DNA from: Rubidibacter lacunae KORDI 51-2
GTDB lineage: Bacteria > Cyanobacteriota > Cyanobacteriia > Cyanobacteriales > Rubidibacteraceae
Length of the DNA stretch: 64,000 nucleotides
Assembly: GCF_000473895.1 (NCBI RefSeq)
Contig: NZ_ASSJ01000049.1
Location: 1 to 64,000 of the forward strand
Direction of reading: 5' to 3'
Every line of letters starts with the position of its first letter. Positions within the stretch are counted from its first letter, which is position 1. Below, piece after piece: positions 1 through 64,000 of this stretch. The position numbers and the translations under genes were made by a program. The notes beneath the pieces are model-generated. The model was not told the DNA's origin. It saw nothing but the letters and a program-made list of their open reading frames with translations, and made no database searches.

Positions 1-2320
1 GGCCATCTGGGCTGTACGCCAAGGCAAAAACGGTACCGGAATGCCCCTCAAGACGGTTCTTCTCTCGATATTGCCCAGCGAGTAGATCCAGAAATAGTCG
101 TCTGGAAAGCCGCAAGGTTGGAGCAAAAGGACGATCTGACGTACGGATTAGTTGACCGGCCCGCGTCGCGATCGCCAGTGCCTCCAGGTGATTGTTTGCA
201 TTGTGCAGCGCGCGCGCTTTCAAAACCGATGACCCAACGCTCAGAAACCGAACGGCTGAAGGACCCAGGATGATTGTAATCGCAATACCTACTGCCCCAA
301 GTACGGCGGCCGCTCGCCGCTGCGTTCGGTTACGCGCCAGTTGACTGTCAGGGAATAGGCGGAATAGCTGCTCCGGCGCTTCGACCGCCAGGGAAGACCT
401 CCCGCGCATGAAGTCCAGAAACATATGGTCCCGGTAAGGAGAGGCTGCAGGTGAACGGCGCGAAAGCAGCCGCAGCAGAGGATTCGCTAGTTGACTTAGC
501 TGACGTTGATGCTGGCGAGCGATCTCGATCTCGAACGTGCTCGAGTCACCATTAGTTGCTGTAACCAGAAGAGCTTGGAAAGCAGAGCGAATCGACTGCT
601 CCTGTTTGGGAGTCAGCATGGCAACTAAATAATTTCTCAGCCAGTCCGGAATGTATCCATAACGAAACCACGGTAACCGGGCTAGATCTTGCACGGAAGC
701 TTCCTTAAGAAGAGACTGCCCGCTCCCGATGGTCAGCTGGTTGCCCAAGAACAGCGTAATTGGCCAGCGAACCTCCGGGAAAACTGCGCAAGCACAAAGC
801 CAGTAGAAACCGTGCTCCCCCAGATACTCTTTGAGCGCGAGGAGCAGTTCAGAAACTGACTCAGAAGAGGGTGAATTGCGAGCGATCCACCGTCGAGGAC
901 TGGAAAGCAATGCCTCTGGCAAAGCAGACCCGTCCTCCCCTTCATCAACAATGTAAGTCGCACTGTCTTCTCGCAAGAGCTGCCCCAACAATCGAAAACT
1001 CTGCATCGTCATCGGCAACACAACAAGCTGTGAGGAAAGCAACCACTCTGCCTGTTTCCAAGCTTTAATAGGTTTCTGGGTTAAAACGACCGGCTTTTGC
1101 CAGCGTGAATGCAACTGCTCGACCCATGTCTCCAGCTCGCCTGTCTGGGAATTGAAGAAATTCTCGGCATCAGAGATAACGACGAGCTGATAATCGCCAT
1201 ATTGAGGGGGCATACCTTGCAGCCGTAGCGGTTTCGTTGCAGCTTTGGAAGCGTAACAAACCCGAGGGTCGCCGTCGAAAAAGTAGAGTGTAATGTAAAC
1301 GCCGTTCTTCTGCAGTTGCGAGAGCGTCGCTTCGACGAGTTGAGCTTGGTGGTCGCGAAAATTGATGCGATCGACTAGAAACAAGTATTCAGGCATGACC
1401 TGCCGGTACTTGTAAATCGGAGTCAACCACCCACCCTGTTGCAACGAAATGCGAACTGTTCTGGCAACATCGAGCACATTTCCTTGTTGGCGAATCCGAC
1501 ATCTGAGTTGCTGAGAGGTATGAAGCAACTGCGGCGGCTTGAACAAAGGAGCTTCGAGTTCCTGAATCGAAATCGCATGCAGCTCCGGGTTGCTGGTGGT
1601 TCCTCGGCGCTGGAGAAACAAACGAGCCCGCCATCGCCACCACAGCTTCCACACCGGGATAACTCCGAGTGCGATCGTCAAAGAGGCAACGAGCAAGATG
1701 TCCCATTCGAGCAGAACATACACTGGTGGCGGCGGTGGAAGAGGGTCGAATGTCGTCTCGGTCTCAGGGACTGTTGATGGCAGGGTGGGTTGTTCGGGAG
1801 GATTGGGTGCCTCCGCCTCCGGAGGTGCTACTCCTGAGGGACCCTCCGAAGACGGTTCTAAAGGGGATGGCTCAGGTTCCTGTTTTGGAAACTGGACCAA
1901 AAGAACAGCCGCCGGAACCAGGATCGCCAAACCCACTGCCAATCTGAAAGCTATCAAAGCTTGCTTGATGCGCCGCGATCGCGTCGCCAGCTCATCTAGT
2001 TCGGCTGAAAGTTCCCCAACTACACGCTCTGGGGAAGCAGGTGCGGGATGCTGCTGCGGCAACAAGCCGACCCACTGGTCGAATCGGGTTGGAAAATCCT
2101 GCTGATCCTCGGGCGAACAGCATAAGATTGGTCCGAGCAGAGACCGCAGTCGAGACAGCTCGCGCAATTCACCCCTGGCAGTGAGTGTCAACAGCAGGTC
2201 GTGGACAGCAACGTACTGGGCAATGCCGATGTTGTACCCCGCTTCACGCAGCTCGTCAACAAACTGCGTGAGCCGATCGGGAGTTACTCCGCAGGGTTCG
2301 TCGAACGTTCCTCGAACCAT
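1..2320 (-). CDS. Large membrane protein with CoxE/SAV_2336-like N-terminal region, entering a WD40 propeller (partial)
   Basis: The reading frame is open from an ATG at 2320 to the left edge, at least 773 residues, so the gene is cut by the window. The first 90 residues resemble the adaptor region that starts many MoxR-linked proteins: a helix pair around GYNIGIAQY, then LLGPILCCSPEDQQDF. A membrane segment follows at about 122-144, then a Pro/Glu-rich linker, a second membrane segment at about 190-215, and a third shortly before the edge. The last visible residues, LEGHSGTVFALAYSPDG, are the start of a WD40 blade, so a propeller should lie outside. The start overlaps the MoxR gene by 37 nt, implying translational coupling. 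By inference it is the sensor or scaffold partner of that ATPase. No vWA domain is visible. Confidence 0.8.
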   Translation of the reverse strand, partial: MVRGTFDEPCGVTPDRLTQFVDELREAGYNIGIAQYVAVHDLLLTLTARGELRELSRLRSLLGPILCCSPEDQQDFPTRFDQWVGLLPQQHPAPASPERVVGELSAELDELATRSRRIKQALIAFRLAVGLAILVPAAVLLVQFPKQEPEPSPLEPSSEGPSGVAPPEAEAPNPPEQPTLPSTVPETETTFDPLPPPPPVYVLLEWDILLVASLTIALGVIPVWKLWWRWRARLFLQRRGTTSNPELHAISIQELEAPLFKPPQLLHTSQQLRCRIRQQGNVLDVARTVRISLQQGGWLTPIYKYRQVMPEYLFLVDRINFRDHQAQLVEATLSQLQKNGVYITLYFFDGDPRVCYASKAATKPLRLQGMPPQYGDYQLVVISDAENFFNSQTGELETWVEQLHSRWQKPVVLTQKPIKAWKQAEWLLSSQLVVLPMTMQSFRLLGQLLREDSATYIVDEGEDGSALPEALLSSPRRWIARNSPSSESVSELLLALKEYLGEHGFYWLCACAVFPEVRWPITLFLGNQLTIGSGQSLLKEASVQDLARLPWFRYGYIPDWLRNYLVAMLTPKQEQSIRSAFQALLVTATNGDSSTFEIEIARQHQRQLSQLANPLLRLLSRRSPAASPYRDHMFLDFMRGRSSLAVEAPEQLFRLFPDSQLARNRTQRRAAAVLGAVGIAITIILGPSAVRFLSVGSSVLKARALHNANNHLEALAIATRAGQLIRTSDRPFAPTLRLSRRLFLDLLAGQYREKNRLEGHSGTVFALAYSPDG

Positions 2321-3306
2321 CGTTTCACCATAGCCTGGGCTTTAGGTTGATCTTCAGCCGTTTTGACGAGACTGCCAAGGGTTCGCGTAACGACATCTAA
2401 GTTGGTCATGGGATTGCCTACTTCCCCTGCGAAACCCCGCAGGCTGATGAGCCATCCCAGGAGTTCGGCTGTAGAGGGTTTCTTCCGCAGCCCGACTGAA
2501 GGCGACCGTAAGCGGTGAAACAAATTCAGTGCTGCTTGCAAGAACCCGTCGGAACCGTCGGTGTGCAGACCGAGGTGGCAGGCAACGATTTCTGCAAGGC
2601 GATCGGGCCCGGGGAAGGGTATGTTGTAGTAGATACAGCGCCGCAGGAAGGCATCGGGTAAATCTTTTTCCGAATTGCTCGTTACGATAATGACAGGCTG
2701 CAAAGCTGGATCGGCCTCGACCTTGACATTCCCCAACTCTGGAACTCGAAAATAAAGCTGGTCCAGCTCATTCAGTAAGTCGTTCGGGAAGTCGCGCGGA
2801 GCTTTATCGACTTCGTCAATGAGTACGACGGAGCGTTGCTTCTCACTATGCAGAGAATCAGGCGGCATCAAGTGCCGCACTTCCTCGGGTTCCTTCGTTC
2901 GCAAAATCGCGATTCCGAGCGCACGGTAAGTGATATAGTCCAGAGCGTTCCCGGACTTTAACCCGCTCTGCACGTCTTGGAACTGCCTCAATGCATCGTA
3001 AGTGTAAAACAGGTCACGGGCGATGCTATCCGACTTCGTTTCGAACTTGAACGGGGACGCAAAGCCCAGTTCCCAAGACAGACTGTAGGCAAATTGACTT
3101 TTGCCAGTGCCAGGTTCTCCTGTGAGCAGCAGTGGCTGACCTAGCAGCAGGGCGACATTACAGGCATCCCGGAGTGCGGAATCGGCTATGTAGCTTTCAG
3201 GTTTGACCAGTTGAGATCGCTGGGGAACGGGCAATTCGGCAGGTGTTTCGTGTCGTCGACCGCTGCCATCTCCACGATAAATAGAAAGCTCCACTGCCAC
3301 TCTCAA
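2284..3306 (-). CDS. MoxR-family AAA+ ATPase (left conflict locus)
   Basis: The protein has 340 residues. Walker A GEPGTGKS is at 63-70 and Walker B VLIDEVDKA at about 161-169. A sensor-1 segment (PVIIVTSNSEKDLPDAFLRR) follows. These place it in the MoxR group of AAA+ ATPases, which remodel or activate partner proteins, usually with a vWA-type partner. It lies in a four-gene minus-strand run: helical motif protein, iSTAND protein, this ATPase, then the large WD40 protein whose start lies within its 3' end. It has the same architecture as the ATPase at 29441-30445, but the two are clearly diverged. The family is secure; the client protein is inferred from position only. Confidence 0.9.
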   Translation of the reverse strand: MRVAVELSIYRGDGSGRRHETPAELPVPQRSQLVKPESYIADSALRDACNVALLLGQPLLLTGEPGTGKSQFAYSLSWELGFASPFKFETKSDSIARDLFYTYDALRQFQDVQSGLKSGNALDYITYRALGIAILRTKEPEEVRHLMPPDSLHSEKQRSVVLIDEVDKAPRDFPNDLLNELDQLYFRVPELGNVKVEADPALQPVIIVTSNSEKDLPDAFLRRCIYYNIPFPGPDRLAEIVACHLGLHTDGSDGFLQAALNLFHRLRSPSVGLRKKPSTAELLGWLISLRGFAGEVGNPMTNLDVVTRTLGSLVKTAEDQPKAQAMVKRWFEERSTNPAE

Positions 3307-3315
3307 CCTTGAAAT

Positions 3316-4437
3316 CTACAACTGCTTCAAAAAGCCAGCCAAACGGTCGCCTACTTCCCGCATCGACATCTTATCGGACGCCGTTTGCTTTTCCCACTCT
3401 TCAAACATCCTCTGAATTTCGCCGAGGAGCCTCTCCTTTTCTAGCTCAGCTCTCTTGATAAAGGTGGCCGTATCATCACTGCGTGCCCAGTCTTGAACGT
3501 GAGACTGTGTCAAATCTTCCAGTTCGGGAAGAACAACAGCAGTGAGTCGGGTGCATTGCGTTGGGACCAGCGTTTTGAGCTGAGTGCGAATCTTCCCATT
3601 GAGCTTCCGGTAGCGGCGGCATTTCAAAAAACGCCGCAGCGTTGAAAAGGGTCGCAGGATCCACTCCCCGAAACCGTTCCAGTGTTGTTCGCGTTGATAT
3701 CCAATACACGCACAGACAAGGACAAGGCGACCGCCGAGCAAATCCGGCCAATTCTGCCAAAAATCTATCAGCGCCGGCAACAGAGTTTTGGAATTCGGTC
3801 GCTCCCAGTCTTCTGTATTAAGATGCGTGTGCATGACAACTGGACCGGGAAAATCTGCCAAGGTCTGGTTGACATATTCAATGGACGCCAAGCTATCGTC
3901 AGCGATCGCGTTTGCCAGTTCAGTACGAAGGCGTTCGTGCAACTGCTGTGGGTGTTTCCCGCCAGACGGCCATACTATATGGCGAGTCTTGACTGCCACA
4001 TCTAATCCGACGGAGAGTGACTTTAGGAGTCTCGGCAAAGACACCTGGCACAATCGGTCCAGGAACGCGTCATGTGCTTGATTCTCGTCTCCGTGGATGA
4101 AGCACAGAAGCGGGCGGGTAGGATTTTGGGTAAGTTTTTCTTGAACCGCCTGTTTTAGAACATATTCTTGGTCGTTCCGGTCGGCAAGGTAGGGCAGAAG
4201 GGGAGGAATCAAACGCTCGGAACGTGCATCTCGGCCAGGGGGCGCGGTGCTGCCGCTGCCGATCAGGTAGATGACACCTCCGCTAGAACATCGAAAGCTA
4301 TCCCTGCCAATGCTCACGACCTCACCATCACGAACCTGACCGATTGCTTGTCCCTCGTTGCGCTCGATGCCCTGAGAAACCACATTGGCTTCCCTGAGTT
4401 CCCTAGAGCGCAAATCCTGAGGCTGGGTCATCACCAA
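3316..4437 (-). CDS. Inactive-STAND (iSTAND)-like protein with N-terminal amyloid-like motif
   Basis: The protein has 373 residues. Residues 27-44 carry the short motif NEGQAIGQVRDGEVVSIG. From about residue 80 the sequence PYLADRNDQEYVL, then a strand leading to LCFIHGDENQAHD, matches the start of inactive STAND NTPase domains: the P-loop position is kept but its glycine and lysine residues are lost. The C-terminus is charged and helical. The N-terminal motif aligns with the C-terminal motif of the protein encoded immediately upstream (4470-4919), with 10 of 18 identities by eye. That is the arrangement known for bacterial amyloid signalling pairs. The gap to the upstream gene is 32 bp and the MoxR gene follows after 9 bp. 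The iSTAND assignment is from pattern recognition, not a profile search. Confidence 0.7.
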   Translation of the reverse strand: MVMTQPQDLRSRELREANVVSQGIERNEGQAIGQVRDGEVVSIGRDSFRCSSGGVIYLIGSGSTAPPGRDARSERLIPPLLPYLADRNDQEYVLKQAVQEKLTQNPTRPLLCFIHGDENQAHDAFLDRLCQVSLPRLLKSLSVGLDVAVKTRHIVWPSGGKHPQQLHERLRTELANAIADDSLASIEYVNQTLADFPGPVVMHTHLNTEDWERPNSKTLLPALIDFWQNWPDLLGGRLVLVCACIGYQREQHWNGFGEWILRPFSTLRRFLKCRRYRKLNGKIRTQLKTLVPTQCTRLTAVVLPELEDLTQSHVQDWARSDDTATFIKRAELEKERLLGEIQRMFEEWEKQTASDKMSMREVGDRLAGFLKQL

Positions 4438-4469
4438 GTATTTTTGCTAGAAGAAACTGCGTCTTGCAA

Positions 4470-4919
4470 TCAGAGCTCGGAATTCCTATTGGTGGCATCA
4501 ATACTACCAATAATTTTGGCCTCGCCGCCAGACATCTGGCCGATAACCTGTCCTTGGTTTGTTTTAATCGTTTGTTGCACGTAACTGCTCGCTGCTTTTT
4601 GACCAGCATCTTCTAAAATCTCGGCGATTTCGACAGCTAATCCTGGTTTCTTCTCAAAGATAGACTTCAACTCTTTACTGAGGTCCTCTCTCAAAGTAAG
4701 ACTATCGGGCTTGACAGCCAACTTCTCTGCAGCAACCTTAGCAGCAGGCTTTAATTGCACATCCGATCGCAACCTTATCCAGATTCCCTTTGCTTTTTCC
4801 CAAGTATCCTCACCCAACCTTGACGCCGCTTTGTTTAACGCAGGCGCACCGACTTTCTCCAAAAGAAAAGGCAGGCAAGGTGACAAAAATGCGACAAGTT
4901 CGGCAACATTTAAAAACAT
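4470..4919 (-). CDS. Small helical protein with C-terminal RHIM/BASS-like amyloid motif
   Basis: The protein has 149 residues and is first in the left operon. Residues 1-25 are hydrophobic (VAELVAFLSPCLPFLLEKV). The region to about 115 is predicted all-helical and charged. The tail at 121-140 reads NQGQVIGQMSGGEAKIIGSI, with the N-x-G-Q-x-I-G-Q pattern of RHIM-like bacterial amyloid signalling sequences. The same pattern begins the next protein. In known systems one partner is an NTPase-type receptor with the motif at its N-terminus, and the other an effector with the motif at its C-terminus. The helical part could be a Bell/HeLo-like membrane-active domain, but I cannot confirm this by eye. 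The effector role is inference. Confidence 0.7.
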   Translation of the reverse strand: MFLNVAELVAFLSPCLPFLLEKVGAPALNKAASRLGEDTWEKAKGIWIRLRSDVQLKPAAKVAAEKLAVKPDSLTLREDLSKELKSIFEKKPGLAVEIAEILEDAGQKAASSYVQQTIKTNQGQVIGQMSGGEAKIIGSIDATNRNSEL

Positions 4920-5462
4920 TTTAATTGATGAAAACTTGATTTTCTAAAGTAGTTGTCAATACTTGCTAAGTGGCTTGTGGCGATTCTCACTCATATTGAG
5001 TATGCAGGACATGCCGTCCACAGGAGTTCGGGGCTTCATCTGTACCCCACCTAGAGCGGGGTAGTCCATATTTAAAGGGAAATTACAATAATCCATAATT
5101 TTGTTATGAGACTGTTAAACCTAGAGTTTTTGAGGCACTCGAACTTCCTGCTCAAGCCAGGTTGGCGATAGCCAAAACCCTTTAGTGCCAGTGCTGAGAA
5201 AGTGAAGTCCAAGTCGAGTAAATAAATCCCTGCTAAAACTAGCTCGGAGACCTTGGAAGCTGATAGCTATCATCTAACATAGCTGCTGCCGCGAAACTTC
5301 GACACAGTAAACTTCTTGAATTCAATAAATCGATAATAACTGAGGAGCGATACTTTAGCCAGGCTGCTTTGCCATCCACGGACAGCACACGACTTGGAGG
5401 TTTAGCTGGCAGAAGAGTCAGAAAACTGGGATGCTAGGATTCTGTCTAGGCAGGTTCCCGCG
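4920..5462. other. Non-coding gap upstream of left conflict operon
   Basis: No convincing gene is seen in these 540 bases. The sequence is more AT-rich than its surroundings. A GC-rich segment at about 5010-5065 can form small hairpins (GGGGCTTCATCTGTACCCC), which resembles the structured ends of IS200/IS605 elements, but no tnpA or tnpB remnant adjoins it. The promoter of the minus-strand operon starting at 4919 should lie here. A TTGACA-like -35 is not clear enough to mark. Confidence 0.4.
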
Positions 5463-5877
5463 ATGTTGCCCTTGGTTGAAGTCCCCGCTAGCATCCAGTC
5501 CGTCCTCGCCTCTTACCGACACGTCTTCCATCGCGATGCGGGCTTCGCTCATTTCAGTCGCCACCTGACCGGTCTGTTGCTGTGCGAGAACAAAACCCTC
5601 CAGGGGATTCACCACCAATGGCTGTTGCCTGCCGAAGCTGCCATTAGTTGTCGCACGATACACGCAGCTGTTTTTGAAGCCAACTGGAGCCGCGACCAGT
5701 TGATGCAAACCCATCGCCAGGTCGTGTCTCGACATTATCGCGGTCGCGGTCGCGCGGTTATCTCTCTGGACTAGAACCTATCTCATCACGAACGCTCCGA
5801 GCACATCTTCGGAGTCAAACGTGGCTACGATTATGTGAACCGTTGCCCCAGTCACCACCAAACTGTCACCACAACCT
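5463..5877 (+). pseudogene. N-terminal fragment of a DDE transposase with in-frame TAG
   Basis: Translation gives MLPLVEVPASIQSVL, then a segment with FSRHLTGLLLCENKTLQGIH and AAVFEANWSRDQL. This matches the N-terminus of cyanobacterial IS4/IS701-type DDE transposases. Codon 104 is TAG (5772-5774). The same frame continues beyond it with NLSHHERSEHIFGVKRGYDY, also transposase-like, up to about 5877. There it fuses to an unrelated gene fragment. A tryptophan codon (TGG to TAG) is the likely ancestral state. Only roughly the first third of a normal transposase remains, and no terminal inverted repeats were identified. It is a dead IS remnant. Confidence 0.7.
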
Positions 5878-6019
5878 GGTACAGCATCTGAGCATCCACA
5901 CGGCAGCGGACGGGTGGGCCAAGGCCTGTCTGGAGGAGTTGCAGCGGGAGGCGCGACCGATAGTGGTGTGCGATCGCGGTGGTAAGCGATCGCTTTACGC
6001 GCGCGGCGACCTGAACTGA
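5878..6019 (+). pseudogene. Truncated paralogue of the small protein at 33547-33741
   Basis: The frame reads HNLVQHLSIHTAADGWAKAC, then LEELQREARPIVVCDRGG, and stops at 6017-6019. The intact gene at 33547-33741 (minus) encodes HNLVRHLSVHTTADGWAKTC followed by LEELQREARRVLVCDRSW, so the two are paralogues. Here the 5' end has been replaced by transposase sequence, with the junction near 5870-5880, leaving no start codon. The function of the family is unknown to me. Its presence next to a methyltransferase fragment repeats the gene content of the right-hand module. Confidence 0.7.
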
Positions 6020-6202
6020 GGGGTGTCACCAGACGCCTTGTCCCGCGACCCTGAAGTGCAGTCATGGCAAGGGGTTGAGTCGCAGTACACTCGCAACTAT
6101 GTCGCAATAGCTGTCCAGTTACCTCAAGTTCTTTCTGGGTCTGGGTTTGGGGTCATCGGACGGGGCTCTCTGAATGCGGGCGATCGCGTCCGAACACGGG
6201 TG

Positions 6203-6364
6203 ATGACGGAAGAACCTTTGAACCAGCTCGACCTCTGCTCGGGGGTGGGTGTGGGCTTCCCGTTTGCCGCACTCCAGCTCGGCGGGTTCCGGTTCGTCTG
6301 GCTCTGCGAGTGCGATGACTACTGCCGTGATACTCTCGCCAAGCGCTTTCCTGGGGTTGCGATT
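6203..6364 (+). pseudogene. 5' fragment of a C5-cytosine DNA methyltransferase
   Basis: From an ATG at 6203 the translation includes LDLCSGVGVGFPFAALQLGG, the SAM-binding motif I region of C5 cytosine methyltransferases, followed by CECDDYCRDTLAKRFPGVAI. The copy at 37245 has LDLCSGVGAGFPFAALQFGS in the same place. Homology ends near 6364, and the rest of the enzyme, including the PCQ catalytic motif, is missing. The open frame runs on to 6562 but without methyltransferase features. It is a non-functional fragment. Confidence 0.75.
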
Positions 6365-6489
6365 GCGAATTGGTCAACTATGCAGGAAATGCGGAGACTG
6401 GCGAGTACCAACCGAGAACGAGTGTGCTCGCAAGCGGGTTGTACGATTGGAGTACGAGTGAGAAGCACACCACTACGGAGGTGCGCGGC

Positions 6490-6756
6490 ATGGTTACTGC
6501 GAAAGCAAAAGGTTTTGAGAGCAGAGCCTACCCTGACTACGCGACTTGGAGAGCTGGGTTGACGGAGGACCCTAGCATCATGGGCGGCGAGCCAGTCTTT
6601 CCTAACTCTCGGCTGACGGCCTACCACATCGGTAGCATGCTGGACCACAGTCCTGGCGCTGCAACTGAGGCTGAGATTCTAGAGGACTACCCATTCTTGT
6701 CCGAGCAGGATCTGCGCTTTGCTCAGGTCTACGCCCGCTCCAATCCTCGTGCCTGA
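6490..6756 (+). CDS. DUF433 antitoxin-like protein
   Basis: The ATG at 6490 gives 88 residues. The segment DPSIMGGEPVFPNSRLTAYHIG followed by a D/E-rich helix (AEILEDYPFLSEQDLRFAQVYA) is the DUF433 pattern, a winged-HTH-like family that pairs with DUF5615 PIN-like proteins in VapBC-type modules. The next gene overlaps its stop codon and encodes that partner. The frame is open further upstream, but the sequence before 6490 is a methyltransferase remnant, so the internal ATG is preferred. The antitoxin and autorepressor role is from family knowledge. Confidence 0.8.
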   Translation: MVTAKAKGFESRAYPDYATWRAGLTEDPSIMGGEPVFPNSRLTAYHIGSMLDHSPGAATEAEILEDYPFLSEQDLRFAQVYARSNPRA

Positions 6757-7180
6757 AGCCACGGGAAGCCTCAAACTGCTGCTCGACGAGAACCTCTCTC
6801 CCAACATCGCTAAGACTCTCTGCGAAGAGGATCTGGTTGACGCGGTCTCAATCAGAAATCGCGGGCATTGCGGGCGCTCGGATCGCGAAGTTTGGGCTCT
6901 CGCATACAAAGAAGACAGAATTCTGGTAACCGCCAACGTTAAAGACTTTGAGGCGATCGCCCGAGCCTCCGAAGTTCACGGCGGGCTGATTCTCCTGCTC
7001 GATGCCGACCTGCGCCGCTCCGAACAGCTGGAGTCCCTCCGGATGGTGATTCCCCTGGTTCAGCGCGAGCTTGCCGAGGGCAGAGGAATGATTAACCGCG
7101 CCCTGTATTTTGGATGGCGCTCTGGCGAGCAGTACTTCTGGGAGATTCCCAGAGAGCAGGCTATCGACGAGTTTGCGTAG
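6749..7180 (+). CDS. DUF5615 PIN-like toxin
   Basis: The 143-residue protein starts with GTG at 6749, inside the end of the DUF433 gene; a TTG at 6719 is an alternative start. LKLLLDENLSP is the first acidic motif of the DUF5615 PIN-like fold. RNRGHCGRSDREVWALAYKE and ILVTANVKDFE supply the conserved serine/aspartate and the late aspartate. Family members are putative ribonuclease toxins neutralised by the DUF433 partner. The C-terminus (WEIPREQAIDEF) looks complete. The overlap supports coupled translation of the two genes. Confidence 0.8.
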   Translation: MPEATGSLKLLLDENLSPNIAKTLCEEDLVDAVSIRNRGHCGRSDREVWALAYKEDRILVTANVKDFEAIARASEVHGGLILLLDADLRRSEQLESLRMVIPLVQRELAEGRGMINRALYFGWRSGEQYFWEIPREQAIDEFA

Positions 7181-7193
7181 CGCGCGCGATCGC

Positions 7194-7331
7194 TTACCCC
7201 CGCCAAGTCAGCGCGATCGCTACCCCACCCAGCGCCAGCATCCAATAGCGCCACTGCCACAGCACGAGCGCCGCTGCCACCACCGCCACGACCAAGAGCG
7301 ATCGCGTCTTCAACCGCCGCGCCGCCAGCAT
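7194..7331 (-). CDS. 45-residue single-pass membrane protein
   Basis: The ATG overlaps the TAA of the upstream HTH gene (TAATG). The product is MLAARRLKTRSLLVVAVVAA followed by a hydrophobic stretch and ALGGVAIALTWRG. It has a basic N-terminus and about 25 hydrophobic residues, so one or two short membrane passes are expected. The coupled start and sensible hydrophobic pattern are the only support. The function is unknown. Confidence 0.45.
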   Translation of the reverse strand: MLAARRLKTRSLLVVAVVAAALVLWQWRYWMLALGGVAIALTWRG

Positions 7332-7894
7332 TACCGCGAGGAACCGCTCCAGCTCTGAATGTCCTGCGCGATCGCCTCCGCACTTCGGGACTTTGGGAGC
7401 GATTCTGCCTTTGCTTGCTCGACGGCCGCACGCAGGTCGTCAGGTAAATCATCATCGCTGAGGTTGGCTGCGATCGCGTACTTCGCCACCTCCACCCCGG
7501 CCTTCCACTCCTGTGCCGTGCGCACCAGGTGAGCAAATTGGCGATCGCGGTATCCGTTTCCGCTAAAGGCTTCACGAACGGATTCCTCCGGATGCACGAC
7601 AGCTTCCTCGGACACCGTTACGGAACGTTGCGCTTCCAGAAATCCCTCAATGGTGCCGCGATCGCAGTAGTACCGATGCAGCGAGTCGAGCTGTCGCACG
7701 TGCTCGGCCGTGAAGTAGGCGTGCCGCTGCCGATCCTTGCGCGCCCGGATATCCAGGTATTTCAGCCATTCGTAGAACGTCGTCTTGCCGATGCCGTACC
7801 GCTGTAGCAGCTCGCTCCGACGCGCCTGGGTAGGAAGTTCCATCGCTCTCAACCTGTTGGAAACCTCGCCGGATGTTGTACCGGACGAGTCCAT
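7331..7894 (-). CDS. HTH DNA-binding protein of cyanobacterial mobile elements
   Basis: The preferred start at 7894 gives 187 residues; the frame is open to 8125, and an ATG at 7957 is also possible. Residues around SELLQRYGIGKTTFYEWLKY form a clear helix-turn-helix, followed by a MerR-like wing (KDRQRHAYFTAEHVRQLDSL). The rest is helical and acidic. Similar small HTH proteins occur on cyanobacterial plasmids and integrative elements. It diverges from the gene at 7988, so it could regulate the shared intergenic region. No effector-binding domain is apparent. Confidence 0.6.
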   Translation of the reverse strand: MDSSGTTSGEVSNRLRAMELPTQARRSELLQRYGIGKTTFYEWLKYLDIRARKDRQRHAYFTAEHVRQLDSLHRYYCDRGTIEGFLEAQRSVTVSEEAVVHPEESVREAFSGNGYRDRQFAHLVRTAQEWKAGVEVAKYAIAANLSDDDLPDDLRAAVEQAKAESLPKSRSAEAIAQDIQSWSGSSR

Positions 7895-7987
7895 TCTAGT
7901 ACCGACGTACGCATCGCGTTCCGATTGGCTGCGGAATCTCAAGGACTGCTCCAGCATTGGTTTGTTCGAGCACAGGTAGCTGTTGCG

Positions 7988-8680
7988 ATGGAACCCAGCC
8001 AAAGTTATCTCCAGACGGGGGAGGCGATCGCAGATGCTTTCAGCAGTCTGGTTCTCCTCGACCACCATCGAGTCTTCTCCAGCCTGACGACACCCGAGCG
8101 GGTGGCACGCTTCGTGGAAACCCACTGCTTGGCGGTGTGGGACTTTGCTCGCTTAGCACGGGCCCTGCAGCAGCAACTCGCCTGCGGGCAGCAGCTCGTT
8201 GCACTGATGCTCTTCGACCGTATGGCTTGTGGTTGCAGCAACTTGCTGCTCAACAGCTACTGGGAGGTCGCTACCGAGTTGGGTGCAGACCTGGACCCGT
8301 TGCGAGCCTCCCTGGCCGGGCGGAGCGATCGCCTCCCCAAACACCTCCGAGAGTTCGTCGTGGGGAGCCAGCAACTTGCTGAGAGCAAGGACATCCCGAC
8401 ACTGGCGGCGGCCTTCTTCCTCGGCAGCGAGAACGGGGCGGGCATCCTGCGCGACTGGCTGCGGTATCTGCATCCGCCGCAACCCGCCGCCCGCCTCACC
8501 ACCCTCGGCGCGATCGCCGACCTGGAGCAGCTGCGACGCGAACGCGCCCTGGAGATGGTCCGCGGACTCTGCCCGGACGAACGCCAGGCTGCCGCCGTCG
8601 CGATCGCCGTGCAGACCCGACGCCGCCGAATGTGGGATGCGACCCTGCAGCGAATGACACCGAACCCCCTCGCGGCCTGA
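7988..8680 (+). CDS. DUF3050-like (heme-oxygenase-fold) protein
   Basis: The ATG at 7988 gives 230 residues. The segment HRVFSSLTTPERVARFVETH and then AVWDFARLARALQQQLACG matches the conserved start of DUF3050, a helical heme-oxygenase-like family. Later parts are alanine-rich helices that I cannot align with confidence. It starts a long co-directional run (8.0-16.1 kb), but nothing links its chemistry to the transport-like genes that follow. A binding or oxidative role would be speculation. Confidence 0.55.
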   Translation: MEPSQSYLQTGEAIADAFSSLVLLDHHRVFSSLTTPERVARFVETHCLAVWDFARLARALQQQLACGQQLVALMLFDRMACGCSNLLLNSYWEVATELGADLDPLRASLAGRSDRLPKHLREFVVGSQQLAESKDIPTLAAAFFLGSENGAGILRDWLRYLHPPQPAARLTTLGAIADLEQLRRERALEMVRGLCPDERQAAAVAIAVQTRRRRMWDATLQRMTPNPLAA

Positions 8681-8685
8681 CTGCC

Positions 8686-8886
8686 ATGTCTAACCGCCCC
8701 TGGTTCAACCGCCGCGATCGCGTCTTCTATCTCCTCGATGAGTGTTGGTGCGAAGGTCGCCGCTCCCAACAACAACTTAAAAGTCACGTCCGCCGCACCA
8801 CAGGTATCGCTTGCTCTCCCAAGCTCATTGTCGCCTGGAAGCGCGATCGCCACATTCCCCTCGCCCGTCACCGGGAACCCACATGA
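8686..8886 (+). CDS. Small HTH-like protein (66 aa), paralogue of 9239-9493
   Basis: MSNRPWFNRRDRVFYLLDEC begins a 66-residue basic protein. Its C-terminal part, TTGIACSPKLIVAWKRDR, resembles the end of the product of 9239-9493 (SGVGCSRRAIARWKRENG). Both look like a helix-turn-helix whose recognition helix ends in WKR. The stop overlaps the ATG of the next gene, so it belongs to the operon. It is probably a regulator or accessory DNA-binding protein of the element. Confidence 0.5.
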   Translation: MSNRPWFNRRDRVFYLLDECWCEGRRSQQQLKSHVRRTTGIACSPKLIVAWKRDRHIPLARHREPT

Positions 8887-9230
8887 AACCCGCTACCGCC
8901 CGCCTGCAAATTGTCGAGAAGCCGCCGCGCGCCAAGCGATCGCGTCAGAGCAAGCTGCGGCGGGAGTGGGAAGCGTATCTGCGCTGGAACGCCTATGCCG
9001 TCGGTTTCGTAGCTCCCGCGTCAATGATTCCCCAAGTCGCGCTGGTTTGGCAGGGGCACATCGTCGGGATTGCCCTTATCTCCTGGATTCTGCTCTCGCT
9101 GAAGAGCACGTTGTTCGCCTGCTGGGGGGTGGAGCGCCGCGTCTGGGTGGTGGCGTTCAAGGAAGGACTGCAGGCGATCGCCAACCTGTCGGTACTGGCA
9201 GGTTTCATCTACCACGCTTACTTGAAGTGA
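8883..9230 (+). CDS. Small two-pass membrane protein
   Basis: The 115-residue product starts at the ATG overlapping the previous stop (ATGA). It has a basic cytoplasmic N-terminus (residues 1-38, many Lys/Arg), then hydrophobic segments at about 39-70 (YAVGFVAPASMIPQVALVW and HIVGIALISWILLSL) and a further hydrophobic stretch near 95-112. No recognised family. Its place just upstream of ATPase genes suggests a small inner-membrane component of the same apparatus. Confidence 0.55.
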   Translation: MKPATARLQIVEKPPRAKRSRQSKLRREWEAYLRWNAYAVGFVAPASMIPQVALVWQGHIVGIALISWILLSLKSTLFACWGVERRVWVVAFKEGLQAIANLSVLAGFIYHAYLK

Positions 9231-9238
9231 GGCGAGCC

Positions 9239-9493
9239 ATGATTTTGACTGCATTGAATCAATTGGTTTCAAGGGCGATCGCGTCCCTGCGCGTGGAGGA
9301 ACCGCCTGCCCCGAAGCCGCGAGGCAAGCGCCGCCGCACGCTGCAGCTCGACACCCTGATTGCCGAAGCCTGGGCGCAGGGCATCCAGGTCTACGAGCGC
9401 ATCATCGAGTTCGTGCGCGATCGCTCGGGGGTCGGCTGCTCTCGGCGCGCGATCGCCCGGTGGAAGCGAGAGAACGGTCTGCTCTATGGCTAA
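9239..9493 (+). CDS. Small HTH-like protein (84 aa)
   Basis: The ATG at 9239 follows GGCGAGCC. The first 35 residues are basic with an RGKRRR cluster, then come a helical segment and a C-terminal HTH-like block (RSGVGCSRRAIARWKRENGL) paralogous to the one in the product of 8686-8886. The end overlaps the start of the AAA ATPase gene by 8 nt. A sequence-specific DNA-binding role, for example an origin-of-transfer accessory protein, is possible but unproven. Confidence 0.5.
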   Translation: MILTALNQLVSRAIASLRVEEPPAPKPRGKRRRTLQLDTLIAEAWAQGIQVYERIIEFVRDRSGVGCSRRAIARWKRENGLLYG

Positions 9494-10427
9494 ACACCGC
9501 ATCGAGCGCAATTTGCGACGTCTGGCCGACGGGTCCTGGCGGGTCTACCGCTACCTCATCGGCAGCGACGGCTCGCGGCGATCGCTCGGCGCGGTGGAGA
9601 GTACCGTTTCCCAGACCTCCTATAGAGAGACAGAAAAACGTCGCATCGTCGCCGCGCTCCAGGCGCGCTCCGGCGTCCTCGTCGTCGGCGAAACCGGTAG
9701 CGGCAAGACCACTCTGGCGCGCTTCGTCGCGGCGGACCTGGAGCTGCTGGGCTATCCCATCGCCTGCGTGTCCCCCAGCTCTCCCAAACAGACGCTCGTG
9801 AAGCTCGCCGAAGCGCTGGGCGTGCCGACCGAATCCCTCACCACCGGCAAAGCCCTGAACGGTCCCCAACTGCAGGCGGCGATCGCGGAGTTCCTCCAGA
9901 GCAGCATCGCGTTCTTGGTCGTGGACGATGCCGAGCGCCTGGGGCGGGAACTGCGGGGCTGGCTGGCGGGGATGCTGTCGTGGCAGCAGCCGATGCTGTT
10001 GTTGGCAACCTTGCCGCCGCGCAAGGACCTGTTCTTGCGCCTGCCGCGCATCGAGCTGGACGCGCTGCCAAATGCGGCGATGAGGGCGATCGCGCGGGAC
10101 GCTGCTGCCGAGCTGGGCATAGAGCTGTCGGCAGCGGACCTGGCGAGCCTGCTGGAACGCTGCGGCGGCAACCCGATGCTCGTGCAGCGCGAGGTGCGGT
10201 CCGAGTTCTTGGGGCTGAAAGCCACCGCGCCCGACCACACGCAGTGGGTCGATGCGACCCCGTTCCTCGTCGCCGGGCTGATGGTCTTCACCGTAATGCG
10301 CTTCATCGGTCTCGGCTTCAACTCGACCAGCCTCTACCTGCTCGGCGGTATCCTCACCGTCGCCGTCGGCGTGGTGCGCGTCGTCATCTCCTCCCTCCCT
10401 CGTCAACCGCAGAAACTCGGCGCATGA
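9486..10427 (+). CDS. AAA/ExeA-like ATPase with C-terminal membrane anchor
   Basis: The protein has 313 residues. Walker A GETGSGKTTL is at 68-77 and Walker B FLVVDDAERL at about 141-150. A helical lid with NPMLVQREV follows, then two membrane segments at about 258-300 before a short basic tail. The ATPase portion resembles ExeA/TniB-type AAA proteins that drive assembly or DNA-processing complexes. The membrane anchor and the neighbouring HerA-like ATPase argue for an envelope-associated role. The start is fixed by overlap with the preceding gene, and its stop overlaps the next ATG. Confidence 0.7.
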   Translation: MAKHRIERNLRRLADGSWRVYRYLIGSDGSRRSLGAVESTVSQTSYRETEKRRIVAALQARSGVLVVGETGSGKTTLARFVAADLELLGYPIACVSPSSPKQTLVKLAEALGVPTESLTTGKALNGPQLQAAIAEFLQSSIAFLVVDDAERLGRELRGWLAGMLSWQQPMLLLATLPPRKDLFLRLPRIELDALPNAAMRAIARDAAAELGIELSAADLASLLERCGGNPMLVQREVRSEFLGLKATAPDHTQWVDATPFLVAGLMVFTVMRFIGLGFNSTSLYLLGGILTVAVGVVRVVISSLPRQPQKLGA

Positions 10428-11464
10428 TGACTGCAACCCACATGGCGTTCTCCGTGACCTTCACCTCCCTCGCCCTCGGCACGGCCAGTCCGGGCGTGCT
10501 GGGGGTGGCGGCGATCGCGTCCTTGGTCCCGGACATCGACACCACGCGATCGCTGATCGGTCGGGTACTGTTTCCTATCGCCCGACTGCTGGAGCGCCGC
10601 TTTCCCCACCGTTCGCTCACCCACAGCTTTCTCGGTACCGGGATCGTCACCCTCGTCACCTGCCCCACCTTGGCAATCATTCCGGCTGCGTACTGGCACG
10701 CCTGGATTCTCGGCTACTTCCTCGGTTGGGCAGCTGACATGCTCACCAAGAGCGGCGTCGCGGCGGGTTATCCTTCGTCGGCGCGCTGGATCTTCCCGCG
10801 CAATCCTCGACTGCGCCTGCAGACCGGCAGCGGTGCAGAGTATTGCGTGCTGTTTCTACTGACAGTCGTGGCGATCGCTTCCATCGCGCTCAACAGCGGC
10901 GGCGGCATCCTGGCATCCTTCAACCGCGTGATGGGACTGCCCAGCGGTGCGGTCCAGGAGTTCGCTGCCGAGGGCAACCACTACCTTATGTTCGCGAAAT
11001 TGCAGGGTCGCTCCACCGTCACCCAGCAGCCAGTTGAGGGTCTGTTCGAGGTGGTGCAGGTGCTGACTCAATCGGAGCTGCTGGTGCGCGATCGCGTGGG
11101 CTTCTACCAAGTCTGGCGCTCCCAACAAAGCCAAATCTACGTCAACCGCATCTCGCTGGTCCGGGGCCAGCCGATTGAAGAGGCGATCGCGCGACTGAGC
11201 TGGCGGGAGCAGCTGGGCAAAGTAGCGATCGCGGAGCTGAGCCGGCTGCCAGCGCGCACCTATCTGTCGGGCACGGTCGTGGTTGACACCGGCGAGTTGC
11301 TCCTGGTCGACAACCCCGAGCAGTTCCCCACCATCACCCTGCAGCCGGGGAGCGGGACCTACCTCGCCCGCTTGCGTGCGGCGACTCCCGCGCAGGTCGC
11401 AGCCGCGCTTGGAGACTACTACTTGACCGGCGACGTCATCGCCAGGAGCGTCTATGTTCGCTAA
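10424..11464 (+). CDS. YdjM/DUF457-like membrane metal-dependent hydrolase
   Basis: The protein has 346 residues. The first 180 have the DUF457/YdjM pattern: a hydrophobic start, LVPDIDTTRS, then FPHRSLTHSFLG with the His residues expected for metal binding, followed by membrane helices and HAWILGYFLGWAADMLT. The C-terminal 160 residues are soluble and unusual for the family. They contain a repeated beta-type pattern (LVRDRVGFYQVW, YVNRISLVRG, TYLSGTVVVDTGELL) that may be an extracytoplasmic domain. It overlaps both neighbours by a few bases, so it is part of the operon. Confidence 0.65.
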   Translation: MMTATHMAFSVTFTSLALGTASPGVLGVAAIASLVPDIDTTRSLIGRVLFPIARLLERRFPHRSLTHSFLGTGIVTLVTCPTLAIIPAAYWHAWILGYFLGWAADMLTKSGVAAGYPSSARWIFPRNPRLRLQTGSGAEYCVLFLLTVVAIASIALNSGGGILASFNRVMGLPSGAVQEFAAEGNHYLMFAKLQGRSTVTQQPVEGLFEVVQVLTQSELLVRDRVGFYQVWRSQQSQIYVNRISLVRGQPIEEAIARLSWREQLGKVAIAELSRLPARTYLSGTVVVDTGELLLVDNPEQFPTITLQPGSGTYLARLRAATPAQVAAALGDYYLTGDVIARSVYVR

Positions 11465-12575
11465 AGAGAAGCCGTTACCCGCCGCAGCGATCCCGCCCAA
11501 ACAGGATCGTCCGACTGACGAACCCCGTGCCGGCATCTTCCTCGGCACGCGCGTCACGGAGCGTCACGACGGCGGCATCCCCATCTACTGGAACCTGGAA
11601 GCGCTCGCTAACGGTCATGTCGCTGCCATTGGTGCCAGCGGTTCGGGCAAGACCCAGACGCTGAAGGCGATCGCCTACGCCCTTCACCAGCAGTACGAGC
11701 AATTGCGCTTGGTGGTGCTGGACTTCCACGGCGACCAACAGCTCCCCGGCGAGCGCGCTTACCAGCTCCACCTCACCAGCGCGTTCGGGGTCAATCCGCT
11801 GGTTATCCACGACGACCCAGAGGGCGGTGGACCCGACCTACAAGCGATCGATGTCGCGCACCAATTGAGCAAAATCCTGCAGATGGGACCGAACCAGCAG
11901 GGCTTGCTGATGGACTCGATTAAGTCGGCGTATTTGGAGCAGGGCATCCTGCAGAGCGATCGCACCACCTGGCAGCGGGAAGCGCCCAACTTCTCCGACC
12001 TCCAGGAAGCGATCGCGAGTTCGGAGCACAAGGGTGCAGACGAGCTGAAGCTGAAGATGGCGGCGTTGTTCATGTACGGCGTGTTCTCGCGCCCGCAGTT
12101 GCCGCTGGGCGATCGCCTGATTCGCGTGGACCTGCACAAGCTGCCGGAGGACGTGGCGGCGCTGGCGGCGGAGACGATCGCGCGCCAGCTCCTGAACCGG
12201 CACCGACTGGACGGGGAAATCGACGGCAAGCTGCCGCGCACCTACCTGGTCGTGGACGAGTGCAAGGTGATGCCGCGCGGGGAGAAGTCGGCGTGTTCGC
12301 GCATCGCGGCAGACGGGCGGAAGTTCGGGCTGGCGATGGTGGTGGCGAGCCAGAGCGAGCGCCACATCAGCGCGGACGTCATCGGCAACTGCGCCACGCA
12401 AATCGTGCTGCCGGTGGCAGCGGTGGAAGCCGGAAAAGTCTCCAAGAAATTCCGAGTCAACGACCGAGCGCTGGCAAAGCTGAAGCCGTTGTGGGCGTTA
12501 GTGCGGTCGGGCACGCAGCTCGACCCGGTGCAAGTGGAACCGTTCTACAAACGAGTGGCGGAGGAAGAAGCATGA
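11454..12575 (+). CDS. HerA/VirB4-like DNA-translocation ATPase
   Basis: The protein has 373 residues. Walker A AIGASGSGKTQTLKAIAY is at about 58-75, LVVLDFHGD follows, and Walker B TYLVVDECKVM lies near 265. A late SQSERHI segment corresponds to the region after motif B in HerA/FtsK/VirB4 enzymes. Members pump DNA or power conjugative secretion. It is shorter than a classical VirB4 or TraD and has no clear membrane anchor, so a HerA-like coupling ATPase is the best name. It overlaps the YdjM-like gene by 11 nt and the lipoprotein gene by 4 nt. Confidence 0.7.
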   Translation: MFAKEKPLPAAAIPPKQDRPTDEPRAGIFLGTRVTERHDGGIPIYWNLEALANGHVAAIGASGSGKTQTLKAIAYALHQQYEQLRLVVLDFHGDQQLPGERAYQLHLTSAFGVNPLVIHDDPEGGGPDLQAIDVAHQLSKILQMGPNQQGLLMDSIKSAYLEQGILQSDRTTWQREAPNFSDLQEAIASSEHKGADELKLKMAALFMYGVFSRPQLPLGDRLIRVDLHKLPEDVAALAAETIARQLLNRHRLDGEIDGKLPRTYLVVDECKVMPRGEKSACSRIAADGRKFGLAMVVASQSERHISADVIGNCATQIVLPVAAVEAGKVSKKFRVNDRALAKLKPLWALVRSGTQLDPVQVEPFYKRVAEEEA

Positions 12576-14155
12576 GACGGTGGTGGTTGGGATTGGGCGC
12601 GATCGCCTTGGTCAGCTGTCAAACTGCACCACCTGCCGTGCCGGTGACGGAAACACCGATGCCGGAAGTTGAGTCCGAGCCAGATCGCCCGCCGTCGGAC
12701 GATTCGCTGCCCCGCAGCCTGGACGTGACCCTGACGCTCGGCTCGCCCGACGATCTGCGGGTGGCAGCAGGGGATGCGATCGCAGTTGGCGATGTGTTGA
12801 GCGATCGCCCCGAGGAACGCGCGCGGCTCGCGCATCGGTTAGAACAGCTCCAACACGAGCTAGAGCGCTTGCAAGCCAACCCTGTCGCCGGTGCGGACGT
12901 GCCCGCGTTGCCCCCTGTTGGGTACGCCGCGCAAACGGCCGCGATCGCCAAGCAAGAACGAGTGGTGGCAGCGATCGCGCAGCGCCAGGTGTGGCAGGCG
13001 GAGAAGATCGCCGCGGTGCGTTCGCTCCACCGACCGACCGAGGTCGCGATGCTGGTTAACGAGGCGCAGCCGGTGCTGCCAGTCTTCGAAGATCGGCCGC
13101 GCGATCGCCAGGTCGCTCTGACGGTGGCTCACGAGGAGGCGATCGCCCGCGACCTAGATGCCGAGTTGGAGCAAGCGCAGGCGGAATTGGCTGTGGCAGT
13201 AGCCGAGCTGGAGGCTGCGCGGGAGCGTCGCGCCTACGACGAATACCGGCGAGAGTTGGAAATCGCGGGGCTGGACCGCGATCGCGCGGCACAACTGGAG
13301 CGGCGCGCCCTTATCGAGCAACGCATCCAGGAGGAGATGACGGCGGTCGCGGCCGAACTGCAGAGGGTGGAAGCGGTGCGATCTCCTTTTGCCGCCAACG
13401 TCCGCCGTGTGAAGTGGCTGGCGATGAAGGACCGCGAGCTGACCGTGCAGATTGCATTGGACATACAGGAACGCTCGCCTCCAGAGTCGTCCCCGGATGT
13501 GGAGGAACCAACAGTTGAAACTAGCTGGGGCATACCGCTCGCGATCGCCACGTTGCTGCTGGCGTTTGGAGCGTTGCCGGTGGGCGCTGCCACGGAAGAC
13601 GAGCTGCCCTGCCTCGATAGCTCGCCCCAGTGCATTGAGGAGCTCACCGAGCAGGCGATCGCGAACTCTCGCGAGTTCGAGGCGATCGCTCAGCGATTGG
13701 ACGTTAGCGAAGACCGGGTCGCGTACGCCCGACGCCAGCGCTGGACCCACTACATCACTGGCGACCCGGTCCGGCTGGTGGCGAATCTATTCGGCGGCGG
13801 GGACGTACAGCGCGATCGCCTCCAAATTGCGGAACTGGAACTACGCGGCGCGGACCTGGAGCGTCGCGGCGAGTCCCTGCGCGATCGCCTGCGCCAGGAG
13901 GTCACGACATGGGTGCTGGCGTACGAGCTGATCGGGCGGCGGATGGAGTTGGCGGGCGATCGCCTAGAAACCCAGCAGCAACAGACGCGCCTGGTTGAAC
14001 TGGACTACCGCTACGGCAGGGGCGACACGGTGCAGATGCTGAACCGCTGGCAAGCGGCTGAGGAGCTGTGGGCTGCGATCGCGGAGCTAAACGAGCAGCA
14101 GCGGCAAGCGGTGGTGAACCTATCCCGTCTGGTGGGAGTGTCTGATGAGCTTTAA
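12572..14155 (+). CDS. Lipoprotein fusing an HlyD-like adaptor to a TolC-like coiled coil
   Basis: The protein has 527 residues. The N-terminus (MRRWWLGLGAIALVSC) is a lipoprotein signal with a cysteine at 16. Residues 50-90 have a biotinyl-lipoyl-like stretch (GSPDDLRVAAGDAIAVGDVL), then long coiled coils to about 280, which is the layout of a periplasmic adaptor. A second hydrophobic signal-like segment (WGIPLAIATLLLAFGALPVG) lies at about 315-334. It is followed by ELTEQAIANSREFEAIAQRL and helical repeats resembling an outer-membrane efflux protein. The product looks like two exported proteins joined in one frame. The 3' third is duplicated at 15.2 kb. Confidence 0.65.
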   Translation: MRRWWLGLGAIALVSCQTAPPAVPVTETPMPEVESEPDRPPSDDSLPRSLDVTLTLGSPDDLRVAAGDAIAVGDVLSDRPEERARLAHRLEQLQHELERLQANPVAGADVPALPPVGYAAQTAAIAKQERVVAAIAQRQVWQAEKIAAVRSLHRPTEVAMLVNEAQPVLPVFEDRPRDRQVALTVAHEEAIARDLDAELEQAQAELAVAVAELEAARERRAYDEYRRELEIAGLDRDRAAQLERRALIEQRIQEEMTAVAAELQRVEAVRSPFAANVRRVKWLAMKDRELTVQIALDIQERSPPESSPDVEEPTVETSWGIPLAIATLLLAFGALPVGAATEDELPCLDSSPQCIEELTEQAIANSREFEAIAQRLDVSEDRVAYARRQRWTHYITGDPVRLVANLFGGGDVQRDRLQIAELELRGADLERRGESLRDRLRQEVTTWVLAYELIGRRMELAGDRLETQQQQTRLVELDYRYGRGDTVQMLNRWQAAEELWAAIAELNEQQRQAVVNLSRLVGVSDEL

Positions 14156-14228
14156 CGCTGGTTACCCGGGTCGTGTTTCGGCGCGATCGCCACTGCTCTG
14201 TTTCTGCACCCCGAGCCGGTCGAGTTGG
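13775..14228 (+). repeat. Direct repeat, copy 1 (3' end of lipoprotein gene and 5' end of nuclease gene)
   Basis: This segment covers the last third of the adaptor/TolC-like gene and about 80 bases of the following nuclease gene. It matches 15165-15618 at roughly 85% identity by eye. The match ends after GAGCCGGTCGAGTT. The interval between the copies holds the yedK gene. Confidence 0.75.
14145..14228 (+). pseudogene. 5' stub of the thermonuclease gene
   Basis: One frame reads CFGAIATALFLHPEPVEL, matching CFGAIAAALFLHREPVEF at the start of the nuclease at 15544. Only the signal-peptide region remains before the sequence diverges. It is the broken end left when the segment was duplicated and the yedK-bearing stretch was inserted. 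Confidence 0.6.
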
Positions 14229-14470
14229 GTGCGGCCACTTCTTGGAAGAAACTCGGAAGCCGCCAGACCCTGGAACAGTCTCAGCCCCACTTACTTGCTA
14301 GCTTCTAGCGCACCGCGAGGAGTCTTTGCACGCACGTGCGGAATTATCTTTCTAGAAGGCGACATGCACCCGTTCTTTCAAGTCATCATAAACCCCGGAT
14401 TCTACGATGTTCTACCCCCCTGCAATTAACGTATTATGGCAATAGCGAGTCAAACTCTGCAAAACGAAAA

Positions 14471-15106
14471 ATGTGCGGAAGATACACCTTAACAGCGACA
14501 AGAGAAATCATCACAGAAAATTTTTTCGTTAATATCACCCCCCTTTACCAAGCTCGCTACAATATTGCTCCATCGCAACCCTTACTCGCGATCGTTAGCA
14601 ATGAGGGGAATCGAGAGGCTCAGTTCTTTCGTTGGGGGTTAATTCCCAGCTGGGTAAAGGATGAGAAGTTTACGAACAAACCGATCAACGCACGCAGTGA
14701 AACCGTGCGCGAAAAGCCATTCTTCCGCAGCGCATTTAAATACAGACGTTGTTTAATTCCGGCTGACGGCTTTTACGAATGGCAATCCCAAGGCAAAGGG
14801 AAGCGTAAGCAACCCTATTGCATTCATTTACCCAATCGGGATTTATTTGCCTTTGCAGGTCTTTGGGAAGACTGGCAAGGCATCAGAACCTGTGCGATTC
14901 TGACCCGTGAAGCTGATGCCCAAATGAAGCCCATTCATCACCGAATGCCGATAATGGTCCCTAGGGCTCAGTATGATTACTGGCTAGACACTAGCAACCA
15001 CAATCCAACTATCCCCCATGATTCCCCAGGACTGCAGTTTGACAAAGTGGGAATAGCTGTAAACGACCCGAGCATTGATTCGCCAAAATGTTTGGTGGCA
15101 TCTTAG
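14471..15106 (+). CDS. yedK: SOS response-associated peptidase YedK/HMCES (SRAP)
   Basis: The protein has 211 residues beginning MCGRYTL. Cys2 is the catalytic residue that forms a thiazolidine crosslink with abasic sites in single-stranded DNA. The conserved elements are all present: YNIAPSQ, WGLIPSWV, INARSET, RRCLIPADGFYEW and the histidine motif HHRMP. The length is normal. Codon use is more AT-rich and HIP1 sites are sparse compared with the flanking operon. It sits between the two copies of a duplicated segment, so it arrived as an insertion. YedK shields abasic sites and is often carried by mobile elements. Confidence 0.92.
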   Translation: MCGRYTLTATREIITENFFVNITPLYQARYNIAPSQPLLAIVSNEGNREAQFFRWGLIPSWVKDEKFTNKPINARSETVREKPFFRSAFKYRRCLIPADGFYEWQSQGKGKRKQPYCIHLPNRDLFAFAGLWEDWQGIRTCAILTREADAQMKPIHHRMPIMVPRAQYDYWLDTSNHNPTIPHDSPGLQFDKVGIAVNDPSIDSPKCLVAS

Positions 15107-15164
15107 TCCGGCATGCAGCATGTTGCTGCAAACTTTTAATTTGATAGTGGTTTCCGAATTGTTT

Positions 15165-15618
15165 TCAAGGCCCGGCTGGTGGCAAATTTGTTCGGGGGCG
15201 GGGACGTGCAGTGCGATCGCCTCCAAATTGCGGAGCTGGAACTACCCGGGGCAGGACTGGAGCGACGCGGCGAGTCCCTTCGCGATCGCCTGTTCCAGGA
15301 GGTCGCGGCATGGGTGCTGGCGAATGAGCTGGTTGGGCAGCGGCTGTGTTCGCGGGCGATCCCTGGTAACCCAACAGCAACTGACGCACCTGGCAGAGCT
15401 AGACACCGCTAAGGTGGCTGGCGATACGGTGCAGATCCTGAACCGCTGGCAAGCGGCCGAGGAGCTGCAGGCTGCGATCGCGGAGCTAGAGGAGCAGCAG
15501 CGGCAAGCAGTGGTAAACCTATTCAGTCTGGTGGGGGTATCCGATGATTAAACGATGGTTTCAGGTGGCGTGCTTTGGTGCGATCGCCGCGGCTCTATTC
15601 CTCCACCGCGAGCCGGTC
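15165..15618 (+). repeat. Direct repeat, copy 2
   Basis: This is the second copy of the segment at 13775-14228. Its left part is a decayed piece of the adaptor/TolC-like gene, and its right part is the start of the intact nuclease gene at 15544. The substitutions and a frameshift lie mostly in the decayed part. Confidence 0.75.
15170..15549 (+). pseudogene. 3' fragment of the adaptor/TolC-like gene
   Basis: The translations LFGGGDVQCDRLQIAELEL in one frame and LNRWQAAEELQAAIAELEEQ in another match the corresponding parts of the 12572-14155 product (LFGGGDVQRDRLQIAELEL and LNRWQAAEELWAAIAELNEQ). A frameshift near 15340-15400 separates them. The 5' two-thirds is missing. Its end overlaps the nuclease start (GATGATTAA), as in the original arrangement. 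Confidence 0.7.
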
Positions 15619-16095
15619 GAGTTCGAGATTCCTGGCAGCGAACCGCGTGCGATCGCCGTGTCCCCAGCAGCGCGATCGCGGGAGGTGTGGCAGGTCAAAC
15701 CCGGGTCTGTTTACGACGGCGACACGTTACGTGTCACGAACGGGCCGCAGGAGCTGAAGATTCGGTTCTGCGGGATTGACGCGCCCGAGAAGGACCAGCC
15801 CTTCGGGGTGGCGTCGCGGGACTACCTGCGATCGCTGCTGCCGGACGGGGCGGAGGTGGCGATCGCACAGATCGAGCTAGACCGCTACGAGCGAACTGTG
15901 GCTGAGGTTTTCTTAGGGGATGAATCGGTCAATGCTCAGATGGTGCGCGCCGGGCTGGCGTGGCACTACGAGCGCTATTCGGGAAACTGCCCCAGCCGTG
16001 CTGAGATTGTCCAGGCGGAGGCAGAGGCGCGATCGCAAGGACTCGGTGTGTTTGCGGCGGGGAACGTGCCGCCGTGGGAGTGGCGGCGGCGGTAG
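15544..16095 (+). CDS. Exported thermonuclease (staphylococcal nuclease-like)
   Basis: The protein has 183 residues. A basic start and hydrophobic segment (FQVACFGAIAAALFL) form a signal peptide or anchor. The SNase fold follows: VYDGDTLRV, IRFCGIDAPEKDQPFG with the Arg and Asp of the active site, the LDRYERTVAEVFL loop with a second Arg, and LAWHYERYS near the end. It is the last gene of the translocation-like operon. Export plus position suggests it acts outside the cytoplasm, for example on DNA or RNA in the periplasm. It may also be a passenger gene. Confidence 0.88.
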   Translation: MIKRWFQVACFGAIAAALFLHREPVEFEIPGSEPRAIAVSPAARSREVWQVKPGSVYDGDTLRVTNGPQELKIRFCGIDAPEKDQPFGVASRDYLRSLLPDGAEVAIAQIELDRYERTVAEVFLGDESVNAQMVRAGLAWHYERYSGNCPSRAEIVQAEAEARSQGLGVFAAGNVPPWEWRRR

Positions 16096-16105
16096 TGCGA
16101 TCGGG

Positions 16106-16591
16106 CTAGCTCGGAAATCCAAAAGAAGCAAAAAATGCAAAGTTCTCTGCAAGCAATGACAGACGTCGCCATACGAAATCATCATAAAGTCCTGGTGTAA
16201 CCTCGGTATCACATCGAACACTCACCGATATTCGAAATGGTCCTGCTGCGTCACCAACATTGGTGGTGATTTCTTTATGATTATTATCCTTGCCCGTGAA
16301 TTGTTCACGAGCCAGAATTCGTTCGACAAAATGGTATTGTTTTTCTGGATCGGGTTCGTAGATCGTGACAGTAATCTCATGCCCGGGAAATCCTTCGAAT
16401 GTCTGTAACCCTTGCGTGTCTAGCACGATTCGAAACGACTTAGCATCAGTATTGGAGGGATCGAGGCGTTGAACGGTTAGCGGTAGTTCGACCGTGAGAC
16501 CGCTATACGAAGCATCACCGTATATGCCGGGCTCATCTCCAAGATGAATTCGACCCTGCCACACGAGTTCTTGTTGAGGGTTAACTGCCAT
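16106..16591 (-). CDS. Conserved hypothetical protein (161 aa)
   Basis: MAVNPQQELVWQGRIHLGDE begins a 161-residue protein that runs convergent with the nuclease gene. Alternating hydrophobic and polar residues predict mainly beta structure (SYSGLTVELPLTVQRL, EITVTIYEPDPEKQYHFV, RISVSVRCDTEVTPG). Codon use is less GC-rich than the operon to its left. Attachment-like repeats lie just upstream, at 16620-16705, so it could be a captured cassette. I recognise no family. Confidence 0.55.
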   Translation of the reverse strand: MAVNPQQELVWQGRIHLGDEPGIYGDASYSGLTVELPLTVQRLDPSNTDAKSFRIVLDTQGLQTFEGFPGHEITVTIYEPDPEKQYHFVERILAREQFTGKDNNHKEITTNVGDAAGPFRISVSVRCDTEVTPGLYDDFVWRRLSLLAENFAFFASFGFPS

Positions 16592-16619
16592 GAATGCTCC
16601 TAGAAATTATTGTGTGAGT

Positions 16620-16705
16620 ACCTAACGTCCAGAAGGTGAGCCGCAGCAGGGGCAGAAGGCCGAGAGGATTGAGTTCCGACTGTCGGCTCCGGCGCCGAGT
16701 TAGGT
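16620..16705. repeat. attC-like imperfect palindrome
   Basis: The ends are ACCTAAC and GTTAGGT, which fit the integron attC core boxes RYYYAAC and GTTRRRY. An inner pairing of GAGCCG-CAG with CTGTCGGCTC leaves one extrahelical base. The central spacers are 9-11 nt, longer than the usual 5-6, so it is not a textbook attC. Confidence 0.4.
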
Positions 16706-16808
16706 TCGCAGTGGCTCGTTTGCTGGAAGAATAACCGATCGCTTCCCAACAAGCCAACCTCTGAAATAACTCTTCAATTGAGGCTGAAACAGAGAAGAAC
16801 GGGCGAAA

Positions 16809-16872
16809 GCCTAACGTTCTTGCCGGTCAGCGGTCGGCCGAAGGCCGATCCGTCTGCAGCGGCGTGTGAGGC
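16809..16872. repeat. Second attC-like hairpin
   Basis: It begins GCCTAAC and contains a strong hairpin, GGTCGGCC-GAA-GGCCGATCC, framed by CAG and CTG. The right-hand core box is degenerate (GTGAGGC). About 100 bases without a gene separate it from the first site. Together the two sites bracket a possible empty or decayed cassette. Confidence 0.35.
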
Positions 16873-16932
16873 ATGTTCTCGTTGATCCTGTGAACGCTCC
16901 ATTGGCCATCGGAGAGTATTACGCGTGCGGGG

Positions 16933-17925
16933 CTAGAAGTAGAGGCTCTCATCGGTCCACCAACGAAGCATGAGGTGCGGGAAGTACCGCTCGGCTGCGG
17001 TCAAGAACCGCTCGAGGTTCCAGCCGACTTCCGTCTTCGGGCTCGACACTGCGAGAAGCAGCTCCGGCGTGTACCGGGCGACACTTCCAAGAATGAACAT
17101 GGCAAGGTAATAGAATGACTCTCGTGGCATGCTGCCGATGCTGCCCCTGAGGCGGGGGGCGAACCAAATAGGGTCCCAGCCGTACGACATGTTGTCCCAC
17201 ATGGTGTCTTTACAGAAGTTAGCCACGGCACGATCTGTACCGTCGAGCTTCACCGTAAGGGCAGGACTGTCATCAGCTAGCTCGCACCGGTCCGCCAGCT
17301 TTGGGAACAGGTTCCGCCACTCTTGCCTGAACTATTCTACCTCATCCTCAGGAACGGATAGGTGAACGCGGGTATCGCCGTTACTCTTGGCTTCAATCCG
17401 TGCCGGATACACGTTCCGCGACTCTGTTGTAGGTCCTCCCGATAGCAGTTCCGGTATGTACGAAAGGCAGTCAGAAAGCGTGATTGGCTTTTGTAAGGTG
17501 GAGGTCGCGCCAACTGCGGTCAGGTACTCGCGAAACGTGCCGGCTCGCTGCAATCGCGCTGCCGTTGAGAGCAGATCAGGTGCCTCGACCAGCGCGAGCC
17601 CATGCCCAGGGGTTGACCTTATCTCTGGTACCAGAGCCATGAAGCCGCGAAGGAGGTTTAGGAAGGAGTAGTAGAGCGTGAGAGGGGCGGTGACGAGAGT
17701 GCCGCTTGCGGCACTGCGCCGAAACTCCACTGCCTGCCGGATTCGGACCGCAGCATAGGCGCGATTGCAATCCCAGTCGGCTGTCTTGAAGGGAGTGAGC
17801 GTGGCGAGGTAATCCGGCAGACTCGCACGCTCAATCTGGCTCCACACCGCCTCGAGTGAATTCTCAGTCTTGAGGCGTGGGCCACGCTGGAAGGAGCCAA
17901 GCAGAGGAAGTCTGAGTATTCCCAT
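16933..17925 (-). pseudogene. YaaC-like protein interrupted by an in-frame TAG
   Basis: The frame runs from the ATG at 17925 to 16933 with a single TAG at 17332-17334. Before it lie 197 residues: LPDYLATLTPFKTADWDC, AYAAVRIRQAVEFRRSA and PLTLYYSFLNLLRGFMAL, the last being the hallmark of YaaC-like proteins. After it the same frame continues FRQEWRNLFPKLADRC and later DPIWFAPRLRG and YYLAMFILGSVARY. The combined 330 residues match the family length. A sense codon, perhaps TGG, became TAG. An internal ATG at 17253 could restart a 106-residue C-terminal piece. YaaC function is unknown. Confidence 0.65.
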
Positions 17926-18987
17926 CTCAGTTGCCTAACTCTAATTAGGACTCGTTTTGCAACTTAAATCTATGCAGAACGAGTATCTCCAGAATCGCTG
18001 ATAGCCTCCCTTCAAAGCAAAAAACATACACATATCTTGATGTCATTTCTACATGGTGCAGATTTGGATCGGATGACTTAAACTTCGCGGCAAGCCCCAG
18101 AGTTACACGATGACTACGCCGCGCAGGCGCTGCTCGATCGCGTAGTTCTGGCGCGATCGCACCGGGAAATATTCCGCCCTAGGAGTGTCGCAGACGCTTA
18201 GACGCATACTGTCTGGCTAAGCTTCAGTAACGTACTCAGCATTGCACCCAGCGGAGACACGTCAAGTGGTGAAACGTGGGATGAAGAAGTAGCAAGGGCA
18301 AGCAACGGTCCGCCACAGCCTCCCCCGCTGTCGTGCGCCTGCGCGCTAGCGTTCTCTGGGTCGCTCGCAAAGCTGCGCTCCTGGCTGACCCCTCCCGTCG
18401 TCCTCTCCCCGAGGGGTCAGCCAATCAATACCTATACATCTATGACGATCGTCTACCTCAGTTTGTGAACGATCGCTTGCCAGTTTTCTTAGGGGAAATC
18501 CTAAGCACCTGTGATCGCCTGGTAGTTGGCAAAGAGCCCGAGCGATCGCGCCGTGCAAGTAGCCCCGCCCGCTTTCCCCCACACTCGTCGTTCGCTGTGT
18601 GCGGTTCGGCGATCGATTGCTCATTCGTCGGCGGGGGTCGCCGTTGGACCGTCGCGCGCAGGTCGCTCCTCTCCCCCCGCACTCCTCACTCGCGGTCGGT
18701 GGGCAGCCGCAGCCCGGCGCGATCGCTGCTGTCTCGGCGGTCGTCGCTACGCCCAAAAGTGCGGAAAATAGCACACATTCGTGTGCTTTTTTTGTTTCCT
18801 GGGGGCTCCGCTCCTAGTGGTACAAAAAGACGGGAATGGGGGGAGGTCGGAGGGCAGGGTAGCACGCACGGATGTCCATTTTTTCACCTCATGCAAATCG
18901 TTAAGATCTTTTCACAGCAAGGGTTTCAGCTTCTAATTCCTATTACTTAATGGTACAATAGTATTATTAATTTAAAGGGGTTTTGTT
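17926..18987. other. Gap with no supported gene
   Basis: Open frames here overlap on both strands and none shows family features. A short piece near 18110-18195 reads DYAAQALLDRVVLARSHREI in one frame and may be a gene remnant. A strong terminator is marked separately at 18770-18793. The stretch from 18950 to 18980 is AT-rich and probably holds the promoter for the SLOG-like gene that follows. Confidence 0.4.
18770..18793 (+). terminator. Rho-independent terminator
   Basis: A perfect stem AGCACAC/GTGTGCT with a four-base loop (ATTC) is followed by seven T residues. No clear gene ends just upstream on the plus strand, so it probably terminated a gene now lost, or insulates the SLOG-like gene at 18988. 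Confidence 0.7.
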
Positions 18988-19536
18988 GTGGTTGCCTCTG
19001 TCGTTTCTCGCTTCTCCGTTGTTGGTTTCTCCGGTTCCCGCCGTCTGCCGTCTGGCGCGCGTTGCGCGCTGTCGGCGGCTGCCGCCGCCGTCGCGCCGGA
19101 TGCGCGGGTGCTGGTCGGCTGCGCGGCAGGCGTGGATGCGTTCTTCCGGGCGCGGTTCCCAGCAGCGGAGGTCTTCGAGGTTGCCTCCGGTTGCTGGGGT
19201 CGTGGGCGCGGTGCGTTTGCGGCCCGGTCGGTGGCGGTCGTCCGGGCGGTGGCGGCTGGTGGCGGTCTTTGGGTCTCGTTCCCCGCGTCGGCGTGCCCGG
19301 CCGGTCTGCTGCCGTCGGCGGCGTCGCGGCGGTGTTTCTGTGGTGCTGGCTCGGGCACCTGGGCGTCGCTGGCGTTTGCTCTCGGGTCCGGTGTTCCGGC
19401 GCTGGTGTTTCTCGGGTCGCTGCCGGTGCCCGCCGGTTGGGGGCTGTCGCCCGTGCCCGGTTGCCCTGGCTGGGTTGGCTCGCCGGCGGCCGTCGGTGCC
19501 GCGCCGGTGGCTGCCCAGCTCGGGCTGTTCGGTTAG
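18988..19536 (+). CDS. SLOG/DprA-like Rossmann-fold protein
   Basis: A GTG start at 18988 follows the Shine-Dalgarno sequence AAAGGGG by about 8 bases. The 182-residue product begins with VVGFSGSRRLPSG, then VLVGCAAGVDAFFRARFP and a later GSGTWASLAFALGSGVPALV. This spacing of glycine-rich loops is typical of SLOG proteins, including the DprA/LOG group, which bind nucleotides or nucleic acid. Such genes are common on cyanobacterial plasmids. The coding strand is strikingly poor in A, with codons ending in T, G or C, unlike its neighbours. The exact ligand is unknown. Confidence 0.65.
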   Translation: MVASVVSRFSVVGFSGSRRLPSGARCALSAAAAAVAPDARVLVGCAAGVDAFFRARFPAAEVFEVASGCWGRGRGAFAARSVAVVRAVAAGGGLWVSFPASACPAGLLPSAASRRCFCGAGSGTWASLAFALGSGVPALVFLGSLPVPAGWGLSPVPGCPGWVGSPAAVGAAPVAAQLGLFG

Positions 19537-19784
19537 GCTTCCTCGGTTTCTTCTCCCGTGCCCCCGGCCCCTGGTTGGGGGTTGTCTTCCAGCTCGAACT
19601 CCGCCGCGATCGCACGCCGCACGCGGTCGGGCCAGCCCTTCTCAGCTCGGACCACAGCTTTCCATGAGCGCGGGACCTTGATGTTGAGGTTCTCAGTCAG
19701 CGGCTCGCTGCGGTCGGTGGTGTAGTGATACTTGGCAAGCTCTGGGTTCCCGCCCGGTCTGCCGCTGTTGTGGGTTCCTGGCAT
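19533..19784 (-). CDS. Small plasmid-type protein (83 aa)
   Basis: MPGTHNSGRPGGNPELAKYH begins the product. The segment TDRSEPLTENLNIKVPRSWKA and a following helical piece resemble small ribbon-helix-helix-like proteins found on cyanobacterial plasmids. The last 15 residues are a Gly/Glu-rich tail. Its 3' end overlaps the SLOG-like gene by 4 nt in a convergent arrangement. A regulatory role is likely but not shown. Confidence 0.55.
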   Translation of the reverse strand: MPGTHNSGRPGGNPELAKYHYTTDRSEPLTENLNIKVPRSWKAVVRAEKGWPDRVRRAIAAEFELEDNPQPGAGGTGEETEEA

Positions 19785-19850
19785 TGTGTCCCTGCAATAG
19801 CGTCCCGCTCATTCTAGCGTGCCATCCCGTTAAAAAAACCTATCAACCTA

Positions 19851-19879
19851 TTGATTATTACTGGATATCCTGTTAAAAT
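19851..19879 (+). promoter_or_regulatory. Sigma-70-type promoter for 19958 gene
   Basis: TTGATT at 19851-19856 and TAAAAT at 19874-19879 are separated by 17 bases in an AT-rich stretch otherwise rare in this region. It faces the gene starting at 19958. A Shine-Dalgarno AGGAG occurs about 10 bases before that ATG. Confidence 0.6.
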
Positions 19880-19957
19880 AGTACATATAAACCAAGAGAC
19901 GATCGCCCTATCCACCAAGAAGTTGCGATCACCCCACTCACTAGGAGCACTCCAATC

Positions 19958-20530
19958 ATGGCACAGCTAATCGAAGTCGAAGCCGTTAGCAATCCGCGCC
20001 AGGTTTCTACCAAGCAGGGCGACCGCGTCGTGTTCGACGTTCTCACTCCCGATGGCGAGCGGAAAGCCATCTGGCGTCCGGGTGATGACCCGGTGGCACT
20101 TGCTATCCGCCTCAGCCAGCGCGTGCTCGTCGCGTCTCACGGCAGCGGCAACCTCACGCTTATCGACAAGCAGCCCCACAACGCCCCACCGCTGGCACCG
20201 CCTCAGATTGCTCCCGAGGACGAAGAGGCGATCGCTCGCGACTTCGATGCCTTTGGCTATTCCTCACCCGCTCCAGCTGTGGCCCCTCCCCAGCAGCTCG
20301 CTACGGCTGCGGCTGACGAGGACGCGCCCGCGCTGCCCGATGACTGGCGCGATCGCTACGAGTGGCACCCGGAACGCAAGCGCATGATGGCAGCCACAGT
20401 CGAGCAGGTCGCCAAGCTCTATCGCTTCGCTTGGGATACTGTCGGGCGCGAGATGGCGGGTATCGAACTGTCCGAAGAAAGCCACCGCGCGATCGCTACT
20501 ACCTGCGTGCTGCAGGCGGTCAAGCAGTAA
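19958..20530 (+). CDS. Plasmid-type hypothetical protein with OB-like start (190 aa)
   Basis: MAQLIEVEAVSNPRQVSTKQ followed by VVFDVLTPDGERKAIWRPGD gives alternating strands like a small OB-type domain. A proline/alanine-rich linker (about 75-125) and a helical C-terminal part (WHPERKRMMAATVEQVAKLY, ending VLQAVKQ) follow. It opens a plus-strand run of small genes with a good promoter. Such layouts fit plasmid single-strand binding or maintenance proteins. I do not recognise the family. Confidence 0.6.
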   Translation: MAQLIEVEAVSNPRQVSTKQGDRVVFDVLTPDGERKAIWRPGDDPVALAIRLSQRVLVASHGSGNLTLIDKQPHNAPPLAPPQIAPEDEEAIARDFDAFGYSSPAPAVAPPQQLATAAADEDAPALPDDWRDRYEWHPERKRMMAATVEQVAKLYRFAWDTVGREMAGIELSEESHRAIATTCVLQAVKQ

Positions 20531-20555
20531 TGCCGTAGGCGAACGCTAACGATTC

Positions 20556-20577
20556 GGGGGAGGGTCCGTGCCTCCCC
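20556..20577 (+). other. Stem-loop between small genes
   Basis: GGGGAGG and CCTCCCC pair around a seven-base loop, directly after the stop of the 190-residue protein. No T-run follows, so it is more likely an mRNA-stabilising or processing structure than an intrinsic terminator. Confidence 0.4.
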
Positions 20578-20611
20578 ACTCCGTCCGCTGCAAATTTTCG
20601 GAGTTTTTATC

Positions 20612-20845
20612 ATGACCGCTACTCACGAGCCGCGATCGCACTGGTCCTATGGCTGCACGCTGCTAACCCGCGAGTTGGTGCGCGAGGACGACCATCTCGA
20701 ACCCGCCGACGTGCAACACCTCGTTCGCACCTTCGACCGCCCGGTTGGTCGTACCGACATCGAAGCCCAGATCGCCCACTGGCTGCAGAACGGCTACTAC
20801 CTGGCGTGCTTCTGGCTGCAGTCCGACGACGAACCGCCATTTTAG
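20612..20845 (+). CDS. Small hypothetical protein (77 aa)
   Basis: MTATHEPRSHWSYGCTLLTR begins the product. The rest is acidic (REDDHLEPADVQHLVRTFDR) and ends FWLQSDDEPPF before TAG at 20843-20845. An in-frame ATG with moderate codon bias and co-direction with its neighbours support it. The frame continues past the TAG into another small coding region (next entry). No recognised domain. Confidence 0.5.
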   Translation: MTATHEPRSHWSYGCTLLTRELVREDDHLEPADVQHLVRTFDRPVGRTDIEAQIAHWLQNGYYLACFWLQSDDEPPF

Positions 20846-20851
20846 GAGAGA

Positions 20852-21064
20852 ATCAAGCCGCAATTCCGCATCGAGCACATCGAGGTCGATCGCCTCACGG
20901 GCAAGGACCTGGGCGAAATCGAGTGCTACATCCTGGACGCGCCTAACGCTGCCGCCGCTTGGTAGCAAGCCTACAAGCGCTGTGGGCTGGACGAGGTAGT
21001 AGACGTGTACCCGCTATGGTCGCGATCTCGTCCATCCGCCAAATTTCAGCCGCCCACCAATTGA
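20852..21064 (+). pseudogene. Small gene lacking a start codon and carrying an internal TAG
   Basis: A Shine-Dalgarno AGGAG at 20844-20848 precedes ATC at 20852, where ATG would be expected. The frame reads KPQFRIEHIEVDRLTGKDLG, then EIECYILDAPNAAAAW, TAG at 20963-20965, then QAYKRCGLDEVVDVYPLW. The pieces read as one compact alpha/beta protein of about 65 residues with a C-terminal extension. Start loss and the nonsense codon indicate decay, unless the codons are recoded. Confidence 0.5.
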
Positions 21065-21106
21065 CAGACTGCATTTCCCCTAAGAAAACACCGCCATTGC
21101 CAAACT

Positions 21107-21454
21107 ATGACGACCCTAACTGCCTACGATCTAAACCGATTCACCGGCTCAGAGGTGCTTTACCGCCACTGGCTGCGGATGCGCTACACCGAGGGCGTGA
21201 AGTACCTAGCCGATCGCGCTGGCGCTCACTGGATCGTGGACGCGATCGCCAGTCACCAGCCGAACTTGCGCCGCGTTCCGTTCCAGCTCTGGGAGTTAGT
21301 CAAACAGGAGGGCGATCGCGCGGTGCTGACCTGTCGCGAGGACAGCGATCGCCCGCTGTTGGTGCGGCAGGAGATTGCCTACACTGACTTCCCGCTGGCG
21401 AGTACGAAGCTTTACTGCTGCAATGGCGTGTTGATGCTGCCAAGCGAGTACTAG
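21107..21454 (+). CDS. DUF6876-like protein (115 aa)
   Basis: MTTLTAYDLNRFTGSEVLYR begins a 115-residue protein containing GVKYLADRAGAHWIVDAIAS, VPFQLWELVKQ and the C-terminal GVLMLPSEY. This pattern recurs in small proteins of cyanobacterial and other plasmids, which I recall as DUF6876. It looks complete and intact. The function is unknown; its distribution suggests a role in mobile-element biology. Confidence 0.65.
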   Translation: MTTLTAYDLNRFTGSEVLYRHWLRMRYTEGVKYLADRAGAHWIVDAIASHQPNLRRVPFQLWELVKQEGDRAVLTCREDSDRPLLVRQEIAYTDFPLASTKLYCCNGVLMLPSEY

Positions 21455-21594
21455 CGCGATCGCCCGACCCTAGTAGCCTGTCACATGGCGGGCTGCATTT
21501 TCCCTTAGATATTGGGAGCCACCGACGGTCAAGTATGCCTTACATGCCGAGCTGGAGAGATGCGTTTGTAGGGGTACTCGCAGCGTTTGTCACT

Positions 21595-21804
21595 TCACTG
21601 TAAGTCTTCTTCTAATAGCTGAGCGATGTTCATAATCGACTTCAGAGTGCCAATCTTCAAGTCTCGGTTGCGATGCACGGGGACCGAGACAATCTTGCTT
21701 TCGCCGGACTTTTCGTAAATGTGGTGGCTGCCCGTTACCTTCTTGAGAACCCAGCCTCTCTTCTCCAGGATTTTGCACAGTTTTTTACCCGGAACTGACT
21801 TCAT
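21595..21804 (-). CDS. hicA: HicA-family mRNA interferase toxin
   Basis: The start at 21804 gives 69 residues. KSVPGKKLCKILEKRGWVLK, then GSHHIYEKSG with the active-site histidine, and VPVHRNRDLKIGTLKSIM are the HicA signature (double-stranded RNA-binding-like fold). The gene overlaps the upstream hicB by 4 nt (ATGA), in hicB-hicA order. Its product cleaves mRNA when free of HicB. Length and motifs are normal, so it is probably active. Confidence 0.9.
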   Translation of the reverse strand: MKSVPGKKLCKILEKRGWVLKKVTGSHHIYEKSGESKIVSVPVHRNRDLKIGTLKSIMNIAQLLEEDLQ

Positions 21805-22013
21805 ACAGCAATTTCGACAACTTCGGATTCCGCGTCTGGCTGTCGGCTTTGATTTGCCACCTCTAACCATCCCTCAACCGCATCCTTGAGGTTGTCAATC
21901 GTTTCGTCAATAGAATCCCCCTCGGTCACGCAGCCGGGCAGTGCCGGGACTTCTGCCCAGTAGCCCCCTTCTTCAGCAGAATGAATAATGGCTCTGATTT
22001 TCATCGTTTCCAA
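21801..22013 (-). CDS. hicB: HicB-family antitoxin
   Basis: The protein has 70 residues. MKIRAIIHSAEEGGYWAEVP and ALPGCVTEGDSIDETIDNLK are the HicB partial RNase H-like core. The acidic helix that follows normally contacts the toxin. A second ATG three codons in (MKIRA) may be the true start. It precedes and overlaps hicA. No DNA-binding C-terminal domain is present, so autoregulation would need another mechanism. Confidence 0.9.
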   Translation of the reverse strand: METMKIRAIIHSAEEGGYWAEVPALPGCVTEGDSIDETIDNLKDAVEGWLEVANQSRQPDAESEVVEIAV

Positions 22014-22232
22014 TGTTAGATGTCGATCGAATGGTCGAATTCTAGCAAATCTGTGGGCAGCTTGCTTGTGCCATTTTAATATGCCGCTGTCGCTTACCTG
22101 AAGAGCTCTATTTTCGTCCTATATTGCTGTTCGATCTTTGGGATTTTGTGAATTGATTCGAGCATAGTTTAAGTACAATTTAGGAAGCGCTTACGCTCCA
22201 GTTTTTCATTGACTTCATGTGGAGATGAACGT

Positions 22233-22688
22233 ATGTCCGAACTCGTACACCTGGATGCACAGCCGTTAGTGAATCGCAGCGATCGCACCCAGCAGCTCGT
22301 TGCATTCTGTCGCGCGCACATGAAGCGAGGCAGGGATTTTGGTGCGATCGCGGGAGGTCAGAGACCGATACTATTCAAGCCCGGTGCTGAAAAGCTCGTG
22401 CGTTTGTTCGGGCTGGCGACGCATTTCGAGATGTGCCACATGGTCGAGGACTTCACGGGCAAGGAAAACGGGGAACCGCTGTTTTACTACCGCTACCGCT
22501 GCACGCTGACGTGGAATGGGCAGGCGATCGCACAGTCTGAGGGAAGCTGCAACAGTTGGGAGAAGAAGTATCGCAATCGTCGCGATAAATTTGACCTGGT
22601 GAACACATTGCAGAAGATGGCGCAAAAGCGAGCGCTGGTGTCTGCAACGCTGCTGGCAACCGGAGCCTCAGAGCTTTTCGAGCAGTAA
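22233..22688 (+). CDS. Plasmid/phage-type conserved protein (151 aa)
   Basis: GGAG lies ten bases before the ATG at 22233, so this start is preferred over 22209. The product contains MKRGRDFGAIAGGQRPILFK, PGAEKLVRLFGL, FYYRYRCTL and EGSCNSWEKKYR. The same arrangement occurs in phage and plasmid proteins of unassigned function in other bacteria. The C-terminal KFDLVNTLQKMAQKRALVSA is a conserved helical end. A role in element recombination is plausible, but nothing in the sequence proves it. Confidence 0.6.
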   Translation: MSELVHLDAQPLVNRSDRTQQLVAFCRAHMKRGRDFGAIAGGQRPILFKPGAEKLVRLFGLATHFEMCHMVEDFTGKENGEPLFYYRYRCTLTWNGQAIAQSEGSCNSWEKKYRNRRDKFDLVNTLQKMAQKRALVSATLLATGASELFEQ

Positions 22689-22779
22689 GTTCAGGCGTGA
22701 CTTGTAGACCGCCCTGCATGAAACTTTGGCAATCGATGTGGGGAGGAAGTTTGAATGACAGCACTACCTGAACTTTTGT

Positions 22780-23470
22780 ATGGCATTTAACTACTCGTCG
22801 CGCTTCCCGCATTGCAAATTGGAACCGGGCGCGTGCGGAACGATTGTGGATGTATGTCACTTAGATCGCTATAAAGAGGAGTGCGCCGACGTCGACGGAG
22901 TAAGAATTTTGACACCGACAGACTCCTGGGGCCCTCTGCAAACCCAACAATCGCGCGATCATGCCCCCCAATCCGTTGTCCGGGGAGCCGGAGATTGACT
23001 GGATGTCTGGTGATAGTCGCGGAACAACTAATGCTAGCAATGGGAAACTCAGGTAGATATCACGTCTGCGATCGTTGGTTGACAACAAAGGCTACCGTCA
23101 GTGGTCAGTGGGTCTGGCTGGCAATCGATCGCCAAACCCAAGAAATCATCGGTGCCCAGGCGGCTCGAGAGGTTTCGAGCGAGGTGAAGCGCTCTGATCG
23201 TGATACCCCCCGGTTAATCACAGAGTACCGGTATCTACATAGATTACTGGGAGACCGATTGGGGCGTACTAACCTCGAAACACGATCAGGTCGTCACCAA
23301 GCAAACTGGAAAAAAATAACGTCATCGGGCGCTTTAACTGCACCTCGCGTCGACGGCGCGCTCATGGCTAGTGTTGTTGAGTTTAGCTGTTCCACACGTA
23401 TGCTCGATCGTATGGGCATTTTCAGGATTTTCATTCAAAACTACAAGGCATTATTAACTTTTTAGTACTA
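22780..23470 (+). pseudogene. IS1-family transposase remnant, multiply frameshifted
   Basis: Homology to IS1 InsB appears in pieces: DNKGYRQWS near 23080 in one frame, WVWLAIDRQTQEIIGAQ near 23115 in another, DTPRLITEYRYLH near 23200, and TDYWETDWGVL followed by TGKNNVIGRFNCTSRRR at 23250-23350. A last piece, GIFRIFIQNYKALL, near 23420 fits the C-terminus. At least three frameshifts separate the pieces. No intact ends were found. Sequence from 22780 to about 23040 is not recognisable. Confidence 0.6.
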
Positions 23471-23685
23471 CCCCATGACTTTCGTGGTTTCTGCTCGCCG
23501 ACTTGGACGCGATCGTGGTTATCGATAAAAAAGAATCCTCTCATCACCAGTGAATTCTGGAAGCATTCCGCGAGAAAGCGCGAACGGCCTCTCATGCTGT
23601 TCCCAGGGTTCGCGTTTGTGCAAAAAATCTTTGCGCTCGATTTTGCGCGGCCCGGAACAGGGTAAAAGTGTAAAAGATTTAAGGG
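23471..23685. other. Short gap downstream of the VMAP-type operon
   Basis: No gene or clear terminator is seen. I looked here for a diversity-generating template repeat matching the two variable regions and did not find one. Confidence 0.4.
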
Positions 23686-24558
23686 TTAGGTCCTAGGGGC
23701 AGAACGGGCAACGCGGAACCCTTGGTAGTCGAACCCGAAGTCGGGGACGATCCTGGTGCGAAACGCCGAGCGACAGTACCTCGGAGGGGTGAACCAAGAA
23801 CCGCCGCGAGTAACACGTTTACGATTATCTGCAAGTAATTCTGACAGGCTTGATTCTATGATCTCGTAAACACCACTGTCTAGTTTTCCGTCCCAGACAT
23901 GACCGCTTCCGGGGGCCCCTTGGTAATTCTTGTGCCACGGATCTGCGCACCACTCCCAGACATTCCCGTGCATGTCCGAGAGCCCGAAGTTATTGGCTGC
24001 ATCGAAGTAACCGACCGATGTCGTTTCTCCTTGACGCTTACCGACTTCACCTTGTCCATAGACTTTTGTGGCATCGTAGTTAGCCACATCGGACGAGATT
24101 GTTTTTCCGAAGTGAAACGGAGTTGTTGTTCCCGCGCGGCAGGCGTACTCCCACTCTGCCTCGCTCGGCAAGCGATACACTACCCCCATTAATTGAGATA
24201 AGCGCGCGCAAAACTCGATTGCTTCGTACCACTTGACCTTTTCCACCGGGCGATCTTTCCCTTCGAACCCAGACGGATTGGAGTCTAGCTTTACAGCGAT
24301 CTGCGGCACCCTTTCCACTACGAAACGCCACTGCGACTGGGTAACTGGGTAACGCCCGAGCAGAAAGGCTCGCACTTGGACTTCATGCTGCGGTCCTTCA
24401 CCCATACTTCGCCCCGGTTCCTCTTCCGGAGAGCCCATCCAGAACTCTCCGCCAGACACCAGCATCATCTCTAGCCCGAGGCCGTTCGGATCCTCTACAA
24501 AGCGTAGAACCCGCTCCTTGCGGTAGCGAAAATCGAGTTTCGTTTGTGGTGTACCCAT
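23686..24558 (-). CDS. FGE-sulfatase-fold protein with DGR-type variable region
   Basis: The protein has 290 residues. The FGE-sulfatase (C-type-lectin-like) fold fills it from about residue 30: VSGGEFWMGSPEEEPG, RPVEKVKWYEAIEFC, LPSEAEWEYACRAG, DMHGNVWEWCADPWH, and the end RGGSWFTPPRYCRSAF with GFRVARS. This end is the usual variable tip of cyanobacterial DGR targets. It is the last gene of the operon and a close relative of the C-terminus of the preceding 1220-residue protein. The fold is probably used for ligand binding, not formylglycine formation. The variable residues fall in the last 35 positions. Confidence 0.9.
   Translation of the reverse strand: MGTPQTKLDFRYRKERVLRFVEDPNGLGLEMMLVSGGEFWMGSPEEEPGRSMGEGPQHEVQVRAFLLGRYPVTQSQWRFVVERVPQIAVKLDSNPSGFEGKDRPVEKVKWYEAIEFCARLSQLMGVVYRLPSEAEWEYACRAGTTTPFHFGKTISSDVANYDATKVYGQGEVGKRQGETTSVGYFDAANNFGLSDMHGNVWEWCADPWHKNYQGAPGSGHVWDGKLDSGVYEIIESSLSELLADNRKRVTRGGSWFTPPRYCRSAFRTRIVPDFGFDYQGFRVARSAPRT
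23707..23793 (-). other. DGR-like variable region, copy 1
   Basis: These 87 nt (read on the minus strand, from after the TGG codon to GCC of GFRVA) align without gaps with 24737-24823. Of 23 differences, 21 have adenine in one of the two copies, and most lie in codons of the AAY type. Constant blocks such as TGTCGCTCGGC and CAAGGGTTCCGCGTTGCC are identical, although flanking coding sequence has diverged synonymously. Confidence 0.75.
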
Positions 24559-24682
24559 GCCGCAACCTCTAAAGGGGGGGGAGCGCTCAGATTATTCGGC
24601 ATTGCCTACTAAGTTCGCCCGGCCCAGTTGGTTTTCGAATGCACTTGCATCGCCGGAGAGGTCAGGACTCTTCAAGTGCTCC

Positions 24683-27600
24683 CTACGGATTCACTATCCG
24701 CCAGCTCTGACAGCGAAGAGTGCTCCGGGCGGAACGGGCAACGCGGAACCCTTGGCTGACGTAACGGTTGACGGGGATGTCCCAGTTGCGATTTGCCGAG
24801 CGACAGCTCCTCGGATGGTTGTTCCAGCAACCCCCGCGAATAACGCGTGGACGCTCATCTGCGAGTAATTCCGGCAGGCTTGTTTCTAAGTTCTCGTAAA
24901 CTCCGCTGTCGAGTTTTTTATCCCAGATACGACCGCTCTCAGGGGCACCCCGATAATTCTTATGCCACGGGTCGGCGCACCACTCCCAGACATTACCGTG
25001 CATGTCACACAACCCAAAAGCATTTGGAGGAAGCTGCCCGACGTTAATAGTTTGACGAGAATCTTTTGGCTTCCGTTCTGTGGGCTCCTCAGCGTATGTA
25101 AAGTCAGTGTCGTAGGATGCTAAATCCCTCGTCAGCGTCTCGCCATATGCAAACGGTGACGATGTCCCAGCCCGACAGGCATATTCCCATTCTGCCTCGC
25201 TCGGCAACCGGTACTTGCAGCCAGTATGTCGAGAAAGGCGCGCGCAAAACTCGTTAATATCATACCATCTGACATTTTCCACAGGGCGATTGTCCCCCTT
25301 ATAACGTGATGGGTCCGTACCAAGTTCCCAAGCGACCTGTTCGATTCGTGCAACAAATCGCCACTGTGCCTGTGTAATTGGAACCTTGCTTATAAAAAAT
25401 GGCTCGACCCGGACAAGATGCTGGGGTTGCTCGTCGGAACCGCCATCTTCTTCCTCAGGCGAGCCCATAAGAAACTTTCCACCTGGAATCGCTACCATTT
25501 CTAAGCACTCCTCGCCCAGTGGCTCCTCGAAATAGCTTGCCTCAAGGGTCCGCGATCGTGCCACTACCCCACGTCGATCCACCGTCGGCGTCACAAACTC
25601 GAAAACCTTCAGTTCGAAAGATTCGGGCTCCTCCTGCCCCAGCTCTCGGCGTATCTCTCGCGCTCTGCGTCGGAACTCTTCTGAACGTTCGCGTTTTCCC
25701 AGCAATTGGTAACATTGGTCTAGCATCTCTAATGCATCGGCTTCACCACCGCGATCGTCCAGATTTTCATACAGCGCCAAAGCATCCTGCAGCACAGCGA
25801 TCGCCCGCTGTAGGTCTACAAGCTCGTAATAAATGTGTCCCAAGCGAGAGTAATTTAACGCTATGCCAGTGCGGTCGTTAATCTCCTGAGCAATTCCAAT
25901 TGCCTGTTGGCATAACTCAATAGCCCGGTCCCGATTGCCCAATGCAAAGAAACACTCACCCAGCAGACCTAAAGCCTGGCTCTCCTCAAGCCGAATCCTC
26001 TCAGCTTGAAAAATCGCGATTGATTCTTCAAGCAGGTTCCTTGCCTGCTCTATATTCGTCAACTGGACATAAGCGTGTCCCAGACCATGCAATGCATGAG
26101 CTATAAGTGGCCGCAGCCTATCCTCACGAGCAATTTCCAGCGCATGCTCCAGCGTCTTAATTGCTTGAATAGCTTGCTCTTGCACCCCAGTCGCCACAAA
26201 GCAATGACCTAAACCAATCAGAGTCAGCGCCTCTCTGGGCCGATCTTCGATCTCATTGCTGATGGCCAAAGAAGCCCGATAGTTAGCGATCGCTACGTCG
26301 TAATTTCCACGTAAGTATGCGCACTTCGCCAATCCATTCAACGCACTTGCTTCCACGCTCCGCCGACCTGTTTCTCGTGCTGCTAGAAGAGACTCCTCGT
26401 ATAAAGACGCCGCCTTATCAAGTTCCCCGACCTCGACATGGCAAATTCCCAATTCGCCCAGCGAGATCGCCTCTCCCACCCGGTCTCCAAGCTCTCGATG
26501 CAGTTCGACAGCCCAAACTAGGAAGGTCGTCGCCTGCCCCCAATCATAGAGCCGCGCGTAGCACTTTCCTAGAGAACCCAAGGCTTTCGCCCGAACGTCT
26601 GAGGCCGCTATCTGCTCCGAGACCTCCATACAATCGAAGAAGGTCTGAATTGCTCGCTCGACCTCTCCAGAGTCCAAATAGGTATTGCCCAACTCGCCCA
26701 GGGTCAGTGCCTCTGTGTCACGATTGCCCTTGGCTCTCGCCTCAGCAAGTAGCCGTTCGAGTTCTTTAGAGGGGGGTGCGACTTCCTCGATAGCGATCGT
26801 CACCACCCGCACAGAGATCTCCTCCATCCCCCCTCCTCTCCCCAGGTCCCATACTTTTAGGGTGCCGTCGTCCGAGCCTGAAACCGCTAGCCGCCCGTCT
26901 GGGGTCACTGCTACTGTCCTGACTGCAGACTCATGCCCAGAGAAGGTTTGCAGCTCCCTTTCACTCATCAAGTCCCACACTCGCAGGGTGCTGTCCTCCG
27001 ATCCCGAGACCGCTCGCTGCCCGTCTGGGGTCACCGCTACTGCCCTGACTGCAGACTCATGCCCAGAGAGGGTTTGCAACTCCCTTTTACTCCCCAAGTC
27101 CCACACTCGCAGGGTGCTGTCCTCCGATCCCGAGACTGCTCGCTGCCCGTCTGGAGTCACTGCTACTGCCCAAACTCCAGACTCGTGCCCAGAGAGAGTT
27201 TGCAGCTCACTTCCACTCCTCAAGTCCCACACTCGCAGGGTGCTGTCCTCCGATGCCGAGACCGCCCGCTGCCCGTCTAGGGTCACCACCACCGCATTGA
27301 CTGCAGCATCATGCCCAGAGAGGGTTTGCAGCTCACTTCCACTCCTCAAGTCCCACACTCGCAGGGTGCTGTCCTCCGATGCCGAGACCGCCCGCTGCCC
27401 GTCTAAAGTCACCGCTACTGCCCAAACTGAACCCGTATTGTGCTCGATGAGGGTCTGCAGCTCCCGTCCACTCTCCAAGTTCCATATTTTCAGGGTGCAG
27501 TCAAATGAGCCCGAGACGACCCGCTGCCCGTCTGGAGTCACCACCACCGCATTAACTGCAGCATCATGCCCAGTAAGGGTCAGCAACTCTCGTCCGCTCT

Positions 27601-28345
27601 CCAGGTCCCATACTTTCAGAGTTCGGTCGTTTGAGGTCGAGACCACCCGCTGCCCGTCTGGAGTCACCACCACCGCATTGACTGCAGAGTCATGCCCGGA
27701 GAAAGTCCGCAGCAGAGGATCCCTTAAGCGCGGGAGACCGAAGTGCTTCTCTCCGCGCACCTGTCCTACCAACAGCTCCAACCCCGCTGACAGCAACGCA
27801 TCCTCCCGCACGTCCACAAACAGCGCCGCTTGCTCCCGTACTTCTACATCAGGCGATCGCAACGCAGCCTCAACCTGCTGCCGCAACTTTTTAGCACTCT
27901 CCCCCGACCGAATATACCCCAACGCCGTCCAGCGCGGCATCGGTCCAAGCTCCCGCTCTGCACGCCGGTTTTTCGGCAGTTGTGCTGCGATGTAATCTTC
28001 CATGAACTCGGCCAACCGCCAGAGCCTCTCCTCCCCAAAGCGATCGTCCGACAGTAAATGCGCGATCGCCCGTTGACGCACCGCCTCGCTCATCTCGTAG
28101 AGCCCGTCCCCTACCACCTTGCACAGCGGCGACAGCAATAAGTCCGCGATCGCGACCCACGGAGCCTCCCGCACAAAATTCTCTCTCAGGCAATAAGCTA
28201 GCTCCGGCGTTACTGCCAGCGGTAATGCCGTATGCGCAGCCAAGTCCCAGTAGCTGCGCCCGTAGCGCCGCACAAACGCCGTCACCCTCCGCTGCGCCGA
28301 CTTCTCCTCCCACTCCTGTGCCTCTGCCGAAACTGCCATGACCAT
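24683..28345 (-). CDS. WD40-TPR-FGE sensor protein (VMAP-like) with DGR-type variable end
   Basis: The protein has 1220 residues. An N-terminal helical region (1-205) is followed by seven WD40 units (about 210-505; units such as GSEDSTLRVWDL), enough for a full propeller. TPR repeats follow (about 530-900; LGELGNTYLDSGEVERAIQT and similar), then an FGE-sulfatase domain (about 940-1208) with LPSEAEWEYACRAG and GNVWEWCADPWH. The end has RGGCWNNHPRSCRSANRN and GFRVARS, the variable tip. It lies 4 nt after the vWA gene. In VMAP ternary systems the third protein links MoxR and vWA components to a sensor or effector, and this protein fits the sensor role. Binding partners are inferred. Confidence 0.88.
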   Translation of the reverse strand: MVMAVSAEAQEWEEKSAQRRVTAFVRRYGRSYWDLAAHTALPLAVTPELAYCLRENFVREAPWVAIADLLLSPLCKVVGDGLYEMSEAVRQRAIAHLLSDDRFGEERLWRLAEFMEDYIAAQLPKNRRAERELGPMPRWTALGYIRSGESAKKLRQQVEAALRSPDVEVREQAALFVDVREDALLSAGLELLVGQVRGEKHFGLPRLRDPLLRTFSGHDSAVNAVVVTPDGQRVVSTSNDRTLKVWDLESGRELLTLTGHDAAVNAVVVTPDGQRVVSGSFDCTLKIWNLESGRELQTLIEHNTGSVWAVAVTLDGQRAVSASEDSTLRVWDLRSGSELQTLSGHDAAVNAVVVTLDGQRAVSASEDSTLRVWDLRSGSELQTLSGHESGVWAVAVTPDGQRAVSGSEDSTLRVWDLGSKRELQTLSGHESAVRAVAVTPDGQRAVSGSEDSTLRVWDLMSERELQTFSGHESAVRTVAVTPDGRLAVSGSDDGTLKVWDLGRGGGMEEISVRVVTIAIEEVAPPSKELERLLAEARAKGNRDTEALTLGELGNTYLDSGEVERAIQTFFDCMEVSEQIAASDVRAKALGSLGKCYARLYDWGQATTFLVWAVELHRELGDRVGEAISLGELGICHVEVGELDKAASLYEESLLAARETGRRSVEASALNGLAKCAYLRGNYDVAIANYRASLAISNEIEDRPREALTLIGLGHCFVATGVQEQAIQAIKTLEHALEIAREDRLRPLIAHALHGLGHAYVQLTNIEQARNLLEESIAIFQAERIRLEESQALGLLGECFFALGNRDRAIELCQQAIGIAQEINDRTGIALNYSRLGHIYYELVDLQRAIAVLQDALALYENLDDRGGEADALEMLDQCYQLLGKRERSEEFRRRAREIRRELGQEEPESFELKVFEFVTPTVDRRGVVARSRTLEASYFEEPLGEECLEMVAIPGGKFLMGSPEEEDGGSDEQPQHLVRVEPFFISKVPITQAQWRFVARIEQVAWELGTDPSRYKGDNRPVENVRWYDINEFCARLSRHTGCKYRLPSEAEWEYACRAGTSSPFAYGETLTRDLASYDTDFTYAEEPTERKPKDSRQTINVGQLPPNAFGLCDMHGNVWEWCADPWHKNYRGAPESGRIWDKKLDSGVYENLETSLPELLADERPRVIRGGCWNNHPRSCRSANRNWDIPVNRYVSQGFRVARSARSTLRCQSWRIVNP
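24737..24823 (-). other. DGR-like variable region, copy 2
   Basis: This is the partner of 23707-23793. On the minus strand it is rich in intact AAC codons (AAC AAC CAT and AAT CGC AAC), so it may be closer to the unseen template than copy 1. The 3' constant block GGGTTCCGCGTTGCC would be the initiation-of-homing side. Confidence 0.75.
26836..27730 (-). repeat. Tandem WD40-coding repeats
   Basis: There are seven units of 123-129 nt. The central ones are nearly identical at DNA level, for example those encoding SASEDSTLRVWDLRSGSELQ twice in succession. This indicates recent unit duplication or gene conversion inside the sensor gene. Confidence 0.85.
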
Positions 28346-28349
28346 TGCC

Positions 28350-29444
28350 TTACCCCCGCACCCACTCCAGCGCCGCCATCAACCCATCTTCGCTCAGCTC
28401 GAACATCCTCGCGCCCATCACTTCCTCCAGCACCTGCGCGATCGCCTCCGCCGTCGTTCCAGTCCAGCGCCGGCGAGGCATCGGATTCAACCACGCCACT
28501 CCCCACGTCCGCAGGCGCAAGCTCTGCAAAAATGTCCGCGTCGTGTCTACACGCCCTGGACTGTAACCGCCCCGTGCTGCCCCCGCATCGCTCAGCACCA
28601 CCACCACCGAGCACCGCCGACCCAACCGCAGCGCCTCCAACGGCACCTCGTCCGTCCCCTTAGGCTTCTCGTACACCACCTCGCGCGGGCAATTGCGGAA
28701 ATAGTAGAGCCGAACTTGCTCGAACTGCTGCCGCTCCACAGTCTCTACCAACCGGTCCGCCACAGTTCGAAACGGCATCATCGACCCCTCGCGATCCTCC
28801 AAAAACACCAGCTCCAAACGATTCTCCCGCTGTGGCAGATAGGGCAACTCGAAACAGCAGCGCTCTCTCGCCACTGCCTGCACCGCCTTCACAACATCTA
28901 TTTCTTCCGACCTTCCTGCCCTTGCCACCCGCCGCAACTTACGCCACCGATACCGAGCCGGTCGCAACTCGAACGGAAACTCACTCGGCACCAACACGAA
29001 CCCGTGCTGCGATTCCGTCAATCCCAGCGGTGGGTCTGGGAGCCCTCGGTACGCCGCTGCTACTCGCGCCGGAGCTTGCTTCGGAGAAGGGGATGCTCGC
29101 GTTCCGCGTTTAGGAGCCTTCGGCAACGGCCCGATTGGCGGCAAGTCCCCTTTCTCCCCGAACTCACTAGAATCCCTTTTACCTGAGCGAACTGAAGCCC
29201 CCTCCTGCGGCAACCGTGCTAGATATGCTGAAAACTCCCGGTCAAAAAGGGCTCCATCTGCAGGTGTCTTTGCCCACAGTAACCGGCAAACCTCGCGCAG
29301 GTCATCGTAATTCTCCCCTCCTGCACAGCCGAACCCCAACTCCAGCGCCTCCAGCAACGCTACATACTGATCCGGCCGCAACCCTAAAGGCTCGCGCACC
29401 TGTAAAAACAACTCATACAACGGCAGCAGTAAGGAGTCCATCAC
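28350..29444 (-). CDS. vWA-domain protein with SAV_2336-like N-terminus
   Basis: The protein has 364 residues. The first 90 (FLQVREPLGLRPDQYVALLE, VCRLLWAKTPADGALFD) form the helical adaptor that begins SAV_2336-type proteins. A basic, proline-rich linker follows. The vWA domain starts near residue 210 with LELVFLEDREGSMMPF, a modified MIDAS in which the usual DxSxS is DREGS, then VRLYYFRNCP and VVVVLSDAGAARGGY. It overlaps the MoxR gene by 4 nt (ATGA). It is predicted to be the vWA component that couples the MoxR ATPase to the sensor protein. Confidence 0.85.
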   Translation of the reverse strand: MMDSLLLPLYELFLQVREPLGLRPDQYVALLEALELGFGCAGGENYDDLREVCRLLWAKTPADGALFDREFSAYLARLPQEGASVRSGKRDSSEFGEKGDLPPIGPLPKAPKRGTRASPSPKQAPARVAAAYRGLPDPPLGLTESQHGFVLVPSEFPFELRPARYRWRKLRRVARAGRSEEIDVVKAVQAVARERCCFELPYLPQRENRLELVFLEDREGSMMPFRTVADRLVETVERQQFEQVRLYYFRNCPREVVYEKPKGTDEVPLEALRLGRRCSVVVVLSDAGAARGGYSPGRVDTTRTFLQSLRLRTWGVAWLNPMPRRRWTGTTAEAIAQVLEEVMGARMFELSEDGLMAALEWVRG

Positions 29445-30445
29445 GACCCCTCCGCCCGCTCCGGCTGCTTCCAGACGCGCTCCACATCCGCTTTCGTTTT
29501 CAGCAACACTCCAAGCTGCGCCTTATCGCCTAGCAACGCTTCAACTTCTTTGCTCGCGTCCTTCGGAGACTTCCCCGTCAACACCCGCAGCCAATCGAGT
29601 AGCTCGCTCGTTCCCGCCTTCTTTCCAAAGTTTCCCCGGCTTCCCTGCTGCCGAACCTCCAGAAACGTCGCGATTGCCTTATCGAATAACTTGTCGAGCC
29701 GGTGATCCGGAAAATGTAAAAGTGCAATTTGCTTCAGCCGCTCCTCATCAGGAAATGCTAAATAGTAAAAAATACAGCGGCGTAAAAATGCCTCCGGTAG
29801 CTCCTGCTCGCTGTTGCTCGTCACAAACACGATCGGTGGTAGCTTTGCCTTCACAGTCTTCTGTGTCTCTGCGATCGCAAACTGTTGCTCTTCCAGCTCT
29901 GATAATAAATCGTTTGGAAAGTCAATCGACGCCTTGTCAATTTCGTCGATTAGCACCACGGGTCGGTATGTCTCAGTCTCATAAGCTCGACCCAATGCCC
30001 CCATCGCGATATAGCTCATCGGATCTCTCAGATCGGCAACCAGCTCGCTGTATTTATCTTGGCCCAAAACTTCTTTATTTCCCAACAACTGAACGTCTCT
30101 CAGTTTTCCGAGCGCGTCGAACGTGTACCGTCCCTCCTGCGCTACTGTGGTCGACTTGATATTCCACTGAAAAAACGGCCAGTCAGCCCCGTTGCCCGTT
30201 GCCCGCACCCCAAACTCGTAGGCTACTGCCCGCGCCAGCAGCGTCTTCCCGCATCCCGGCTCCCCCTGCAGCAGCAGTGGCCGTTCCAGCGCGATCGCCA
30301 AATTCACTGCCTTTTCCAACCCTGGCTCCGGCGAGTAAGGAAACACCCGCCGCCTGTTCTCCTTTTCCTCGCGTTTCGGCTGAAACTCTTTCTTCCCCGA
30401 ATAACGAGGATAGTTCTTGTCAAATATTTCGTTAAACGCTGCCAT
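29441..30445 (-). CDS. MoxR-family AAA+ ATPase (VMAP-type locus)
   Basis: The protein has 334 residues. Walker A GEPGCGKT is at 61-68 and Walker B VVLIDEID at 163-170. Sensor-1 (IVFVTSNSEQELPEAFLRRC) and a C-terminal helical lid are present. The gene sits 8 nt after the caspase gene and overlaps the vWA gene. MoxR proteins with vWA partners act as chaperone-like switches. Compared with the left-locus ATPase it has a longer basic N-terminus (KKEFQPKREEKENRRR). The family call is firm; the substrate is inferred. Confidence 0.92.
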   Translation of the reverse strand: MAAFNEIFDKNYPRYSGKKEFQPKREEKENRRRVFPYSPEPGLEKAVNLAIALERPLLLQGEPGCGKTLLARAVAYEFGVRATGNGADWPFFQWNIKSTTVAQEGRYTFDALGKLRDVQLLGNKEVLGQDKYSELVADLRDPMSYIAMGALGRAYETETYRPVVLIDEIDKASIDFPNDLLSELEEQQFAIAETQKTVKAKLPPIVFVTSNSEQELPEAFLRRCIFYYLAFPDEERLKQIALLHFPDHRLDKLFDKAIATFLEVRQQGSRGNFGKKAGTSELLDWLRVLTGKSPKDASKEVEALLGDKAQLGVLLKTKADVERVWKQPERAEGS

Positions 30446-30453
30446 AGCCCCTC

Positions 30454-32004
30454 CTAAATAACAAATTTCTCTTCAATAAGTGACCAGTCAAAGCCACAAT
30501 GCTCGCAGATCGTCTCCAGCACGCTCTGAGGTTCCATTGCATCCACACGCCTTGCTAGCTCGTCCCCGAAGTATTGCACCGTCAACTCTTTCTCCAAAAA
30601 AGCCCTCAATGTCTCCTCGCGTTGTTGCACCCACCTCCGCAAGCTTCTTCCGTCGAAGCCTTCTAGCAGAACGGCAGCCACCTGCTCGGGGCGCTCGCGT
30701 TCCCCCATCCTCGTGTGTGGGAGCGGACAACCCTTCCCACGTCCCTCAGCAATCATAAACAGCACCAGCGGGACATGCGAGGTCTCCTCCCCAACCCGAG
30801 CGGCCAGTGGTTTCCAAAGCTGCTCGATAATTTGCAATTGGCAATCCGGTTTCAAACGTTCGACACCTAGCAGCGAGACGGCAACGGCCTTCCCCTTCTT
30901 CCAGTCCGCGAATAGCCTGTCAACAATTGCCCCCGCATTTCCTTCCGTTCCGAGTTGGTCGCCCAGGCGTTGGCAAACCTCAGAAACCGTCCAGGTAGAC
31001 TTAACGTGTAAGGAGGGCTTTTGCGCCGTCGAATCTGAGACCAAGTCCTGCCACAGGCGGTTAACCAACCACCTTTGCCCGCCACCCGCCCGACCGCCAA
31101 TCCAGAAAGCCCCCACCGGCTGGTCGGTACGGAAGAACTTGGCAAAATCTTCACTTTCGCGATCGAAGTTGAGCCTCCGCAGAGCCTCGACAAATCGATG
31201 AAGCTCCCGGCCGCTAATGTCAGGCTCTTTCTCGCGGGAAACTGAGGAGTCCCCAACTCTGCGGACAAGATAAAGCTCCAAACCATTGTGCACCAGCAGC
31301 ACCGGCGTTTGCCCGCTCCCGTAAAGCTTACCGTATACCTGGTCGGCGACAGCAAAAAGCGATAGTCGGCCAAGCTTGTCAAAGTCACCCGATTTCAGAA
31401 CATCGAGCAGTGCCTTAGTAAAAATACCGTGATTGGAAAGCAGGTCGTTAATCGCCATTTCCTTTTCTCGGCAAGCAGCAAAAATTGCATATCCTCGGGT
31501 TGTTCTAAACTCAGGAAAATGATCTGTCAGATGTTCTCCGCCCCACCGCTCCTCTGCTAAAGCTCCAGCATGGCAGCAATCAAAAAGCAATACTAAACTG
31601 CCCATTTTCTTGCGAAAAACAGCTTTTTTCAGGTCATCAAATGTGATGGCCTTGCTGCCATTTCGCTTGCTGTCAGAGGTTGCGAGGTAGCACTGGAAAT
31701 TCCCCCATTCATTACCGACTCGCAGCCCGTGACCGGCAAAGTAGATTAGAACGCTGTCTCCCTCCTTTCGCGCGTTCATGAACTTTCGGATAGCTTTGCC
31801 AAGTTCGTCAAACTCAACCCTTTTTTCTGTATCGACTTCAAATGGTTGTTGAGACTTATGAGGAATTAGCGTGACGGTGAAGTTTTTGCTGTCTCGGAGA
31901 GTCCGTGCCAACTCCTGCGCGTCAGCAGCAGCACTGGGAAGTCCTTGCAGATGGTCGTACGACGAGATTCCAATAATGAGGGCATAACGAGGAGCTTCGT
32001 ACAT
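30454..32004 (-). CDS. Caspase-like (C14) protease with iSTAND-type C-terminal region
   Basis: The protein has 516 residues. The caspase p20-like domain (1-230) has RYALIIGISSYDHLQGLPSA, catalytic His92 in IYFAGHGL and catalytic Cys144 in LLFDCCHAGAL. Both are intact, so it should be active. From about 280 a second domain has FAKFFRTDQPVGAFWIGG and RAGGGQRWLVNRLW, the degenerate P-loop pattern of iSTAND modules, followed by a large helical region. It is first in the operon. In conflict systems such metacaspase-like proteases are effectors that cleave host proteins or kill the cell once activated. The target is unknown. Confidence 0.9.
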   Translation of the reverse strand: MYEAPRYALIIGISSYDHLQGLPSAAADAQELARTLRDSKNFTVTLIPHKSQQPFEVDTEKRVEFDELGKAIRKFMNARKEGDSVLIYFAGHGLRVGNEWGNFQCYLATSDSKRNGSKAITFDDLKKAVFRKKMGSLVLLFDCCHAGALAEERWGGEHLTDHFPEFRTTRGYAIFAACREKEMAINDLLSNHGIFTKALLDVLKSGDFDKLGRLSLFAVADQVYGKLYGSGQTPVLLVHNGLELYLVRRVGDSSVSREKEPDISGRELHRFVEALRRLNFDRESEDFAKFFRTDQPVGAFWIGGRAGGGQRWLVNRLWQDLVSDSTAQKPSLHVKSTWTVSEVCQRLGDQLGTEGNAGAIVDRLFADWKKGKAVAVSLLGVERLKPDCQLQIIEQLWKPLAARVGEETSHVPLVLFMIAEGRGKGCPLPHTRMGERERPEQVAAVLLEGFDGRSLRRWVQQREETLRAFLEKELTVQYFGDELARRVDAMEPQSVLETICEHCGFDWSLIEEKFVI

Positions 32005-32089
32005 GTTGCGTGTCAGAAGAAACCTGGGTGCTGGGCCGCCGCAAGTAAAATATGATATCTTACCCAGCAGCCAGAAACAATTTCTTTAA

Positions 32090-32503
32090 ATGCGTGATTC
32101 CATGACTGATGAGTCAGCGATTAGACGATTTGTCTATACGGACGACCATGGCAATCAATACGAGATCTTTGTTGAAGCACGAGATGTAGGACTACCAGAG
32201 GCTAGCAAAGATTTGCTCGGTGACCAGCACGACGGTCGCGGCGACGACATCCCGGAAGTCAAAATGCAACGGGCAACGGACATGATTCGCGGCTATACCA
32301 CCTATGCAGTCAGTGCATTCAAAGAGTTTAGTGCTGCTCGAGTTGAGGAAATCACCCTCAAGTTCGGGCTCAAAATCGGTGGTAAAGTGGGCATCCCCTA
32401 TATCACCGAAGGCTCTGCCGAAAGCAACTTAGAGATCCAGGTCAAATGTACCTTTCCCGACGCGCATAGTGCCACCGAACCCGAAACAGTTGAAACAAGT
32501 TAG
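32090..32503 (+). CDS. Trypco1 / CU044_2847-family protein
   Basis: The protein has 137 residues; an ATG 12 bases downstream is an alternative start. RFVYTDDHGNQYEIFVEARD is followed by MIRGYTTYAVSAFKEFSAAR, EEITLKFGLKIGGKVGIPYI and SNLEIQVKCTF. This fits the trypsin-co-occurring domain 1 pattern (CU044_2847 family), seen next to caspases and trypsin-like proteases in VMAP-type conflict loci. It diverges from the caspase gene with only 85 bases between, so the two probably share a regulatory region. The acidic tail is not conserved. It may hold or modulate the protease; this is inference. Confidence 0.75.
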   Translation: MRDSMTDESAIRRFVYTDDHGNQYEIFVEARDVGLPEASKDLLGDQHDGRGDDIPEVKMQRATDMIRGYTTYAVSAFKEFSAARVEEITLKFGLKIGGKVGIPYITEGSAESNLEIQVKCTFPDAHSATEPETVETS

Positions 32504-33196
32504 GAGTGCATTAGTCCAGCAACTGAATCTGGGTCAGGCATCCGTACCGCGATCCCTATAAAGTTCGGAAACAAATTGGAAGCTAGCCTTAGTGGTGGAT
32601 GGGCGAGTTTGAGCTGAGATATATCGAGCATAAGCTTGTCACAAACGCACTTGTACCATGGGTGGGCGGCTAACACATACCTGGACCTGCCCACTTGCAC
32701 GTTGGTCACAGTCTTGGTGAACGTCGTTACAGCGTTGATTACTAGTGTCTCAATCCGGATCTTAATGCTTTTAAGAAGGTGAGCGCGCGGCTATGAATGC
32801 ACACTCGCCCTGGCTTTACACAGAACTGTATGAGTATTTCCATTGCCTATCTCGACCGGTGGAATAACCCGGACTCACAGCACTACTATTATTGGTTGTT
32901 TTGCGATGAGAGCCAGCGAGAGCGTATCAAGCTTGCTACTCGCAAATCAGCTCTCGCAGTTCAAGTCCTTAATTCTAAACCTGCAAACGAAAGCATCTAC
33001 TCTTACCCTAAGGAATGGGGAGGGTTGTACTTACGCTCCGGCGCATAAACCCGGCTCTCGCAGTCGCAGGATCCTACCAGGGTGATCTTCTTTGCCGAAG
33101 AAGGTAAGGTTCAAACTCGAAAGGGCTCAGTTCGCCAGCGAGGAGCTGACCAGACGCATCTAGGCAGACTTCCTAGGAATGTATCGAGGCAAGACC
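32504..33196 (+). other. Gap; one weak small ORF
   Basis: An ORF at 32833-33048 (MSISIAYLDRWNNPDSQHYY) is possible but has no family features and weak codon bias. No promoter or terminator is convincing. The region marks the break between the conflict locus and the replication/integration module. Confidence 0.3.
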
Positions 33197-33371
33197 ATGG
33201 AACTTGAAATAGACGGCAAACACCTTCATGTGGGTGTCAACACGTGGCGTGGCTACGCCCGCGATCGCGTACTACTGCGCGACGGACTGCAAACCGCGTA
33301 GCTACCCCGCCGAGGAATGCTACCACCGCGCCGCCGACGCAGTCAGCGAGTTCCTGGGGCTGTTCTGGTAG
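33197..33371 (+). pseudogene. Small frameshifted gene
   Basis: MELEIDGKHLHVGVNTWRGY opens in one frame. After a frameshift near 33260 another frame gives CKPRSYPAEECYHRAADAVS and EFLGLFW before TAG. The two parts join into a plausible 55-60 residue protein, so a small indel has broken it. The family is unknown. Confidence 0.45.
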
Positions 33372-33546
33372 GCGATAGCGCCGTAGAAACGCCCAATTGC
33401 TTCCAGCGACCTTTAACCCGCGCGCGGAGGTGCATTGCGGTCGCTGGAAGGCCTTTCCCGTCTTTCGCCCCGTCCAGCGACTCGACCCCGGACAGCAAGA
33501 GAGTTTGCGGCTCGCTGGACACCGCCATCGGACACATACGCGCGAC

Positions 33547-33741
33547 TCAGTTCCGATCGTAGTCGGTACGGACCGCTCGCCAGCTGCGATCGCACACCAA
33601 CACCCGACGTGCCTCCCGCTGCAGCTCCTCCAGACAGGTCTTCGCCCACCCATCTGCTGTCGTGTGGACGCTCAGGTGCCTCACGAGGTTGTGGTAAGTC
33701 TCCACCGGAATTTGCATCGTTTCCATCGTCTGACCCTGCAT
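33547..33741 (-). CDS. Small hypothetical protein (64 aa) downstream of the repressor
   Basis: MQGQTMETMQIPVETYHNLV leads to RHLSVHTTADGWAKTCLEEL and a short basic tail. It lies 4 nt downstream of the S24 repressor gene in the same direction, so the two are probably co-transcribed. A truncated paralogue is at 5878-6019. An ATG at residue 6 or 9 may be the real start. The sequence suggests a short helical protein; its function is unknown. Confidence 0.6.
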   Translation of the reverse strand: MQGQTMETMQIPVETYHNLVRHLSVHTTADGWAKTCLEELQREARRVLVCDRSWRAVRTDYDRN

Positions 33742-33745
33742 CTCG

Positions 33746-34417
33746 TTATTCCTCCATGTTGCGACCCATCCACACCACCTGTCCTAGCACCGCGAAGTCG
33801 ATGCCCTCAGCTGTCAGGTCCACCACATAGGGCGGGTACACCGGGTTATCTGAAATCACCTGCAGCTTCCTTCCCGGCTGCAGCTCCAACCGCTTCACCA
33901 GCAGCAATCCTTCGACCCGGATGACGTAGATGCCCGGCGGCAATGGCTCTGCGACCGTATGCGAAACCAGCATTTGGTCGCCGTGCAGGAGGGTCGGAGT
34001 CATTGAGTCCCCGCGCACGTCAATCAGCGTCACGTCCGACGGAGAGACGTGCAGGTCCTGCCGAAGCCACTCCAGATCGATAGAAACCCACCGCGCCGGG
34101 GGCTCCCAGTCGGCAAACGCCCCCGGACCCGCCGATGCCGAGATGTCGTAGTGGCGGATCGAAATGCTTTTTCCGGGCGGACGGAGTGACCCCTTCCCGG
34201 TCATCAGCCAACCGGGGTCCACATCGTAGACTTCACAGATGCGCGCCGATACCTCGATATCCGGCAAGCGCTCCTCCTGCTCGTAGCGAATCAGCGTGCG
34301 CAGACCGACGCGGATGCTGCGAGCGAACTCCTGCTGAGTCAGTTCGCCGCGAATTTCCTCGATCCGCCGACCGATGCCAGCGCTGAGGGGTGGCTCCTGG
34401 GGCGATGACCTTGACAT
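33746..34417 (-). CDS. CI-like repressor: XRE HTH plus S24 peptidase
   Basis: The protein has 223 residues. The HTH_XRE domain is at about 15-70 (LTQQEFARSIRVGLRTLIRY). A linker carries the Ala96-Gly97 cleavage pair (SASAGPGA). The LexA/CI-type peptidase follows with Ser138 in RGDSMTPTL and Lys175 in LLLVKRLE, so self-cleavage should occur. It is predicted to hold the element silent until RecA filaments trigger cleavage. It diverges from the prim-pol gene, with 179 bases of control region between them. Confidence 0.9.
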   Translation of the reverse strand: MSRSSPQEPPLSAGIGRRIEEIRGELTQQEFARSIRVGLRTLIRYEQEERLPDIEVSARICEVYDVDPGWLMTGKGSLRPPGKSISIRHYDISASAGPGAFADWEPPARWVSIDLEWLRQDLHVSPSDVTLIDVRGDSMTPTLLHGDQMLVSHTVAEPLPPGIYVIRVEGLLLVKRLELQPGRKLQVISDNPVYPPYVVDLTAEGIDFAVLGQVVWMGRNMEE

Positions 34418-34432
34418 AGAACATGCGTACTA
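34417..34432 (+). promoter_or_regulatory. Cyanobacterial SOS (LexA) box match
   Basis: Read on the minus strand this is TAGTACGCATGTTCTA, an exact fit to the cyanobacterial LexA consensus RGTACNNNDGTWCB. It touches the start codon of the repressor gene. Either host LexA or the element's own repressor could bind here. Confidence 0.65.
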
Positions 34433-34483
34433 AAATGACTATATTGGCATCGTACGAGAAAGATTTTAAAAAGTCCAGAAAAT

Positions 34484-34504
34484 GTGCCCAAACGGGCACT
34501 TTTT
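34484..34504 (+). promoter_or_regulatory. Palindrome with T-run between repressor and prim-pol
   Basis: GTGCCC-AAAC-GGGCAC is followed by five T residues. The six-base stem is short for a terminator, and the position between divergent genes suits an operator, but either is possible. Confidence 0.4.
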
Positions 34505-34534
34505 GAGTAGATCTTTTAAGAAAGTTCTTGTTAT

Positions 34535-34549
34535 AGTTCTTTTGTACTT
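34535..34549 (+). promoter_or_regulatory. Near-match to the SOS box upstream of prim-pol
   Basis: The reverse complement AAGTACAAAAGAACT fits RGTACNNNDGTWCB except at one position. It lies about 50 bases before the prim-pol start, beside a TTCTTG...CAAGAA inverted pair, where an operator is expected. Confidence 0.4.
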
Positions 34550-34596
34550 ATCAAGAATTCAGCCGCAACGAAAATGGCTGAAAGTGAGGTGGCTCA

Positions 34597-37041
34597 GTGG
34601 GCGCGCTGGATAATATCTTGCGACAGATGCCGGATGAATTGGCATGGGTTGCAGTTGGAAGGAACAAGGCTCCCTATCTGAAGAATTGGTCGATTCATCC
34701 GCTTTCAAAACAAGAAGTTGTCTCGGAGATTGCGGCGGGAAGGTGTCATGCCATCGGCGTGCTATGCGGCACGCCATCGGGCGGGCTGCTCTTCGTGGAT
34801 GTGGATGGAGCAAGTTGCGATCGCCTGGTGGAGAAACTCTCTGGACTCCCGCTCGCCGAAGCGCTGCCGAAGACGGTCGGGGTCACATCCGGCCGCCCGG
34901 GACGCTGCCAGTTGATTTATCGGGTGACACGGGAGCACTGGGACGCGATCGCCACCCGCAAGCTGAAGGCAGCGGTTCCGGGCGAAGGGTTGGAGCTGCG
35001 CTGGGACGGCTGCCAGTCGGTTGTCACCGGTCACCACCCGCAAACGGACGGCTACCGCTTCCTGCCGGGACAGAGCTTCGAGGAATGCGCGATCGCCCCC
35101 GCCCCTGGCTGGATGCTCCAACAGATGCAGCCGCAGACGTCATTAACGGCATCTTGGCAAGCGTTCGACCGCCAGTTTCGACTCCCCGTAAATGCTGCCG
35201 TCCCGCTGTATTGCTGCCTCAGCCGCGAGAACCGCCACCTCTTCGACGAGGGCGTGCCCCAAGGCTGCCGCGACAACTCCGGTGCCCGCCTCACTCGCGA
35301 CCTGCTCGGCACGGCCGGCTACCTCGCCGGCATCGGACAGATGTTTGAGGGCGACCCGCGCCAGATGCTCGACACGTTCTGCCAGCGCTGCTCGCCCCCG
35401 CTGTCAGAACGCGATGGCGATCGCCTCTGGAAGTCAGCGGTCAAAGACAACCCCGGGCCCAGCCTCTCGCCCGAACAGATCGAGGGCTGCATCAAAGGCT
35501 GGCTCTGGCGGCAGCGTCAAGAGTCGGCAGGCAAACCGCCCGCGATCGCCCCGGACTCCCCCGCCGACTTCCAGTCCACCATGACAGCCGTCGGCAAGAT
35601 CCTTCAAATCCCCAGCCGCGCGCGCCAAACTTGGGAACTCAACCAGCTCGCGCGCCGCCTCCGGCAGCCGCCCGATAGCTTGCGCGCCATGTTCTACGAC
35701 TACCAGCACGAATCCCACGACTTCGCCCCCCGCGACGTCCACGACTTCCTTGCCAGCCGCACCGAAGAGCGCCAATGGCTCGTCGCCGGGTACATCAGCG
35801 CCGCCACCACCATCGTCCTCTACGCCGACGGCGGCACCGGCAAGACCCTCCTCGCTTACGACCTCATCAAGGCGATCGCCTCCGGTCGCCCCTGGAACGG
35901 CTTCCGCACCCAGCAGGTCAAATGCCTCCTCGTCCAAACCGACGAGCCCGAGATCGACACCCGCGAGCGCCTCGACATCGCCGGCTACGCCGAGGAAGTC
36001 AAACGGGGTTGGGTGGCGATCGAGCAGCACTGGCAGTTCTCCCAGATGCATCAACTGCGCCTCTGGATTACCCGCGAGCGCCCCGGCTTCGTCGTCATCG
36101 ACTCCCTCACCAGCGCCAACCGCGCTGCAACAGCCGAAGAGAAAGACACCACCTACGCCAGCAGCCTTTACGACCTCGTCGACCTAGCGAACGATTTCGG
36201 CTGCACCTTCCTAGTGCTGCACCACGAGAACAAGGGCGGTGCCGTACGCGGTACGACAGCGATTCGCAATAACGTTTCCGAAGTCTGGCACCTGCGCCGC
36301 CCCAAACCCGCAGAGGTCAACCAGGGACTTGGACGCAACCATCGCATCCTGGACGTTGAGAAGTCGCGTTCGGGCTGCAGCGGCAACTACACGCTGGAGC
36401 TGAACGTGGAGGACTATTCCTGGAGCTACCAAGGCGAACATTCGGAATCCGTCCGCGACGAGCGTCCGCTCTCAGCGCGGCTGCTCGACTATCTGGAGCT
36501 GCATCATGGCATCCGCTACGAACCTCAGGAGCTGCTGGGGGTGGAAGATCTGGGCGGTGCTACGCGCGACACCATCCGCAAGAGTTTGGAGCGATTGCGC
36601 AAAAAAGGTCTGGTCGAAGCCGAACACCGACTGAAGGACAACGGCAACGGGCAGGGTGGCAAGACCCGCTACAAAGTCTACTTCGTGCCCGACGCGCGTA
36701 TGTCTCCCAGGGCGGTGTCCAGCGAGCCCGAAACGCAGGCAGGGTCTAGCGTCGAGTCGCTGGACGGCTGTAACGGAGCGCAACCCCCCGTCCAGCGAGC
36801 GGAATCCCCCCCAGCAGAGGAAGCGCAGGTCGTTGGACGGCAAAAACGCGTCAACTCAAATTTGCAGGTGGGCGATCGCTGTCGCTACTGCGGGCCCTCG
36901 GGGTCAATAGCAGTGACCTGTCGGGGCAGGGCGCTGGAGGTACTGGCGATCGCCGATGGCAAAGCCCACGTAAAAGCCCCGAAGTGGGCGTATGCCTACG
37001 ACATCCCCCTAGCCCACCTGCGCACAATCAAGCCCGCCTAA
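34597..37041 (+). CDS. Prim-pol / AAA (RepA-like) replication protein
   Basis: A GTG start at 34597 follows GAGGTGG. The protein has 814 residues. The N-terminal 180 form a bifunctional primase-polymerase domain: LAWVAVGRNKAPYLKNWS, GLLFVDVDGA with catalytic acids, and the histidine in SVVTGHHPQTDGYRF. A primase C-terminal-like helical part follows. A RecA/RepA-like helicase domain has Walker A ADGGTGKTLLAY at 410-421, LLVQTDEPEID, and FVVIDSLTSANRA. The C-terminal winged-helix part ends with a small beta domain. It is the replicase of a plasmid-like or phage-satellite element. Confidence 0.88.
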   Translation: MGALDNILRQMPDELAWVAVGRNKAPYLKNWSIHPLSKQEVVSEIAAGRCHAIGVLCGTPSGGLLFVDVDGASCDRLVEKLSGLPLAEALPKTVGVTSGRPGRCQLIYRVTREHWDAIATRKLKAAVPGEGLELRWDGCQSVVTGHHPQTDGYRFLPGQSFEECAIAPAPGWMLQQMQPQTSLTASWQAFDRQFRLPVNAAVPLYCCLSRENRHLFDEGVPQGCRDNSGARLTRDLLGTAGYLAGIGQMFEGDPRQMLDTFCQRCSPPLSERDGDRLWKSAVKDNPGPSLSPEQIEGCIKGWLWRQRQESAGKPPAIAPDSPADFQSTMTAVGKILQIPSRARQTWELNQLARRLRQPPDSLRAMFYDYQHESHDFAPRDVHDFLASRTEERQWLVAGYISAATTIVLYADGGTGKTLLAYDLIKAIASGRPWNGFRTQQVKCLLVQTDEPEIDTRERLDIAGYAEEVKRGWVAIEQHWQFSQMHQLRLWITRERPGFVVIDSLTSANRAATAEEKDTTYASSLYDLVDLANDFGCTFLVLHHENKGGAVRGTTAIRNNVSEVWHLRRPKPAEVNQGLGRNHRILDVEKSRSGCSGNYTLELNVEDYSWSYQGEHSESVRDERPLSARLLDYLELHHGIRYEPQELLGVEDLGGATRDTIRKSLERLRKKGLVEAEHRLKDNGNGQGGKTRYKVYFVPDARMSPRAVSSEPETQAGSSVESLDGCNGAQPPVQRAESPPAEEAQVVGRQKRVNSNLQVGDRCRYCGPSGSIAVTCRGRALEVLAIADGKAHVKAPKWAYAYDIPLAHLRTIKPA

Positions 37042-37244
37042 ATCGAGACTCCGAATCATGAACGCGCATCAGACCGAGCGCACTGCACTGAGAGCGACCC
37101 GGGGCGCGAACGCCCTACCCTGCTCGGTGCAAGCCCCGCCAACCATGCGTTCGACGCCAGAGCCTTTTTAAAGGGATTGCCGAAACTCTCAGAGCAAGGC
37201 GATTCAAGCCTCACCTAAGGAAAACTGGATCCCTCATCCGTGCC
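37042..37244 (+). other. Spacer between replicase and methyltransferase remnant
   Basis: These are 203 bases without a gene. They contain GC-rich inverted pieces near 37080-37170 but no clear terminator. Confidence 0.3.
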
Positions 37245-38334
37245 ATGTGCTCAGCACCCCCCACTACTGATGAACGACTTCTCCGCCAGCTCGACCTCTG
37301 CTCCGGCGTCGGGGCGGGCTTCCCCTTCGCCGCCCTCCAGTTCGGGAGCTTCCGCCTCGTCGGCTTTTGCGAGCGCGACCCCTACTGCCGCGACGTCCTC
37401 GCCAAACGTTACCCCGGCATACCCATCCACCTCGAGGTCGCAGATACCGACTGGCGATCGCTGCGCGGCAAGGTCGATCTCGTCACCGCCTCGCCTCCCT
37501 GCCAACCCTTCTCCGTCCAAGGCAAACGGCTCGGGCGCGACGACGAGCGCGACTGCTTCCCCACAATCCTCCGAGCGATCGCCGCACTCCAACCCGCCTA
37601 CTTCGCCATCGAGAACGTCCCCGGACTGCTTCGCTGCCCTTTGCGACCCGGACAAACATCCGGCAGCTATTTTGCAGTGCTTGCAGAGGCAATCGCCCAG
37701 CTCGGCTACCGACTCGACCGCCCGCTCGTCGTCGGCAGCGGACACCTTGGCGCTCCCTTCCCTCGCCGAAGGCTATTGCTGGTTGCCTTCGCCTGCTGCC
37801 TTAAGCTGCCGTGGGACCGGGCGACCTCCTGGACAGACCAAGCTCGAAGCCACCTTGAGGGCGTCTGGCGTGCTGCAGCGCAACGAGGTCATCAACCCGG
37901 CTTTCCTGAGCACCTGCTACGGACTCCCGGAAAGCTTCCTCGACCCATCGGACTCCCGAGCCGCAGTCGAACTCTGCGCCATCAGCGCATGGCAGCCGGA
38001 AACCTACTGGACCCGCGCGTGGCTGCGATCGCCCTCCGGCGGGTCCAATACTGGCACGATCTCGCAGAAGAAACCCGCCAGCGGCAGCCTCTATAAGTTC
38101 CTGCAGCACAAGACGGATATAGCCGGACGGGTGCAGAGGGATCCCAGAATCGCCAGCGAACGGGACCGGAACCCCAAGGAACCAGACCACTGGTTCTAGG
38201 CATACTGCTGGGACGAGAAGGTCGGCGATCCCTGGAAGACCCGCAAGCGCTCCGTCCCGCGCGGCAAGTTATCCCAGGTGCGTCAGGCGATCGCGCGCGG
38301 TCAGCCCATCGCCGCAGTCCTGCCGTTGCTTTGA
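37245..38334 (+). pseudogene. C5-cytosine DNA methyltransferase, frameshifted and with in-frame TAG
   Basis: The N-terminal 190 residues are intact: LDLCSGVGAGFPFAALQFGS, the catalytic PCQPFSVQGKRLGRDDERD, and AIENVPGLL. Between about 37790 and 37900 the coding frame shifts, and the C-terminal part continues in another frame with NPAFLSTCYGLPESFLDPSD. In that frame TAG at 38197-38199 interrupts EPDHWF and AYCWDEKVGDPW before the final SQVRQAIARGQPIAAVLPLL. Without the C-terminal DNA-recognition part the enzyme should be inactive. A shorter relative is at 6203. Loss of methylation may reflect domestication. Confidence 0.75.
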
Positions 38335-38382
38335 GTAATTGACGTTCGCAACCGAAGCAATTCTAAGAAAAGGTAATTCGAG

Positions 38383-38592
38383 ATGACTGAAAAGCTCTGG
38401 AAATCGACGAGAGAGGCTACTGAGGACCTCGATATCTCCCGTTGGACTCTCGCAAGGATGCGGTCGGATGGGACACTCCAGATTGGCACTCACTATCGGA
38501 TCAAGAGCCGCTCGGGGGCAGCTCGACCGTCTTATCAGTGGAACGTCATAGCAATTACTCGGGTTCTCAACAAGCCGCTGGAGTACCGATAG
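38383..38592 (+). CDS. Excisionase-like HTH protein (69 aa)
   Basis: MTEKLWKSTREATEDLDISR leads to WTLARMRSDGTLQIGTHYRI, a winged-helix pattern of Xis/MerR-like proteins in which WTLARMR is the recognition part. The segment SYQWNVIAITRVL is the wing and last helix. It ends inside the 3' end of the integrase gene (tail-to-tail overlap of 26 nt). Size and place support a recombination directionality factor. Alternatively it is a minor transcription regulator. Confidence 0.65.
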   Translation: MTEKLWKSTREATEDLDISRWTLARMRSDGTLQIGTHYRIKSRSGAARPSYQWNVIAITRVLNKPLEYR

Positions 38593-39709
38593 CTTCAGTT
38601 TCGGCGGGCAACTCTGGAGCCATGGGACGATCTGCTCGTTGCAGTATTAACGAGAAGACCAGTCGTTGATGCCGGTCGTTGTACCAGTGCCCGTAGTGCG
38701 TGTGGTGAATTTGTACTGAATGTCCCATTTGGTAAGCCGCCGAGCCGGTATCAATTCCAAACTTTGCAGCACGTCCAGCCCAAGCATGGCGGAGGTCATA
38801 GGGCTTGAACGGGACGCCAGCCCTTCGAAAATATTGACCGACTGCTCTGCCGATATCCTTCGAGTTATTGGTGGGGAGCTTGACCTCGAAAAGCCCCCAC
38901 TCCTGCCACCATTCTGGATACAGGGGCATCACACCTTCTCTATATCCGGTCTTTCCAGCCAGCACGGAGATAATCCCCGGCTCGTTTTTGATGGCTTCCG
39001 TATCGAAGAGCCAGACTTCGGACGGTCTCAACCCATAGGCTGCAATGATTCCATATACCCAACCCCACTGTGGATTTCGCGTACTGAGTTTGAGAAACCA
39101 CTCCGCAATAGTCCGATCATCGGGTAGGTCACGGGGGTTGATCCGGCGAGTCGACTTCTTACCGCGATACTTGCTCGTATCAAACGGCAGATCGGCAAAC
39201 TTCGCTAGGGCGCCGAGTGCAACACAGAAGCGGTCTCTAAGCCTCGTCCCTGGTTCTGTCGCAAGTACAGCTCTTTCCAAACGGGCAACGGTCAGCTCTT
39301 CATGCGGCGGAAGCTCGCGGAATACTCTCAAATAATCCTTACACCAGGTTTGATGGGTCGTTTCTGTGAGTTGGCGAGTAGAGAAATAGTGCTCTCGAAA
39401 GCACTGCACCAGCTTCTCTGTTTCGGGAATCGTCTCTACCGGTTTGGATTTCCCGTACGACTCCCAGGAGAACGAGCCCAGATCGAGCTGGGCAGAAATC
39501 TCCCGCGCTTTGGCCTCAGCGACCTTTACCCCTGCCGGGTTCGCATGTACGCCAAGGAAAATCCTCTGCTGGTGGGGCTCTTTCCTGTCCGAGCCTGGTT
39601 TAGGCGGCAGAGTCGATCGCAGAAGCAAGCGATTCTTGCGCATCTCGATCCGAACGCCGATGCTCGATGCCTTAAGGCGCCCATTGGCCTGCGCAACTCG
39701 GTCCCTCAT
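38567..39709 (-). CDS. Tyrosine recombinase (integrase)
   Basis: The protein has 380 residues. An Arg/Lys-rich N-terminal arm-binding region is followed by a core-binding helical part. The catalytic domain has IIAAYGLRPSEVWL with the first Arg, then YDLRHAWAGRAAKFG with the His-x-x-Arg pair, QMGHSVQIHHTHYGHWYND with the late His, and the Tyr near the end. All catalytic positions appear intact. The gene begins about 105 bases from the tRNA fragment at 39814, so it is placed to integrate into that site. Confidence 0.92.
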   Translation of the reverse strand: MRDRVAQANGRLKASSIGVRIEMRKNRLLLRSTLPPKPGSDRKEPHQQRIFLGVHANPAGVKVAEAKAREISAQLDLGSFSWESYGKSKPVETIPETEKLVQCFREHYFSTRQLTETTHQTWCKDYLRVFRELPPHEELTVARLERAVLATEPGTRLRDRFCVALGALAKFADLPFDTSKYRGKKSTRRINPRDLPDDRTIAEWFLKLSTRNPQWGWVYGIIAAYGLRPSEVWLFDTEAIKNEPGIISVLAGKTGYREGVMPLYPEWWQEWGLFEVKLPTNNSKDIGRAVGQYFRRAGVPFKPYDLRHAWAGRAAKFGIDTGSAAYQMGHSVQIHHTHYGHWYNDRHQRLVFSLILQRADRPMAPELPAETEAIGTPAAC

Positions 39710-39813
39710 GGTGACAACCGCCTCACCCTCTACTAGTCACCATTCTAGTCACTAAAACGCACATGAACGGAAAAGCTACTGATATATCGCAATCATAGAC
39801 TATGAAGCAGGGA

Positions 39814-39855
39814 CTCATAAGCCTCGTGTCGGGTGTTCAAATCACCCCTGAGCCA
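39814..39855 (+). other. Attachment site: 3' fragment of a tRNA gene with CAU anticodon
   Basis: The fragment starts with the anticodon loop CTCATAA, then GCCTC, a five-base variable loop, the T-arm GGGTG-TTCAAAT-CACCC and the acceptor strand CTGAGCC plus A. The 5' half of the tRNA is absent: upstream bases cannot pair with GCCTC or CTGAGCC. Crossover in the anticodon loop is usual for tyrosine integrases. The anticodon fits tRNA-Met or tRNA-Ile2. It is thus attR, with the intact tRNA expected at the far end. Confidence 0.8.
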
Positions 39856-39866
39856 TCCTCAAAACT

Positions 39867-39905
39867 ACGCCGGAATCTCCCGACACAAATGGGTTCCGGC
39901 GTTTT
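39867..39905 (+). terminator. Terminator after tRNA remnant
   Basis: ACGCCGGAA and TTCCGGCGT form a perfect nine-base stem with an 18-base loop, followed by TTTT. It is probably the original terminator of the tRNA gene and therefore chromosomal. Confidence 0.7.
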
Positions 39906-40305
39906 GGCGTTTGGAACTCGTTTGAGCTGCAGGTGCCATTGAGGCCGGATGGGGTAGGGAAACCCAGTCAAAATTTAGTCCAATGGACAAACTATGCACC
40001 AACCTCACTTGTACGCATGTGCCCTTTACGTACGATCGGCACCAGAGACTGACGCACAACAGGCAGAGCTTGCTAACTCGACCCAGCACAGTAAACTAGT
40101 TCATATGTACCATTAACTTTAGAGGCTGTTTGAAAAGGGTCCAGCTGAGTATCAGACTACCTTGAGCTACCCCTAGAAAGGCCTTGAAAGTTCTGTTCCC
40201 TCGTCGTGAGTCATGTGCCTATTTTCGCGAAACTCTACTTTTCAAATAACCTCTTAAGTTGACAATTCCCTACGGTGCAGTCATCTCAGAAGTTTTTTCA
40301 TTCAA
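39906..40305. other. Chromosomal gap containing a MITE
   Basis: Apart from the MITE annotated at 40122-40253, no gene or RNA is seen in this stretch. Confidence 0.5.
40122..40253. mobile_element. 132-bp MITE with terminal inverted repeats
   Basis: The ends GAGGCTGTTTGAAAAG and (inverted) GAGGTTATTTGAAAAG match at 14 of 16 positions. TTA flanks both sides (40119-40121 and 40254-40256), a 3-bp target duplication. The interior has no ORF, so it needs a transposase in trans. Confidence 0.7.
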
Positions 40306-41535
40306 TTAGACATCATTTGTCAGTTTCAGCCACCTGGCTGAGGAAGTCAAGGTCAAACCCTGAACGGATACTGAAATCAAAACGATAAAGAAGACCAAAT
40401 TAAAAATGACTCTAGAATCGTCCAAGCCCGCAGAGATGGGAGCGATCGCCAAGATAATCGGTACGGCTCCCCGCAGCCCTACCCAAGACACGAAGGTTTT
40501 TTCTTGCCAGCTATACCTTGCCAACGCCAAGCCAATAAATACACTCAATGGACGTGCTATAAACATCAGAAACAAGGCGATCGCTATGGCAACTGGTGCG
40601 ACCCCTAGTAGTTGTGAGGGGAACACTAAAAGCCCTAGAACTAAAAACATGCTGATTTGCATTATCCAGGCATTCCCTTCCATAAAACTAGCAATCTCCT
40701 CCTTGAAGGGATATCGTTGGTTGCCAAGGACTACACCTGCCACGTAAATTGCTAGAAAGCCATTGCCTTGTAGCAAAGTAGCAATTCCATAAATTAATAA
40801 AACGCGCCCTACAGTTAGAACGGGGTACAGTTCTTTTGTGTCGAAGGAAAAGCGATTGGTCGTCCAACTCATCAGAAGTCCGATGCCATAACCCACAAGT
40901 GTTGCCACACCCAGTCGTAAGAGTAATGTCACCATTATCGTCATCAGTCCGGTAGAGGAAGGGTCTGAGGCGGCCAAGACTTTTACTAACGTATCCGTAA
41001 GTAAAACTGCCATTGGATCGTTACTGCCAGATTCAAGTTCTAGTAATGGTTTAAGGTGACCCTTAAGACCCGATCTGTCTGACTTGAGAATTGAAAAGAC
41101 GGCGGCAGCATCAGTTGAAGAAACGATCGCGCCCAATAGTAACCCTTCTAACCAACTAATTCCATCTAGCCCAAAATCAAACGAAGAGAACGATCCCAAA
41201 ACGGCCCAAGCAAATGTCCCCAGTATGAGTGTGGTGAGTGCAACGCCAAGTGTTGAGAGAACCAACCCTACGCCCAAAACTGGCTGAATGGTACGCCATT
41301 GTGTTTCCATCCCGCCATTAAACAAGATGAACATCAGCGCAATATCGCCGATTGTTTTGGCTAACTGGTAGTTGTCGAAGTAAATTCCCCCAATTCCTTC
41401 AGAGCCTGCCAGCATCCCAATTAGCAGGAATATAAGCAGTCCAGGAACCCCAAACCTAGTTGATAGCTTGCTGGCAGCAACACTCAAAATCAGTAGCAAG
41501 CCAGCAGCAAAGCAGAATAACTCCAGGGATGGCAT
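40306..41535 (-). CDS. Potassium/proton (CPA-type) antiporter, NhaP2/CvrA-like
   Basis: The chosen start at 41535 (MPSLELFCFAAGLLL) gives 409 residues; the frame is open to 41601. About twelve membrane helices are evident. Family motifs include GVPGLLIFLLIGMLAGSEG, the ion-site region GAIVSSTDAAAVFSIL, LLELESGSNDPMAVLL and WVGLRGAVPIILA. E. coli CvrA and similar proteins carry a cytoplasmic RCK domain that is absent here, so this is a short form. Its job should be K+ or Na+ export driven by protons. It faces away from the K+ channel gene. Confidence 0.88.
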   Translation of the reverse strand: MPSLELFCFAAGLLLILSVAASKLSTRFGVPGLLIFLLIGMLAGSEGIGGIYFDNYQLAKTIGDIALMFILFNGGMETQWRTIQPVLGVGLVLSTLGVALTTLILGTFAWAVLGSFSSFDFGLDGISWLEGLLLGAIVSSTDAAAVFSILKSDRSGLKGHLKPLLELESGSNDPMAVLLTDTLVKVLAASDPSSTGLMTIMVTLLLRLGVATLVGYGIGLLMSWTTNRFSFDTKELYPVLTVGRVLLIYGIATLLQGNGFLAIYVAGVVLGNQRYPFKEEIASFMEGNAWIMQISMFLVLGLLVFPSQLLGVAPVAIAIALFLMFIARPLSVFIGLALARYSWQEKTFVSWVGLRGAVPIILAIAPISAGLDDSRVIFNLVFFIVLISVSVQGLTLTSSARWLKLTNDV

Positions 41536-41601
41536 GGGTGTCAACTCTATTGAAACAGTATTACTTTCCAAAGAACTACTGCAAGGGCACAGGATTGTCA
41601 A

Positions 41602-42447
41602 CTCCTGTGTCAGTGCGCGCTCATCCGGGGATCGAGTTGCAATTTACGGACTGTTTCCTGGGAAACCCAAGCTACTGAATCCATATTAGGTGGTACTACC
41701 CTGCTACTACTGGGGCGAATCGACTGAAAAAAGATGCTCCTAGCAGCGCGAGTTTTTGCCTCACATGGCATGAGTCTCTTAAAAACCTTGCCTGGGAGCA
41801 AACATCGTCTAGGTTGTACCCAACTACGACTCTCCGAGCTAGCCTCCCTCAGGCGACACTCTAGATAGGTTGGGAGCTGGTTCGGGGGGGGCGAATCTGT
41901 GGCAACATCGATCCCTAGCCTTGAGCAAGCGTCACGATGGCAGCACCAGCAAAACCGCTATCGGCTGGAGTTTGAAATTTAGACTACTCGCTATACCTCC
42001 GCTACAGTGTAAGTTTTGTCAGTCAACCAGGCTTGGGGATTCTCATTGCCATCCAATGCTCTGGCAAGCCAGCTTGTCAGGGACGATCCAACAATACAAA
42101 CCCTGACTGACACAAGTGCATCTAACCACGCAAGCGTGTGGCAAGATTGCATGGGTTTCAGGAAATGTGCGAGTCATTCAGACATAAACCTCCAGCCGAT
42201 CGTCGGGACGATGTAACTGGCTATTTTTAGCGCGCGCTTAGTGAGTTCTGTATTTTAAGCCCAACGCTTAGATGGTTTTCCGCTTCGGATCCTGAAGCCT
42301 GGGATGCCAGCAGAAGTAGGGCGGTTCAAACCGATTAGCTGCTGTATCATCGTCGTGCAAGAGACTTATCTGCAGGGAAACCTCGCCGGTTGGGCAGGTT
42401 TGGTAGGTTTTTTTAGGACGCTACCCGATAGCTAGAGGAACGGAAAG
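41602..42447. other. Long intergenic region, no supported gene
   Basis: Small frames exist on the plus strand (for example 41870-42106) but none has family features. The region should contain the promoters for the antiporter (minus) and, near 42360-42440, for the channel gene. A Shine-Dalgarno GAGG at about 42434 precedes the channel ATG. Confidence 0.4.
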
Positions 42448-43173
42448 ATGAATAGGAAGGCGATCGCGCCGCCGACAAAAAAAGTGGTTCCGACTAACCC
42501 GCTCTCGGTTGTGAAGTGGGGAGTGAGTCTCCTGGCGACTAATCCTTACAATCGCCTGCTCTTGGCACTGATCGTGTTTATCGTGACGCACCCGATGACC
42601 AGCGACAGCACCAGTTTGCTGTTTTTCAATGCCATCACGATACTAATCGTCGCATTGTCCATCAACAGCGGGCGTCTCAAACGGCGTGGAGCAGTTTTCT
42701 ATGCGCTCCTGGCGATCGGTGCGTTTATCGGTCAAATAATGCTGGGCGATCCAACAACTCCCGATATCGATGGTGGGACAGTCGCACTGACAGTAGGCTT
42801 GCTAGTCAATGCAACTTTTCTTGCAGTCTCAGTCATCTCTTTCACCCGTTACATCTTTACCGAGACACGTGTTTCGGCAGACACGATCAAAGGCGGGCTT
42901 TGCGGATATATCCTGCTCGGACTCACGTGGGCTCTGATTTATCAGACATTTGCGCTCTGGAATCCAGACGCCTTCTTAATGTCGTGTACGGACTGTAAAC
43001 TTAACGTGATGTACTTCAGCTTCACTACCCTCACGACCCTGGGCTATGGTGACATCTCTCCAGTCGATCCGACAGTGCAGGTGCTGGCAAGCCTCCAGGC
43101 GATCGTCGGAATCATGTATCCGTCAATCTTCATCTCGCGGTTGGTTGGACTGTACTCAAAATCCGATGCTTAG
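42448..43173 (+). CDS. Two-pore-helix type potassium channel protein
   Basis: The protein has 241 residues. Several hydrophobic segments (LLLALIVFIVTHPM, ITILIVALSI, LLAIGAFIGQIML, ALTVGLLVNATFLAVSVISF, GYILLGLTWALIYQTFALW) precede the pore loop with the K+ selectivity filter TLGYGD at 197-202 (FTTLTTLGYGDISPVDP). The last helix ends LVGLYSKSDA, with no RCK or cyclic-nucleotide domain. The first helices are more numerous than in a minimal 2-TM channel. It likely works with the adjacent antiporters in ion balance. Confidence 0.88.
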   Translation: MNRKAIAPPTKKVVPTNPLSVVKWGVSLLATNPYNRLLLALIVFIVTHPMTSDSTSLLFFNAITILIVALSINSGRLKRRGAVFYALLAIGAFIGQIMLGDPTTPDIDGGTVALTVGLLVNATFLAVSVISFTRYIFTETRVSADTIKGGLCGYILLGLTWALIYQTFALWNPDAFLMSCTDCKLNVMYFSFTTLTTLGYGDISPVDPTVQVLASLQAIVGIMYPSIFISRLVGLYSKSDA

Positions 43174-43311
43174 CAGGTAGCTCGCTCTTTCTGCTTGCGA
43201 TCGCGTCGATCCAAAACGCGATCGCGCTGTGCCAACGCGGAAGTAGCCCTTGCAAGCACTCGCGCTTAAACTGAGGGCAGACCGCACACACCTCGGTAAT
43301 CGAAGCAATTT

Positions 43312-43947
43312 ATGACAGGCGCGATCGCTCCCAAACAGCACGAGCACGTCATTCTTCATGGTGTGTGTTGGAGCACCTATGAAGCTTTGGTCCGCGACCT
43401 AGAATCCGAGCCAGCGAAGCGCCTCACTTACAACCAAGGAATTCTAGAAATAATGGTCCCCCTGCCGCCCCACGAGCAGTACAAGAAGCGCATTGGGCGT
43501 TTAGTTGAAGCGGCGACGGAAGAATTAGGAATCGAGCTTGCCAGCTTGGGTCAGGTGACTTGGAAACGACAAGATTTAGAAAAAGGTCTAGAGCCAGACC
43601 GATGCTATTACATTCAGAACGAACCGAGCGTACGGGATCGATCGGACATCGATCCGAATCGAGACCTACCCCCCGATCTCGCGATCGAAATCGATCACAC
43701 AAGCAGCTCCCTCGACCGTCTTGTTATTTATGCAGCTCTGGGCATCCCGGAAGTGTGGCGGTACGACGGAGAAAAATTGACGATCTATCACCTTTTTAAG
43801 GGTGCATACAATCCTCAAGAAGCTTCCGTTGCCCTGCCGATACTCAGTGCTGAAGATGTCCTGCGGTTCCTGCAGGCAAGACAGCGGTCGGGTGAAAATG
43901 CTTGGCTCCGCGAGTTTCGGCAGTGGATGCGCGCGCAGCTTAGCTAA
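43312..43947 (+). CDS. Uma2 family endonuclease-like protein (DUF820)
   Basis: The protein has 211 residues. The pattern RLTYNQGILEIMVPLPPHEQ, PDLAIEIDHTSSSLDRLVIY, and then GIPEVWRYDGEKLTIYHL is the Uma2/DUF820 restriction-endonuclease fold, with the E...D...ExD-like acidic residues and a late Lys or Arg. Cyanobacteria carry many copies; their substrate is unknown. The gene looks intact and stands alone between intergenic regions. Confidence 0.9.
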   Translation: MTGAIAPKQHEHVILHGVCWSTYEALVRDLESEPAKRLTYNQGILEIMVPLPPHEQYKKRIGRLVEAATEELGIELASLGQVTWKRQDLEKGLEPDRCYYIQNEPSVRDRSDIDPNRDLPPDLAIEIDHTSSSLDRLVIYAALGIPEVWRYDGEKLTIYHLFKGAYNPQEASVALPILSAEDVLRFLQARQRSGENAWLREFRQWMRAQLS

Positions 43948-44235
43948 GTCCTTCCCAGGGCCAGGAGGCGATCGCATCTCAAAAGGACTCCTGCAGGAAT
44001 TTGTACCGTACTTTCTAACTGCACGGGGCATGGAGGATAGACCTGAGTTTAGAGATTTTTTGACACGATGAGGGAAGCGGTCTGGTCGGGTAGGAAAGGT
44101 GCATCATAACGACGAAGGCTGTGGTGGGGGAGAAGGTTTGGTAAAAATTTTATTTCCCACATTAATCCGACTGTGTCGAAGCCAAGAAAATCATAGCTAC
44201 CTGCCTGCCTAGTAAAGTCTCGCTGTACCCTCGAC
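43948..44235. other. Intergenic region
   Basis: No gene is supported. It holds AT-rich segments near 44130-44160 that could serve as the promoter for the MarC-like gene. Confidence 0.3.
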
Positions 44236-45117
44236 GTGCGTCACCCCTGGCGAGCCTTCACCGCGATCGCCCAACTGAGAGAACCTACTTTGATGCGAGA
44301 CCATCTCCGTCCGGAATCGCTTGCACTGCGCCACTGGCGGTGGATCCCGATCGCTGCTGCGATTGCGATTGACATAGCGATCGCCACTTTGGGCGCGACG
44401 GCGATCGCTCAGGTCGCTCCCGACACCGTCGTCCAACCCGAAACATTTGCAAGGCTCGACATTGAAGCGATCGCGAGCAAGCGGAACGGGTTTGGGCTGT
44501 TCAATATCTTTGTCATCTTCCTGGTTACTCTCGGTCCGGTCAAGATTCTCGCCCCCTTTGCACAACTTACTGCTAAAGCAAGTCGGCAACTTCGCTTTCA
44601 GCTCGCGCTACGAAGCTCAATACTGTCTGCAAGCATTATTTTCTTTGTTGCAGTCATCGGGCAGAAAATTGCAAGTATTTGGAAACTCCGGCTTGGAGCA
44701 ACGGCAATTGCATCCGGACTTATCCTCACAACCGGGGTACTCAAAATCATCAACAACCCGCCTCAACCCCCTCAATTTCCCGAGCGACCTTCGTTGGAGC
44801 TTGTCGTTCGCCCGCTAACTTTTTCGTTAATCCTGACGCCATCCGGGATCGCGATCGTCTTGGTGGTTATATTATTTTCCCACTACACCCAGCACGATCC
44901 TATGGCAATTCTAGGATTGCTAGCGATTGTTCTGACTCTCGACTTTTGCGCTATGCTCGCCGCGCGCTACATACTCGCGATCGTGCCGCTAGTTCTATTT
45001 TCTGTATTGAGCTACACGCTCAGTGTTTTCCAACTTGCTCTCGGAGTTAGCCTGATTTTGCTGGGCATTGAAGTTGAAGTACGCGTACTGCAACCGATCT
45101 GGAATAGCTCGCCGTGA
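44236..45117 (+). CDS. MarC-family (UPF0056-like) membrane protein
   Basis: The start at 44236 gives 293 residues; an ATG at 44293 (MRDHLRPESL) is equally likely and would put the signal-like helix nearer the end. After a first helix (WIPIAAAIAIDIAIATLGA) the family block appears: FNIFVIFLVTLGPVKILAPF, then helices around IIFFVAVIGQKIASIW, FSLILTPSGIAIVLVVILF and LALGVSLILLGIEV. MarC proteins have six helices in two repeats with a proline-containing hairpin. Their transport substrate is not established. The extra N-terminal segment is longer than usual. Confidence 0.75.
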   Translation: MRHPWRAFTAIAQLREPTLMRDHLRPESLALRHWRWIPIAAAIAIDIAIATLGATAIAQVAPDTVVQPETFARLDIEAIASKRNGFGLFNIFVIFLVTLGPVKILAPFAQLTAKASRQLRFQLALRSSILSASIIFFVAVIGQKIASIWKLRLGATAIASGLILTTGVLKIINNPPQPPQFPERPSLELVVRPLTFSLILTPSGIAIVLVVILFSHYTQHDPMAILGLLAIVLTLDFCAMLAARYILAIVPLVLFSVLSYTLSVFQLALGVSLILLGIEVEVRVLQPIWNSSP

Positions 45118-45712
45118 CGGCGCTAAATTTAAGGGTTTCCTACTGCCTTCATACTCGCTCAAGGCAAGTTCTACGTTCATTATTGCCCGGCACCTATATT
45201 TGGAAGCGACCGATATTTGGAAGAAACCGATCGACAAGCCACCTTGCTGATAGCCCAACAGTATTGGAGAATACCGAAATAATCTAAGGTGGCTGGGACT
45301 CCATGCTAATATAACCGTGTCGATCGACCAGATGCGATTGAACTAACGATTGCCCTTTAGTGCTGGGACAGTTTTCTGTTAGCTGGATGCCAGCGATCGA
45401 CTCAAGTCTCACTCATATTTTCAATAAACTTGTTTATTTTGTACGACTTATTTTTCCAGCGTTTGAGGTTAGTGCCAGCCTTTATTACCGCCGGCTTTAT
45501 TTACGAACGGTGTTTATATCCATTAACTCTATATAGGTGACTGCACCAATTTCAGGCAATAAATCCTCTGGCTCCACAGTACGAGGTTAATACAACCGCC
45601 AGGATGGCATGACTGCGCAATCCATCCTTTCTGTAAATGTAAGTGCAAGCCTGTTGACGGCGATCCAGATTCGAAATAGCTACATTTGGCATTCCACCTG
45701 AAGCGAAAACCA
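45118..45712. other. Intergenic region, no supported gene
   Basis: The sequence is AT-rich at 45410-45540, with a possible promoter for the downstream antiporter. Short frames on both strands lack any recognisable feature. Confidence 0.4.
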
Positions 45713-47755
45713 ATGGAACACAATCCTCTACTAACAATCCAGATCGATATTTTAGTTCTACTAGCCATCGCGTGCTTGGCAGCAGTCGCCTTGAATCGCT
45801 TCCGCTTTCCTTACACTGCGGGTCTGGTCGTTATCGGCATTGCCCTAGGCTGGCTAGCACGCAACGTCGCGCTGTTTGAAGTGTTTGGCACGTTGTCTTT
45901 GTCCCACGATCTAATTTTGTTTGTCTTCGTCCCTCCACTCATCTTTGAGTCGGCATTGAATTTGGATAGTCGCCTGTTGATTAGGAATCTCGTGCCTATT
46001 TTGACGTTGGCAGCACCAGGACTCCTAATCGCAACTGCAATTACGGGTACTATCCTCAGTTGGGGGACGCCGCTGACGTTGCTGCAAGCCATGTTATTCG
46101 GCAGTTTGATCTCGGCAACAGATCCAGTTGCAGTGATTGCTCTTTTCAAGGAGTTAGGCGCTCCCAAGCGGCTAGCCGTTTTGGTAGAAGGTGAAAGCCT
46201 GTTTAACGACGCAACTGCGATCGTCACTTTCAATATCATTTTAGGAATTATCGCCGTTGGGGAACTGAGCGCGACAACGCTCCAGGATGGGGCGATCGAT
46301 TTTGCGATTTCATTCGTTGGCGGGATCGTCGTTGGCGCAACGTTTTCTTACTTGGCGCGCATTTCCTTCTCGTGGGTTGAGGAGAACCCGCTCGTGCTAG
46401 CCACCCTCTCTGCCGTATTAGCATACGGATCCTTTCTCTTGGCAGAAGAAGTGTTCCACGTGTCTGGGGTTATTTCTGTCGTGAGTGCTGGCATCGTATT
46501 GGGGTGGTATAAGACAACTTCAATTCAGTCCGAAGTTCGAGAATTCCTAGGAGAGTTTTGGGAGTATGGAGCGTTCCTCGCCAATAGCTTGATCTTCCTG
46601 CTCGTAGGTTTGACAGTCTCCAAGTTTGAGCTTTTCTTCCAACTCAGCCAAGCAAACTTCCTTTTTTCCTCTCTGGGGCTAACACTGGTTGCAATCCTAG
46701 TTGCTCGGGCGATCGTTGTATTTGGACTGACGAATTTAGTCAATCTCTTCCAGCCGGCACCAATCTCGCTGCCCTATCAAATGATTAGTTTCTGGGGAGG
46801 ATTGCGAGGTGCTGTTTGTTTGGCTTTAGCTCTGAGTCTTGAAGCAGAGTTCCCCAATCGGGATTTAATCGTTCTGCTTACGCTTGGGGTTGCATTTTTT
46901 ACAATCATGATTCCGGGAACGACTGTGGGACCTTTGATCCGCTCTTTCAAGCTCGATCGCCCCTCAGAAGTCGATCTCATCCGGCAAGCGATCGCTAGCG
47001 TATCTGCTCGGCAAACAGCCTTTGAAGAGACTCGCAAGGCGATCGCCGAATCCGCGTTTGTCAAGGCCGACATCGCAACCCAATTCGAGCAGAGTTACCG
47101 GCAGGAGATCGAACAATCCGAGCAATCTTTGCTAGCATTACGTTCCCAACTTCCCTCTGAATCCGGCCCTGAAATCACTTGGCTAGAAGCTTTAAATCTC
47201 GAACAAACTGTTTATCGAAATTTGCGCGATCTCGGTATCATCTCCCCTGCAGTATTTGACTACTTCCTCTTGAGAATCAACCTCAAACGAGACTCGGTTT
47301 TGGTGGGGACAACCCCTCCTATCGCTCCACTAATAACGCCCCTCGAGCGGCGTTGGCAACAGCTATGGTTCGCAATTGGCAAGAGGTTAGCCGCCGATAG
47401 CAGTTGGGTTGCGAAACTAAACTCGCGGCTCATTTTGGATGAATACGAATACTGGGTGATGCGAGGCTATGCCGCCAAGGAAGTTAGCAGTCGGTTCTCG
47501 GAATTCGTGGTGTCCATCGGCATTGAAGGTTCGAATATGGCAAATTGCCTGGAAACCTATGCAGACACTCGTAAGACAGCCCTGAAAGCAGCCGAGTCAA
47601 TCGCCAGGGAACATCCCGAGCTCGTCGCTAACTATCAGTTGCAACTCGCATCACGAGTGGCTTCTTTAGCGGAACGGGGAGCGATTGAGGCATTTGCTAA
47701 ACAGGGTGCCATTAGTCAGGCAATAGCGGAACAACTTCTAGAGCAGCCCAGCTAG
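45713..47755 (+). CDS. Na+/H+ antiporter, CPA1/NhaP type, with long cytoplasmic tail
   Basis: The ATG at 45713 (MEHNPLLTIQIDILVLLAIA) gives 680 residues. About 12 helices fill residues 10-410, with the CPA1 ion-site motifs FGSLISATDPVAVIALF and VEGESLFNDATAIV, and later FWGGLRGAVCLALAL. A hydrophilic tail of roughly 270 residues contains coiled coils (AIASVSARQTAFEETRKAIA) typical of long NhaP-type proteins. It exports Na+ (or K+) for H+ and supports salt tolerance. The antiporter at 40306 is only distantly similar. Confidence 0.9.
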   Translation: MEHNPLLTIQIDILVLLAIACLAAVALNRFRFPYTAGLVVIGIALGWLARNVALFEVFGTLSLSHDLILFVFVPPLIFESALNLDSRLLIRNLVPILTLAAPGLLIATAITGTILSWGTPLTLLQAMLFGSLISATDPVAVIALFKELGAPKRLAVLVEGESLFNDATAIVTFNIILGIIAVGELSATTLQDGAIDFAISFVGGIVVGATFSYLARISFSWVEENPLVLATLSAVLAYGSFLLAEEVFHVSGVISVVSAGIVLGWYKTTSIQSEVREFLGEFWEYGAFLANSLIFLLVGLTVSKFELFFQLSQANFLFSSLGLTLVAILVARAIVVFGLTNLVNLFQPAPISLPYQMISFWGGLRGAVCLALALSLEAEFPNRDLIVLLTLGVAFFTIMIPGTTVGPLIRSFKLDRPSEVDLIRQAIASVSARQTAFEETRKAIAESAFVKADIATQFEQSYRQEIEQSEQSLLALRSQLPSESGPEITWLEALNLEQTVYRNLRDLGIISPAVFDYFLLRINLKRDSVLVGTTPPIAPLITPLERRWQQLWFAIGKRLAADSSWVAKLNSRLILDEYEYWVMRGYAAKEVSSRFSEFVVSIGIEGSNMANCLETYADTRKTALKAAESIAREHPELVANYQLQLASRVASLAERGAIEAFAKQGAISQAIAEQLLEQPS

Positions 47756-48244
47756 TCTTATTTGAAGCTCAGATATCCGAGGTTTACCCACGCTCAATGC
47801 ACTCTCAATGCAGTACTTGGTGGAGGTTGGAGGGATTTACTTTATCCTCGAACTGGATCGGTTCTATCTCCACGCAATCCATCTTCAGTACTTGAGGAGG
47901 AGCATCAAACCTCGCTCCGATCTCCTTCTATTCTCATCAAGTAGTCCTAACCGATTCGAACGGAGATCCGTCCTTTCAGCTACTCTCTACCCGTGGGAAC
48001 TAAAGAGTTTGATACTAACTCTTGGAAGTGCAGCGAATAATGGTAGCTCTGGATCCTTTGCTGCTAGGCTTTGTTTATCTTCTCTGTCGTAGGTATGGTG
48101 CGACTTGGCAACACAAATGAGTCAAAACGTCAGCGTTGTCTCCGCGCTCGATTCCTAGCCACTTAGGTTGTAATGAAGATTCTTCCAGAATCAAATTCTG
48201 CCATTCGAAGTCTTGAGATACTCCATCAACTGCATTCTTCATCA
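47756..48244. other. Intergenic region, no supported gene
   Basis: A few short frames are open, but none resembles a protein family and codon bias is weak. No clear hairpin terminator was found after the antiporter. Confidence 0.4.
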
Positions 48245-48907
48245 CTACTTCTTAAATGGCTGACCCCAACGCTGCCAGTTTTCTTTGTTGAAAGGCGATC
48301 GCCACTTGCGAATCAGAGCACTCTCCAGTCGCCGTCGGGCTCTTACATCGCTCGGCACGTTCCAGTAGAACGCGATCGCGATCGCCACCTCTAACTCGTA
48401 CTGGCGGTGCAACTCGATGTAGCACGCAATATAATTTTTGCAGTCGTGTACGTGTTTCCAGCGCTGATTGGAATGCTGGGTTTCGCCCACATACAAGAGC
48501 AACGACGGCTCAGCGCGATCGATTGCGAAGTAGAGGCAAGGATGGCCGCCGCGATCGCCCGGTAGCCGATAAAACAGCGACGGGTACAAGTACAGCGCAA
48601 ATGGGTCGATCGCCTCGGGATCGACACTGACTGCAGCGACGCTCGCGCAGGTTATTTGTCGGACGGGCACCTCGCAGCGGGCCCGACGCTGGTGGTTGAC
48701 GATCCGCTGCTTCCACTGGAGCAGGAACGCCGCGCTCATTTGCGGTAAGGACTCTAACCGGTAGGGCGTCGAGGGCTCAGCAGCAAACAGACCGAGTTGG
48801 TGTGGAGCGCTTGGAGGTAATGGCTCGGGCGATCGCGTCACGGTAATTTCTCGCACTATACCGACATTATCGCATGCCCAACACGGATAGATAGCGCTAC
48901 CGAGCAA
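48245..48907 (-). CDS. GIY-YIG nuclease domain protein
   Basis: The protein has 220 residues. The N-terminal 100 are a proline-rich stretch and a helical piece (FLLQWKQRIVNHQRR). The GIY-YIG-like core starts near 125 with HPCLYFAIDR, then LLLYVGETQHSNQRWKHVH, LHRQYELEVAIAIAFYW, and RRLESALIRKWRSPFNKENW with the catalytic Glu. This type is common in cyanobacteria as a standalone protein of unknown target. The start may be lower than 48907, because the first 15 residues are unlike the rest. Confidence 0.8.
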   Translation of the reverse strand: MLGSAIYPCWACDNVGIVREITVTRSPEPLPPSAPHQLGLFAAEPSTPYRLESLPQMSAAFLLQWKQRIVNHQRRARCEVPVRQITCASVAAVSVDPEAIDPFALYLYPSLFYRLPGDRGGHPCLYFAIDRAEPSLLLYVGETQHSNQRWKHVHDCKNYIACYIELHRQYELEVAIAIAFYWNVPSDVRARRRLESALIRKWRSPFNKENWQRWGQPFKK

Positions 48908-48946
48908 ACATGAAGACGCAATCGCACTACAGATAGCGTTTACGCT

Positions 48947-50572
48947 CTATTCCCACTCGATCGTGCCCGGCGGCTTCGAGGTAATGTCGTACACCACGCG
49001 ATTGACGCCGCGGACTTCGTTGACAATGCGATTGGAAATTGCCTCGAGTAGGTCGTAGGGCACCCGCGACCAATCGGCCGTCATGCCGTCCTCACTAGAA
49101 ATTAAGCGCAACACGATCGGATAGGCATAGGTGCGACGATCGCCCATCACACCGACCGTTCGCACCGGCAATAAGACAGCAAATGCCTGCCAGAAATCGT
49201 CGTAGCTACCCCGGCGGCGGATTTCTTCCCGGACGATATGGTCGGCTTCGCGCAAGATTGCCAGGCGCTCTTGGGTAACTTCGCCGATAATGCGAATGGC
49301 TAAGCCCGGACCGGGGAATGGATGCCGGCGGACGATGTCTTCGGGCAAGCCGAGCAGGCGCGCAACGTTGCGAACCTCGTCCTTGAACAGCTTGCGGAGC
49401 GGCTCGACGAGCTTAAAGCGCAAGTTTTCAGGGAGTCCGCCGACATTGTGGTGGCTCTTGATTTTGACTGCAACGCGTTCGCCGGTTTTGGGGTCGACGT
49501 TCGTGTTCGCCGATTCGATCACGTCGGGATAGAGCGTGCCCTGAGCCAGGTAGTCGAACGGTCCGAGGCGCTGGGACTCGGTTTCAAAGACATTGATAAA
49601 TTCGTGGCCAATGCGACGGCGTTTTTCTTCGGGATCGGTCACGCCATCAATTTGCGCGAAGAAGCGATCCACCGCATCCACGTACTCGACGTTGATATGG
49701 AACCGATCGCGGAAGATCTCGAGCAAGCGCTCTGGCTCGAGTTTGCGCATGAAGCCTTGGTCGATGAACATGCAGGTCAGGCGATCGCCAATGGCCTCGT
49801 GCAATAGAAACGCCAGCGTCGAGGAATCGACGCCGCCGGAGAGCGCCAACAGCACGCGCTTGTCGCCGACCTGAGCGCGGACTTCGCGGATAGCGTCGTT
49901 GATAAATGCTTCGGCAGTCCAAGTCGGCTCGCACTGGCAGATTTTATAAACGAAGTTGCGAATCAGCGCCGCGCCGCCGATAGAATGCACGACCTCGGGA
50001 TGGAACTGCACGCCGTAGAATCGTCGCCGGGTATTGGCGATCGCGGCGCAGGGCGTGTTTTCCGTGTGCGCCAATACCTCAAAGCCTTCGGGAAGTTGCA
50101 CGCAGGAGTCACCGTGGCTCATCCACATCGTCGCCCCATCCACGACGCCGTCGAAGAGATCGCCCGCGCAATTGAGGAATAACGACGCCTTGCCGTATTC
50201 AGCGCGCGTCGCTCGCTCGACCGTCCCGCCGAGCTGTTGCACCATCACCTGCATTCCGTAGCAAATACCGATAATCGGAATGCCGAGCTGCCAGATTTCT
50301 GGATCGGTGTGGGGAGCGCCTTCGTCATAAACGGAGTTGGGTCCGCCGGACAGGATGATGCCGCGCGGGGCCAGCTGGCGCAACTGCTCGGCCGTGGTGC
50401 GATAGGACAGCACCTCGGAGTAGACTTGCGTTTCGCGAATGCGGCGTGCAATCAGCTCGGAGTATTGCGAGCCGAAATCGAGAATAACGATCGTCTGGCG
50501 ATCGAGCATCGGGGTGACTACCGAGGTGGCAGCGGCGGACGCAACAGGAGCAGGCGAGGTTGGAGTCATCAC
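48947..50572 (-). CDS. guaA: GMP synthase (glutamine-hydrolysing)
   Basis: The protein has 541 residues. The class I amidotransferase domain carries Cys104 in GICYGMQ and the His/Glu pair in [11 protein letters not shown]. The ATP pyrophosphatase domain has [13 protein letters not shown], and the dimerisation domain follows at [15 protein letters not shown], ending PGTIEWE. It converts XMP to GMP. The first 24 residues (Ala/Thr/Pro-rich) precede the conserved core at [13 protein letters not shown], so the true start may be internal. In cyanobacteria it is often next to cbiD, as here. Confidence 0.98.
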
Positions 50573-50752
50573 GGCGCGGAAAATGAGGGGTCCGATCCGA
50601 GGTTGTCAGGAGCGATTCGAGCGTTCCGTTGGAATTAAGATGCCAACACGACCCTTGGCGAAGTTGTGCCGCGCGTTCGTGACGAAAAATTTTAATAACC
50701 CTAGATCGTCGATAGCATCCCTAACATCCATCAAGAGAGGTGTTCGCGGATC

Positions 50753-51868
50753 CTAGCACGAGCGATCGAGCAGGCGATCGCCAATCGCACTGCGGACGAC
50801 AATCTGCCGCGCGCGATCGAACAAGACCGATCCGATCTCGACCTCGCATTCGGCGTGGCAGCGAATGTAGTCGCGGCTGCGGCGATCGATTGCCTCGGCA
50901 ATTGCGCGATAAACCGGGATAGCGGCATCGCGCGATCGCAATAGCTGCAAGGCAGCTTCGGCCGTCGGACAAGCAAAGAGCCCCCGGATTGTCTCTGCGG
51001 GCAACCCGCAACACGCAGCGTGGGCGGTGAGGATTTCCAAACGACCGTCGGCAAGGTGGTGATGGGTGTGAAAGATGCCACCGGCGAGTTTAAGTAACTT
51101 GCCGTGATAGCCGAACAGCAAGATCGACTGCACGCCGGCCGCGCCGGCCGCCGCCAGGAGCGGACCCAGCCAATTCGCTGTTTTGACCAGGCGTTCGCGG
51201 GCGATGCCTTGCTGTCGGGCAAGATCGAGTCCGTTTTCGCCGATACAGAACACCAAACAGTTGAATTGGCGGGCTTTGACCGTTAGATCCTCGCGAAAAT
51301 CATCGAGTTGGGCAGGCGCGCTCAGGGGGTGGGCGATCGCACTCGTTCCCAATAATGACAGTCCTTCGACCACGCCAAACGCTGCATTGGACGTGCGCGC
51401 GGCGAGGCGTCGGCCCTCGGGCAGGATAAGGGTCGCGACGATCGCCTCATCGGCCCGTAGAAAGCGCTCGAGGTTTGCCTGCAATAACCGCCGCGCATAG
51501 CGGTAGATCGCCGGTCGGTCGCCCTGACGGCCGATACCTTCGCCGGCGCGAATGGCGATTGCCTCGGGTTGTCCCGGATCGCCCCAGGCAACCAGCGCCC
51601 AAACCGGCGTGTGGCGAGTAAGGTCGAGGTTGTCGCCTGGGTCGCTGCGGGCGATCGCCAGCACCCGCCCGTCGTCGAGCCGCGCGATTTGTTCGATGGG
51701 GATCGCTGCCGTTTGCGGCGGTTCGAGCAAATCCAGTGCGACCGTCGCCAGGCGATCGCTCGGTTCGCCCTGTAAGTGGCGCAGGGCAGCGACAGCTGCC
51801 GCGCAGACAAACACCGGCAGCGTATATCCCGAGCGCGGGGGGGGTGATGCGGGAACTGACGAATTCAT
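50753..51868 (-). CDS. cbiD: Cobalt-precorrin-5B C1-methyltransferase
   Basis: The protein has 371 residues. RSGYTLPVFVCAAAVAAL, the acidic IRAGEGIGRQGD and RTSNAAFGVVEGLSLLGTSA are CbiD hallmarks. ILLFGYHGKLLKLAGGIFHT supports the assignment. It methylates cobalt-precorrin-5B at C1 in the anaerobic cobalamin route, which suits a pseudo-cobalamin-making cyanobacterium. The gene is read toward guaA with 180 bases between. The C-terminus SRDYIRCHAECEVEIGSVLF is complete. Confidence 0.95.
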   Translation of the reverse strand: MNSSVPASPPPRSGYTLPVFVCAAAVAALRHLQGEPSDRLATVALDLLEPPQTAAIPIEQIARLDDGRVLAIARSDPGDNLDLTRHTPVWALVAWGDPGQPEAIAIRAGEGIGRQGDRPAIYRYARRLLQANLERFLRADEAIVATLILPEGRRLAARTSNAAFGVVEGLSLLGTSAIAHPLSAPAQLDDFREDLTVKARQFNCLVFCIGENGLDLARQQGIARERLVKTANWLGPLLAAAGAAGVQSILLFGYHGKLLKLAGGIFHTHHHLADGRLEILTAHAACCGLPAETIRGLFACPTAEAALQLLRSRDAAIPVYRAIAEAIDRRSRDYIRCHAECEVEIGSVLFDRARQIVVRSAIGDRLLDRSC

Positions 51869-52151
51869 AGGCAGTTTGCAGTTGGGTTGAGGAGACGCTG
51901 CGATCGTGGGAGCCGATCTGAGGAACGACGCGATAGAACTGGCTCGATCCTAAAAGGGCACCGCGCTCGTGCTTGGGGAATTTACGGGGATGGGCTTGGG
52001 GAAAGGCTGGGGAAGCAACCACCCGAGCGCCAGCCAGAATATGTCTCGAATCGCTGCGAGATCGGATAATCGCGTTGCCCCACCAGGGGAGCATCCTTAT
52101 AATTTGGAAGCTGTGAAAATCGCGGCTGGCAACCCCCGCATTTGAAGACCG

Positions 52152-53189
52152 ATGGCGCACCTTCCCGAGACGACCGCCGAACTTGCTGATGTCCTGGCGA
52201 CGCCCGTTTCCTTTGACTTCGACCTGCCCGACCCGGCAGACCCGACCCTCGACCACAGCGAGTTTCAGCGTCGCTTGGATAATGCCTGGCAGCAGTGCGA
52301 TCGTATCGATCTCCGCACCGATATTTGGCGCGGGCGCATCCTGCGCACCGTCCGCGATCGCGAGAAGTTGGGCGGCGACGCGCGCGGCGCGGGATTTTCC
52401 GAGTGGCTCAAGCGCCGCGAGATTACCAAAAGTCGTGCCTATTCGCTGATTCAACTGGCGAATAGTGCCGATACGCTGTTGAGCGCGGGCGACTTACCGG
52501 CCGAGGCGATCGGAAATTTCAGCAAGCGCGCGTTTGTCGAAACGGCTAAGGCTGCCCCAGAAGTCCAGCGCCTCATCAGCAAAGCGGCTCGGGATCGGGG
52601 CGCGCGCATCACCCGCCGCGAAGTCAAGCAACTCTCCGACGAGTGGACGGCCATGAGCTCGGATCTGCTGCCACCGCAGGTCAAGCAGAAGGCTGGCGAA
52701 GGAACGCTGCCGGCTCGCCACCTGGCACCGCTCGTGAAAGAAATGGAGAAGTTGCCCCCCGCTCACGTACGGGAAATCCAGCGCGAAATCCAAGAGCATC
52801 CCAACACCGATACGGCCAAACACCTGGCGAGCGAGGCCCGCACGCTGTCGCGCTATCTAGATGCTGCAGCCCGCGTGCAGGCAATCCGCAATTGCAAGGT
52901 CGACATGGAACTGGCGCTCGATGAGGCCTTGCAATTGGGCTGCTTGAACCTGACCTCCGATCTCGTCAAGCAAGCCGCACAGCTCGAGCAGGCAACCGCT
53001 CGTCTCTTCGCGCTGTGGAAGCGCCTTGGCAACCTCAGCGATCGGCTCTATGTAGACACGGGTGCGAGCAACCCACACCTACGCGCGCTTCTTGGTTGCC
53101 TGGACGTCCTAACCAACGACACGATTGAAGTCCCACTGGACGACAGCGGCGATCGCCTCGTCCGCCTGCGTGTTCTTCCCGACGCCTGA
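52152..53189 (+). CDS. Conserved cyanobacterial hypothetical protein (345 aa)
   Basis: MAHLPETTAELADVLATPVS begins a mostly helical, charged protein. SEWLKRREITKSRAYSLIQL has the look of a helix-turn-helix, and the following KLPPAHVREIQREIQEHPNT region is also helical. It resembles DNA-binding or ParB-like cyanobacterial proteins of unknown function. It is transcribed away from cbiD and toward rimP, with 417 bases between it and rimP. Codon use is housekeeping-like. I do not assign a function. Confidence 0.7.
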   Translation: MAHLPETTAELADVLATPVSFDFDLPDPADPTLDHSEFQRRLDNAWQQCDRIDLRTDIWRGRILRTVRDREKLGGDARGAGFSEWLKRREITKSRAYSLIQLANSADTLLSAGDLPAEAIGNFSKRAFVETAKAAPEVQRLISKAARDRGARITRREVKQLSDEWTAMSSDLLPPQVKQKAGEGTLPARHLAPLVKEMEKLPPAHVREIQREIQEHPNTDTAKHLASEARTLSRYLDAAARVQAIRNCKVDMELALDEALQLGCLNLTSDLVKQAAQLEQATARLFALWKRLGNLSDRLYVDTGASNPHLRALLGCLDVLTNDTIEVPLDDSGDRLVRLRVLPDA

Positions 53190-53606
53190 GCCGCGATGCG
53201 ATCGTGGCAGAACTGCTCGCAATGGCTCGGGCGATGGCGATCGGCAATGATCCCAAATTGGGCAAACGCATAGCAGTAGAAGGGGATAGAGGAACTAGCC
53301 ATCTGCCTCGGCTGCCCAGGGGAACATGCCGGAGAATCTGGCGATGTTGCGGGCACATCGCGATGGGATCCGCTGTTTAAGGACAAGATTGCCAGAAGGG
53401 AGCAAAAAAGCGACTAAGGGTTGGTTGGGGAAACGACGAACTGCTGAGTATCCGGGCTCAGCGGGTTTGCGTTTGCCCTGGCAACCCTGACGGAAGGAGC
53501 GGCCGGCAGTTCTTCACAATTGCTGCTACACTAGCTGCCGGAAGTGGCAGAGGCTCTGTCGCCGAGAAAGTGGGGGGTAACCCGCTTTTTTTATGGCCCG
53601 CTTGCA
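53190..53606 (+). other. Leader region of the rimP operon
   Basis: The region contains no gene. A sigma-70-like -10 (TACACT, about 53524-53529) with TTCACA upstream (about 53512) would start a leader of roughly 70 nt that carries the hairpin at 53567-53589. Confidence 0.5.
53567..53589 (+). promoter_or_regulatory. Attenuator-like hairpin in rimP leader
   Basis: GTGGG-GGGTAA-CCCGC forms a five-base stem followed by seven T residues, 17 bases before the rimP ATG. It looks like an intrinsic terminator inside the leader. A preceding pairing (GGCAGAG with CTCTGTC) at 53542-53557 could compete with it. Confidence 0.55.
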
Positions 53607-54068
53607 ATGACTCATCCTTCAATCGCACCCATTCAGGAGCTGGCAGCCCCCCTGGCAGCCGAACTCGGACTCGAGATCGTCAACCTCGTCTTCCAGACCA
53701 ATTACAGCCCACCGGTTCTGCGCGTCGATGTTCGCAACCTCGGCACCGACACCGGGCTCGACGACTGCGAGCGCATGAGCCGCGCTCTTGAAGACCGTCT
53801 CGACACCAGCGGGCTGATCCCTGACGCCTACGTCTTGGAAGTCTCTAGCCCCGGCTTGTCGTCGGAACTCGCGTGCGATCGTGACTTCATCAGCTTTAAA
53901 GGCTTCCCCGTCCGCATCAGCACCCACGAGCCCTATAAGGGCAAAACCCAGTGGCGCGGCCGCCTACAAAAACGCGACGAAACTGCTGTTTACATCAACC
54001 AAAAAGGTCGCGTTACGGCTATCCCCCGCGACGCGATCGCTAGTGTCGAACTCGACGAAGAATCCTAA
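53607..54068 (+). CDS. rimP: Ribosome maturation factor RimP
   Basis: The ATG at 53607 gives 153 residues. APLAAELGLEIVNLVFQTN, LDDCERMSRALEDRLD, YVLEVSSPGLSSELACDRDF and FKGFPVRISTHEPYKGK are the RimP signature of the N-terminal domain and linker, followed by the C-terminal SH3-like domain. It acts in late 30S subunit assembly. It is first in the classic rimP-nusA-ylxR-infB operon, 62 bases before nusA. The frame upstream to 53544 is open but carries no conserved residues. Confidence 0.95.
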   Translation: MTHPSIAPIQELAAPLAAELGLEIVNLVFQTNYSPPVLRVDVRNLGTDTGLDDCERMSRALEDRLDTSGLIPDAYVLEVSSPGLSSELACDRDFISFKGFPVRISTHEPYKGKTQWRGRLQKRDETAVYINQKGRVTAIPRDAIASVELDEES

Positions 54069-54130
54069 TCGCGATCGACCCGCCCCAGACAGCTGCCCCA
54101 TTCCGAATTCGTTTCGAGGAGAAGAAACTG

Positions 54131-55495
54131 ATGACGCTCTTACCGCTGCCCGGATTGGGCGGGATGATCGAAGAGATTAGCGAACGCCATAAGCTGCCCC
54201 AATCGTCCGTCCAGGAAGCTCTCAGCGAAGCGCTTTTAAAAGGTTACGAACGCTATCGCCGTTCTCAAGATCTCGACGCGCAGTACACCGAAGATTACTT
54301 CGAGAATTTTGATGTCGAACTCGATACGGATGAGGAGGGGTTCCGCGTCCTCTCCACCAAAGAAATTGTAGAAGACGTCGAAAACGCGGATCATCAAATC
54401 AGTTTGCGTGAAGTTCGAGAAGTTGCTAGCGAAGCCCAACTCGGCGATCATGTTGTCCTCGATGTTACTCCTGAAAAGAGCGACTTCGGGCGTATGGCCG
54501 CTATTCAGACCAAGCAAGTTTTGCTCCAAAAACTCCGCGATCAACAGCGAAAACTCATCCAAGAAGAATTCCAAGACTTAGAAGAAACTGTTCTCAACGC
54601 TCGTGTATTGCGCTTCGAGCGTCAGTCCGCGATCATGGCCGTGAGTAGCGGTTATAGCGGTCAAAGTCGCTTAGAAGAAGTCGAGGCCGAGTTACCGCGG
54701 CGCGAACAGTTGCCGAACGACAGCTATCGCCCCAATGCAACCTTCCGCGTGTTTTTGAAAAAGGTTCGAGAAGGTCCGCATCGCGGACCTCAACTTCTGG
54801 TGTCCCGAGCAGCTGCCGGCCTCGTCGTTTACTTATTCGAAACAGAAGTTCCCGAAATCGAAGACGAGGTCGTGCGGATTGTCGCGGTTGCCCGCGAGGC
54901 CAACCCTCCCTCCCGGCACGTCGGCGCGCGCACCAAAATTGCAGTCGATACGCTCGAACGCGATGTCGATCCGGTTGGCGCTTGTATTGGAGCGCGCGGC
55001 TCGCGCATTCAAGCAGTCGTTAACGAACTGCGCGGCGAGAAAATCGACGTCATTCGCTGGTCGCCCGACCCCGCCACTTACATTGCCAATGCGCTCAGCC
55101 CCGCTCGAGTGTCCGAGGTTCTGCTCGCCGATTCGGAGGAGCGTCAGGCAATCGTACTAGTTCCCGAAAATCAGCTTAGTTTGGCGATCGGAAAGGAAGG
55201 GCAAAATGTCCGTCTGGCTGCACACCTAACGGGTTGGCGCATCGACATCAAAGATGAAGCAATATACGAGCCCGAGCCCGAACCGGTTGCCCCCATTGCA
55301 ACCGACAGCGAATTCTCGGAGTTCTCCCACAGCAACGACAATGATTCTGATCCCCTGCCCGACGCCATCGCCGAGCTGGACGACGAGTCGGATATCGAGG
55401 AAATCCCTGTCGACCTCACATCCGACGACGAAGAGGTACCGGTCGCGTTCTCAGCCGATCCTCAACCGATCGCCCCAGCTCTGGAGGAAGAGTAG
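54131..55495 (+). CDS. nusA: Transcription elongation/termination factor NusA
   Basis: The protein has 454 residues. The N-terminal domain (MIEEISERHKLPQSSVQEAL and AQYTEDYFENFDVELDTDE) binds RNA polymerase. An S1 region follows, then two KH domains with GACIGARGSRIQAVVNELRG and LSLAIGKEGQNVRLAAHLTG. The last 75 residues are strongly acidic (DDESDIEEIPVDLTSDDEE) and take the place of the proteobacterial repeats. A GAGGAGAAG Shine-Dalgarno precedes the ATG. It has a normal form for cyanobacteria. Confidence 0.97.
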   Translation: MTLLPLPGLGGMIEEISERHKLPQSSVQEALSEALLKGYERYRRSQDLDAQYTEDYFENFDVELDTDEEGFRVLSTKEIVEDVENADHQISLREVREVASEAQLGDHVVLDVTPEKSDFGRMAAIQTKQVLLQKLRDQQRKLIQEEFQDLEETVLNARVLRFERQSAIMAVSSGYSGQSRLEEVEAELPRREQLPNDSYRPNATFRVFLKKVREGPHRGPQLLVSRAAAGLVVYLFETEVPEIEDEVVRIVAVAREANPPSRHVGARTKIAVDTLERDVDPVGACIGARGSRIQAVVNELRGEKIDVIRWSPDPATYIANALSPARVSEVLLADSEERQAIVLVPENQLSLAIGKEGQNVRLAAHLTGWRIDIKDEAIYEPEPEPVAPIATDSEFSEFSHSNDNDSDPLPDAIAELDDESDIEEIPVDLTSDDEEVPVAFSADPQPIAPALEEE

Positions 55496-55586
55496 CTTGG
55501 CATCTTTAAGCCGGGGGAAGCACACGGGGACTAACCAGCTGAGCACCCTCCCCACTACGTTCATTTTCACCACAGATCCGTACAAC

Positions 55587-55850
55587 ATGCCGCCCAATTA
55601 TCGCCGCTGCGTTAGCTGCCGTCGGAGCGGACCCAAAGCGTCTTTCTGGCGAGTAGTGCGGGTCTTTCCGTCGCAAACGGTACAATTAGACGAAGGGATT
55701 GGGCGCTCAGCGTACATTTGCCCGCAGGCAGCTTGTCTGCGAATCTCACGTCGAAAAAACCGTCTCGGGCGCGCGCTCAAAACTGCGGTTCCCGAGACAA
55801 TCTACGAGCAGCTTAGCGAGCGCTTAGTAGCCCGGGCGGCCGAGCGCTAA
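55587..55850 (+). CDS. ylxR: YlxR-family RNA-binding protein
   Basis: The ATG at 55587 gives 87 residues. MPPNYRRCVSCRRSGPKASF, with the Cys-x-x-Cys and basic cluster, and GRSAYICPQAACLRISRRKN match YlxR (DUF448). It sits between nusA and infB, its usual place. The product is a small nucleic-acid-binding protein thought to influence transcription or RNase P. The frame is open further upstream, but there is no homology before 55587. Confidence 0.92.
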   Translation: MPPNYRRCVSCRRSGPKASFWRVVRVFPSQTVQLDEGIGRSAYICPQAACLRISRRKNRLGRALKTAVPETIYEQLSERLVARAAER

Positions 55851-56226
55851 CTCCATCAGGGCTCTCCCTCGAGAGCTAGGGGTTTTAGCCAGAGCTATTG
55901 GGGTTACCCACTGTTATCGCTAGGATAACTTGAGGCGAAGACCGCCATAAGTGCCCTGCGGATTTACTGGACTATCGGGAACGCGTGGCTGGAAGTTACC
56001 GTATCTGACGCCTCACTCTCGATTTCAGCTGCTAGCTCTTCCCTGCCATTCCAACTCGAGTTCGCCGAGCGAGTTATCTGGGCGAGCGCTTGATTTGACA
56101 GGGCTACGCAGTCCCTCCGGCACTTAAACCGAAGCGCAAACGGGTAAACACCACGCAACCACCATCGACCCCATCACGCATCCAATCATCGAACGCATAC
56201 ACGGGCAAGACCACGGGACACAGTGC
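55851..56226 (+). other. Spacer between ylxR and infB
   Basis: These 376 bases hold no gene on the plus strand. The last 80 are C/A-rich, and a Shine-Dalgarno-like GGGACA lies a few bases before the infB ATG. A segment at 55860-55930 could fold weakly but has no T-run. Confidence 0.4.
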
Positions 56227-59200
56227 ATGAGCAAAATCAGGATCTACGAGCTATCCAAGGAACTGGATCTGGATAACAGAGACATTCTCGGGATTTGCGA
56301 GGATCTCGGCATCAACGTTAAAAGCCACAGCAGTACGATTACTGACGACGATGCCGAGCGCATTCGCGTGCGCGCGCGGAACGGCGGCAAAGGAGCAGCT
56401 AGCAGCGGTGGCAACTCAGCGAGCGGCAATGGCAGTAGTAGTGGTGGCGGTGCCAAGCCACAGTTGCGCTCTAGCGGCAGCAAAAAAGTACAGCCACCCG
56501 TGAAAAAGCCGCGCCAGCAACAAATCCTTGCTTTGCGCAAGGGAGTACGTCCTGCCCCTCCGCTTCCGACCAATGCAGATGGCGATGCACCACAGCTCGT
56601 AGCGCCACCGCGCCCGCCCGCCCTCAATAAGCCACAACCCTCGTCAGCAGTAGCCCCATCCGAGACTTCTGCAGCGTCGCCTCCTCAGTCAAAGCCGCAG
56701 CTAATCGGTCCGCCCGGACAGAACGCACCAACGGTGCCAGTTCTGAAACCACTCCAGCCGTCGCCACCACCGGTATCAGCTGATGCGCCTTCGTCGTTGG
56801 AGACTCCACCAACGCGCGAACCAATACGAAAACCCAGGTTGCTCGGCCCTCCGGGCAAACCGGTTATCCCGTCCAAACCCCGGCCGGAACGACCGCCAGC
56901 CCCGCGCAAGCCTGGCGCTGGCGAACCAACGCCACCACCGAGCCGTCACGGTAGCAGCGAGTCTGAGTCATCGGTGAGTGTCGTACAGTCGCCGCTTCGC
57001 CCGCGCCGCGCCCTGAAACCCAAGCCCTCTCGGGACGAGTACGCAGAAACCAAGCCACAGCAAGCGCAGGCAACGGACGACACGGACAGTTCAGATGATG
57101 TAGATGACAGCGTGGAGGTGTTGCTAGAGAAGCCAAAGCGCCAAACGCCCAAGCTCAAGCGACCCGAAACACGAACCAGCAGTCCGCGCCGCGACTGGGA
57201 CGAGGAAGAGAAGGAGCAAGCTGCCGCCAAGAGCGGCACCAAGGCAAAGCGACGTCCAAAACCGGTCGACGAAGATGAGGACGTCGAACTGGATGGGCTC
57301 GACGCCGACAAGGATGTTTCCGTTACAAATGCACTTTCTCTTGAACGACCCCCGAAACCGGCAGCATTAGTCCGAAACAAACCCGCGCCCAAGCCTCAGA
57401 GCAAGCCGAAGAAACCGATCTCGCGGGCTGCTCGTGCTAGTAGCGATCAGGGAGGTGCTGGTGGCGGGAGCGCATCGCGTCGGCGCGATCGGCGCGAGGC
57501 ACCGCAACGTCCTGAACTGATTGTCTTAACTGAGGGGCTGACCGTCCGCGACCTCGCAGAGATGTTAGCTGTGCCCGAGACGGAAATCGTCAAAAGTCTG
57601 TTCTTCAAAGGCATCGCGATCAACGTCACGCAGACGCTTGACCTACCCACAGCACAAACCATCGCCGAAGAAATGGGCGTCATGGTTGACGTGCCAGAGG
57701 AGCAAGCTGAGGCGACGAAGACCACGGAAATGCTCGATGACACCGATCTAGAGCACCTCACGCTGCGTCCGCCGGTCGTGACGATTATGGGTCACGTGGA
57801 TCACGGCAAAACCAGCCTGCTCGACTCCATTCGCAAAACACGGGTGGCTCAAGGTGAAGCCGGGGGAATTACCCAGCATATTGGCGCCTACCACGTCGAT
57901 GTCGATCGCGGTGGCGAGCAAAAGCAAGTGGTTTTCCTAGATACACCGGGCCACGAAGCGTTCACCTCTATGCGCGCGCGCGGCGCGCGCGTTACGGACG
58001 TAGCAATTCTTGTTGTGGCAGCCGATGACGGCGTTCAGCCTCAGACCCGAGAAGCCGTGAGCCACGCCCGCGCGGCAGAAGTACCTTTGATCGTAGCAAT
58101 CAACAAGATTGACAAAGAAGGGTCCGAGCCCGATCGCGTCAAGCAAGAGCTAGCCGAACTGGGGCTGCTGCCCGAGGAATGGGGCGGCGAGACGGTGATG
58201 GTCCCGGTGAGCGCCTTGCGCGGCGATGGGCTCGATACGTTACTCGAGATGATTTTGTTGGTAACGGAGGTCGAGGAACTGTCGGCAAACCCCAATCGCC
58301 TGGCCCGCGGCACAGTTATCGAGGCAAACCTGGATCGTGCCCGAGGTCCGGTGGCAACGCTCTTGGTTCAGAACGGCACGCTGCGCGTTGGTGATGCCTT
58401 CGTCGCCGGTCCTGTGTTCGGTAAAATCCGCGCCATGATCGACGATCGGGGCGATCGCGTCGAGTCTGCGCCGCCCTCGTTCCCGGTGGAGGTGTTGGGA
58501 CTAACCGACGTGCCGGCTGCTGGGGATGAGTTTGAGGTCTTTGCCAACGAAAAAGAAGCCCGTGCCCTGGCCGAGCGCTGCCTGCAGGAGCAGCGCCAGA
58601 CGCGCCTGCAGCGAGCCTCGCGCTCGCGGCGGGTTTCGCTCAGCGGGCTCTCAGCCCAGGCACAAGAGGGCGAGCTAAAAGAACTGAACTTGATCGTGAA
58701 AGCTGACGTGCAAGGATCTGTCGAGGCGATCGAGGGCTCGCTGGAGCAACTCCCGCAAAATGAAGTGCAAGTGCGCGTGCTGATGGCTGCCCCCGGCGAA
58801 GTAACTGAAACCGACGTCGATCTGGCGGCTGCTAGCGGTGCGGTTATCTTGGGATTCAACACGACGCTCGCAAGCGGTGCCAAGGCAGCTGCCGATCGCG
58901 AAGGCGTGGACGTGCGCGAGTACGACGTGATCTATCGCCTCTTGGACGACGTTCAAGGAGCGATGGAAGGTCTCTTGGAGCCGGAGGAAGTCGAGCAGCC
59001 ACTGGGCGAAGCGGAGGTGCGGGCCATGTTCCCGGTCGGACGCGGCACTGTGGCGGGTTGCTACGTACTCTCGGGCAAGATCGTCCGCAACCGCTTCATG
59101 CGCGTGCGCCGCGGCAGCGAGGTGGTTTACCAGGGGAATATCGACTCGCTCAAGCGCGTCAAGGAAGACGCCCGTGAGGTCAATGCCGGGTACGAGTGCG

Positions 59201-59316
59201 GGATCAACTCGACGAAGTTCAACGATTGGAAGGAAGGCGACATCATCGAGGCATACGAGATGGTGATGAAGCGCCGTACCCTCACGCCAGCGGCGGCTAC
59301 TAGCAGCCGACGTTAG
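56227..59316 (+). CDS. infB: Translation initiation factor IF-2
   Basis: The protein has 1029 residues. An N-terminal IF2_N helix ([20 protein letters not shown]) is followed by a long disordered region rich in Pro, Lys and Ser (about 60-430). A second IF2_N module ([20 protein letters not shown]) leads to the G domain: G1 GHVDHGKT at 522-529, the DTPGHEAF region, and G4 NKID. Domains II, III and IV end with [15 protein letters not shown]. The product brings initiator tRNA to the 30S subunit and promotes subunit joining. The extended linker is characteristic of cyanobacterial IF-2. Confidence 0.98.
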
Positions 59317-59397
59317 GACGCACTCCAACCGCGACGGCAACTACTTACTGCCCGACTTACTCGCAACCTACTGACTGACGCTGTGCTGGGAGGCTGC

Positions 59398-60564
59398 ATG
59401 CGCGCTCGTGCTTCGGATTCGTTTCGGTTGGACCCGTATCTCTGGATTCACTTTGCGGGTCTGGGAGCATTGCCAGCGTGTTTGCTGGCAGTATGGTTGG
59501 GTTTAGCGGCTGAAGGTGCGGTCTGGCCGGTAGCCCTGGATGTGCTCCTGGTCGGGGTATTTGGGTGCGTGCCGATCGCTTGGATGCAGTGGCAGCAACC
59601 TTTTGATATCTTTAGCCTTCTGCTGTTCTCAATCCAGCCCCAGCGCCTGACCGAGCAACAACGTCGTATCCTCCGTGCGTTCGGTCTGCCTAAGCAACGG
59701 ATCTGGTGCGCGATCGCGGCAGTAGTGATGCCTGTTGTTCTGTGGCAGATCGCGCGATACGCACCGGCAGCTGCAGTGACTACACCGATACACTCGCATT
59801 GGCTTGGCGTCGTGGCAGCCGCCGTTGCTTTTTTTGCGGCGAACCTGTTTCTGCAGGTGCCGCTGAGCGTGGCAGGCGTGCTACTGACCGGCGAGTCGAC
59901 AGTTGCCGGACTCGAACCGTATCCAGTGGCAGCAATTCGCAAGGACTTTTTCGTACCCGGAATTCGCGTCGCGAGTATTGTGCCGAGCGTCGCTCCTGCG
60001 CCGCGTGTCGAGGATATCGCCTCCCTGACCGCTGATGAACCCGGAGACGATGATGTGAGCGATCGCGTGCAAACAGATGTTGGGGATGCCAGCAACGAGC
60101 CGGTTGCCGAGCCCGCTACAGAAGAACGGTTCGACGATGCCGATCGCGCCGACGGGGTCGAGTCGACAGACGAACCCCCTGCAGCAAAATCTATTACTGA
60201 TGAGACGATTTTTGAAGCAACTAAAGAACTATTCGACTACAGCGATCGTGGCGACGGCGGCGAGCCAACAGTTGAAGCCGGCGAGGTCGCCGTCGTTGCG
60301 TCAACCGAGCCGGGCAATCCTTCATTTGACGCGGAGGGAACTGATACTCAGGAAAGCTCATCTGCAGAATCGGTAGAGCAAACGAACGACTCTCAGGCAG
60401 ACGCAGGCACTGCCGCTTCGGATAGCGACGAGTCAACTGAGTCCGAGACTGAGTCCGAGTCCAAGACTGAGTCCGAAATCTCGATCGACACGGCTGGCGA
60501 ACCTGAAGGTCGCGAAATCGATGCAGTCGAGCCGCAGATTGACGATCGCAACTCGCAAGCCTGA
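59398..60564 (+). CDS. Low-complexity-tail membrane protein
   Basis: The ATG at 59398 (MRARASDSFRLDPYLWIHFA) gives 388 residues; an ATG 15 bases upstream is possible. The first 190 residues have about four membrane helices (LGALPACLLAVWLGLAA and others) with the motif QPFDIFSLLLFSIQPQRLTE. The last 190 are low complexity, rich in Asp, Glu, Ser and Thr, and vary strongly between species. This protein follows infB in many cyanobacteria. Its function is unknown; a structural or stress-related envelope role would be a guess. Confidence 0.85.
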   Translation: MRARASDSFRLDPYLWIHFAGLGALPACLLAVWLGLAAEGAVWPVALDVLLVGVFGCVPIAWMQWQQPFDIFSLLLFSIQPQRLTEQQRRILRAFGLPKQRIWCAIAAVVMPVVLWQIARYAPAAAVTTPIHSHWLGVVAAAVAFFAANLFLQVPLSVAGVLLTGESTVAGLEPYPVAAIRKDFFVPGIRVASIVPSVAPAPRVEDIASLTADEPGDDDVSDRVQTDVGDASNEPVAEPATEERFDDADRADGVESTDEPPAAKSITDETIFEATKELFDYSDRGDGGEPTVEAGEVAVVASTEPGNPSFDAEGTDTQESSSAESVEQTNDSQADAGTAASDSDESTESETESESKTESEISIDTAGEPEGREIDAVEPQIDDRNSQA

Positions 60565-60612
60565 CGGCGTGTCGCACAATAGTCCTAGCAAACGCATTCC
60601 AACAACAGAACG

Positions 60613-61569
60613 GTGGAAATCACTTTTCTCGGAACGAGCTCGGGCGTCCCAACGCGATCGCGCAATGTCTCAAGCGTGGCTCTGCGCCTTCCGCAGCGCG
60701 GCGAAGTATGGTTGTTTGACTGTGGTGAAGGCACCCAGCACCAACTGTTGCGGAGCGATCTGAAAAGCTCTCAGATTCAGCGCATTTTTATCACCCACAT
60801 GCACGGGGACCACATCTTCGGACTGATGGGGTTGCTAGCAAGCATCGGTCTGGCTGGCACCGGTGCCCCGATCGCTTTGTGCGGACCCCAAGGTCTAGAT
60901 AGCTACCTGCGCGCCTGCGCGAGGTACTCGCACACCAACCTCGGACGGCGAATCGACGTCACCGAATCGCAACCGGGCGTGGTGTTCGAAGATAGCGAAT
61001 ATCTCGTCAGCTGCTTGCCCTTGAAACATCGCATTCCTGCCTTCGGCTATCGCATCGTCGAAAAGGACCGCCCCGGACGGTTCATGGTCGAGAAGGCGGC
61101 CGCACAGGGCATTCTTCCGGGGCCGATCTACGGCAGACTCAAACGCGGCGAGACGATCGTTTTGCCTGATGGTCGGCGTATACGCGGCAACGAGTTGTGC
61201 GAACCCGACGAAATCGGTCGAAAAGTTGTTTATTGCACCGACACGGTCTTCTGTGAGGCAGCGATCGATCTCGCACGGGATGCCGACGTCTTGATTCACG
61301 AAGCAACCTTTGCCCATCAGGACGCACAGATGGCATTCGAGCGCCTGCACTCGACATCCACCATGGCGGCGCAAGTCGCTCTAGCAGCTGGTGTGCAACA
61401 GTTGATCCTGACCCACTTCAGCCCGCGCTATGCGCCCGGAAATGCACTGCAACTTGACGATTTGCTTGACGAAGCGCGTGCGATCTTTCCAAAGACCTGC
61501 CTCGCTCGCGATTTTATGACCTACGAGGTTCCGCGCCGCCGCACAAAAACCGCCGCATCTGTCACCTAA
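60613..61569 (+). CDS. rnz: Ribonuclease Z (tRNA 3' endonuclease)
   Basis: A GTG start at 60613 gives 318 residues beginning VEITFLGTSSGVPTRSRNVS. The metal site is His62, His64, Asp66 and His67 in THMHGDHIFG, with a later His in CLPLKHRIPAFGYR, Asp in YCTDTVF, and His in LTHFSPRY. The exosite loop (GPIYGRLKRGE) is present. It removes the 3' trailer of tRNA precursors. Length and all catalytic residues are normal. Confidence 0.96.
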   Translation: MEITFLGTSSGVPTRSRNVSSVALRLPQRGEVWLFDCGEGTQHQLLRSDLKSSQIQRIFITHMHGDHIFGLMGLLASIGLAGTGAPIALCGPQGLDSYLRACARYSHTNLGRRIDVTESQPGVVFEDSEYLVSCLPLKHRIPAFGYRIVEKDRPGRFMVEKAAAQGILPGPIYGRLKRGETIVLPDGRRIRGNELCEPDEIGRKVVYCTDTVFCEAAIDLARDADVLIHEATFAHQDAQMAFERLHSTSTMAAQVALAAGVQQLILTHFSPRYAPGNALQLDDLLDEARAIFPKTCLARDFMTYEVPRRRTKTAASVT

Positions 61570-61658
61570 GTGCCAGCGCCAGCTGCTAAACACCCAATCG
61601 ATAAGTGCAAATCGATGTGTGGTGTTTTAGTGCAGGCGCAGGCGGATTCGGTTGAAAC

Positions 61659-61883
61659 TTACTCTTCCTCTTCCCAAGCTTCCACCAGGACAAGTTCGCG
61701 GATAGGATCTTGCATCGCGAAGCCAAAATCCTCAAGCTCTTGCTTCCAAAACGCCCAGCTCTCGCCGTAGAGGAACGCAATTTTCCAGATACCATCGCTC
61801 GGTTGCAAAACGCCGGATTTCACAAGCGAATGAACCTTATTTTGCAGCTTCACCATTGGGTGAGCAACAGTTCGATCGATCAT
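61659..61883 (-). CDS. DUF4327 family protein
   Basis: The protein has 74 residues beginning MIDRTVAHPMVKLQNKVHSL. The remainder (VKSGVLQPSDGIWKIAFLYG, WAFWKQELEDFGFAMQDPIR) fits DUF4327, a short cyanobacterial-specific family of unknown function, including the hydrophobic centre and acidic C-terminus. It lies convergent to rnz with 89 bases between. It is a stable small gene of the cyanobacterial core. Confidence 0.8.
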   Translation of the reverse strand: MIDRTVAHPMVKLQNKVHSLVKSGVLQPSDGIWKIAFLYGESWAFWKQELEDFGFAMQDPIRELVLVEAWEEEE

Positions 61884-62426
61884 ATTTGATTATCTCGTGC
61901 AAAACTTTCTACAGAGATGCTTCGATGCGGAGAATGTTTCATAGTGCTTCGCTCGCGCATCTCGTAAGCAACTTTAGCAGTTGTAGCGCATTGCGACGTA
62001 CTTCGGCAAGACGGCGATCGCGATTTGCAATGCGGAAATCCATACCAATGTGTCGAGATCCACAGAAATCGATACTCTAAACGGTCCAATTGCGCTAACT
62101 CGTCACGGGTGGCGCAATCTCGGTCGGCAGGAGGTCTATTGGGCACTTTACCTGCGTGGAGGAGTTGCTGAAAACAGCTGATTTCCCTTCACATATGGCA
62201 ACGGACTGGGTGAGTTAAGGCGATTGATGCAGTTAGAGATCGCTCCATCCGAACTAAGGGCAATCGATGGCAGGCGACTTCGTAACATCCTGTCGCAACT
62301 GTCAGACCGTTGGCAGCCATACCGTACTCTTGCAAAGGCATAACGCTTGCAGACATGCTTGCCGAGCATCGAGATTGATGCGCGCGTTTGTAGCCATCGG
62401 GCTGCTGTCAATTGTGCTCCGACGGT
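61884..62426. other. Intergenic region between DUF4327 gene and nitroreductase
   Basis: No supported gene or RNA is seen. Frames on either strand are short and lack homology. A promoter for the DUF4327 gene should lie just upstream of 61883 on the minus strand. Confidence 0.35.
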
Positions 62427-63092
62427 TTAGAGATGCACGTCCTCGCCATAACTTTCGCCGAAGCAAATGTGCTCCAGGGGAAACCGACCGCCAAATTCCT
62501 TAAACGGCTCGTCCGCATAGCCCAACGCTAACAAGCAACACACGTCAACATCTTCGGGAATGTTGAACGCTGCTTTGACTCGGGTACCGGAAAACCCTTC
62601 CATCGGACAGCTATCGATGCCGAACAGCTTGGCTGAAAACATGATCTGCGAGACAGCTAGCATAACGTGGCGGTTGATCCAGGCTTCGACGCTGTCGAAG
62701 CTGGGAGCTGTCTTAAAAACTTGGGGAACGGATTCGCGCATGAAGTCGGCATAGCGATCGTCGATTGCACCGGTTTCTCGACCGAGAGCGATAACGGCTT
62801 CGATATTTTCCGATGCGGTTGCGCGGCGATCGCCACAGCAAATTAACACAACTGGGGCTTCTCCGACTTGGCGCTGGTCAAAGGCACAGGACTGGAGTTT
62901 TTTGCGGTTGGCGCGATTCTTGACGGCAATGAAGCGCCAGGGCTGCAAGTTAAAACCGGATGGCGCGAAGGTTCCCAAACGCAGGATTTCCCGAAGCGTT
63001 TCGGTGGGGATGGGGTCGCTCGTAAAGGCACGTGCGGACCGGCGCTGCTCGATTGCGTCGATCGAACCGAAGCTCGGGTAAATTTCAGCCAT
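62427..63092 (-). CDS. Nitroreductase family protein
   Basis: The ATG at 63092 gives 221 residues and follows a good Shine-Dalgarno (GGGGAGGAG), which decides the start although the frame is open to 63437. DAIEQRRSARAFTSDPIP, APSGFNLQPWRFIAVKN, and the C-terminal GIDSCPMEGFSGTRVKAAFN are standard for the FMN-dependent nitroreductase fold. These enzymes reduce nitro compounds or quinones with NAD(P)H, and the substrate here is not evident. The genes on both sides are core, so it is probably a resident gene. Confidence 0.9.
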   Translation of the reverse strand: MAEIYPSFGSIDAIEQRRSARAFTSDPIPTETLREILRLGTFAPSGFNLQPWRFIAVKNRANRKKLQSCAFDQRQVGEAPVVLICCGDRRATASENIEAVIALGRETGAIDDRYADFMRESVPQVFKTAPSFDSVEAWINRHVMLAVSQIMFSAKLFGIDSCPMEGFSGTRVKAAFNIPEDVDVCCLLALGYADEPFKEFGGRFPLEHICFGESYGEDVHL

Positions 63093-63505
63093 ATTGCTCG
63101 GCTCCTCCCCATGAAATTTTGTGAGGTTGAATTGACATTTCCTGCAAGACAACCTCTTTAGACACTCTAGATGGCAATCGATCGCTCGTAAAGTAACTTC
63201 GTTCGGCATCGATCCGGATGACATCGGCCGCGGTACCACGTGGCGAGTGCAAGAAAGTCCGGCCTCGGTGTCGACAGTTTGCGGACAATAGCGACCATCT
63301 TCCCAACGCGATCGCTCGCAGGGAAAACCTTTCCATCGTTTGCCTATTGTCCGGTGTGGGGCTATCGGCAGAAGTGCAGCACGATTGTGAGAGCGCGACC
63401 TTGGCATAATGAAGGTTGAATTACGACATGGGTGCACAACTGTATCGGTACTGGTTGCCTCGGTCGGTCCCCAACGTTAGTCAGCACGACTGAAAGCTCA
63501 CTTCA
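63093..63505. other. Intergenic region upstream of nitroreductase
   Basis: No gene is supported. It is shared by the divergent nitroreductase (minus) and DUF3134 (plus) genes and must contain both promoters, but no hexamer pair is clear. Confidence 0.35.
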
Positions 63506-63736
63506 ATGCAAAATCCTTCTCTCCGTCAGGAGTCCCGTTACGAACCGGCAGCCGTGATTCCCGTTCAGCGCGACGAGTCCTTGTTGGACTGGCTGCGGAG
63601 CAACAATCGCCTCATCGCCCGCGAGTCCGTCGAAGAAAGCGGTTTCGAAACCGAGGATGAGGAAATTTCCGATCTGATGGACGGCGACGATCGCGAATAC
63701 ACCAATGCCAGCGAGGAACAAGATATGGACAATTAG
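63506..63736 (+). CDS. DUF3134 family protein
   Basis: The protein has 76 residues beginning MQNPSLRQESRYEPAAVIPV. QRDESLLDWLRSNNRLIARE and EISDLMDGDD are the DUF3134 signature, a short acidic cyanobacterial family of unknown function. The C-terminus is very acidic (TNASEEQDMDN). Length and composition are normal. Confidence 0.85.
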   Translation: MQNPSLRQESRYEPAAVIPVQRDESLLDWLRSNNRLIARESVEESGFETEDEEISDLMDGDDREYTNASEEQDMDN

Positions 63737-63840
63737 GTCTGGCGAACCGAACAGCTGCAACGCGCGCGAGCTCGTTGGGCAACGGTTAGCGAGCGTCCCG
63801 CAGCATTTGCCAACGGGCTTTAATTCGCAAGCGAGGATCT

Positions 63841-64000
63841 GTGGAAACGAAACTGTCCCATCCCAGCGCAATTTGCAATCCGTCGGGCAAGGGATTGCTC
63901 GTTGTTCTAGCGATCGCCCTCGTTTCCTTCGCTACAGCGTTCGATACGCTGACCGACCAATGGGGCGACCCAGCAACGACGATGCTCCTGCCGCTGCTCG
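63841..64000 (+). CDS. Start of an unidentified protein (partial)
   Basis: A GTG at 63841 with GCGAGGAT upstream opens a frame to the edge, reading VETKLSHPSAICNPSGKGLL then VVLAIALVSFATAFDTL. The hydrophobic segment suggests an exported or membrane protein. Only about 53 codons are visible, so no family can be given. Confidence 0.35.
   Translation, partial: METKLSHPSAICNPSGKGLLVVLAIALVSFATAFDTLTDQWGDPATTMLLPLL

Follow-up and report, generated by a model that had tools for sequence, protein, structure and literature searches.

A probable right attachment junction of an integrative element at an elongator tRNA-Met gene of Rubidibacter lacunae, and the unusual polarity of its integrase

The tycheposons of Prochlorococcus combine a tRNA-targeting tyrosine recombinase with replication genes in cyanobacteria, and the locus examined for the current report is like them in both respects, by a comparison that goes by description only. 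In the excerpted text of the Islander study (PMC4383910), crossover in the anticodon loop accounts for 2083 of 3919 islands, and as described there such islands share with our locus an intact tRNA gene and a displaced 3' fragment of it, a tyrosine integrase and a crossover in the anticodon loop. Islands are defined there by having both tRNA pieces on the same replicon and a length of 2-200 kb; here the two pieces are present and their orientation fits, but they lie on different, unjoined contigs. The integrase is located inside the element, with its start 101 bp from the core, and the right junction most likely belongs to this known kind of tRNA island.

A displaced tRNA 3' half is a well-known scar of insertion, and what is unusual at this locus is the polarity of the integrase beside it. 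According to the available extract of the survey of integrase-tRNA pairs (PMC2951348), the arrangements termed SIT and OD together make up under 8% of 1273 pairs, and negative autoregulation is predicted for integrases whose promoter overlaps the att region. In the KplE1-type modules of that extract attL overlaps the integrase promoter, and the integrase of our locus likewise starts beside arm sites, an analogy by which this integrase might be negatively autoregulated from its own arm. Integrases of the STI modules in the same extract face the intact tRNA gene, whereas the integrase studied here faces the displaced fragment. The pair is adjacent and divergent, as in the OD shape, but its partner is a fragment and the pairings of PMC2951348, as excerpted, were made with tRNA genes.

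The window referred to below is the whole stretch of DNA that was analysed, 64,000 bases long, and it represents the beginning of a contig (C49) of 238,979 bp in a draft pyrosequencing assembly of 4,153,658 bp, 99 contigs and 41 tRNAs. We read positions 39732-39905 as the attR of an integrative element in an elongator tRNA-Met gene whose left junction is on another contig (C74, 64,686 bp), and we put the probability of this reading at roughly 0.7. The features that bear on it, in the order of their coordinates in the window, are the following.

33746-34417, minus strand: CI-like repressor with HTH and S24 parts (Pfam PF00717, 1.2e-15; PHROG repressor, 3.7e-42).
34597-37041, plus strand: Prim-Pol and AAA_25 primase-helicase (Pfam PF09250, 6e-16, and PF13481, 6.5e-33; PHROG DNA polymerase/primase, 4.1e-17).
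38383-38592, plus strand: putative excisionase of 69 aa, convergent with and overlapping the integrase, so named from its position and from homologues near related integrases.
38567-39709, minus strand: tyrosine integrase of 380 aa, an intact ORF (PHROG integrase match, weak Pfam match, family-conserved residues).
39732-39752, plus strand: TAGTCAC-N5-TAGTCAC, the putative direct repeat of the right arm (P'), located 78 bp to the left of the core and just upstream of the integrase start.
39810-39855, plus strand: displaced 3' half of a tRNA-Met, most likely the elongator (attR core and rest of the gene), in an exact block shared with C74.
39867-39902, plus strand: terminator-like hairpin with a short T run, common to C74.
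39965-39982, plus strand: second arm-like repeat (CAGTCA..TTTAGTCCA), right of the fragment and 110 bp after the tRNA 3' end.

The tRNA 3' half is cut in the anticodon stem-loop, and it belongs to an exact block of 53 nt (39810-39862) that is shared with the tRNA-Met gene on C74 (C74:882-955) and the bases after that gene. A 44-nt pattern, searched with up to three mismatches, occurs at just two places in the 4.15-Mb genome, both of them exact, and its reversed control occurs at none; the fragment is real, far beyond chance. No tRNA is called in the window by ARAGORN, nor by Rfam at gathering scores, and the piece at 39810-39855 is therefore a fragment. The first-pass annotation had proposed a displaced tRNA 3' end that served as the target of an integrative element, and had foreseen as an objection that no tRNA gene of the genome might share the sequence; the 53-nt match to a single intact gene elsewhere in the genome, the tRNA-Met on C74, bears the proposal out. 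It was right in substance about the junction, with two corrections: identity begins 4 nt 5' of the anticodon loop (GGGA) instead of exactly at the loop, and the shared exact stretch is 53 nt long instead of 42. Between the two identities that it had offered for the parent tRNA, Met is retained, most likely as the elongator type, and Ile2 was dropped on the basis of the three CAT tRNAs in the genome. This rejection leans on the assignment of the other two CAT tRNAs, which from their features we take to resemble the initiator and the Ile2 type.

Homology to C74 goes on beyond the exact block: from 39857 to 39905 the window and C74 agree at 46 of 49 bases, and from 39906 to 39955 they agree, without gaps, at 36 of 50 (blastn of 39806-39955 against C74 gives 91%). 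The first part of this stretch holds the hairpin, previously described as a tRNA-style terminator, and of that description the fold is upheld (12 pairs, -18.6 kcal/mol, with 6 of 200 shuffles folding equally well), but the run of Ts is only four long and a simple terminator scan does not report the hairpin. In a draft pyrosequencing assembly of 99 contigs, one might also see in the fragment a decayed tRNA gene or an assembly error that has an integrase nearby by chance. We regard such an origin as most improbable in view of the 53 exact bases, the homology that runs into the hairpin and beyond, and a cut in the anticodon stem-loop that is common to nearly all fragments of the family.

The intact tRNA-Met gene on C74, whose existence with an identical 3' part had been predicted, points toward the near end of its contig with 881 bp remaining, as is expected of a left junction. 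A left copy is invisible in the window because the window starts at the first base of its contig; its absence, from which an element longer than 39.8 kb or a stack of elements had been deduced, is a limit of the assembly and no evidence of element length. The near end of C74 falls in an open frame that from its translation we take to be an IS21-like istB, and similar stretches are found on contigs C90, C39, C89 and C79. The assembly offers no physical link between C74 and C49, and joining them through repeats failed, with the first 600 bases of the window matching themselves only. Seven elements in which both ends were found span about 7-19.5 kb by coordinate arithmetic, well under the more than 39.8 kb that is needed here, and the region must therefore be composite or rearranged. 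A search of 40 genomes (39 relatives and R. lacunae itself) with the C74 flank and the antiporter of the right flank found no empty site; the flank matches in these genomes, a set that held no other member of the genus, sit at places without tRNA-Met linkage.

The main reason for taking the two junctions as the ends of one element is the match between their arm repeats and the placing of these repeats. Only two places in the R. lacunae genome, C49:39734-39751 and C74:755-772, carry the motif TAGTCA-N6-TAGTCA exactly. When one mismatch is allowed, it occurs at 10 places versus 9 for the reversed control, that is, without enrichment, and the argument consequently rests on where the two exact sites are placed. 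The repeat on C74 begins 108 bp past the tRNA end, where relatives with the integrase downstream of the tRNA in the same direction (class A, written [tRNA>][int>]) carry their integrase-side repeat, and the repeat in the window begins 78 bp before the core, where relatives carry the distal repeat. The two agree at 16 of 21 bases, which is equalled in 0 of 566 control windows; read in reverse, the window repeat still agrees at 14 of 21, which leaves the orientation of this repeat weakly settled.

A direct repeat of period 11-12 adjoins the integrase start in relatives as well as in the window. Scores of 8 or 9 out of 9 for this start-site repeat are reached in the window and in 27 of 43 class-A loci (a duplicate dropped), and scores of at least 8 in none of seven [int>][core>] loci, none of three [tRNA>][<int] loci, 4 of 17 loci in which no tRNA was found and, by chance, 75 of 2316 random control windows. 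Paired direct repeats of this period are present on both arms at the R. lacunae junctions. The two arms agree in five of the seven relatives compared (17-20 of 21 bases, 65-80 bp before the distal core), and the feature is therefore not universal by this measure. The control windows as good in those five comparisons (3 of 281, 2 of 284, 1 of 284, 2 of 284 and 2 of 186) may include the proximal repeat copy itself. In the other two genomes, G135 and G148, the arms match at 13 of 21 bases only, no better than the background, and 22 and 12 of 284 control windows, respectively, are as good.

The circular plasmid NZ_CP016485.1 of Picosynechococcus PCC 8807 (L168; 13,153 bp) carries a whole attP, in the order repeat, 46 nt of tRNA-Met 3' half, hairpin-like sequence (recognized by eye), repeat and integrase. 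This plasmid looks like the circular form of such an element. A second record, the Microcystis plasmid NZ_CP046059.1 (L169), has an integrase relative with no tRNA piece detected near it; these are the two that were looked at among three integrase matches in plasmid records. A literature search, with most subscription journals outside it, found no publication on this arm-repeat integrase family.

The integrase itself matches Pfam Phage_integrase weakly (E 5e-4, below the curated cut-off) and the PHROG integrase family at E 1.4e-9; it has no match in NCBIfam, and none was found in phage records. Residues R228, K253, R307, H330 and Y339, which we take to be those of tyrosine recombinases, are conserved in its family. 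The 69-aa protein has no match in Pfam, PHROGs or NCBIfam. Its homologues, with 35-45% identity, occur in the elements of six other genomes no farther than about 5 kb from related integrases, and it is probably an excision factor, to judge from its position. A simple scan reports neither a promoter nor a terminator.

Two groups of genes left of this module, one at 23686-32503 (AAA, VWA, iSTAND-caspase, WD40/TPR, FGE-sulfatase and Trypco1 domains) and one at 2284-4919 (AAA and iSTAND domains), resemble conflict or defence systems. In the left part of the window there is also a HerA/TrwB-like gene (11454-12575), with matches in 3 of 20 genomes, its own included, which therefore looks accessory. 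Contig C89 of G000, 8.8 kb long, has near its end another integrase of this family (L066; 7471-8591, minus strand), which is interrupted by three in-frame stops and has repeat-like sequence before its start.

Of the 388 genomes sampled from the order, 146, that of R. lacunae included, have a match to the window's integrase at E 1e-12 or better. The 72 loci examined comprised 30 that came straight from this search (that of the window included), one from a scan of genome contigs and 41 taken from the matches of the same search roughly by rank; the survey passed over several near-copies and short pieces, and tRNAs were detected with a library of 93 sequences. A tRNA gene or fragment is nearby in 54 of the 71 other integrase relatives, and the targets include tRNAs for Met, Phe, Cys, Glu, His, Thr, Arg, Tyr, Val, Lys and Leu. 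The fragments begin at tRNA positions 26-32 (short matches inside intact genes not counted), with the exception of a 27-nt Thr match in L107 that begins at position 46. Apparent tandem arrays, with tRNA-Phe fragments about 18-20 kb apart and repeated integrases, are seen in G371 and G379 (L116, L117, L118 and L119).

Class A, the usual state of the family, accounts for 44 of the 72 loci, 35 beside an intact gene and nine beside a 3' fragment, and two of its loci, L063 and L136, are one record. Ten other loci depart from the usual state in two other ways, three as [tRNA>][<int] and seven as [int>][core>]; the latter include L127, whose tRNA match is weak (87% over 39 nt), and L041 and L055, in which the tRNA piece is more than 1 kb from the integrase. 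No tRNA was found at 17 loci, and the window alone has the arrangement [<int][core>] among the 55 loci with a tRNA piece.

The nature of this departure can be seen from the gene order. After the helicase part of the primase, G015 and G068 have a small putative excisionase, the convergent integrase and the tRNA, and the integrase meets the 3' side of the tRNA; in the window the primase is followed by the small protein, the convergent integrase and then the 5' side of the fragment, which reads away. The integrases of most relatives with a tRNA start at the left arm and read away from the rebuilt tRNA, and in the window the integrase has its start at the right arm and runs away from the fragment. 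The order of the module is kept, but the tRNA piece is reversed, so that relative to the arms the interior is inverted. An integrase module inverted in this way, the only case in 55 loci with a tRNA piece, is one of two new points here, the other being the decayed arm-like repeat to the right of the fragment. The first-pass annotation had not remarked on the unusual side of the core that the integrase occupies.

The integrase of the window is a lone deep branch in trees, a position that would be the same for a single inversion and for a trait of its lineage. A refinement that is compatible with our best explanation is that this integrase natively uses a reversed attP, a right-arm integrase being the state of a whole lineage. 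The lone deep branch with its intact open frame is in keeping with the refinement, as are the divergent integrase-tRNA pairs that exist elsewhere (in the extract of PMC2951348). Against it is the lack of a second member of such polarity in 72 loci, as a result of which a lineage-wide state would look like one inversion, and we hold the refinement to be possible, if on the unlikely side. We find it doubtful that the family can invert its interior relative to fixed attachment arms, with the window as a captured case.

The second arm-like repeat, to the right of the fragment, differs in sequence from the first and is placed as repeats are at left junctions (110 bp from the tRNA end, versus 108 bp on C74), which suggests that it is the decayed remnant of an element that occupied this site earlier. 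Outer repeats similar to it can be read by eye, unscored, in G015, G160 and G379. A search of C49 39850-70000 with 30 family proteins found no decayed integrase right of the fragment (nothing below E 0.03). The stacked elements that had been suggested as one way to explain the window thus gain an arm-like repeat, but no third copy of the core is found in the assembly. The G+C content is 0.47-0.52 over 40-48 kb versus 0.56 genome-wide, and of 39 other genomes searched, only two have close relatives (58-67%) of the antiporter at 40306-41601.

The second repeat would also suit a history in which the junctions on C74 and in the window are those of two elements at the same site, a tandem array having later lost pieces. 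A deletion or rearrangement would then have put the integrase beside the fragment, and its odd orientation would be a scar and not a design. Nine class-A rows (eight distinct records) have a tRNA 3' fragment followed by an integrase, repeated copies are carried by G371 and G379, C74 ends in a repeat that is present on other contigs, and the lowered G+C is as such a history would have it. On the other side, the arms of C74 and the window are the only exact TAGTCA-N6-TAGTCA pair of the genome, the window arm is at the distance seen in relatives, and the integrase, the putative excisionase and the primase are open frames in the same order as in relatives. Two elements are therefore to our minds unlikely, though a serious contender to the reading of one element with its attR in the window and its left junction on C74.

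Part of the same inversion reading, and held with the same doubt, is a relationship between this integrase family and the recombinases at interrupted nitrogen-fixation genes. Among the integrase matches listed, relatives at 34-36% identity have a PF00148 (Oxidored_nitro) match no more than about 1.1 kb away in 5 of 10 genomes searched (G064, G386, G114, G269 and G281), and none of the matches listed for the ten genomes is near a PF00374 match. Four of the five loci beside nitrogenase-family genes (L170-L174) are closely similar to each other and carry a repeat (7 of 9) directly next to the start codon, and the fifth is without it. A score of at least 7 is also reached by 298 of the 2316 control windows and by three of seven other long recombinases, and the start-site repeat of the nif-gene group is a weak point of resemblance. 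With midpoint rooting, the five nif-side recombinases form a clade that joins seven other long recombinases, apart from the tRNA users. The recombinases at interrupted nitrogen-fixation genes of heterocyst formers, of XisA/XisC type, target protein genes, unlike the tRNA users of the family described here.

The origin of the heterocyst interruption elements is unclear according to the excerpted account of them (PMC4874684). In that excerpt, the 23 xis genes aligned with the interrupted gene sit near the beginning of the element, and all but one of 70 xis genes in the opposite orientation are nearer its end. This placing of xis by orientation, so far as the excerpt describes it, resembles the two polarities that are seen in the family here.

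If one element did span both contigs, as we think probable, a crossover in the anticodon loop of the elongator tRNA-Met would have integrated it. Its attP would have supplied a further tRNA 3' half together with the terminator; this copy would have restored the host tRNA gene at the left junction, the one now on C74, and the original 3' half would have been displaced to the right end of the element. The integrase, if active, would have the paired direct repeats of the two arms as its binding sites and the anticodon stem-loop as the core; the S24 protein might act as the switch and the Prim-Pol/AAA protein as the replicase of the circular form. An older element, to which the arm-like repeat outside the fragment may have belonged, would once have occupied the same site.

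What appears worth following at this locus is the reversed module, together with the possible stacked relic. One end of a mobile island would be fixed by our reading in a marine cyanobacterium, together with testable rules for attachment sites, namely an anticodon-loop core and paired arm repeats at set distances. An inversion, if true, would move the integrase promoter from the side of the rebuilt tRNA to that of the displaced fragment and thereby change its control by the arms. Should the link to the nitrogen-fixation genes hold as well, the origin of the excision elements of heterocysts might become testable by comparing the attachment sites and the recombinases of both groups.
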